Below are positions 1-32,169 of a DNA stretch of 32,169 nucleotides, one piece after another (the stretch's first letter is position 1; each line of letters begins with the position of its first letter). Origin of the DNA: Sedimenticola sp. (GTDB lineage Bacteria; Pseudomonadota; Gammaproteobacteria; Chromatiales; Chromatiaceae); the NCBI GenBank assembly GCA_027083925.1, contig JALWMK010000168.1, forward strand, positions 1 to 32,169, in the 5' to 3' direction. The notes beneath the pieces were generated by a model. The model was not told where the DNA came from, ran no database searches, and saw only the letters and a list, made by a program, of their open reading frames with translations. Both the position numbers and the translations under genes were made by a program.

Positions 1-2
1 AT

Positions 3-125
3 TTGCAAGATTTTCAAAGCTTCCGCTCCCAGCTTACGCCCCTCACCTACCTCCCTGTAGGCGACGAAGTTATCGCTGCCCTCATGTGCGTAGATGCCAA
101 TCATGAATTAATAGAGGCGCCTTAA
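3..125 (+). CDS. C-terminal fragment of an unidentified protein
   Basis: An open frame enters from the left edge and ends at TAA (123-125), giving 40 residues that finish ...DANHELIEAP. The other two plus frames close earlier, at a TAG near 60 and a TGA near 103. The composition (acidic, mixed hydrophobic, GDEVIAAL helix-like stretch) looks like a genuine protein tail. I do not recognise the family. The short helix-rich acidic tail is reminiscent of small antitoxin C-termini, but this is a guess. It is the only plus-strand gene left of the inverted repeat and appears unrelated to the envelope locus that follows. Confidence 0.45.
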   Translation: MQDFQSFRSQLTPLTYLPVGDEVIAALMCVDANHELIEAP

Positions 126-206
126 GTTAAGTAAGTGCCATTCGGGTTAGACTCAAATTAATCACTACCTCCTGTTAAGATGGGACGTTCTTTTACAAGG
201 AAGAGG

Positions 207-315
207 CTAGACATGATGTTTGACCTGTCCTCTCAAGTATGGCTCTGTGTTGTTGGGTTGTCCTCTCAACATAACCCACGTTTGTTGAGAGGGACAGGTC
301 AAACATCATGTCTAG
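207..315. repeat. Long inverted repeat (MITE-like or terminator-like hairpin)
   Basis: Positions 207-230 are perfectly complementary to 292-315. After one bulged G at 291 the pairing continues, 231-236 with 285-290, giving about 30 bp of stem around a 48-nt loop. The element is bounded by CTAG on both sides and is followed on the plus strand by six T residues (317-322). A second copy of the arm segment GTCCTCTCAA (227-236) lies in the loop at 260-269, so the right arm can pair with either copy. Possible identities are a miniature inverted-repeat element (the TA at each end would fit a TA-targeting transposase), or a terminator for the gene at the left edge. The flanking DNA is visibly AT-richer than the genes. 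No coding frame was seen inside. Confidence 0.75.
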
Positions 316-382
316 GTTTTTTATCCATGAAGACTTGCTCCGGATAGTTGGCAGGTAGCCCTGCGCAATTAACCCGGCCGCA

Positions 383-1861
383 TCATTTGCGCAGTTTGTA
401 AATGATAACGCCCTGTTGCCCGTTGGTGATTTTCTGCACCGGGGTCAGCCCCTGGCCATACAGCAATTGCTGCAGTTTGCTGTTGGCTTTGTCCTTGCGG
501 GTGCGCACAAAGGCATAGTCATACTCTTCCACAGGGGTTGCCCCTGGTCTGTAACGGCGAAACACATAGTGTTTGTCGTCGTTCTTGTTGCTGTAATAGC
601 CCACTCTTTCCGCATGGTAATCGGTGAGTATCCGGGCGCCGTCCGGCAGGTTTTCCTGCGCCCAGCTGGCGGCGTCGAGGATATAGACCTTAGGCTTTGC
701 GGAGCTGATCAGGCTGTCTGCAAACAACAGGGTGATGCAGATCGCGATGACGGCCATGCGTGGTTTGAGCCTGGGGTTTTCCCGAATCCTCTGTTGCAGC
801 TCCTCCATACTGAAAACCACGATCACCAGCAGCATCAGCGCCAGCGCCATGGTGTAGCGGGAGACCATGATGAAGTGCTGGGCGCCATGGAGGAACAGCA
901 GCAGAAAGCTGATTGCTGCATAAAGGCCGATGATCTTGCGCGCTTCCCCTGGAAGATTCGTTGCCGGCAACCAGCGGCGCAATAGCAGAATACCGAAATA
1001 GAGCCAGGAAAGGCTGCTGAACAGATCTTTGGCAATGCTGTAGATCACGCCCAGATAAATCGTTGTTTCCGCTGTGGACTGGGAGAGCTGCGGCAGCACC
1101 TCATGCCGCAGCAGGTTCGCCTTGCCGGGAATGATTTCGGTGAATGTGGACAGGAGGCTGCCCGTTTTGGTTATGGTTTCCGCCAGGCGGTTTTGAAAGC
1201 TGCTGGAAAACGCCATCATGAGGGCAAAGACAAAGGTGATGGCAATGACGGGCAACAGGGTCAGTGCGACATGTCCAAGGCGCTGTCGCAGGGGCAGCGC
1301 CGTGTTTAGCAACAAGCCGAGGGGCATGATGGCCAGAAAGACAGCACCTTCCACACGAAACAGGGTGGCAATGAGCATCGCCAGATTCCATAGCAGCAGG
1401 TTCTTCCAGGAAAACTCACGGAACAGGTGCAGGTAGGCGATCATGGCCACCAGGCTGAATGCCCAGTAGCCATGATCGCGGATAATTTCTGCCCGGTTGT
1501 CATTCAGATAGGGCAGGGACAGTACCAGCAATGCTGCCCAGAGTAGCGTATTGCGGCCACCGCCCAGGGTTTCGACCAGGCGTATGAATGCCAGCACCAG
1601 CAGTGTGTCCAGCAGGATGTTCAGCAACCAGGCGGCGTGTTCCGGCTCCAGGCCCAGGGTCAGGCTGATTCCCTTTATCAGGTAGGGATAAAACAGCCAG
1701 TTGCCGATCTGCTTGATGCTGGCGGTGTCCCCCTGCAGGGCCAGGAGATAGTAAACAGCATCGTGATTGATTTGCGGGGCGCTGTGGATCTGCCACAGTG
1801 ACAGCAGCAGACCCAGCAGTGCTGCGCCGATATAGATGGGCAGCGTTTCCCGCAGTTTCAT
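383..1861 (-). CDS. GT-C family membrane glycosyltransferase (PMT/ArnT/GT39-like)
   Basis: The product is 492 residues with many hydrophobic helices (for example about 8-24, 75-95, 105-118, 134-147, 155-190, 198-216 and several between 310 and 400) and a soluble C-terminal domain of about 100 residues. This is the layout of polyprenyl-phosphate-sugar-dependent GT-C enzymes, which move a sugar in the periplasm. An acidic residue after helix 1 (INHDAVYY, D34) sits where GT-C proteins keep their catalytic loop acid, and a charged RDHGYW motif lies at 128-133. The start is the ATG at 1859-1861 (MKLRETLP), which overlaps the stop of the upstream sulfotransferase as ATGA. The frame stays open a further 46 codons, but that extension copies the neighbour's coding region. 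It is the last gene of a deacetylase-sulfotransferase-GT set. The family is fairly secure, but acceptor and donor cannot be read from sequence. Confidence 0.8.
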   Translation of the reverse strand: MKLRETLPIYIGAALLGLLLSLWQIHSAPQINHDAVYYLLALQGDTASIKQIGNWLFYPYLIKGISLTLGLEPEHAAWLLNILLDTLLVLAFIRLVETLGGGRNTLLWAALLVLSLPYLNDNRAEIIRDHGYWAFSLVAMIAYLHLFREFSWKNLLLWNLAMLIATLFRVEGAVFLAIMPLGLLLNTALPLRQRLGHVALTLLPVIAITFVFALMMAFSSSFQNRLAETITKTGSLLSTFTEIIPGKANLLRHEVLPQLSQSTAETTIYLGVIYSIAKDLFSSLSWLYFGILLLRRWLPATNLPGEARKIIGLYAAISFLLLFLHGAQHFIMVSRYTMALALMLLVIVVFSMEELQQRIRENPRLKPRMAVIAICITLLFADSLISSAKPKVYILDAASWAQENLPDGARILTDYHAERVGYYSNKNDDKHYVFRRYRPGATPVEEYDYAFVRTRKDKANSKLQQLLYGQGLTPVQKITNGQQGVIIYKLRK

Positions 1862-2661
1862 GGTTTTGGGTTGTAGTGGAAAGCCTCCAGCAATTCTCCG
1901 GCTTCCTGCCGGATAAAGGCTTTTTCTTCCTTCGACAGCCTGGACAGCGAGCGGGCATTCATGTTGCGGATATTGGATGCATCGCCATGGATGATCCATT
2001 TCTTGTCAAGAACCAGCCTGGAGCTATCGAGGCCAAGAAACTTCATCATCCTGTCCAGGTTTTCAGCGGGCTGTGAGGTGACGTCTTCGTAGCGGAGCAA
2101 AAGCTTGTGCTCAACCTGCTCGAGTTGCCCCAGCATGATGTTGTTCGATGCCCGCCACTGCTTGGCCGCCACCTCAACAGACTGTCCCGCCTTGCGATGT
2201 ATGCCTTCCGCCACGGCATAGCCATTGCGTATCAGGGCGATAAAGTGCGCGTTGGGAAAGTGCTCGTTGAGCCAGATAATGCGGGCAGCATTGGGGATGG
2301 ATTTTTCCAGAAAAACCGGCAGAGTGGGGTTGGACATGTAACCGCACCACTGGCGCTTGATTTTTTCGGCATCAGGCTGGCTATCGGCAGAGGGAATAAA
2401 CAGTTCCGGCTGAAACGCCCATATTCTGGTGAGACCGATTTCACTGGGGATCAGTAGTTGATCGGTGCAATACTGCCCTTCCCTGGGCAAATGGGCAACG
2501 GACGGATGGCTGGCGATAACATCGTGCAACAAGGTGGTGCCGGAGTTGTAACAGCCAACGATGAATACCCATTTTTTGGGCTGACAGGCCTTGCCCTGCT
2601 TTGCCAACCGATCCAGCTTGATTTGCCGCTGCTTTTTTTTAAGCCATTTTTTTAGATTCAT
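1858..2661 (-). CDS. Sulfotransferase family protein
   Basis: The 267-residue protein has the PAPS-binding 5'-phosphosulfate loop GCYNSGTTLL at 36-45 and the second PAPS contact region around R145 (FIALIRNGYAVAEG). It would transfer sulfate from PAPS to a hydroxyl or amine, probably on a surface saccharide. The Ser that usually follows the RxP-type motif is not obvious here, so activity is inferred. The N-terminal 30 residues are strongly basic (MNLKKWLKKKQRQIK), encoded through A7 and A8 tracts. Both gene ends overlap their neighbours by 4 bp (ATGA with the deacetylase at 2658-2661 and with the membrane glycosyltransferase at 1858-1861), indicating one translationally coupled operon. No separate Shine-Dalgarno is evident, which fits coupling. 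Confidence 0.83.
   Translation of the reverse strand: MNLKKWLKKKQRQIKLDRLAKQGKACQPKKWVFIVGCYNSGTTLLHDVIASHPSVAHLPREGQYCTDQLLIPSEIGLTRIWAFQPELFIPSADSQPDAEKIKRQWCGYMSNPTLPVFLEKSIPNAARIIWLNEHFPNAHFIALIRNGYAVAEGIHRKAGQSVEVAAKQWRASNNIMLGQLEQVEHKLLLRYEDVTSQPAENLDRMMKFLGLDSSRLVLDKKWIIHGDASNIRNMNARSLSRLSKEEKAFIRQEAGELLEAFHYNPKP
2633..2653 (-). repeat. Two homopolymeric A tracts at the 5' end of the sulfotransferase
   Basis: Read in the gene's direction, an A7 tract (2653-2647) falls in codons 3-5 and an A8 tract (2640-2633) in codons 8-10. Indels here would shift frame immediately after the start codon. Both tracts are intact and in frame in this sequence. Confidence 0.7.
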
Positions 2662-3587
2662 AAACGTATGTCCGAACGGGTGATGTCACATTGGGCCTCG
2701 ATATCATCGCGCCCCCAGAGGGTGAAACGCCCCAAAGTAAAAATGGATGACTGGTTACTTTCCAGAGGAAGGGAAGTCTTGCGTTTGTCCAGGCTCAGGC
2801 CATATTGCAGCCCCGTGTTTCTGGCGGCTTCCACGGCAGTGTTGGAGTAATTGCCGTTTGGGTAGGCGATACCTGTTGGCGCCCTTCCCAGCCAGTTGTC
2901 GAGATCATGTTGTGCGCTGAGAATCTGTTTTTCCACTTCCGCGCCACTGTACCGATCCAGCAAATAGTGATCACGAGTATGGTTGCCGATATGCACCAGG
3001 GGGTGCCCAGCAAACTCCTGCAATTCCCTAATCGTCATGGGGCGATCCGTTTCCGACCAGGGCCGAAGGCAGTTGGTTCCAAATTCCTGCTGCAGGTAGC
3101 CGAGAATGTCCTGATGGTGTTTTTCCTTGAGCATTTTTTGTTCACGGGATATCAATGGTTTCGCCATGCCACGCCGGTGGCGCTCACGATATACCACATC
3201 CCACCAGAAACTCTGCTGCTCTTCCACGTTTCCGGTAGTGATATAGAAGGTAGCCGGAACATCATACTGTTCCAGCAGGGGCAGCATGCGCAGGTTATTG
3301 GCATAGCCGTCGTCAAATGTGATGCAGATCCACTTTTGGTTGCTGCAGAGAAAGTCCAGGCCCTGCTCGGGGCTGACGAACCGGTAGCCGGCCTGCAGAA
3401 AATACTCGATAAACTGCTGCATATGCTGGCGGGTGATTCCCTGCTGGGCATCGACATGCCCTTTGTTGAGTTCCTGTTCGTCTTCAAATATCCCGTGAAA
3501 GAGAAAACCCAGCAGGGCAGGCCTGTCCCGGTGCAGGCGGGACAGGCTGCGGCGCAGGGATTGCTTGATCTGTTTGCTGAAAGACAC
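2658..3587 (-). CDS. Polysaccharide deacetylase (NodB homology, CE4)
   Basis: The 309-residue protein has CE4 motif 1 (TFDDG, 90-94), motif 2 (NHTRDH, metal ligands H203 and H207) and a third motif around AYPNGNYS (241-248). These enzymes use a bound divalent metal to remove N- or O-acetyl groups from polysaccharides. No signal peptide is visible; the N-terminus is basic (MSFSKQIKQSLRRSLSRLHRDR), so action on a lipid-linked precursor at the cytoplasmic side, or another export route, is possible. The start is GTG at 3585-3587; no ATG lies before the conserved fold begins. The gene heads a minus-strand trio and starts only 36 bp from the divergent sulfotransferase. Within the trio it could expose an amine that is later sulfated, which is inference. 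Confidence 0.85.
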   Translation of the reverse strand: MSFSKQIKQSLRRSLSRLHRDRPALLGFLFHGIFEDEQELNKGHVDAQQGITRQHMQQFIEYFLQAGYRFVSPEQGLDFLCSNQKWICITFDDGYANNLRMLPLLEQYDVPATFYITTGNVEEQQSFWWDVVYRERHRRGMAKPLISREQKMLKEKHHQDILGYLQQEFGTNCLRPWSETDRPMTIRELQEFAGHPLVHIGNHTRDHYLLDRYSGAEVEKQILSAQHDLDNWLGRAPTGIAYPNGNYSNTAVEAARNTGLQYGLSLDKRKTSLPLESNQSSIFTLGRFTLWGRDDIEAQCDITRSDIRL

Positions 3588-3608
3588 GGGTTTCTGGGTT
3601 CAGGAGGC

Positions 3609-3617
3609 TGTTATAAT
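3609..3617 (+). promoter_or_regulatory. Extended -10 promoter in a 36-bp divergent region
   Basis: TGTTATAAT is a perfect extended -10 element (TGn-TATAAT); no good -35 lies upstream, as is usual for that class. The expected start of transcription (about 3622-3626) coincides with the ATG at 3624, predicting a leaderless or nearly leaderless mRNA. The core TTATAA (3611-3616) is palindromic, so the minus strand reads TATAAC at 3615-3610 and could serve as -10 for the deacetylase operon, with a leader of roughly 15 nt. Confidence 0.5.
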
Positions 3618-3623
3618 TGCCAG

Positions 3624-4490
3624 ATGAACAGGCAAGACCGGCAAATTGAGTTGGATCATTCTAGTGCCCGGACGGTGTTTCTGGCAACGGGCTTGCAAAG
3701 CAGCGGCTCGACGCTGGTCTCCTGGTGCTTTCTGCAGCGTCCCGACATGAACGGCACCCTGGATGGTGATACCGACCTGATCCCCCTTCCGCCAGCAGAT
3801 ATTCAAGCTCCCCTCATCTGGTACAAGACCACCATCAGCTGCTTTACCCTGGCGGAGCAGATTGCCCTGCTGGAAGATGAAGGCTACCAGGTAAAGCCGG
3901 CGCTGATCGTGCGGGACGTGCGGGCAGTGTGGATGTCTCTCATGAAAAAAACCTATGGCCGTAATGGTGTCACGGCGGAAGATCCGCCCCTGCGGCTGCG
4001 CTTGCGCCGGTTTTACCACTCCTGGCAAGATGCGGTGGCGAGGAATATCCCCTTGTTTCGCTTTGAAGACCTGCTGGTGCAGCCGGAAACCAGCCTGAAA
4101 ACATTGTGCGGGGCACTTGGATTGCCCTGGCGGCAGGAAATGCTCGATTGGCCAAAACCCGGGGAACAGATTGCCGACAGTCGTCATGGTAATGCCAGGT
4201 TCATGGGTTCGGACAAACAGGGTTTGCAGGTCGCGCTGGATCCTGGTATCGCTTCCCAGATCAGTGGGCAGATACATGGGGAAGACTTGGCGTGGCTGGA
4301 AGAAACCTTCCGTGACTACAACCTCAGCCTGGACTATCCGGTGCATCTGGAAAACCCGGATTTGCTGCCGGGGCGCAGCCTGCCTTCCTGGGAGGCTTCC
4401 CGGCGCCTGCATTGGCGTCTGCGGCAAAAGCCGCTGCGTTATATTTTCTGCAAACTGGGCCTGAGCCGCTACCAGCCCAGGCCGCAATAA
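3624..4490 (+). CDS. Sulfotransferase family protein (second copy type)
   Basis: The 288-residue protein carries the PAPS-binding loop GLQSSGSTLVSW (23-34) and a classical 3'-phosphate motif VRDVRAVWMSL (96-106), with the conserved Arg and Ser. It should be a PAPS-dependent sulfotransferase. It is clearly distinct in sequence from the one at 1858-2661. The start is taken at ATG 3624, just before the first beta strand (RTVFLATG). The frame runs open far upstream, but that part is the antisense of the deacetylase gene. The stop is 3 nt before the GTG of the tandem kinase, so the two are likely coupled. Context suggests sulfation of an LPS core or O-chain residue. The C-terminal 40 residues are basic (RRLHWRLRQKPLRYIF), which might favour membrane contact. 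Confidence 0.82.
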   Translation: MNRQDRQIELDHSSARTVFLATGLQSSGSTLVSWCFLQRPDMNGTLDGDTDLIPLPPADIQAPLIWYKTTISCFTLAEQIALLEDEGYQVKPALIVRDVRAVWMSLMKKTYGRNGVTAEDPPLRLRLRRFYHSWQDAVARNIPLFRFEDLLVQPETSLKTLCGALGLPWRQEMLDWPKPGEQIADSRHGNARFMGSDKQGLQVALDPGIASQISGQIHGEDLAWLEETFRDYNLSLDYPVHLENPDLLPGRSLPSWEASRRLHWRLRQKPLRYIFCKLGLSRYQPRPQ

Positions 4491-4493
4491 GCC

Positions 4494-5900
4494 GTGCCGC
4501 AGCAGGACTGGGAATACCGCCGGGAGATTGCCCTGCCTTTTCGTTTGCAGCTGTCTGGCGCCGGGGAGTTGATCTGTGAAGAAATTCTGCGCCTGCTGCC
4601 CGGCCGGCGTCTGGTTTGCCGGGCAAGACAGGATGACGCATTGGTATTGGTGAAGCTGTTTCTGGGCCAGGACAGGCTGCAGGAAGCAGCGCAGGACGCC
4701 CGGGGGGTGAAGGCGATGATGGCTGCGGGCATCAATACGCCACCCTTGCGCCGGGAGGCCAGGGTAGCCGAAAAGGGTTATCCCGTATTGTTGTTCGATT
4801 TCATCCCCGGGGCGCGCTCTTTTCGCCAGCGCTGGACAGAAGCCAAGGAGGAGCAAAGAACCAAATTGCTGAAGGCCTTGCTGTCGCTGGTTGCCAGGCA
4901 GCATCAGGCAGGCCTGCGCCAGCGGGATTTTCACCTGAATAATTTTCTTCTGGATGCACAAGACCGGCTCTACGCCATCGACGGCGGAGATCTGCTAGTC
5001 GGCGCCCGTCCCCTGGCGGAAAAAAAATCCCTCGCCAATCTGGGAATGCTGTTTGGCCACTTGCCCCAAACCGCGCTGCTGAATACGCCACAGATACTGG
5101 CTGGTTATTTCAAGAATCGCGGCTGGAGTGATTCGCCACGCCTTTTCCGGCGCATCAGCAGGGCCGCCAACGCCTTCCGCCACCGCCGGGCGCGGCGCAT
5201 CAGCCGCAAGGGCTTTCGCGATTGCAGTGAATTCGTGGTGCGGCGCAAGGACAATCTGCGCATTTGCCAGCGGCGGGATTTTCCCGTGGCAGTGCTGGAT
5301 GAATGGCTGCAATCCACGGGTCTTGCTCCTCGTGCAACGGAAGCCATTCTCAAGCCCGGCAACTCCCAGACGGTATGGCTCTGCCATATCGGCGGGGCTG
5401 AGGTGGTGGTCAAGCGCTACAATCTGAAAAACCGTCTGCATGCCCTGCGCCGGGCCTTTACCCGCAGCCGTGCGTCGAAGTCCTGGGAGAATGCCCTCAG
5501 TTTGCGCGCCTATCATATCGACACGCCCGCACCCTTGGCCATGATCGAAGAGCGGCGTTTCGGCCTGCGCCAGCGGGCATGGTTGATCACCGCCAGGGCC
5601 AAAGGGATGGGTGCCGACAAGTACATCCCCGAACATCAGGGCAATGCCGCCCTGGTGCGCTTGGCCGCCACGGTGCGGGCATTCGGGCAGAATGGCCTGG
5701 TGCATGGCGACATGAAAGCCACCAACTTCATCGTGGATGACCAGGGGGTGGAGGTCATCGATCTGGACTCCATGCACCGGCCCTGGACCGCACCCGCCCG
5801 GCGCGCCCGCATCTACCGGGACAGGCAGCGGTTTCTGCAGAACTGGGAAGCCGGGCTGCGCCGCCGTTTCGCCCGCCTGCTGGGGCGGGGAATCGGGTAG
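4494..5900 (+). CDS. Tandem lipopolysaccharide-kinase-like protein (two kinase domains)
   Basis: This 468-residue protein contains two complete small-kinase modules of the WaaP/KdkA/InaA type. Domain 1 (about 10-230) has Lys K54 (VLVKLF), a catalytic loop QRDFHLNN (D145, N150) and a metal site AIDGGD (D163, DGG in place of DFG). Domain 2 (about 240-468) has K307 (VVVKRY), HGDMKATN (D406, N411) and VIDLD (D423). Both therefore keep the residues needed for phosphotransfer. WaaP-type enzymes phosphorylate heptose and KdkA-type enzymes Kdo in the inner core, from the cytoplasmic face; a fusion could place two phosphates. The start is GTG at 4494-4496, 3 nt after the preceding stop, with no clear ribosome site. 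An arginine-rich linker (about 219-255) joins the domains. Confidence 0.8.
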   Translation: MPQQDWEYRREIALPFRLQLSGAGELICEEILRLLPGRRLVCRARQDDALVLVKLFLGQDRLQEAAQDARGVKAMMAAGINTPPLRREARVAEKGYPVLLFDFIPGARSFRQRWTEAKEEQRTKLLKALLSLVARQHQAGLRQRDFHLNNFLLDAQDRLYAIDGGDLLVGARPLAEKKSLANLGMLFGHLPQTALLNTPQILAGYFKNRGWSDSPRLFRRISRAANAFRHRRARRISRKGFRDCSEFVVRRKDNLRICQRRDFPVAVLDEWLQSTGLAPRATEAILKPGNSQTVWLCHIGGAEVVVKRYNLKNRLHALRRAFTRSRASKSWENALSLRAYHIDTPAPLAMIEERRFGLRQRAWLITARAKGMGADKYIPEHQGNAALVRLAATVRAFGQNGLVHGDMKATNFIVDDQGVEVIDLDSMHRPWTAPARRARIYRDRQRFLQNWEAGLRRRFARLLGRGIG

Positions 5901-5947
5901 AATACCCCCATGTTCATGGGTGGCAGAGTGCAAAAGGCGCAGATTCA

Positions 5948-7681
5948 ATGATCGTACTAGGTGTAGCCGGGGCGGTGAGTCACGACCCTTCGGCGGCGTT
6001 GTTCGTCGATGGCGAGCTGGTTGCCGCGGCGGAAGAAGAGCGTTTTATCCGCGACAAGCACGCCAAGGGGCGTTTTCCCTACGAAGCCACGCGCTTCTGC
6101 CTGGAACATGCGGGCATACAGCCTGGCAAAGTGGACGTGGTGGCCTTTCCCTATGCGAAGATTCCCCTCTCCAGCCCCGCCCGCTGGCACTATGCAGCGC
6201 GCCACTGGTATGCGCCGGATCGCGCCCTCACTGCCGTGCTGCGGGGCAACCGGCGCTACTGCCGCAACCGTTCCCTGCTGGAAAAACTGGTGGCGGATCT
6301 GGGGATTACCAACGCCCGCCTGGAAATGGTGGAGCACCATCTGGCTCATGCCAGCAGCGCCTATCACCTCAGCGGTTTTCGGGAAAAGACCGCCATCCTC
6401 GGCATCGATGGCAAGGGCGAATACGCCACCACCTTTTTCGGCTACGGGGAGAACGGCCGCATCCACAAGCTCAAGGAGTTCTACGATCCCGATTCCCTGG
6501 GGGGAGTGTACGGCGCCATGACCGAATACCTGGGCTTCGAGATGCTCGATGGCGAGTTCAAGGTCATGGGCATGGCGCCCTATGGCGATCCTTCGCGCTT
6601 CGATTTTTCCCGCCTCATCGAGTACAGCGAAAAGGGTTTCCGGGTGAACACCCGGCTGGTGAATGTCATCGGCCTGCGCCGCTGGCGGGACCAGCAGGGA
6701 AAAGGTCAGTATTTCAGCCCCAAACTGGTGGACTGGCTGGGGCCGCCCCGGGAAGGGGACGAGATTGATGACCCTTATGTGGACTATGCCGCCAGCATGC
6801 AGGATCTGCTGGAGAAGGTTTCCCTGGGGCTGGTGGAGTACTATCTGGGGGATATTCTGCGCCAGACGGGCAAGCTGGCCTTTGCCGGGGGCGTGGCCCT
6901 GAATGTGAAGCTCAACCAGCGGATTCTGGCCCAGGATGATGTACAGGAACTGTTCGTACAGCCAGCAGCCTCGGATGCGGGCACCGCCATCGGCGCGGCC
7001 TCTTATGTGGCGAACCAGTCGGGTGATACGATCCAGCCCATGCGCCATGCCTATCTTGGCCCCAGCTACAGTAACGAACAGTGCATTGCCGCCTGTGAAG
7101 CTCACGAGCAAAAACCCGGCTGGGAAAAAATCGATCAGCTGCCGCAACGGGCGGCAAAGCTGCTGGCCGACGGCAACCCGCTTGCCTGGTTCCAGGGGCG
7201 CATGGAGTTCGGCCCTCGCGCCCTGGGCAATCGCTCCATTCTCGGCGCGCCCAACGTGCCTGGCATCGCCGACCGCATCAACGAACAGATCAAATACCGG
7301 GAGCGCTGGCGGCCTTTTTGTCCCAGTATCCTCGACCGGGTGGCGCCTGAAATGCTGCAGACGGATCATCCTGCGCCTTACATGACCATCACCTTCGATG
7401 TGGGAGAGGGCTGGAAAGAGCGGGTGCCGGAAGTGGTGCATGAAGACGGCACCGCCCGCGCCCAGGTGGTTACCCGAGAGACCAACCCGCGCTATTATGA
7501 ACTCATCGAGGAACTGGAGAAACACACGGGCAATGGCGTGATCCTGAATACATCCCTGAACCGGCGCGGCGAGCCCATGGTCTGTTCGCCGGAAGATGCC
7601 CTCGACATGTTTTATGGCTCGGATCTGCAGTATCTGATCATGGAGGATATTCTGGTAACCAAGGCAGAGGCGCAACAATGA
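5948..7681 (+). CDS. Carbamoyltransferase (NodU/CmcH family)
   Basis: At 577 residues it has the full two-domain plan. The N-terminal Kae1/ASKHA-like domain has the His motif [12 protein letters not shown] (H130, H131, H134), a nucleotide-site glycine stretch [10 protein letters not shown] (153-162) and [12 protein letters not shown] (313-324). The C-terminal domain has [14 protein letters not shown] (417-430). The family uses carbamoyl phosphate and ATP to make carbamoyl-adenylate and transfers the carbamoyl group to a sugar hydroxyl, as in NodU or antibiotic tailoring enzymes. ATG at 5948 is 47 nt after the kinase stop. The last four bases (ATGA) overlap rmlB, so it is co-translated with the dTDP-rhamnose genes, suggesting the carbamoyl acceptor is a core or O-chain sugar. 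Acceptor identity is inference. Confidence 0.9.
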
Positions 7682-8748
7682 ATGACAATACCCTGTTGAT
7701 CACTGGCGGGGCGGGCTTTATCGGCTCGGCGCTGATTCGCCATCTCATCGGCAACACGGACTACCGCGTGGTGAATCTGGACAAGCTGACCTATGCCGGC
7801 AATCTGGAGTCCCTGGAGTCCGTAGCGGACAGCCCGCGCTATGTGTTCGAGCGGGTGGATATCTGCGATGCTGCCGAAGTACAGCGCGTGTTCCGTGAGC
7901 ATCAGCCTCATGCCGTCATGCACCTGGCCGCCGAGTCCCACGTAGACCGCTCCATCGACGGCCCGGCGGCCTTTATTGAAACCAATGTCAGCGGCACCTG
8001 TGTGCTGCTGGAAGCGGCTCGCGCCTACTGGAACGATCTGGCGAAAGATGAAAAGCAGCGATTCCGCTTTCATCATATTTCCACCGATGAGGTCTACGGC
8101 AGCCTGGGGGCGGAAGGGCTGTTTACCGAGAAATCACCCTACCAGCCCAACTCGCCCTATTCAGCGAGCAAGGCCTCATCGGATCATATGGTGCGCGCCT
8201 GGCATGAGACCTATGGTTTGTCGGTGCTCATTACCAACTGCTCCAACAACTACGGCCCCTACCAGTTCCCGGAAAAGCTCATCCCCCTGGTCATTCTCAA
8301 TGCCCTGGCGGGCAAGGCCTTGCCCATATACGGGCAGGGCGACCAGATCCGGGACTGGCTGTATGTGGATGACCACGCCCGGGCTTTGCTGTGCGTGCTG
8401 GAGCAAGGCAGGGTGGGAGAGACCTACAATATCGGCGGGCACAATGAGAAGACCAACCTGGAAGTGGTAACGGCCCTGTGCGCGATTCTGGACGAAAAGC
8501 GCCCGGATCACCCCGGCGGCATTGGCCGCTATGAGGAACTGATTACCCATGTTACCGACCGTCCCGGCCATGATCAGCGCTACGCTATCGATGCGCAAAA
8601 GATCGAACAGGAATTGGGCTGGGCGCCCGAGGAGACTTTTGAAACCGGCATGAAAAAGACCGTGGACTGGTATCTGGACAACAACGGCTGGTGTCAGCGG
8701 GTGCTGGATGGTAGCTACCGCGGCCAGCGTCTGGGGGTGATCGAATGA
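7678..8748 (+). CDS. rfbB: dTDP-glucose 4,6-dehydratase
   Basis: This is the second enzyme of dTDP-L-rhamnose synthesis, converting dTDP-glucose to the 4-keto-6-deoxy sugar with bound NAD. The 356-residue extended-SDR protein shows the NAD-binding GGAGFIG (10-16), the catalytic STDEVYG (T136-D137-E138) and the YSASK pair (Y161, K165). Its length matches the family (E. coli 361). ATG at 7678 overlaps the carbamoyltransferase stop, and its own stop overlaps rfbA, both as ATGA. All four rml genes follow without a gap in the order B-A-C-D. Confidence 0.97.
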
Positions 8749-9620
8749 AAGGCATCATACTTGCCGGCGGTTCCGGTACCCGCTTGCATCCGGTTACCCT
8801 CAGTATTTCCAAACAGCTGCTGCCGGTGTACGACAAGCCCATGATCTACTATCCGTTGAGTACATTGATGCTGGCGGGCATCCGCGAGGTGCTGATTATC
8901 TCTACCCCCCATGACCTGCCCCTGTTCAAACAGTTGTTGGGGGATGGCAACCGCTGGGGTATGTCCCTGGAATATGCCGAGCAGCCCAGGCCGGAGGGAC
9001 TGGCCCAGGCGTTTCTTATCGGCGAGGCCTTCATCGGGGAAGATCCGGTTGCGCTGGTGCTGGGGGACAATATCTTTTACGGGTATGAATTCGGCGGGAT
9101 GTTGAAGAATGCGGCTACCCAAAAAGGGGGGGCGACGGTGTTTGCCTATCCGGTGAAGGATCCCCAGCGCTATGGGGTGGTGGAGTTCGACAAGGATTTC
9201 CGGGCGCTGAGCCTGGAAGAGAAGCCGTCCCAGCCAAAATCCCGCTATGCCGTTACCGGTCTGTATTTCTACGACAACCAGGTGGTGGGTATCGCCAAAA
9301 CCGTGCGGCCATCGCCCCGCGGAGAGCTGGAAATCACCGATGTGAACAAGCATTATCTTGCCGCGGGACAGCTGAATGTGGAAGTGCTGGGCCGAGGCAT
9401 GGCCTGGCTGGATACCGGCACCCATGATTCCCTGCTGGATGCGGCGCAGTTCATTCAAACCCTGGAAACCCGCCAGGGACTGAAAGTGTGTTGCCCAGAG
9501 GAAGTCGCCTGGCGCATGGGCTGGATCGATGATGCAGCCTTGCAGTCCCTGGCGTCGGAACTCGACAAAACCGGCTACGGCCGCTATTTGCAGGATCTGC
9601 TGCGGGAGATGATCCGATGA
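8745..9620 (+). CDS. rfbA: Glucose-1-phosphate thymidylyltransferase
   Basis: This is the first committed step of dTDP-rhamnose synthesis: dTTP plus glucose-1-phosphate gives dTDP-glucose. The 291-residue protein (E. coli about 293) begins with the nucleotidyltransferase signature [12 protein letters not shown] (7-18) and a conserved [19 protein letters not shown] region. The gene includes an A5-G7 run at 9121-9132, in frame here. It overlaps both neighbours by 4 bp (ATGA). Product inhibition by dTDP-rhamnose is known for the family and may control flux. Confidence 0.97.
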
Positions 9621-10180
9621 AAGTACTGGAAACCGATATCCCTGGCGTACTGATCGTCGAACCTGACGTGCATGGCGACAAGCGTGGCTGGTTCATGGAG
9701 GTCTGGCAGCAGCAGCGCTATGTTGAGGCGGGCATGGATGCCGCTTTCGTGCAGGACAATATGGCGCTGTCCAGCCATGGCATCCTGCGTGGCCTGCATC
9801 TGCAACATCCGCATGCCCAGGGCAAACTGGTGCAGGTGGTCATGGGCGAGGTGTTCGATGTGGCGGTGGATGTACGCCGGGGGTCTCCTCATTTCGGTAA
9901 ATGGGTGGGGGTGATCCTTTCCGGTGATACCCGTCGCCAACTGTGGGTGCCGCCGGGTTTCGCCCACGGCTATGTGGTGACCAGCAATCAGGCCATTTTC
10001 AGCTACAAATGCACTGAACGCTATCATCCGGAAACCGACCTGAGCATCCGCTGGGATGATGAGGATATTGGTATCGACTGGCCCATTGTGGGCAAACCCA
10101 GCCTGTCCGGCAAAGATGCCGATGCCCTGATGTTGAAAGACATTCCGGAACAGCGCCTGCCGGAGTATCGTCATGAGTGA
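9617..10180 (+). CDS. rfbC: dTDP-4-dehydrorhamnose 3,5-epimerase
   Basis: The 187-residue cupin-fold enzyme epimerises C3 and C5 of the 4-keto-6-deoxy intermediate. RGLHLQ (58-63) supplies the catalytic base H61, and Y130 in FSYKCTERY is the expected acid. The length is typical (E. coli 185). It starts in ATGA overlap with rfbA, and its stop lies 8 bp inside rfbD. Confidence 0.96.
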
Positions 10181-11087
10181 AACATCCCCACTGGTTCTGC
10201 TGTTTGGCCACAGTGGCCAGCTTGGCTGGGAGTTGCGCCGCACCCTGGCTCCCCTGGGGGAGATCGTAACCGCAGGTGTGGATGGCGCCGGCCATTATCT
10301 GGATCTGACCGATGGCGCTGCCCTGGATGCGCTGGTGCATGATTTGCGCCCTGCGTTGATGGTGAACGCCACGGCATACACAGCGGTGGACGAGGCCGAA
10401 GCTGAAGAAAAGCTGGCCTACCGGATCAATGCAGAGGTGGTTGGTGAAATGGGCAGGCTGGGCGCTGAAATGGACATTCCGGTGCTGCATTTTTCCACCG
10501 ATTATGTGTTTTCCGGCGTCGCAGACCGGCCCTGGAAGGAGCATGACGTACCCGCCCCCAGGAGCATCTACGGTAAATCCAAGCTTGCCGGAGAGCAGGC
10601 CCTGTTTGCATCCCGCGCAGAGCACCTGATACTGCGCACCGCCTGGGTGTATGGTGGCAGGGGCAGAAATTTTCTGCTTACCATGCAACGGCTTTTTGCC
10701 GAGAAAGACCGGCTCAAGGTGGTTGCCGACCAGTTTGGCGCGCCCACCTGGTCACGCTTCATTGCCGAGGCCGCATCCCAGGTGCTGGCGCAATGCAAAA
10801 CACCTCAGGGTCAGTTCCGCTTTGGCAGGCATGATGGCCAGGTGTTCCACCTCACTGCTGCAGGACAGGCCAGCTGGCATGAATTTGCCCAGGCGATTCT
10901 CGAACAGACTGCAGAAGACTGTGTGCTCGATCCGATTTCCACGGAACAGTATCCCACGCCCGCCGCCCGCCCCGCCTATTCCGTGCTGGACAATGATAAC
11001 CTTGCGGCGGCTTTCGGTGTGCGCCTGCCCCACTGGCGGCGGGGGCTGGCCCTGTGCCTGGAAGAAATGCAGCACGCCGGCGCCTGA
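10173..11087 (+). CDS. rfbD: dTDP-4-dehydrorhamnose reductase
   Basis: This is the last step to dTDP-L-rhamnose, an NAD(P)H-dependent reduction of the 4-keto group. The 304-residue SDR has GHSGQLG (12-18) for cofactor binding, STDYVF (108-113) and the catalytic YGKSK (Y133, K137). It overlaps rfbC by 8 bp and ends 7 nt before the acyltransferase start. No rhamnosyltransferase follows, so the user of the sugar is encoded elsewhere. Confidence 0.96.
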   Translation: MSETSPLVLLFGHSGQLGWELRRTLAPLGEIVTAGVDGAGHYLDLTDGAALDALVHDLRPALMVNATAYTAVDEAEAEEKLAYRINAEVVGEMGRLGAEMDIPVLHFSTDYVFSGVADRPWKEHDVPAPRSIYGKSKLAGEQALFASRAEHLILRTAWVYGGRGRNFLLTMQRLFAEKDRLKVVADQFGAPTWSRFIAEAASQVLAQCKTPQGQFRFGRHDGQVFHLTAAGQASWHEFAQAILEQTAEDCVLDPISTEQYPTPAARPAYSVLDNDNLAAAFGVRLPHWRRGLALCLEEMQHAGA

Positions 11088-11094
11088 CGGGGTC

Positions 11095-12021
11095 GTGGCA
11101 AACAGGTATAAAGGACTACCGCTGTATCATCCGCGCCTGTGGCCTGCCTGGGCCGGAGTTGGCGTCCTGCGCCTGCTGGCGTGGCTGCCCTATCCGGTGA
11201 TCCTGTTTATTGGCCCTTTCGTGGGGCGGCTGTATATGCTGCTCCTGCCCAAGCGAAGAAAAATCGCGCAAATCAATATCGATCTTTGTTTTCCCGATCG
11301 AACCCCTCAGTGGCGGAAGCAGTTGTTGCGTGAAAACCGCGACAATCTCGGCATCAGCCTGCTCGAAGCCCCCCTCGCCTGGTGGGGCTCGCCACGCCGT
11401 ATTGCAAAGCTCGTGCATGTGCATGGGCTGGAGAACCTGCAGCAGGCATTGCAGCGTGGCAAAGGCGTTTTGCTCCTGTCTGCGCATCTGAACAGCCCGG
11501 AGCTGGGCAGCCGCCTGCTGCTGCATGTGCAGCCGTTCATGGGCATGTATCGCCCGGACAACAACCCGGTCATGGAGCGAGTCATCAGCAACGGGCGGCG
11601 CAAATGGATCCAGGGGCTGATTCCCCGGCACAATGTGCGGAGCCTGATTCGCGCCCTTAAACAAGGCCATGCCGTATGGTATGCTGCAGACCAGAATACG
11701 GCGCGCCGGGAGTCCGTATTTGCGGAGTTTTTCGGCATCACAGCTTCCACCAATTCCGCCACTGCACGCCTGGCGAAGCTGAGCGGAGCAGCCGTCGTGC
11801 CGTTTCGCGCCATACGGCGAAAAGACGGCAGGGGACACGATCTGTTTCTGGAGCCGCCCTGGGAGGATTTTCCCGGTGATGATTTGCTGGCAAATACCCA
11901 ACGAGTAAATGACCTGGTGGAGAGATGGGTGCGTGAAACCCCGGAGCAATACATGTGGATCCATCGCCGTTTTCGCACCCGCCCCCAGCGCTCTGACCCC
12001 CGGCTCTATCCGGTGGATTGA
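11095..12021 (+). CDS. LpxL/LpxM-like lipid A late acyltransferase
   Basis: The 308-residue protein belongs to the LpxL/HtrB lysophospholipid acyltransferase group, which adds secondary acyl chains to Kdo-lipid A at the inner membrane. The catalytic HX4E is seen as AHLNSPE (H131, E136), preceded by a hydrophobic N-terminal helix (about 21-50, GVGVLRLLAWLPYPVILFIG) and followed by an MYRPDNNP block and the C-terminal PEQYMWIHRRF motif typical of the family. The start is GTG at 11095, 7 nt after rfbD; the frame extends upstream only as a shadow of rfbD. The stop TGA directly abuts the msbA ATG. Which acyl position it modifies cannot be read from the sequence. Confidence 0.87.
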   Translation: MANRYKGLPLYHPRLWPAWAGVGVLRLLAWLPYPVILFIGPFVGRLYMLLLPKRRKIAQINIDLCFPDRTPQWRKQLLRENRDNLGISLLEAPLAWWGSPRRIAKLVHVHGLENLQQALQRGKGVLLLSAHLNSPELGSRLLLHVQPFMGMYRPDNNPVMERVISNGRRKWIQGLIPRHNVRSLIRALKQGHAVWYAADQNTARRESVFAEFFGITASTNSATARLAKLSGAAVVPFRAIRRKDGRGHDLFLEPPWEDFPGDDLLANTQRVNDLVERWVRETPEQYMWIHRRFRTRPQRSDPRLYPVD

Positions 12022-13803
12022 ATGAGCCGCAAGCAGCCGCCCCAAACCACTTTCGCTGAAAGCAAGGAACTCTACCTGCGCTTGCTGGGCTATGTGCGGC
12101 CCTACTGGCTGGTGTTTGTGCTGGCGATCCTGTTCACGGTTTTTTTGGCCGCTACCGAACCCGCCATTCCCTATCTGATGCAACCATTAATGGATAAGGC
12201 ATTCGTGGAGCGTGACCAGCAGTATATGTTCTGGATGCCCATCGCCCTGCTGTTGCTGTATGTGGCGAGGGGTATCTTTGGTTTCATTAGCCGGGTGGCA
12301 TTTCAGTGGGTGGGTGGCAAGGTGGTGCTGGATCTGCGGCGGGAAATGTTCGAGCGCATTCTGACCCTGCCGACCGCTTATTTCGACGCTCATGCCACGG
12401 GTAATCTGATCGCCAAGATCACCTATGATGTCACCCAGGTGACCACCGCCGCCACCCGGGTGCTGGTTGTCTTGCTGCGGGACTCCCTTTCCGTGATGGG
12501 TCTGCTGGGCTTTATGCTGTATCTGAACTGGCGTTTTACCCTGGTGGTGTCTGTACTGTTACCGGTGATGCTGGTGTTCGTGCGCTTCATTGCCGGACGC
12601 ATGCGCCGTTCCAGCCGCGAACTGCAGGAAACCATGGGAGAAATGACCCATGCCCTTGAAGAAGCCACCCGGGGCAACAAGATTGTCAAGGTCTATGGCG
12701 GCGAGACGTCCGAGCGCAAGCGCTTCCACAAGCTGGCCAACTGGGTGCGGCGCTATCGCTTCAAGCTGAAGGTAGCGGACGCCACCAGCGCCCCCATCGT
12801 CGAGTTTATCGGCGCCATCATGATCGCCCTGCTCATCTATCTGGGAACCGGCCAGTTTGGTGGGGAACCCATGACGGTTGGGGAGTTCACGGCCTTTTTT
12901 ACCGCCATGGGGCTGCTGTTCCCCCCCATCAAGCGCTTGACCGCCATCAACCAGCCATTGCAGACGGGGCTGGCTGGTGCCGAATCCGTGTTCCGCCTTA
13001 TCGATGAAAAGCCGGAAGTGGATACCGGCGTCAGGGAACTGGGCGAAGTGCAAGGGCGGATCTGCTTCGAAAATGTCAGCTTTTGTTATGCACAGGCGGA
13101 GAACGACGCCTTGAGTGACATCAGTTTTACTGTAGAGCCGGGACAAAGTGTGGCGCTGGTCGGGCCATCCGGCAGCGGCAAGACCACCATTGCGGCGTTG
13201 ATCCCCCGTTTCTATGAGCCAACATCCGGGCGCATTACCCTGGATGGCATTCCCCTTGGCGAGATCCGGCTGCGCAGCTTGCGCGACTGTATCGCCTATG
13301 TGGGCCAGGAATCTGTGCTGTTCAATGATACCGTGGCAGCCAACATCTCCTATGGGCTGAGACAGGCGCCGAGTCAGGAACAGCTCGAAGCAGCGGCGAA
13401 AGCCGCCCATGCGCTGGCTTTTATTCAGGAATTGCCCCAGGGATTTAGTACAATGGTGGGTGAAGACGGGGTGCGCCTGTCAGGTGGCCAGCGGCAACGT
13501 ATCGCCATCGCCCGAGCGTTGCTCCGGGATGCGCCGATACTGATACTGGACGAAGCGACCTCCGCGCTGGATACAGCGTCGGAACGCCATGTGCAGGCGG
13601 CATTGCACAATCTGACCGCAAACCGCAGCACTCTGGTCATCGCCCATCGCCTGTCCACCATAGAAAACACCGACCGCATACTGGTGGTCAATCGGGGATG
13701 TATTGTCGAGACAGGTACCCATGCCGAACTTATTGAACGAAATGGTGAATATGCAGATTTGTACAACAATCAAATTGTTCTGCAGCGTGAAGGAAATCCA
13801 TGA
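12022..13803 (+). CDS. msbA: Lipid A export ABC transporter MsbA
   Basis: This is an ABC half-transporter (homodimer) that flips lipid A-core across the inner membrane. Its 593 residues compare with 582 in E. coli. The N-terminal membrane domain has about six helices (near 28-48, 66-90, 140-165, 170-192, 258-275 and 283-305). The nucleotide-binding domain has Walker A GPSGSGKT (381-388), the LSGGQ signature (486-490), Walker B ILILDE (506-511) and switch His H542. The gene begins at the base after the acyltransferase stop and ends in ATGA overlap with the methyltransferase. Acylation of lipid A is a known prerequisite for efficient MsbA transport, so the adjacency makes functional sense. Confidence 0.94.
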   Translation: MSRKQPPQTTFAESKELYLRLLGYVRPYWLVFVLAILFTVFLAATEPAIPYLMQPLMDKAFVERDQQYMFWMPIALLLLYVARGIFGFISRVAFQWVGGKVVLDLRREMFERILTLPTAYFDAHATGNLIAKITYDVTQVTTAATRVLVVLLRDSLSVMGLLGFMLYLNWRFTLVVSVLLPVMLVFVRFIAGRMRRSSRELQETMGEMTHALEEATRGNKIVKVYGGETSERKRFHKLANWVRRYRFKLKVADATSAPIVEFIGAIMIALLIYLGTGQFGGEPMTVGEFTAFFTAMGLLFPPIKRLTAINQPLQTGLAGAESVFRLIDEKPEVDTGVRELGEVQGRICFENVSFCYAQAENDALSDISFTVEPGQSVALVGPSGSGKTTIAALIPRFYEPTSGRITLDGIPLGEIRLRSLRDCIAYVGQESVLFNDTVAANISYGLRQAPSQEQLEAAAKAAHALAFIQELPQGFSTMVGEDGVRLSGGQRQRIAIARALLRDAPILILDEATSALDTASERHVQAALHNLTANRSTLVIAHRLSTIENTDRILVVNRGCIVETGTHAELIERNGEYADLYNNQIVLQREGNP

Positions 13804-14528
13804 GTGATAACGATGACATGAAACCACCCGTCGGGGAAGGGGAACTGGATTTTTCCGGCAAATATTCCAGGCAGAAGGCGGATGAGTATTTTGCAAAGCA
13901 CCAAAGTACGTTCGGGCGGCGGCTGTCCAACTATTGGGAGCACCATATGGCCCGCCGGGCTTTACGAATGGCAGGCAATCCGTCCTCGGTTCTGGATTTG
14001 CCCTGTGGCGCGGGCCGCTTCTGGGATTTGCTGGCGGAAGATCCCCGGCGTGAGCTGTATGCTGCGGATTACAGCGAAGGGATGCTGGCGGTGGCCAAGC
14101 AGCTGCAGCCTGCGGAGATTGCCTCCCGCTTCCAGGTATTCCAGACTTCCGCCTTTGATATAAAGATGGAAGATGCTGCCGTCGATGGCATTCTCTGTAT
14201 GCGCCTGTTGCACCATATCGGGGAGCGGGAAGACCGCATGCGCATCTACCGGGAGTTCCGTCGCGTGACGCGCGACAGCGTTTGCATTTCCTTGTGGGTG
14301 GATGGCAACTACAAGGCCTGGCGGCGTTTGAAGCTGGAGCAAGACAGAAATAGCGGAAAAAAACCCCGCAAGCGCAAAACGGACTTCCAGAACCGCTTTA
14401 TCCATCCCCGGAAAGAGCTGGAACAGGAATTTGCCGAAGCGGGCTTTGCCGTGGCGGGCAAGGTGGATTTCCTGCCGGGCCACTCCCTGTGGCGCACCTA
14501 TGTGCTGCGCAAGGCGGGACAACAGTGA
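13800..14528 (+). CDS. Class I SAM-dependent methyltransferase
   Basis: The 242-residue Rossmann methyltransferase has motif I VLDLPCGAGRF (64-74), an acidic residue ending strand 2 (YAADYSEGM, D90) and a post-motif region DGILCMRLLHHIGERED resembling small-molecule methylases. The C-terminal half contains a basic stretch (KKPRKRK, around residue 185). The substrate is unknown. Its place between msbA and an LPS-kinase-like gene, with 4-bp overlaps on both sides, suggests methylation of a core sugar or phosphate, which is inference. Confidence 0.82.
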   Translation: MSDNDDMKPPVGEGELDFSGKYSRQKADEYFAKHQSTFGRRLSNYWEHHMARRALRMAGNPSSVLDLPCGAGRFWDLLAEDPRRELYAADYSEGMLAVAKQLQPAEIASRFQVFQTSAFDIKMEDAAVDGILCMRLLHHIGEREDRMRIYREFRRVTRDSVCISLWVDGNYKAWRRLKLEQDRNSGKKPRKRKTDFQNRFIHPRKELEQEFAEAGFAVAGKVDFLPGHSLWRTYVLRKAGQQ

Positions 14529-15214
14529 AGGTAATCAGCGCGGAGCAACACGAACGACTGGTGGCCGGCGCCAGGGTGCTCGAAGAACAATCCTTCGGCG
14601 TCAAGGTCTGGCTGCTGCCGGATCGGCGGGTGGTAAAAGTGTTCCGGCTCAAACGTCCCCTGAGCTCCGGCAGGCTATATCCCTACAATACCCGTTTCGC
14701 CAACAATGCACGGCGCTTGCGGGCCAGAGGCGTGTCCGCGCCGAACATCCTGGAGACCTATTACTGCCCGGACATCCAGCGTCATGGTGTGGTGTATGAT
14801 CTGCTGGAAGGCACGACATTTTATGCTTTGCTGGCAAAGGCGGAGGATGAAACCCTGTTTCGCACCTTTGCCCGCTTTCTCGGGGAATTGCACGAGAAAG
14901 GCATCTATTTTCGTTCGGTGCATCCGGGCAATGTGTTGCTGAAAGAGGATGGCGGCATGGGTCTGATCGATATTCAGGATGTCCGCTTCTGGCCCTGGCA
15001 GCTGGGGAAGAAAACCCGGGCGAGAAATTTCCGCCATCTGTACAACAGTGACTACAACAGCCTGGCGATGCGTGAGTTTGGCTTTGAGCGCTTTGTCGAT
15101 CTCTATCTGCAGGAGCTGCCCTGCAGCGAGGCGTACCGGCAAAGCCTGAAGCCGTTGATTTTGGAATGGGACAAGGCCTGGGAGCGCAGAAAGCAGGATT
15201 CTGCCGTATCCTGA
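14525..15214 (+). CDS. LPS-kinase-like protein with Ser at the catalytic Asp position
   Basis: The 229-residue protein has the small-kinase fold of InaA/KdkA/'toluene tolerance' proteins: ATP-site Lys K38 (RVVKVF), catalytic loop FRSVHPGN with Asn N136, and a metal motif LIDIQD (D149, D152). The HRD Asp aligns with Ser S131, five residues before N136, so catalysis must differ from canonical kinases or be lost. I recall FRS-type loops in some pseudomonad LPS-kinase-like proteins, so this may be a conserved subfamily rather than decay. The start is GTG at 14525, overlapping the methyltransferase stop (GTGA). An ATG at 14489 also exists but lies within the upstream gene. It is probably a core kinase or regulator on the cytoplasmic face. 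Confidence 0.75.
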   Translation: MKVISAEQHERLVAGARVLEEQSFGVKVWLLPDRRVVKVFRLKRPLSSGRLYPYNTRFANNARRLRARGVSAPNILETYYCPDIQRHGVVYDLLEGTTFYALLAKAEDETLFRTFARFLGELHEKGIYFRSVHPGNVLLKEDGGMGLIDIQDVRFWPWQLGKKTRARNFRHLYNSDYNSLAMREFGFERFVDLYLQELPCSEAYRQSLKPLILEWDKAWERRKQDSAVS

Positions 15215-15223
15215 GCCTTGGCA

Positions 15224-15246
15224 GCCACGACCCAGCGGGTTGTGGC
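15224..15246 (+). terminator. GC-rich hairpin after the kinase-like gene
   Basis: A 10-bp stem (15224-15233 with 15237-15246, one G-U pair in RNA) closes an AGC loop and is followed by ATTTGATTT. It lies 9 nt after the stop at 15214 and 18 nt before the next start. It looks like a moderate intrinsic terminator or attenuator, with a weak U tract, separating the decoration genes from the outer-membrane protein gene. Confidence 0.55.
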
Positions 15247-15264
15247 ATTTGATTTGGATGGGAA

Positions 15265-16125
15265 ATGATGAGAAAACACAGTTTGATTTTCGTGGTGGGC
15301 GGTTGCCTGCTGCTGGCAAGCATGGCGGTGGCCGGGCAACGCAGCCCTGAACCGCTCAAGACGCTCTCGCCGGAAACCGGGGCAGCGATGGAATTCAAGC
15401 TCTCCTATGAGTCTTTTTCCGGCGTGGAACTGGATGAAGTTGAGGATTTTGATGGCTGGACCACCATGGCGGAGGTTTCCCTGCCCTTTATGGACAGGTT
15501 CCGGATCCGTTTCAGCTACCCGTTTAATACCGAAGGCGACGCCACGGTGAAATCCGGTCATTACACCATGCCGGGTGAATCCATCGATATCGACGGCAAT
15601 GGTGGCGTGTTTGATTTCATGACCCTTACCTTCGAGCATCAGCTGCAAAGCTTGGACGATGCCGGTTACGGCCTGGCCTATTACCTGGGCGCTGGCGCGG
15701 TTCCGGAGCGTCTGGAGACGACCCTGGCGCGCCCAGGCACTGGTTATGACGCCATCAACCATACGGGCACGGTGTTTCTTGCCGGAATAAGAATGGATCG
15801 GCGGCACGGCTTTGGCCACGGCATTACCAACCTGGGGCTGCGCTACTATGGCAGTTCGGATGATCTGAACCCCGGTTCCAGCGACCAGTTTGTCGTCGCC
15901 GACCTGAAGGCGGCGATCCTGTTCAATCCCTGGGGTGCGGTGCATCCTGTGCTGGAGCTGACCTATCTGGGGGATTTTTCCGACATGAACCAGCTTACCC
16001 TGTATCCCGGCCTGGTATTGCCCCTGGGCAAGAGCATCGACCTGAAAGCCGGGGCGGCAATTGGCCTGGGGGGTAACGGCAGCGAGTTTGGCGGCCATGC
16101 CCAGGCCGTCTTTCGTTTCTTCTAG
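15265..16125 (+). CDS. Probable outer-membrane beta-barrel protein
   Basis: The 286-residue protein has a Sec signal peptide (basic MMRKH, hydrophobic LIFVVGGCLLLASM, likely cut after AVA at residue 23). The rest is rich in alternating hydrophobic/aromatic strands and Gly and ends in Phe (AQAVFRFF), the classic barrel C-terminal signature. C14 lies inside the hydrophobic core and is not a convincing lipobox. I do not recognise the exact family. An ATG pair at 15265/15268 gives two equivalent starts. It follows the hairpin at 15224 and precedes hldE by 13 nt, so it may open a new transcript that runs into the core-synthesis genes. Confidence 0.65.
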   Translation: MMRKHSLIFVVGGCLLLASMAVAGQRSPEPLKTLSPETGAAMEFKLSYESFSGVELDEVEDFDGWTTMAEVSLPFMDRFRIRFSYPFNTEGDATVKSGHYTMPGESIDIDGNGGVFDFMTLTFEHQLQSLDDAGYGLAYYLGAGAVPERLETTLARPGTGYDAINHTGTVFLAGIRMDRRHGFGHGITNLGLRYYGSSDDLNPGSSDQFVVADLKAAILFNPWGAVHPVLELTYLGDFSDMNQLTLYPGLVLPLGKSIDLKAGAAIGLGGNGSEFGGHAQAVFRFF

Positions 16126-16138
16126 CCCGCAGGTTTTC

Positions 16139-17563
16139 GTGCGCGAGCTTCCTGATTTTTCCGTAGCGAGAGTGCTGGTTGCCGGCGACCTGATGCTGGA
16201 TCGCTACTGGCACGGCGTTACGGAGCGTATTTCGCCGGAAGCGCCGGTGCCCGTGGTGCATGTGCGGGATGAGGAAGGCCGCGCTGGCGGCAGCGGCAAT
16301 GTGGCGGTGAATATCGCCGCCCTGGGCGGCCAGGTGTCCCTGCTGGGACTGGTGGGAGAGGATGCTGCCGCCGATCGCCTGGAGGCAGGTCTGCGGCAGG
16401 CGGGGGTGCAGACACAGTTATTCCGCGAGCCTGCCTATCCTACCATCACCAAGCTGCGGGTCATCAGCCGCCATCAGCAGCTCATCCGGCTGGACTTCGA
16501 AGACGGTTTTCCCGATTACGATCCCGCCGAGATGCTGCATCGCTTCGAGGCGCTGCTGAAAGGGCATGACGTAGTGGTGCTGTCCGATTACGGCAAAGGC
16601 ACCCTGGCGCACCCCCAGGCATGGATAGCGCTGGCCCGGGAAGCGGGCGTCCCCGTGCTCATCGACCCCAAGGGGCGGGATTTCAGCCGCTACCAGGGAG
16701 CCAGCCTGATTACGCCGAATCTATCCGAATTCGAGACTGCGGCCGGTTGTTGCAGTACGCAGAAAGAACTGGAAACCGCCGCCCGCAAGCTCATTGGTGA
16801 CTGCGGCCTGGAGCATCTGCTCATCACCCGGGGAGAGCAGGGCATGAGCCTGATGAATGCTGCCGGGGATGTACATCACCTGCCCACCCGCGCCCAGGAG
16901 GTTTTCGATGTCACGGGCGCCGGCGACACCGTTATTGCCACCCTCGCATTGGCCCTGGCCGCAGGGCAGTCCATGGAGGCGGCCACGGCCCTGGCCAACC
17001 TGGCGGCGGGCATCGTGGTGGGCAAGCTGGGCACCGCCAGCATCAGTGCCGCAGAGCTGACCCAAGGGCTGCAGGAGCAGCGCCTGGCAGAGCATGGCGT
17101 GGTTACGGAAGACCGCCTCGCGGATCTTGTAGCCGCCGCCCGTCATCGGGGTGAGCGCATCGTATTCACCAATGGTTGTTTCGATCTGTTGCATGCCGGT
17201 CATGTCACCTACCTGGAGCAGGCCAGCCGCCTGGGGGATCGCCTCATCGTGGCGGTGAACGTGGACGAGACCGTGCGTCAGCTCAAGGGTCCGGAACGAC
17301 CGGTCAACCCCCTTGTTAACCGCATGCATGTGCTGGCGGCCCTGGGCTTTGTCGATTGGGTGGTGCCTTTCGCCGAAGAAACCCCCGAACGCCTTATCTG
17401 CTGCCTGCGGCCCGATCTGCTGGTGAAGGGTGGCGACAATGATCCGGATGCGATTCCCGGCGCTTCCTGTGTGCGCGAAGCCGGGGGTGAGGTACGGGTG
17501 TTGAGCTATATCGATGGTGTTTCCACCACCTCCATCGTGGACAGCATCAAACAGGGTTCGTGA
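16139..17563 (+). CDS. hldE: Bifunctional heptose-7-phosphate kinase / heptose-1-phosphate adenylyltransferase HldE
   Basis: This enzyme makes ADP-D-glycero-manno-heptose precursor for the LPS inner core. The 474 residues (E. coli 477) comprise an N-terminal ribokinase/PfkB domain (RISPEAPVPVV at 30-40, GGSGN at 50-54, anion-hole and catalytic GAGD at 260-263) and a C-terminal nucleotidyltransferase domain (FTNGCFDLLHAGH, with HAGH at 352-355, and LVKGGDN near 428). The start is GTG at 16139, where MRELPDF aligns with the E. coli N-terminus and an AGG lies 5 nt upstream; an ATG at 16097 would add 14 residues from the preceding gene's 3' end. It is coupled to the FAD oxidoreductase by a GTGA overlap. 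Confidence 0.96.
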   Translation: MRELPDFSVARVLVAGDLMLDRYWHGVTERISPEAPVPVVHVRDEEGRAGGSGNVAVNIAALGGQVSLLGLVGEDAAADRLEAGLRQAGVQTQLFREPAYPTITKLRVISRHQQLIRLDFEDGFPDYDPAEMLHRFEALLKGHDVVVLSDYGKGTLAHPQAWIALAREAGVPVLIDPKGRDFSRYQGASLITPNLSEFETAAGCCSTQKELETAARKLIGDCGLEHLLITRGEQGMSLMNAAGDVHHLPTRAQEVFDVTGAGDTVIATLALALAAGQSMEAATALANLAAGIVVGKLGTASISAAELTQGLQEQRLAEHGVVTEDRLADLVAAARHRGERIVFTNGCFDLLHAGHVTYLEQASRLGDRLIVAVNVDETVRQLKGPERPVNPLVNRMHVLAALGFVDWVVPFAEETPERLICCLRPDLLVKGGDNDPDAIPGASCVREAGGEVRVLSYIDGVSTTSIVDSIKQGS

Positions 17564-18726
17564 GTACGCACCAGCCGGATTTGCTGATCTTTGGCGGCGG
17601 TATCGCCGGACTCTGGACATTGCTGCGGGCGCGCCGGGCGGGATACCAGGCGCTGTTGCTGGAATCCACCGCGCTCGGCGGGCTGCAATCCATCGCCTCC
17701 CAGGGCATTATTCACGGTGGAACCAAATACGCCCTCAAGGGTGGCGTCGGTAAATCCACCCAGGCCATTGCTGGTATGCCCGGCATATGGCGGGACGCCC
17801 TGGCGGGAAGGGGAGATGTGGATCTGTCTGCCGCAAGGGTGCTTTCTCCGCATCAACATCTGTGGTCCAGTGGCGGCATCCGCTCTTCCCTGGCCGGCGT
17901 ATTCGCCAGCAAACTCATGCAGGGCAAGGTTGCCTCCCTTGCGAGGGCGCAGTTTCCTCCTCCGTTTGATGTGCCGGGTTTTCATGGCAGACTGTATGAG
18001 CTGCAGGAGCCGGTAGTGGACGTGTCCTCTTTGCTGCGGGTGATGATGGAACAGGCGTTGCCCGCCTGTTACCGCTATGACCCGAAAAAATTGCAAGTCG
18101 AAGATGGCGGCCTGCAAATCGGGCAACTGCGTCTGCAGCCCCGGCGGGTGCTGCTGGCGGCGGGAGAGGGCAATGCAGGATTGCTGGAGCGCTGGGGGAT
18201 GGAGCTTCCCCAAATGCAAAAAAGACCCCTGCACATGGTGATGCTGAAAGGACTCTTGCCCGCCATGTATGCCCATTGCCTGGGAGCCAGCGCCATTCCC
18301 CGTCTCACCATCACCAGCTACCCCCTGGGGGATGATGAAATGCTCTGGTATCTGGGCGGACAATTGGCGGAAGAAGGTGTGACGCGCACCCCGGCGGAAC
18401 AGATCGCCGTGGCGAAATCCGAGCTGGCAAAGCTCCTGCCCTGGATGGATTTTTCCCGCCTGGGTTGGGCCACCCTGGAAATCAGCCGCGCCGAAGTGGC
18501 CTCGCCGGGGGGCAAACGTCCGGACGATTGCTATCTTGGCGGCGAGGGCCGTGTCATGGTGGCCTGGCCCACCAAACTGGCGTTTGCGCCCCGGCTGGGG
18601 GATCTGGTGCTGCAGGAGCTGGGTCAGGAAGGATTGAAACCGGAAAGAGAAGAGGCCCCCACTCTTTCCCTGCCTCATCCGCCGCTGGCGTCTCTGCCGT
18701 GGGAAAAGGTGGACACATGGAGCTGA
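17560..18726 (+). CDS. FAD-dependent oxidoreductase (DadA/GlpO-like fold), substrate unknown
   Basis: The 388-residue protein starts with a textbook dinucleotide motif IFGGGIAG (10-17) and an acidic residue after strand 2 (E35), followed by GGLQSIASQGIIHGGTKYAL, which resembles FAD contacts in D-amino-acid/glycerol-3-phosphate oxidoreductases. A second FAD-contact strand (RVLLAAGEGNAGLL) follows. There is no signal peptide or membrane segment. GTG at 17560 overlaps the hldE stop, and the last 10 bp overlap the aldo/keto reductase gene. Lying between ADP-heptose synthesis and Kdo transfer, it is a candidate sugar-oxidising enzyme for the core, but no substrate can be assigned from sequence. 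Confidence 0.78.
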   Translation: MSTHQPDLLIFGGGIAGLWTLLRARRAGYQALLLESTALGGLQSIASQGIIHGGTKYALKGGVGKSTQAIAGMPGIWRDALAGRGDVDLSAARVLSPHQHLWSSGGIRSSLAGVFASKLMQGKVASLARAQFPPPFDVPGFHGRLYELQEPVVDVSSLLRVMMEQALPACYRYDPKKLQVEDGGLQIGQLRLQPRRVLLAAGEGNAGLLERWGMELPQMQKRPLHMVMLKGLLPAMYAHCLGASAIPRLTITSYPLGDDEMLWYLGGQLAEEGVTRTPAEQIAVAKSELAKLLPWMDFSRLGWATLEISRAEVASPGGKRPDDCYLGGEGRVMVAWPTKLAFAPRLGDLVLQELGQEGLKPEREEAPTLSLPHPPLASLPWEKVDTWS

Positions 18727-19490
18727 GGGATCTTGGCGATACCGGCATTCGGATCAGTCCCCTGGGGTTGGGTACGGTGAAATTCGGGCGCAACCAGCAG
18801 GTGAAATATCCTTCCTCGTTCGAGATTCCCGATGATGATGCGGTGATGCATATTCTTGAGGTGGCCCGGGCGCTGGGCATCAACCTCCTGGATACGGCGC
18901 CCGCCTACGGTATGGCCCAGCAGCGCCTGGGCAAACTGTTGCCGGGGCAGCGCGAGGACTGGGTGATCGTTTCCAAGGTGGGGGAGATTTTCGATCAAGG
19001 CCATTCGCGCTTTGATTTCAGCCACGCCCATACCCTGGCCTCGGTGGAACAGAGCCTGCGGGAACTGAATACCGATTACCTGGACTGCGTACTGATTCAT
19101 TCCGACGGGAATGATCTGCGCATCCTGGAGCAGGAAGGGGCGCTGGACGCCCTGCGTGAGTTAAAGGAGAAAGGCCTGATCCGTGCGCACGGCATGTCCT
19201 CGAAAACCGTGCCGGGCGGACTGAAGGTAGTGGAGGAAATGGATGTGGTCATGGCCACCGCCAATCTGGAATACGATGGGGAAAGGCCGGTATTGGAAGC
19301 GGCGAAACGGAAAAACAAGGGTGTGCTGGTGAAAAAAGGCTTGATGAGTGGCCATGTGCAGGGCGGGGAGAGAGTGCGCGCTTCCATGGCCCATGTGTTT
19401 TCCCTGCCGGGGGTGAGCAGCATGATCATCGGCACCATCAATGAGCAGCACCTGCGGCAGAATGTCGCCGTGGTGGATTCTCTGGCATGA
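18717..19490 (+). CDS. Aldo/keto reductase
   Basis: The 257-residue protein has the AKR tetrad in order: D59 and Y64 in LLDTAPAYG, K87 in VIVSKVG and H128 in VLIHSDG. It is shorter than most bacterial AKRs of the general-stress type (about 300-340 residues), because the C-terminal part after strand 7 is compact and ends ...MIIGTINEQHLRQNVAVVDSLA, so it is likely complete. The ATG at 18717 lies 10 bp inside the FAD oxidoreductase gene, and its stop overlaps waaA (ATGA). It would reduce a carbonyl using NAD(P)H. Coupling to the FAD enzyme suggests an oxidation/reduction pair on one substrate, which is inference. Confidence 0.87.
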   Translation: MELRDLGDTGIRISPLGLGTVKFGRNQQVKYPSSFEIPDDDAVMHILEVARALGINLLDTAPAYGMAQQRLGKLLPGQREDWVIVSKVGEIFDQGHSRFDFSHAHTLASVEQSLRELNTDYLDCVLIHSDGNDLRILEQEGALDALRELKEKGLIRAHGMSSKTVPGGLKVVEEMDVVMATANLEYDGERPVLEAAKRKNKGVLVKKGLMSGHVQGGERVRASMAHVFSLPGVSSMIIGTINEQHLRQNVAVVDSLA

Positions 19491-20779
19491 GACGGCTGTA
19501 TACACTGATTCTGTATCTGCTGCTGCCGGGAGTGATGGCGCGCCTGCTTTGGCGAAGCACCAAGTCGCCGGGTTACAGGCAGCGCTGGAAAGAGCGTTTT
19601 GGTTTCTGGCGGCATTCCCCGACCCCGGGCGGAATCTGGATTCATGCTGTGTCCGTGGGGGAAGTGCAGGCGGTGGAGCCTCTGGTGCGGCATCTGCGGG
19701 AGCACTATCCCCGGCTTCCCCTGACGATTACCACCTCTACGCCCACGGGTTCCGGGCGGGTGCGGCTTTTGTTCAGTGAGACCGTATTTCATGTGTACTG
19801 CCCCTACGACCTGCCTGCTGCGGTGCAGCGTTTTGTGGATAAAGTCCGGCCTTGCCTGCTGATTATGGTAGAGACGGAAATCTGGCCGAATCTACTGGCG
19901 ATCTGTGAACGGCAGGGCATTCCCGCCTTGCTTGCCAATGGCCGACTTTCTGCCCGTTCTGCCAGAGGTTATGCGCGCTTGGGTGGCTTTTCCCGCAGGG
20001 TATTTGCCGGTATCAGCGCCGTGGCGGCGCAGTCCCGGGCGGATGCTGACCGCTTTGTCGAGCTGGGAGTGCCGCAGCAACGGGTGCGGGTAAGCGGCAG
20101 TATCAAGTTTGACATGCGTATCCCCGCCAGCGTCCAGGAACAGGTTCAGGTCTTGCGCCGCGCTTGGGGCGACAGGCCTGTATGGGTGGCAGCCAGCACC
20201 CATGAAGGCGAGGACGAGCAGGTGCTGACAGCGCATCGGAGGATACTGGAGAAAACACCACTGGCCTTGTTGGTGCTGGTGCCCAGGCACCCCGAGCGCT
20301 TTGGCAAGGTTGCGGCGTTGATTCAGCGCCGGGGCTTTCAAATGGCCAGACGCTCCCGGGGACAAGCTTGTGGTGAGCAGATTCAGGTGTTTCTTGGTGA
20401 TACCATGGGAGAGTTGCTGGTGTTTCTGGGTGGCGCCGATGTGGCTTTTGTCGGTGGCAGTCTGGTCAGGGTTGGTGGTCACAATATGCTGGAGGCTGCG
20501 GCTCAGGGGGTGCCGGTGTTATTTGGCCCTCACGTCTTCAATTTTTCCGGCATTGCCCGTCTGCTGCGTGACAGGGAGGCGGCTGTGATGGTTCAGGACA
20601 GCGAAGTCCTGGGGCGCCAGGTGTCCGCCTGGCTGCACGATGCCAGCGAGCGTTCCCGCGTCGGCGAAAACGGGCGCCAGGTGGTGGAAGAAAACCGGGG
20701 CGCGCTACAGCGTCTCGTGGCGCTGGTGGATGAATTCCTTCCCGGACAGGTTGGGGGGGGGTCAGAAGGAAAATCCTGA
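19487..20779 (+). CDS. waaA: 3-deoxy-D-manno-octulosonic acid (Kdo) transferase WaaA
   Basis: The enzyme transfers Kdo from CMP-Kdo to lipid IVA at the cytoplasmic face. Its 430 residues (E. coli 425) comprise an N-terminal membrane anchor (5-22), HAVSVGE (53-59, catalytic base E59), the VETEIWPN block (128-135), VSGSIKFDM (near 204-212) and a GT-B C-terminal domain with FVGGSLVRVGGHNMLEAAAQGVP-type sugar-nucleotide contacts. It starts in ATGA overlap with the aldo/keto reductase gene. The last codons run through a nine-G tract, and the stop lies 18 bp inside the convergent methyltransferase gene. Confidence 0.95.
   Translation: MRRLYTLILYLLLPGVMARLLWRSTKSPGYRQRWKERFGFWRHSPTPGGIWIHAVSVGEVQAVEPLVRHLREHYPRLPLTITTSTPTGSGRVRLLFSETVFHVYCPYDLPAAVQRFVDKVRPCLLIMVETEIWPNLLAICERQGIPALLANGRLSARSARGYARLGGFSRRVFAGISAVAAQSRADADRFVELGVPQQRVRVSGSIKFDMRIPASVQEQVQVLRRAWGDRPVWVAASTHEGEDEQVLTAHRRILEKTPLALLVLVPRHPERFGKVAALIQRRGFQMARRSRGQACGEQIQVFLGDTMGELLVFLGGADVAFVGGSLVRVGGHNMLEAAAQGVPVLFGPHVFNFSGIARLLRDREAAVMVQDSEVLGRQVSAWLHDASERSRVGENGRQVVEENRGALQRLVALVDEFLPGQVGGGSEGKS
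20753..20761. repeat. Nine-G homopolymer at the 3' end of waaA
   Basis: G9 encodes the Gly-Gly-Gly near the WaaA C-terminus. Losing one G would replace the last residues and extend the protein by about 17 codons to a stop near 20828. The tract ends 1 nt from the convergent gene's stop codon. Confidence 0.8.
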
Positions 20780-21421
20780 AGCTTGCGGCAGCAGCTCCAG
20801 CGGAGGAAGGTCTGTCTCGAACAGATGATCCTGTACAAACTTGTCGCCACGGCGGGTGACAAGCATGGCTTCCATCACCGGTGACGTGCCCACGATCATG
20901 AACAGACGGCCGCCAGGGGAAAGAAGCCGTTCCAGGTGGTCGCTGTATTGCGACAGGGAGCCGGTAACCGCAATGGCGTCAAACCCTTCTGCCGGCAGTT
21001 CGGCGCTGAAGGCATTTCCCAGCTGCAGATGAGCATTGCCAATACCTAGCAGGGACAGTTTTTCTGTTGCTGTCTGGATAAAGGCATCATGGATATCGTA
21101 GCTGCTGACCGTATTTCCCAGGGTGGCGAGACAGGCGGTGACGAAACCGCTGCCAGTGCCGATTTCAAGAATCCGGTCTTCGGGCTGGATGGCCAAAGAC
21201 TGCAGCATGCGGGCTTCCAGCCTTGGCTCCATCATCACCTGGCCGTGACCCAGCGGGATGCGCATGTCGGCAAATGCCAGGCTGCGATAGGCAAGAGGGA
21301 CGAACTGCTCGCGGGGGAGATCCATCATGATGTCCAGCACCTGGTCATCCCAGACATCCCAGGGGCGGATTTGCTGGTACGCCATATTGAAATGGGCATC
21401 TTTGTCGTTGGCTGTGGTCAT
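20762..21421 (-). CDS. Protein-L-isoaspartate O-methyltransferase family protein
   Basis: The 219-residue class I methyltransferase resembles the PCMT family, which methylates isoaspartyl residues in aged proteins. It has SAM motif I RILEIGTGSGF (83-93), an acidic strand-2 end (YDIHDAF) and a GGRLFMIVG strand. It is related to but divergent from canonical Pcm, with AVTGSLS where the catalytic domain usually reads as a longer conserved loop, so its substrate is uncertain. ATG at 21421 has a GAG about 8 nt upstream. An alternative in-frame start at 21499 adds 26 residues with no family resemblance. It converges on waaA with an 18-bp overlap. Confidence 0.78.
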   Translation of the reverse strand: MTTANDKDAHFNMAYQQIRPWDVWDDQVLDIMMDLPREQFVPLAYRSLAFADMRIPLGHGQVMMEPRLEARMLQSLAIQPEDRILEIGTGSGFVTACLATLGNTVSSYDIHDAFIQTATEKLSLLGIGNAHLQLGNAFSAELPAEGFDAIAVTGSLSQYSDHLERLLSPGGRLFMIVGTSPVMEAMLVTRRGDKFVQDHLFETDLPPLELLPQASGFSF

Positions 21422-21443
21422 GTAGAATCTCGCAGAATGGACT

Positions 21444-21481
21444 TTGCCTGAAAGGGTAAGGGGAAATGTACCGGCAGGCAA
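21444..21481. repeat. Short inverted repeat in the gap before the methyltransferase
   Basis: TTGCCTG (21444-21450) pairs with CAGGCAA (21475-21481), and a bulge allows 2-3 further pairs on each side. The loop is 24 nt. It lies in the 93-nt gap between the GDYXXLXY gene and the methyltransferase gene and could be a small transcript hairpin. There is no T tract, so it is not a convincing terminator. Confidence 0.35.
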
Positions 21482-21514
21482 GTTTGATCTTTGCTTCAAG
21501 GTGTTTGGGGTGGG

Positions 21515-22036
21515 TTATTCCCCCGCCGGGTTAAGCGTATTGCCCTCCGTTGTCTCTCCCAGAAGCTGGAGGTCTTTGTCCCGCAAGGCCACGAGCAGGG
21601 AATCCCCTGACTCATTGACCCGAAGCTCACCGTAGGCGGCCTGGCTGTAGCGTTCCGCGCTGCCTTCTTCGAAGAAAAAGGCGTTGCTGCCAATTAGCAG
21701 CCTGTCTTTGCGTACCCGGTAGTGGATGCGCAACTGGTTTTGCTCCAGCAGGTTGCCTCGGTCAAGCCCCTGGAGCTGACCGATGTTGTCTTCATCCAGG
21801 ACTAGCACGAGATATCCCTGGTCAGGAGGATTGTATGGCCGCAGCTTTTGCCACTCCTGGCTGATCTTATAGTTTAGCGCCATGTAGTCTCCCTGCATCA
21901 GGGAGCGTGGGTCTACCGGAGCCAGTTCCAGCAGCAGGGTTCGACCTTCCCGCAAGAGCTGTTCCTTGCTGTAAATGTCATAGTTCACCAAAGCCAGAAT
22001 CAACAGGCCAATAATCAGGAAGAGATGTTTGTTCAC
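21515..22036 (-). CDS. GDYXXLXY domain protein
   Basis: The 173-residue protein has an N-terminal membrane anchor (about 4-19, LFLIIGLLILALVNYD) and the name-giving motif GDYMALNY at 49-56, preceded by the family's usual VDPRSLMQ. The remainder is a predicted extracytoplasmic domain. The start is GTG (22034-22036), overlapping the stop of the DUF4401 gene (GTGA). The function of this family is unknown; it regularly occurs with DUF2157 and DUF4401 membrane proteins, as here. Confidence 0.88.
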   Translation of the reverse strand: MNKHLFLIIGLLILALVNYDIYSKEQLLREGRTLLLELAPVDPRSLMQGDYMALNYKISQEWQKLRPYNPPDQGYLVLVLDEDNIGQLQGLDRGNLLEQNQLRIHYRVRKDRLLIGSNAFFFEEGSAERYSQAAYGELRVNESGDSLLVALRDKDLQLLGETTEGNTLNPAGE

Positions 22037-23091
22037 TTTGCAGCCCCGCTAGCGGACAGGTGCATTATCAGCAGCCGTAGCGCCAACAACAGCAGGCCAC
22101 TGACTGCCAGCAACAGGGATTTGTGCAGTAGACTGATGTCGAGGAGATAGTAGTATTTTGACAGGAAGAGCAGAAGGCTGGCTACCGCCATGCCGGCGAG
22201 CAGGTGATTGCCCCGGGAAAAGGCAACCAGGGCCAGCAACAGGCTAAAGCCGATGCCTGGAATGAAAAAAGCCAGCAGGAACAAAACTGCCATGGCGGCG
22301 AGGCCGGACAGACGGAATGTCTTGATGCCTGCTTCTTTCAGCATAGTGTGCGTGACCAGGATGATAATACCCAGCGTGATAGCCCCCCGCAGCACCAATA
22401 GCTCGGGTTGCATGGAGGATTGACGGGAGAATAACAGTTGCAATAGAGAATGGAGTCCCTCACCACTTAGCTGGACGAGTGCGGTGAGGGTAATTGCCCA
22501 GGCAAGCGGGCGCAGAATCGAACCCCATCGAACGAGAACGAATTCCTTTTGCCACAGCCAGCACGCAGCTCCGCCCAGGATTGCCCCCGCCACGGGTGCC
22601 ATGCCGAACTGTCCTATGAGGTAGAGCAAGGCCAGACTGGCAATGCCGGCAGACCACAGGCGATGGATGCTGTTGGGGATGCCGGCCAGCAAGACCAGCG
22701 CCAGCATCATCACCACCAGGGCGGCCACGACAGGTTGCTGAGGCAGCAGCATACTGCTGAGGCTCCAGAAAACGAGGATCTGAGCCGCCAGGCTCAAAGC
22801 CAGAGCGAACTGCATGCGGAAATCCTGGTTTTCCCTGCCCCGAAATAACAGTAACGCGATGAGGCCCAGAATGATGGCGATGCCGAGCCTGCCAGTGTTG
22901 CTTTCCAACATGCCAGAAAGCCCAGTGAACAGCACCGCCAGTATTAGCAAGGCTCCGATCCAGCCCATGAAAGCGAGCATGGCGCGCATGTACCAGGGTG
23001 TTGCAGCTGCGGTCTGCTCAGGGGCGTGCGCTCCCGTGACCAGTTTGGCCTGCTGCAGTTGCCGCCAGAGGGTTGTGTTGTCCGTGTTCAT
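22033..23091 (-). CDS. DUF4401 multi-spanning membrane protein
   Basis: The 352-residue protein has a short soluble N-terminus (about 1-35) followed by roughly ten to twelve hydrophobic helices, with few charged residues between them. ATG at 23089-23091 (MNTDNTTLWRQLQQ) overlaps the DUF2157 stop. The frame stays open upstream only as a shadow of that gene. The function is unknown. Co-translation with DUF2157 and GDYXXLXY proteins suggests a membrane complex. Confidence 0.82.
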   Translation of the reverse strand: MNTDNTTLWRQLQQAKLVTGAHAPEQTAAATPWYMRAMLAFMGWIGALLILAVLFTGLSGMLESNTGRLGIAIILGLIALLLFRGRENQDFRMQFALALSLAAQILVFWSLSSMLLPQQPVVAALVVMMLALVLLAGIPNSIHRLWSAGIASLALLYLIGQFGMAPVAGAILGGAACWLWQKEFVLVRWGSILRPLAWAITLTALVQLSGEGLHSLLQLLFSRQSSMQPELLVLRGAITLGIIILVTHTMLKEAGIKTFRLSGLAAMAVLFLLAFFIPGIGFSLLLALVAFSRGNHLLAGMAVASLLLFLSKYYYLLDISLLHKSLLLAVSGLLLLALRLLIMHLSASGAAK

Positions 23092-24041
23092 TGGCGGTGC
23101 ATCTCCTCCAGTATTTTCCGCAACCACCATCCTCCGGCTGCGGACAGCCCCAGCACCAGCATGGTCAGCAATACCAGGCTGAAGACAGAATTTCTGGTCA
23201 GCAGATGCTGGGTGAAAAACACGGAAGTAGTGACAACAATGGACAATACACCACCGGTAAGGATATACAGATCCACCCGCTGTCGGCGATAAACGTAATA
23301 GATGGTACCCAACCAGATCAGCCATGCCATGATGCTTGCTGTGGATGCAGAATCCACCACCGCCTGCAGCGCCAGCAGAGTGATGCATGCACCACTGGCA
23401 GTGGCCAGTAGGCGTATGGGCCAATGTGCGTTGGCGGGAATGTGTTCCAGATCCGCCAGTTTCTGCCAGAGAACCAGTGCCAGGGTATTGATGCTGAACA
23501 GCAGCCACAGCAAATCATCTTCCCAGAACAGGCCTTGGTGCGCCCGGGCGTAGGTGATGGTGCAGAGATTGATCAGTCCCAGCCAGATGAGCCAGAGTAT
23601 GCTGTTTTTTCCCAGTGCTACCCATGGGAACACCAGCAGGCTCCAGGCGAAGAACAGTTCCCAGTTGTCGGCGCCGGTCTGGTAGGTCTGGCCCACCAGG
23701 GCCAGTAGCACACCTGTCAGCAGCACTGCTCCCGCCAGGGCAGCCTGACCGGCCAGGCTAGTGCTTCCCAGACGCCAGAGGAGCAACAGGCAGACGAGAA
23801 AAGCAGCTTCTACCAGGGCAAACCTTGTAAAGCGTCCGATTCCATCCCAGTTGGCAGCAAAGAAAAAAATGATGCCGGACACCAGCAACAGGGTTCCCAG
23901 GCCAAGCAGCAGCCGGTCAAGAAACTGCAGCCAGCCGTGTTGATCCGGCAGCAGCTTGCAGGTTTTGAGTGCTGCGGCAAGTTGGCCGGAAGCTATCCGG
24001 CCCTCTTCCGCCCATTCGAGGATCTTGTGGCGGGCGTTCAT
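23088..24041 (-). CDS. DUF2157 membrane protein
   Basis: The 317-residue protein starts with a soluble helical segment (MNARHKILEWAEEGRIASGQLAAAL, ending near 40) typical of DUF2157, then about eight to nine membrane helices beginning at about 44 with a GTLLLVSGIIFFFAANWDGI segment. The GLGTLLLVSGIIFFFAANW-type first helix is the hallmark I rely on. It is first of the membrane trio, 76 nt after moaD, and overlaps the next gene by 4 bp. The function is unknown. Confidence 0.87.
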   Translation of the reverse strand: MNARHKILEWAEEGRIASGQLAAALKTCKLLPDQHGWLQFLDRLLLGLGTLLLVSGIIFFFAANWDGIGRFTRFALVEAAFLVCLLLLWRLGSTSLAGQAALAGAVLLTGVLLALVGQTYQTGADNWELFFAWSLLVFPWVALGKNSILWLIWLGLINLCTITYARAHQGLFWEDDLLWLLFSINTLALVLWQKLADLEHIPANAHWPIRLLATASGACITLLALQAVVDSASTASIMAWLIWLGTIYYVYRRQRVDLYILTGGVLSIVVTTSVFFTQHLLTRNSVFSLVLLTMLVLGLSAAGGWWLRKILEEMHRQ

Positions 24042-24117
24042 CCGGGCCTTCCCTGTAGCGCTTTGACGGGACTGATGCTACCGCTGTCAGGCGGGGGCTG
24101 CAATGTGCACCGGAGCA

Positions 24118-24372
24118 TCATCCTCCCGTAACCGGCGGAAAGAAACCGATCTCGTCCCCTTCATTGATGGGCATGTCCGCCTGGGCCATTTCCTGGTTGA
24201 CCGCGGCCAGCACCAGTTCATCCTCGGCAAACACCGCCGCCCATCTTTCGCCGCGCTGCGCCAGCAGTGCTTTCAGGGAGGTGATGTTTCTGGTGCTGTC
24301 GGACAGCTCAAGCTCTTCCCCGCTGATCCCGAGGCGATCCCGCAAGCTGGCAAAATACAGCACCCTGATCAT
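24118..24372 (-). CDS. moaD: Molybdopterin synthase small subunit MoaD
   Basis: The 84-residue ubiquitin-like sulfur carrier ends in the required Gly-Gly (FFPPVTGG), which is thiocarboxylated to supply sulfur to molybdopterin. The start ATG at 24370-24372 (MIRVLYFASLRDRLG) overlaps the moeA stop as ATGA. The length matches the family (E. coli 81). Its partner MoaE is not in the window. Confidence 0.94.
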   Translation of the reverse strand: MIRVLYFASLRDRLGISGEELELSDSTRNITSLKALLAQRGERWAAVFAEDELVLAAVNQEMAQADMPINEGDEIGFFPPVTGG

Positions 24373-25610
24373 GACAGCAGCTCGCAAAAAGGCAGGAACT
24401 GCACTTTGTCGCCCGGTTGTATGGTCTGGTTCTCCGGCAGGATCACCAGGCCATTGGCCCAGGTGGTGGAGCTGAGCACGGCGGAAGAGCGGCTGGGGTG
24501 AATCTGGATCAGGTCGCTGCCATCCGCCTGTTTTTCCAGGCGGGCACGGTGGAATTCGCGGCGTTTGTCCGGTTTGCTCCATGCGAATCCGGCCGTGGCC
24601 TGTATGCTCACGGGCAGTACCTCCTTCAGCCCCGCCAGCTTGTGGATGAAAGGCCGGGCGAACAGCAGAAAGGTGACGAACAGGGACACGGGGTTGCCGG
24701 GGGTGCCAATGAAAGGCGTGTCGCCAATGTGGCCGAAAGCCACGGGCTTGCCGGGGCGAATGGCCACTTTCCACATGTTCAGTTTGCCCAGGGCTTCCAC
24801 GGCGGGCTTTACATGGTCTTCCTCGCCGACGGAAACGCCGCCGGAGGCGATGACCAGATCGGACTGGCCGGCAGCATCCAGCAGGGCCTGTTTGGTGGCT
24901 TCCAGGGTGTCCTCCACCTGTCCCAGATCGATGACCTCGCAGCCCAGGGAACGCAGCATGCCGGCTACGGTGAAGATGTTGGAATTGTAGATCATGCCGG
25001 GCGCAAGGGGTTCGCCGGGCATGAGCAGTTCGTCGCCGCTGGCCAGTACGGCCACTTTGAGGCGGCGCCAGACCTGCAGCGTGCCTACGCCCACGGAGGC
25101 GGCCAGGCCCAGGTGTTGGGGCAGCAGCTGTTCCCCGGGTAGCATGATCTCCTCGCCGGCGCGGATGTCTTCTCCGGCGCGGCGGATATGTGCGCCGGGC
25201 TGGGGAACGGTGTTGATGATGACTTCATCATCCTGCTGGCAGGTCAGTTCCTGCATCACCACGGCGTCTGTGCCTTCGGGTACCGGGGCGCCGGTGAAGA
25301 TGCGGGCGGCGGTTCCCGGCGCCAGCGGCTCGGGCGCCACGCCGGCGGGGATGCGTTGGGAGATTTTCAGGCAGGTTCCTTCCGCCGGCACGTCGGCGGT
25401 GCGTACCGCATAGCCGTCCATGGCGCTGTTGTCCCAGCCGGGGACGTTGATGGCGCTTTTTACCGGTGCTGCCAGCACTCTTCCCAGGGCGTCATGCAAG
25501 GTCAGGGTTTCCCTGTCCTGTATGGGTTTGGCGTGGCTGAGCAGCAGATCCACGGCTTCTTCATAGGGCTTCAGGCCGACTACGTCAGGTGTGCAGTCAC
25601 AGGCGCTCAT
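24369..25610 (-). CDS. moeA: Molybdopterin molybdenumtransferase MoeA
   Basis: MoeA inserts molybdate into adenylylated molybdopterin. The 413 residues (E. coli 411) include the family blocks WDNSAMDGYAVR (59-70), IFTGAPVPEGTDAVV, SGDELL, the molybdopterin-binding IASGGVSVGEEDHVK and GTPGNPVS. ATG at 25610 has a GGAGA site about 8 nt upstream. The frame extends upstream only over the moaB gene. The stop overlaps the moaD start. Confidence 0.96.
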   Translation of the reverse strand: MSACDCTPDVVGLKPYEEAVDLLLSHAKPIQDRETLTLHDALGRVLAAPVKSAINVPGWDNSAMDGYAVRTADVPAEGTCLKISQRIPAGVAPEPLAPGTAARIFTGAPVPEGTDAVVMQELTCQQDDEVIINTVPQPGAHIRRAGEDIRAGEEIMLPGEQLLPQHLGLAASVGVGTLQVWRRLKVAVLASGDELLMPGEPLAPGMIYNSNIFTVAGMLRSLGCEVIDLGQVEDTLEATKQALLDAAGQSDLVIASGGVSVGEEDHVKPAVEALGKLNMWKVAIRPGKPVAFGHIGDTPFIGTPGNPVSLFVTFLLFARPFIHKLAGLKEVLPVSIQATAGFAWSKPDKRREFHRARLEKQADGSDLIQIHPSRSSAVLSSTTWANGLVILPENQTIQPGDKVQFLPFCELLS

Positions 25611-25612
25611 AT

Positions 25613-26143
25613 CTATTTCTCCAGGAGACGGGGGATGAGAACGGCAAAGTTGCAGGGCCGGGTGCGGATGTCCAGCTGGGGCTGGAGGATTTTCGTCCAG
25701 GCGGTGCGGCAGGCGCCGGTGGAGCCGGGCACGCAGAACACGAAGGTGCCGTTGGCCAGCCCCGCCAGGGTGCGTGATTGCAGGGTGGATGCGCCGATTT
25801 CTTCGAAGGAGATCTGCCGGTACAGCTCGCCAAAGCCTTCTACCTGCTTGTCCAGCAGGGGGGTGACGGCTTCCGGTGTGCTGTCCCGCCCGGTGACACC
25901 GGTGCCGCCGGTGGCAATGATGACTTCCACTTCTGGATCGGCAATCCATGCAGAGAAGGCGGCGCGCATCTGGTAGATGTCGTCGGGGATGATCTTCTTG
26001 TCTACGAAAACATGGCCTGCTTCCTGAAGTGCCTCCTGCAGATAGCCGCCGGAGGTATCGGTTTCCTCGGTACGGCTGTCGGAAATGGTGAGAACGGCGA
26101 TGTTCAGCGGCAGAAATTCTTCGTTGCCGTGGGTATGGCCCAT
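25613..26143 (-). CDS. moaB: Molybdenum cofactor biosynthesis protein MoaB
   Basis: The 176-residue MogA/MoaB-fold protein probably adenylylates molybdopterin before metal insertion by MoeA. It shows NIAVLTISDSRTEETDTSG (14-32), the MPT-binding IIATGGTGVTGRDSTPEAV and a conserved PGSTGACRTAW. An AGGAG lies about 10 nt before the ATG. It is 2 nt from moeA and 12 nt from the upstream PfkB kinase. Confidence 0.93.
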   Translation of the reverse strand: MGHTHGNEEFLPLNIAVLTISDSRTEETDTSGGYLQEALQEAGHVFVDKKIIPDDIYQMRAAFSAWIADPEVEVIIATGGTGVTGRDSTPEAVTPLLDKQVEGFGELYRQISFEEIGASTLQSRTLAGLANGTFVFCVPGSTGACRTAWTKILQPQLDIRTRPCNFAVLIPRLLEK

Positions 26144-26155
26144 GATGGTGAACTC

Positions 26156-27088
26156 CTACAGGTTGTAGCCAAAGGACTGACTGAATCTTGCCTGGAATTC
26201 GTCCAGAGTGAAACGGTGGTTCTGGGTGCCGGGCTGCTCGATCTTGATTGCGCCCATCAGGGAGGCGATGCGCCCGGTGGTTTCCCAGTCCCGATGGTTC
26301 TGCAGGCCGTACAGCAGACCGGCGCGATAGGCGTCGCCGCAGCCCGTGGGATCTTCCAGGGAGGCCGCTTTGGCGCTGGGGATCTCGATGGTCTTGTTGC
26401 CGGTAAAAATGCTGGAGCCTTCGCCGCCCCGGGTGACGATGATGGCGTCTACCATGCCGGCCAGTTCCTCGATGGATTTACCCGTGCGTTCCTGCATCAA
26501 CCGGGCTTCGTAATCGTTGAATGCCAGCCAGGTGGCCTGTTCGGCGAAGCGCAGCAGGTCTTCTCCGTCGAACATGGGCATGCCCTGGCCGGGGTCGAAC
26601 ATGAAGGGTATGCCGGCTTGCGCAAACTGTTCTGCATGTTCGATCATTCCCTGGCGGCCATCGGGAGACAACAACCCCAGGGTAATGCCCGCGGCATCGC
26701 CGATCCGGTTCTGATGGGAGTAGCTCATGGCGCCGGGGTGGAAGGCGGTGATCTGGTTGTCGTCCTGATCCGTGGTGATATAGGCCTGGGCCGTGTATTC
26801 ACCCTCGATTGTCCGCAGGTAGTCACGGCTGATGTTCTGGGCGTCCATCCAGCTGGCATAGGGCGCGAAGTCGGTTCCCACGGTGCCCATGGGCGCGCCG
26901 TCGCCGCCCAGCAGCTTCAGGTTGTAGGCGATGTTGCCCGCGCAGCCGCCAAACTCCCGGCGCATGTCCGGCACCAGAAAGGAAACATTCAGAATATGCA
27001 CCTGTTCCGGGAGTATGTGGTTTTTGAAACGGTCGTGAAACACCATGATGGTGTCATAGGCGAAAGAGCCGCAAATCAGGGCAGGCAT
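26156..27088 (-). CDS. PfkB-family kinase (ribokinase/adenosine kinase group)
   Basis: The 310-residue protein starts MPALICGSFAYDTIMVF, with the substrate-binding FGGCAGNIAYNLKLLG block (46-61) and the PfkB signature 2 DPTGCGDAYRAGLL (246-259, catalytic D252). It phosphorylates a hydroxymethyl group of a sugar or nucleoside. Many proteobacterial members are annotated as adenosine kinase, but the substrate cannot be fixed here. The ATG has a GAGGA site 6 nt upstream and lies 9 nt after dgkA in the same direction. Confidence 0.87.
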   Translation of the reverse strand: MPALICGSFAYDTIMVFHDRFKNHILPEQVHILNVSFLVPDMRREFGGCAGNIAYNLKLLGGDGAPMGTVGTDFAPYASWMDAQNISRDYLRTIEGEYTAQAYITTDQDDNQITAFHPGAMSYSHQNRIGDAAGITLGLLSPDGRQGMIEHAEQFAQAGIPFMFDPGQGMPMFDGEDLLRFAEQATWLAFNDYEARLMQERTGKSIEELAGMVDAIIVTRGGEGSSIFTGNKTIEIPSAKAASLEDPTGCGDAYRAGLLYGLQNHRDWETTGRIASLMGAIKIEQPGTQNHRFTLDEFQARFSQSFGYNL

Positions 27089-27097
27089 AGATGATCC

Positions 27098-27484
27098 TCA
27101 GGGATTGTTGATGAGATGGGGAAACAGCACCAGCGCCCAGACCAGCAGGAACAGGGCGATGGCGAGGAAAACAGCGGCGGAGCCGATGTCCTTGGCCTGG
27201 CCGGATAATTCATGATGTTCCGGGCCGATGCGATCCACCACCGCCTCGATGGCGGAGTTGAGCATCTCCACGATGGGCACCAGCAGCCAGCTGGCCACCA
27301 GCATGGCTTGCTCCATGCCGGTCTGGCCGAGCCACAGGCCCAGGGGAACGATCAGCAGCGAGGCGGCCACTTCCTGGCGAAAGGCGGCCTCGCTTTTGAA
27401 GCAGGAGGCAAAGCCCCGCATGGAATAGCCGAATGCCTTGATCAGGCGGGTAATGCCGGTGTTGCCCGGTTTGTTGGCGCTCAT
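27098..27484 (-). CDS. dgkA: Diacylglycerol kinase
   Basis: The 128-residue, three-helix membrane kinase recycles diacylglycerol to phosphatidic acid. The family core [16 protein letters not shown] followed by [16 protein letters not shown] (from about 72) contains the catalytic and metal-binding acids (E73, E80). The helices lie about 40-56, 58-76 and 100-122. It starts at ATG 27482-27484, overlapping the gcvPB stop (ATGA). The open frame upstream is a gcvPB shadow. In Gram-negatives DgkA recycles lipid released by envelope glycan modification, which may relate to the envelope genes in this window. Confidence 0.95.
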
Positions 27485-28947
27485 GCCCGTTCCTCCTCCT
27501 CTTCCGCTTGCCAGCGCAGATCCAGCTCCCGGGCGGCGCGTACATCGTCCAGGCGGCGCACCGGCAAGGTGTAGGGTGCTCCCCTGACCCGCTTGGCATC
27601 TGTCCTGGCTTCCTCGCGGATCTTGATCATGGCGTCGATGAATGCGTCCAGACTTTCCTTGGCTTCGGTTTCCGTGGGCTCGATCAAAAAGCATTCCGGC
27701 ACCAGCAGGGGGAAATAGGTGGTGGGGGCATGGATGCCATAGTCCAGCAGGCGCTTGGCGAAGTCCATGGCGTTGATCCCCAGCTCCCTGGCTTCATTTT
27801 TCAGGGTGATGATGAATTCGTGGGTGGCGCGGCGCTGGGGATAGGCGGCGGTAAAGCCCGCATCCATGAGGCGCTTGAGCATGTAGTTGGCGTTGAGGGT
27901 GGAATAGTCCGCCACCCGCTGCATGCCTTCGGCTCCGAGCATTTTCGCATACACATAGGCGCGCAGCAGAATACCGGCATTGCCGGCGAAAGCGGACAGA
28001 CGGCCAATGCTTTGCGGGCATTGTTCTTCGCTCAGCCAATGATAGTCATGACCGTCCGTTCCCACCATAGGTATGGGCAGGAAGGGTTGCAGGCGCTTGC
28101 TCACCCCCACCGGGCCGGCGCCGGGTCCGCCGCCGCCGTGGGGGGTGGAGAAGGTCTTGTGCAGATTCATGTGGATGACGTCGAAGCCCATGTCGCCGGG
28201 GCGCACCCGCCCGAGAATGGCGTTGAGGTTGGCGCCATCGTAATACAGCAGCCCGCCGGCTTCATGCACTCTGCCGGCGATTTCCTTGATGCGGCGCTCA
28301 AACACTCCCAGGGTGGAGGGGTTGGTGAGCATGATGCCTGCGGTTTGGGGGCCCAGGGCTGCTTCGAGGGCGTCCATGTCCACATCGCCATCGGCCTTGC
28401 TGGGGATCTCTCTGGCCTTGTAGCCGCACATTACTGCAGTTGCCGGATTGGTGCCGTGGGCGGCGTCGGGCACCAGGATTTCCGTGCGCCCTGTATCGCC
28501 CAGGGCGTCGTGGTAGGCGCGAATCATGGCGATGCCGGCGAACTCGCCCTGGGCGCCGGCCATGGGCGCCAGGGACACGGCGGACATGCCGGTCACTTCC
28601 TTGAGGATTTCCTGCAACTCGTACATGGTGCTGAGAAAGCCCTGGCTGTGGCTGTCCGGCGCCAGGGGGTGGCGGTTGATCAGCCCCGGCAGCATGGCCA
28701 GCGTGTTGCAGGCTCTGGGATTGTATTTCATGGTGCAGGAACCCAGGGGATAGAACTGGGTGTCGATGGAGAAGTTCTTCTGTGACAGGCGGGTGTAATG
28801 GCGCACCGCCTGCATTTCTGAAACCTCGGGCAGGCGGGGTTTGCGCTTGCGTTTGAGATCGTCGGGAATGCCGGACAGGCCGTCGTCAGCCATAGGCGCC
28901 TGGGCCTGGGCGCGGCGGCCGGATTTGGAATGTTCGAATATAAGCAT
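27481..28947 (-). CDS. gcvPB: Glycine dehydrogenase (decarboxylating) subunit 2, GcvPB
   Basis: This is the C-terminal half of the split P-protein, PLP-dependent, which decarboxylates glycine and passes aminomethyl to GcvH. Its 488 residues carry the PLP lysine K264 in [18 protein letters not shown], plus [11 protein letters not shown] and [11 protein letters not shown] blocks. The start is ATG 28945-28947 ([13 protein letters not shown]), the usual N-terminus of split GcvPB. An in-frame ATG 12 codons upstream adds residues unlike the family. It sits 42 nt after gcvPA and overlaps dgkA by 4 bp. Confidence 0.96.
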
Positions 28948-28989
28948 GATCAGGGTCTGTGTCCGGGGTATAAGCTCATCCACAAGTCC

Positions 28990-30390
28990 TCAGTCGAATT
29001 TTGCCATGGTGGCGCAGGCGCCCTGGCGGCGGGAGGTGAGCACCTGCTCCATTTTCAAGCGGTACTTGTCCATGTCGCCTTGGTTGTGGTTTTCCGTGGC
29101 GCAGACCAGCAAGGCGTTACCCAGTTCGGGATAGTGTTTAGCCAGATTATAACCGCCGAGAATGTTGTGCGCCGCCAGGGTGCGCAGCACCCGCTGGGGT
29201 TCCAGGGGCAGGCGCAGTACGGTTTCGTGGAATACCGGGCCGCTGAACAGGGGTTCTATCTCGTCCAGGCTGGTGAGCTTTTCCACCAGTAGCTGCAGAT
29301 TGCTGTGGCAGCGCCCGGCGATGCGAATCAGCCCGTCGGCGCCTATCAGGCTCATGTGTATGGTGGCGGCGGTGACCATCAGTCCCTGGTTGGTGCAGAT
29401 GTTGGAGGTGGCCTTGGAGCGGCGGATATGCTGTTCGCGGGCTTGCAGGGTGAGGGCGAAGCCTTCCTTGCCATCCAGATCCACGGTACGGCCGATAATG
29501 CGCCCCGGCATTTGCCGCACCAAGGTTTGTTTGCTGCAGAGAAAGCCGAAATAGGGGCCGCCGGAGGACAGGGGCGCGCCCAGGGGCTGGCCGTCGCCAC
29601 AGCAAATATCCGCACCCTGTTTGCCCCATTCGCCCGGCGGGCGGAGCACGGCCATGGCCAGGGGATTGACTACGGCGATGGACAATGCCGCATTGGCTCG
29701 TGCCCATTCGGTCAGGGCGTCCACGTTTTCGAGCACGCCAAAGAAATTCGGCTGGGGAACGACCAGCGCGGCAAGGTCTTGTCCGGTATGTTGCACCAGC
29801 GCCTGCAAATCCGTCTGGCCGGTGCTGCGGTCATAAGGGATTTCCACCAGTTCGATGCCCTGGTTTTTCACCAGGGTCTGTACCGTGGCGCGGTAGTGGG
29901 GGTGCAGGTTTGCGGGCACGAGAATGCGCCGGGAGCGGGACTTGCGGTTGGCGCGCACCGCCATCAGCACCGCTTCCGCGAGGGCAGATGCGCCGTCGTA
30001 CAGAGAAGCGTTGGAAACGTCCATGTCCATGAGTTCGGTCATCATGCTCTGGTATTCATACAGCAACTGCAAGGTGCCTTGGCTGGCCTCGGCCTGATAC
30101 GGGGTGTAGGCGGTGTAGTATTCGCCCCGGCTGGCCAACTGCCATACCGCGGCGGGGATGTGGTGATCGTAGGCGCCGGCGCCGATAAAGCACAGGGGCT
30201 GGCCGTCTTGCCTTGCCTTGCCCTGCATCAGGCGGCTGATTTCCTGCTCCCACAGGCCGGGACCAAGGCCCTGCAGCTCTCCACAGCGTAGTTCCCCGGG
30301 GATTTCGTCGAACAGCTGCTCGATGCTGTCCACGCCGATCACGTCCAGCATCTGCCACAATTCTTCTTCTGTGTGCGGAACAAAAGGCAT
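28990..30390 (-). CDS. gcvPA: Glycine dehydrogenase (decarboxylating) subunit 1, GcvPA
   Basis: This is the N-terminal half of the split P-protein (466 residues). [19 protein letters not shown], a [14 protein letters not shown] block (about 95-108), [12 protein letters not shown] and a C-terminal NICTNQ region are typical. It forms an alpha2beta2 enzyme with GcvPB. The ATG shares one base with the gcvH stop (TGATG), a coupling arrangement. Confidence 0.96.
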
Positions 30391-30782
30391 CAGTGCTCTT
30401 CGGCTTTCACCAGGCTGGCGTAGGCTGCCGCATCCAGGAGCTCGTCGAGCTGAACGGGGTTGGAGAGCTTGAGCTTGAATATCCAGTTGTCATAGGGTGC
30501 TTCGTTGATGGCTTCCGGAGAGTCTGCCAGCAATTCGTTGGTTTCGATCACCTCGCCGTCCACGGGACTGTATACGTCCGACGCAGCTTTCACGGATTCC
30601 ACCACTGCAGATTCGTCGCCGGCTTTGAGCTTGGCGCCGGTTTCGGGAAGCTCCACGAATACCAGATCTCCCAGCAGTTCCTGGGCATGGTCGGATATGC
30701 CAACGGTTACGGTGCCATCGCCTTCGTCGTGCACCCACTCGTGGGATTCGGCGTATTTCAGATTTTCCGGGATGTTGCTCAT
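30390..30782 (-). CDS. gcvH: Glycine cleavage system H protein
   Basis: The 130-residue lipoyl carrier (E. coli 129) shuttles the aminomethyl group among P, T and L proteins. The lipoylated lysine is K65 in [13 protein letters not shown], with the following GEVIE hairpin. A GAGGAAA site precedes the ATG by about 5 nt. It lies 14 nt downstream of gcvT. Confidence 0.97.
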
Positions 30783-30796
30783 GATTGTTTCCTCAA

Positions 30797-31882
30797 CTAA
30801 AGGCAGGGTTTGCCATTGCGTACAAAAGGGGGCTTGACCAGCACCAGCGGCAGCTTCCTGCCGCGTATGTCCACGCTGATCTGATCACCTGCATCAGCGT
30901 CGATGCGTGCCAGGCCGATAGTGCGCTCCAAGGTGGGGGAGAACCCGCCGGAGGTGATCTCGCCCACTTTCCGTTCGCCATCGTACAGCTTTTGCTGGTT
31001 GCGTAAAACGCCTTTGCCTTCCAGCAGTACGCCGGTGAACCGGGGCAGCCTGCCACCGGCTTTTTGCGTAACCAGGGCGCTGCGGCCAATGAAATCCCGG
31101 TTGAGATCGCTCAGGGCCACAGTCCAGGCGAGGCCGGATTCGAGGGGGGAGCAGTTTTCATCCATGTCTGCGCCATACAGGTTCATGCCCGCTTCCAGGC
31201 GCAAGGTGTCTCTTGCTCCCAAACCACAGGGACGAGCGCCTGCCAGCGCCAGGGCATTCCACAGCGCCACCACCTGGCCGGTCGGCAGCAGGATTTCAAA
31301 GCCGTCCTCGCCGGTATAGCCGGTGCGTCCGGCAAACCAGTCGCCGTGACTTGCGGCACTGAAAGGCTTCAGGTTTTCTGCGGTCTCGCGCAGTGCGTCC
31401 GGCAGCAGGGGCAGGACTTTTGTCCTGGCGTTCGGGCCTTGTATGGCAATCATCCCCAGATCCCGCCGGGGCTGTATCTGTACCTCCCTGCCCCGGGTTT
31501 GGCGTTCCATCCAGGCGATATCCTTTTTCGTGGTGGCGGCGTTGACTACCATGCGAAACCAGTCCTTGCACATAAAATAAATGACAAGGTCATCGATGAC
31601 ACCGCCATTTTCCTTTAACATGCAGGAATACAATGCTTTTCCCCGAGCTTTGAGTTTACCTACATCGTTGGCCAGGAGGTGGCGCAGGAAATCCTTTGCT
31701 TCAGGGCCGCGAATGTCCACGGCAGTCATGTGGCAGACATCGAACATGCCCGCATCGTGGCGCACGGCGTGGTGTTCCTCGATCTGTGAACCATAGTGGA
31801 TCGGCATGTCCCAGCCGCCGAAAGGCGCCATGCGGGCGCCCATGTCGCGGTGCGTCTGGTTGAGGATGGTCTTTTGTTCCAC
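30797..31882 (-). CDS. gcvT: Glycine cleavage system aminomethyltransferase GcvT
   Basis: GcvT releases ammonia and transfers the one-carbon unit to tetrahydrofolate. With the GTG start at 31880-31882 the product is 361 residues (E. coli 364). It has [20 protein letters not shown] (about 22-41), the MFDVCHM block, [21 protein letters not shown] and a conserved [14 protein letters not shown] segment. GTG is preferred to an in-frame TTG four codons upstream because GGAG sits 6 nt before the GTG and the TTG lacks a site; [12 protein letters not shown] also fits the family N-terminus better. It is first in the gcvT-H-PA-PB order, directly downstream of the glycine riboswitch. Confidence 0.96.
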
Positions 31883-31915
31883 GGGGTTCTCCAATCTGGT
31901 TCTGGATTCCCGCCC

Positions 31916-32102
31916 CTCTGTCCCGGTACCTGAGAGTTTGAATCCGGTACTGCCGAATCCTGCCCCGTCGGTGGGCGGTGAAGCCGCCGCTCTCCAGAGT
32001 CAACCCGCCATCGGTGATGGCCTGCCTCGTGGTCCTGTGTGCCTGAGCGATTCCGGGCGGAATTGCGCCTTCGGCGCCAGTCATGGACTGGTCTCTCCCA
32101 CG
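31916..32102 (-). promoter_or_regulatory. Tandem glycine riboswitch
   Basis: Read on the minus strand, aptamer 1 (32102-32028) has P1 CGTGG/CCACG, GGGAGAG, the conserved CGCCGAAGG...GCAA core and the AATCGCTCAGGC strand before GGACC. Aptamer 2 (31999-31916) has P1 CTCTG/CAGAG, GGAGAG, a CCGACGGGGCA core and the AAACTCTCAGG strand. The 28-nt linker contains an extra 6-bp hairpin (32021-32007). Immediately 3' of aptamer 2 a GGGG (31916-31913) could pair with CCCC (31886-31883), masking the GGAG site and the GTG of gcvT, so control is probably translational. Glycine binding would switch on glycine breakdown. Confidence 0.93.
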
Positions 32103-32123
32103 AAAGCTGGGGTTTGAAGGGCA

Positions 32124-32152
32124 ATGGTACAGATTCATCTTGAGATTGCCAA
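32124..32152 (-). promoter_or_regulatory. Candidate sigma70 promoter for the riboswitch-gcv operon
   Basis: On the minus strand TTGGCA (32152-32147) and TACCAT (32129-32124) are separated by 17 nt. The expected transcription start is near 32117, about 15 nt upstream of aptamer 1. The -10 matches consensus at four of six positions, so this is a reasonable but unproven promoter. Confidence 0.5.
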
Positions 32153-32169
32153 GTTTGCCTGAACAGAAC

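Follow-up and report, generated by a model that had tools for sequence, protein, structure and literature searches.

The two genes between hldE and waaA in the 32,169-nucleotide stretch of Sedimenticola sp. DNA analysed here (the window) probably encode a two-enzyme, non-homologous substitute for HldD, a putative activity that would supply L-glycero-D-manno-heptose for the inner core of LPS and to which we assign a probability of about 0.7. HldD is the ADP-heptose 6-epimerase and, in E. coli, the single enzyme for this step. In the reaction that we propose, an FAD enzyme, as putative C6 oxidase or dehydrogenase, would oxidise the C6 hydroxyl of D-glycero-D-manno-heptose in a phosphate or nucleotide form to a ketone, and an aldo/keto reductase (AKR), as putative NADPH-dependent C6-keto reductase, would reduce this ketone from the other side, thereby inverting the carbon and yielding L-glycero-D-manno-heptose. 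The inversion would occur either on heptose-1-phosphate, before adenylylation, or on ADP-heptose, after it. The substrate, the carbon attacked, the direction, the cofactor used in the cell and the electron acceptor are given here as we infer them.

The locus and its Pseudomonas counterpart

The relevant features of the window are as follows.

16139..17563, + strand: hldE, heptose-7-phosphate kinase / heptose-1-phosphate adenylyltransferase; GTG start inferred
17426..17464, + strand: HldE adenylyltransferase loop KGGDNDPDAIPGA, residues 456-468 of P0004
17560..18726, + strand: FAD enzyme gene, GTG start, 388 aa, GR2/DAO fold, PA4991 orthologue
18717..19490, + strand: AKR gene, ATG start, 257 aa, PA4992 orthologue
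19487..20779, + strand: waaA, Kdo transferase, ATG start; a neighbour outside the proposed system

The ORF coordinates confirm the gene order and the overlaps described in the first-pass annotation: hldE and the FAD gene share 4 bases (GTGA), the FAD and AKR genes 10, and the AKR gene and waaA 4 (ATGA), overlaps from which the four genes can be read as a probable single translational unit. The open frame of hldE begins at 16061; the upstream gene stops at 16125, ahead of the GTG at 16139. HldE scores 710 bits against NF008454 (cut-off 521; profile match from residue 29) and has the Pfam domains PfkB and CTP_transf_like, while the waaA product scores 568 bits against NF004388 (cut-off 438; Pfam Kdo transferase, 1e-68). 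Both proteins of the pair score far under every cut-off of the NCBIfam profiles, neither matches HldD (TIGR02197), and Pfam assigns DAO (5e-11) to the FAD enzyme and Aldo_ket_red (7e-29) to the AKR.

Full-length sequence matches make PA4991 (5EZ7) and PA4992 (4EXA) of Pseudomonas aeruginosa the orthologues of the pair. The FAD enzyme aligns with 5EZ7 over residues 6-382 (phmmer E 3e-104) and superimposes on it in Foldseek with TM 0.85/0.91, and the AKR, with a structure model of pLDDT 93.8, aligns with 4EXA over residues 4-253 (E 1.2e-86). In alignments A1 and A2, which hold 19 rows from the 20 pair genomes described below (L063, from genome G001, was left out), residues H52, R310 and K339 of the FAD enzyme are invariant, corresponding to His53, Arg316 and Lys345 of PA4991 as read off the phmmer alignment, as are the catalytic residues D59, Y64, K87 and H128 of the AKR. 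Crystal structures exist for both Pseudomonas proteins (5EZ7 for PA4991; 4EXA and 4EXB for PA4992), in papers of 2012 and 2016. The PA4991 report, as excerpted (PMC4741190), calls the function elusive, gives both genes as essential and part of the same operon in P. aeruginosa, and describes an active site with His, Arg and Lys in common with glycerol-3-phosphate dehydrogenase, from which its authors expect a substrate bearing phosphate or carboxylate; glycerol-3-phosphate dehydrogenase assays, with NAD(P) as acceptor, were negative. In the literature searched, mostly outside subscription journals and in part as excerpts (including PMC4741190, PMC3539698, PMC10119676 and PMC12632274), we found no function for the pair.

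Distribution of the pair and of HldD

How firmly are the two genes tied to each other and to their neighbours? In a set of 55 genomes that includes Sedimenticola's own, strong matches to the FAD gene (E <= 5.7e-76) and to the AKR (E <= 4.2e-74) occur in the same 20 genomes and, by coordinates, side by side, so that their pairing is not due to chance. The FAD and AKR genes overlap by exactly 10 bases in 17 of 19 related loci and by 1 and 4 bases in the remaining two; across the class, 29 of 30 loci keep the genes within 125 bases of each other (901 bases in the remaining one), and the AKR adjoins the FAD gene in 79 of 80 named loci, the last of which ends at a contig edge. On the outer flanks, hldE adjoins the pair in 16 of the 19 related loci (one contig is cut, and two have hldE at about 4.5 and 8 kb), and waaA lies directly 3' of it in 13; in many distant loci among the related and named ones surveyed, no waaA turned up next to the pair. 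The pair follows hldE more than waaA. Instead of homologues scattered over unrelated contexts, which the first-pass annotation had named as evidence against its proposal, we find contexts conserved across loci.

The relation to HldD was followed in a class sample of 370 genomes, each at least 90% complete, with presence of the pair scored by the FAD gene; scoring for the FAD gene and HldD covered each genome's five best first-look candidates, so an occasional gene may have been missed. The sample holds the FAD gene in 43 genomes, HldD in 172 and HldE domain II in 267. Among these 267, 41 have only the FAD gene, 169 only HldD, 57 neither and none both (Fisher p 2e-21, uncorrected for kinship); counted by family, under hand-entered labels, 23 have only the FAD gene, 85 only HldD and 27 neither (p 1e-9). 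In the 55-genome set, with every first-look candidate scored, HldD exceeds the cut-off in six genomes, none of them among the 20 with the pair, and neither this search nor that of the class found HldD over cut-off in Sedimenticola's own genome. Three families (f53, f110 and f111) hold both kinds, in different genomes. There, hldD lies directly 3' of hldE in all five HldD loci examined, and the pair lies 3' of hldE in all four pair loci of f110 and f111, once with a 627-base gap; in the pair locus of f53 it directly precedes hldE. In two families, then, the slot after hldE is filled by either hldD or the pair. Two genomes, G203 and G301, have the FAD gene and no HldE match; in G301 the FAD gene is weak and the 10 kb examined contain no AKR.

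The 57 HldE-bearing genomes with neither system show that a genome without HldD need not have the pair. In 20 of them the surroundings of hldE were examined for a third epimerase: waaA follows hldE directly in nine, and several unnamed gene families recur, each at 3 to 5 of these loci, so these genomes may have a third route beside hldE.

Pseudomonas illustrates both the exchange and its limits. Of 28 named Pseudomonas/Stutzerimonas genomes that carry the FAD gene, 19 have no HldD, P. syringae-group species included. Both systems occur in 9 of 30 Pseudomonas-type genomes in one set and in 3 of 18 in another, that is, in up to 12 genomes, as species may overlap, and this counts against strict exclusivity. 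The HldD of such genomes often carries an Anr-like (anaerobic) box. A strict oxygen-dependence of the pair, prompted by this Anr-controlled look, was not adopted: Stutzerimonas stutzeri K1, of a denitrifying species, carries the FAD gene but not HldD. As for the product, the Pseudomonas cores that have been analysed contain two L-glycero-D-manno-heptoses, with P. cichorii as a possible exception, and the DC3000 core paper, as excerpted, mentions hldE but makes no reference to hldD, rfaD or an epimerase (PMC8005017). According to excerpts of another study, P. aeruginosa mvfR mutants tolerate deletion of rfaD (hldD) without polymyxin hypersensitivity; since the deletion changed the LPS layer and lowered polymyxin tolerance, rfaD is not idle in these mutants (PMC10269820).

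The HldE loop and the stage of inversion

Pair-bearing genomes differ from others in a loop of the HldE adenylyltransferase domain, whose common form elsewhere is KGGDYxPEEIAGx. We compared 40 HldE rows from pair genomes, 25 from HldD genomes and 19 from genomes with neither, hand-chosen from the loci in hand and thus non-random, leaving out L142 (no full HldE) and L237 (HldE 39% identical). Residue 466 is other than Ala in all 40 pair rows and Ala in 42 of the 44 others, the loop columns reaching differences of 0.96 and 0.95; in the 69 HldE-bearing named pair loci, some of which are among the 40, it is always Val or Pro. Two non-pair rows, L273 and L235, carry Val at the loop place, and Burkholderia pseudomallei HldC (5x9q) likewise has a proline there. 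The genomes are not independent of one another, and a phylogenetic test of the loop yielded three supported contrasts only, of which two to three agree and none opposes (p 0.25). No comparable pair-specific signal was found in GmhB, where the largest difference among 30 pair and 24 HldD sequences is 0.56, in a variable column, or in the HldE kinase domain, where it is 0.58 against HldD rows and 0.74 against neither rows, HldD and neither rows themselves differing by 0.64 at the latter column. The GmhB comparison drew on 24 of 30 HldD-side loci, excluding L308-L311, which exceed the curated cut-off, and L336 and L337, which are second copies; G079 and G274, both HldD genomes, yielded no GmhB match.

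The covariation of the loop hints, at the level of sequence, that inversion may precede nucleotide activation. Tentatively, we propose a changed order of steps: the pair would invert C6 of a heptose phosphate, for which the product of GmhB, heptose-1-phosphate, is the likeliest candidate, and the resulting L-glycero-D-manno-heptose-1-phosphate would be adenylylated directly by HldE. The pathway would then not have to pass through ADP-D,D-heptose, which is its usual precursor and also serves host cells as an alarm signal. Taken over all readings, inversion at the HldD step itself, a sub-case of the substitution for HldD that would act on ADP-heptose after HldE and with the loop aiding hand-over to the FAD enzyme, is plausible without reaching even odds. 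It would be the simplest one-step substitution and agrees with the exchange of slot with hldD, with the lack of a clearly pair-specific column in GmhB and the HldE kinase domain, and with the pair-type loop retained in all eight both-system Pseudomonas that have HldE within the sequence examined around the pair, whose HldD presumably needs ADP-D,D-heptose. However, the changed loop comes after the KGG motif, assigned to heptose-1-phosphate by docking (PMC7993394, in part), as if another epimer were seen there, and the resemblance of the FAD enzyme's active site to glycerol-3-phosphate dehydrogenase (PMC4741190, as excerpted) also argues against this stage.

Among readings other than a substitute for HldD, it is unlikely that the pair makes a different heptose, such as a further epimer, a keto heptose or a deoxy heptose, with D-glycero-D-manno-heptose serving the rest: the 57 genomes with neither system leave room for a core heptose that has no known L,D route, pair genomes have a different HldE loop, and D-heptose LPS has been suggested by the authors for the rfaD deletions (PMC10269820, in part), but in-place exchange with hldD would go unexplained, and Pseudomonas cores contain L-glycero-D-manno-heptose (PMC8005017, in part) even though 19 of the 28 genomes lack HldD. 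We consider very improbable a modification of Kdo resembling 8-amino-Kdo synthesis, the parallel drawn by the first-pass annotation; waaA does lie directly downstream in the window and in those 13 related loci, but the pair is often distant from waaA, its distribution follows hldE and excludes hldD, and Pfam detects in it no aminotransferase and no metal alcohol dehydrogenase. Least credible is a chance placement of an amine or amino-acid oxidase beside an unrelated reductase: glycine and sarcosine oxidases are the closest folds to the FAD enzyme after 5ez7 in Foldseek, but PA4991 was inactive on 41 amines, amino acids among them (PMC4741190, as excerpted), and the two genes are conserved in adjacency and co-occurrence. 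The inactivity on amines also speaks against the amino-acid oxidase of known role that the annotation had named as its second refuting case. What survives of the annotation's proposal is a redox pair acting on a core sugar, which fits heptose; instead of introducing an unrecognised modification, its two enzymes most likely arrive at ordinary L-glycero-D-manno-heptose by a different path.

If true, our reading would give a function to two P. aeruginosa proteins that are reported essential and have crystal structures, explain how Pseudomonas species without HldD make L-glycero-D-manno-heptose, and help to account for the deletability of rfaD in P. aeruginosa strains. A textbook step of outer-membrane synthesis would gain a second, chemically distinct route, by flavin and AKR, and, should the step order prove altered as well, the reading would bear on which ADP-heptose signals these bacteria make. 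The proposal names precise substrates for testing.

Comparison with known systems

The synthesis of 8-amino-Kdo by KdnA/KdnB employs a PLP aminotransferase and a metal alcohol dehydrogenase, unlike the pair, for which Pfam gives DAO and Aldo_ket_red only. Closer in logic, and in logic only, is the decaprenylphosphoryl-ribose 2'-epimerase DprE1/DprE2, a two-enzyme inversion by flavin oxidation and then nucleotide-dependent reduction; its substrate is a lipid-linked ribose, DprE1 has another flavin fold and DprE2 is an SDR, and the same two Pfam assignments place the pair outside these families. Chain D of the DON 3-epimerase (9WK1), which the entry name makes part of an epimerase, is an AKR superfamily relative of our AKR (E 1.1e-16), but distant in sequence and acting on a different substrate, with a partner enzyme that is quinone-dependent and not FAD-dependent. 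E. coli GlpD shares the GR2 fold of the FAD enzyme (2qcu, TM 0.63) at only 15% identity, and has His, Arg and Lys near the flavin as in PA4991, which was, in contrast, inactive on glycerol-3-phosphate in NAD(P) assays (PMC4741190, as excerpted). PA4991/PA4992 represent the same orthologous pair, in one operon (PMC4741190, as excerpted). The Sedimenticola pair lies directly between hldE and waaA, whereas in the named Pseudomonas loci surveyed the opposite strand carries hldE, at 1.7 to 4.9 kb from the FAD gene wherever the sequence examined reaches it. HldD itself is one NADP enzyme of SDR fold, unlike the two-protein pair, and the likeness would lie in the proposed net inversion at heptose C6 and in the genomic slot beside hldE.

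The hldE to waaA gene run and its surroundings

What do two redox enzymes do between the heptose and Kdo genes? Most likely, the FAD enzyme and the adjacent aldo/keto reductase (AKR) form a two-enzyme heptose 6-epimerase, which is predicted to replace HldD, the ADP-heptose 6-epimerase (rfaD), without being homologous to it. Our analysis supports the general idea of the first-pass annotation, an unrecognised redox pair acting on a core sugar, and lends no support to the parallel it drew with 8-amino-Kdo synthesis. Its reading frames, overlaps and gene names for the run were all correct, and the four-gene arrangement that it observed is confirmed:

16139-17563, plus strand, hldE (GTG start at 16139 probable)
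17560-18726, plus strand, FAD enzyme gene
18717-19490, plus strand, AKR gene
from 19487, plus strand, waaA

Upstream, at 4494-15211, lie genes for a Kdo/WaaP-family kinase, a carbamoyltransferase, dTDP-rhamnose-type functions, an LpxL-like acyltransferase, MsbA, a methyltransferase and an APH-like kinase, which together look like a Pseudomonas-type inner-core cluster; this content suggests a phosphorylated, perhaps carbamoylated heptose core. The LpxL-like frame (10651-12021, 456 aa) probably has its true start near 11100, because the acyltransferase profile covers residues 159-443 only and the frame overlaps the RmlD-like gene at 10173-11087. Further upstream, on the minus strand at 1858-3587, sulfotransferase-like and polysaccharide deacetylase-like genes possibly serve further surface-sugar modification.

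Distribution of the pair and of HldD

The two genes travel together. The FAD gene has a single match in its own genome and strong matches in 20 of 55 genomes (own included), and exactly these 20 have a strong, adjoining AKR match. Among 19 related loci, hldE adjoins the pair in 16, the 10-base FAD/AKR overlap is retained in 17, and waaA is directly 3' in 13. Of 30 loci from a wider search of the class, 29 have the AKR gene at most 125 bases from the FAD gene, and the distance is 901 bases in the other; as HldE occurs within 1.5 kb on either side in 22 of the 30 and WaaA in 10, the pair is tied more strongly to hldE than to waaA across the class, both being near in Pseudomonas. Among 80 named loci, 79 have the AKR gene next to the FAD gene and the remaining one is truncated by its contig end; the surrounding stretch contains HldE in 69 and WaaA in 62. 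The FAD gene is spread over 26 families of the class sample, carriers including Pseudomonas, and all 20 matches (own included) among 348 genomes drawn from the phylum, a sample whose share of other classes is not given, fall in the same class.

Of 370 genomes of the class, 43 have the FAD gene and 172 an HldD match above the curated cut-off, in searches that scored only the top five first-look candidates in each genome; 267 have an HldE adenylyltransferase domain. These 267 comprise 41 with the FAD gene, 169 with HldD, none with both and 57 with neither (Fisher p 2e-21, kinship ignored); two FAD-bearing and three HldD-bearing genomes lack an HldE match. With all candidates scored, HldD was found in none of 20 pair genomes. 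The exclusion persists by family, the labels being typed by hand: 23 families have the FAD gene only, 85 HldD only, 27 neither, and three have both kinds in different genomes (p 1e-9). In these mixed families hldD, where present, is directly 3' of hldE in all five loci fetched; the pair follows hldE in all four loci of families f110 and f111, once with a 627-base gap, and just precedes it in the one locus of f53.

In genomes with neither system, waaA is directly 3' of hldE in 9 of 20 looked at, and the surroundings of hldE share several gene families, each present in 3 to 5 of these 20 loci (L218-L237). In one genome (G301, locus L216, 1222-5592), msbA and waaA flank a weak FAD homologue that may be an altered or degenerating copy; neither an AKR gene beside it nor an HldE match in the genome was found.

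The HldE loop and the stage of the proposed inversion

A comparison of HldE sequences from 40 pair genomes, 25 HldD genomes and 19 genomes with neither system shows a difference at residue 466, in the adenylyltransferase loop after the KGGD motif, which is Pro, Val or Ile in 40/40 pair rows and Ala in 42/44 others. No other of the 208 columns that non-pair rows conserve shows a departure in all pair rows, and residue 466 is Val or Pro in 69/69 HldE-bearing named pair loci, some of them among the 40. Pair genomes have two main loop types, KGGDNDPDxIPG and KGGDYGVDQVVG, the latter occurring in Pseudomonas and a few others; two loci (L077 and L078) do not fully fit either. The largest difference in any adenylyltransferase column is 0.96 between pair and HldD rows and 0.95 between pair and neither rows, whereas the corresponding maxima for the kinase domain are 0.58 and 0.74. 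HldD and neither rows differ from each other by no more than 0.65, the highest value in GmhB is 0.56, and 200 random relabellings, which ignore kinship, do not exceed 0.57. In the kinase-domain tree the pair rows do not form a single clade, since supported branches require at least 3 changes and the best tree has 15, the bootstrap being not settled; only 3 supported independent contrasts relate loop to pair, of which 2-3 agree and none oppose (p 0.25).

Docking in a related enzyme places heptose-1-phosphate in contact with the KGG motif (PMC7993394), and this enzyme also carries Pro at the loop place. Judged from sequence, adenylyltransferases in pair genomes are likely to work on another epimer or to serve hand-over to the pair, and inversion at C6 may precede adenylylation.

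Pseudomonas orthologues and proposed mechanism

Many Pseudomonas carry the FAD gene (among the best 80 of 574 confirmed matches). HldD is absent from 19 of 28 named FAD-gene carriers in Pseudomonas or Stutzerimonas, from two other genomes searched alongside, and from 15 of 18 further carriers. All Pseudomonas species analysed, P. cichorii possibly excepted, are nevertheless reported to share two conserved L-glycero-D-manno-heptoses (PMC8005017), so that something else must set C6 where HldD is missing, for which the pair is the natural candidate. Passages of this DC3000 core paper name hldE and no hldD, rfaD or epimerase (PMC8005017).

Both systems are present in nine of the 28 named genomes and three of the 18 further ones, sets that may overlap in species; the latter three appear to be Pseudomonas-like by family label. 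Of the nine (L189-L197, two of them P. lundensis strains), eight have an Anr-like box 73-78 bases before hldD, matching at least 8 of 10 positions of the consensus, a score that shuffled upstream stretches reach in 0 to 44 of 500; in the ninth, P. citronellolis, the best box matches only 7 of 10. In P. aeruginosa, rfaD is tabulated as Anr-induced (PMC8575079) and listed among Anr-regulated transcripts (PMC8087004). HldD may thus be an oxygen-independent (anaerobic) reserve in these Pseudomonas, only a suggestion because S. stutzeri K1 lacks HldD. In mvfR-mutant P. aeruginosa strains rfaD could be deleted without polymyxin hypersensitivity, explained by the authors through D-heptose LPS, although its deletion disturbed the LPS layer and left the bacteria less tolerant than the mvfR mutant (PMC10269820).

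In P. aeruginosa, the FAD enzyme corresponds to its orthologue PA4991 (5EZ7) and the AKR to PA4992 (4EXA). Transposon screens list both genes as essential, and PA4991, whose function was called elusive, has a glycerol-3-phosphate-dehydrogenase-like active site (His53, Arg316, Lys345), was inactive on 41 amines and on glycerol-3-phosphate with NAD(P), and according to its authors perhaps acts on a phosphorylated or carboxylated substrate (PMC4741190). The equivalent residues here, H52, R310 and K339, do not vary across 19 rows. In fold, the FAD protein most resembles 5EZ7, followed by glycine, sarcosine, L-2-hydroxyglutarate and glycerol-3-phosphate enzymes, and the AKR retains its Asp, Tyr, Lys and His. 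Oxidation by the FAD enzyme and subsequent reduction by the AKR would invert a single carbon, pulled by NADPH. A two-step inversion of this kind is carried out by DprE1/DprE2, which the pair resembles in its oxidation-then-reduction logic, although the protein families are unrelated.
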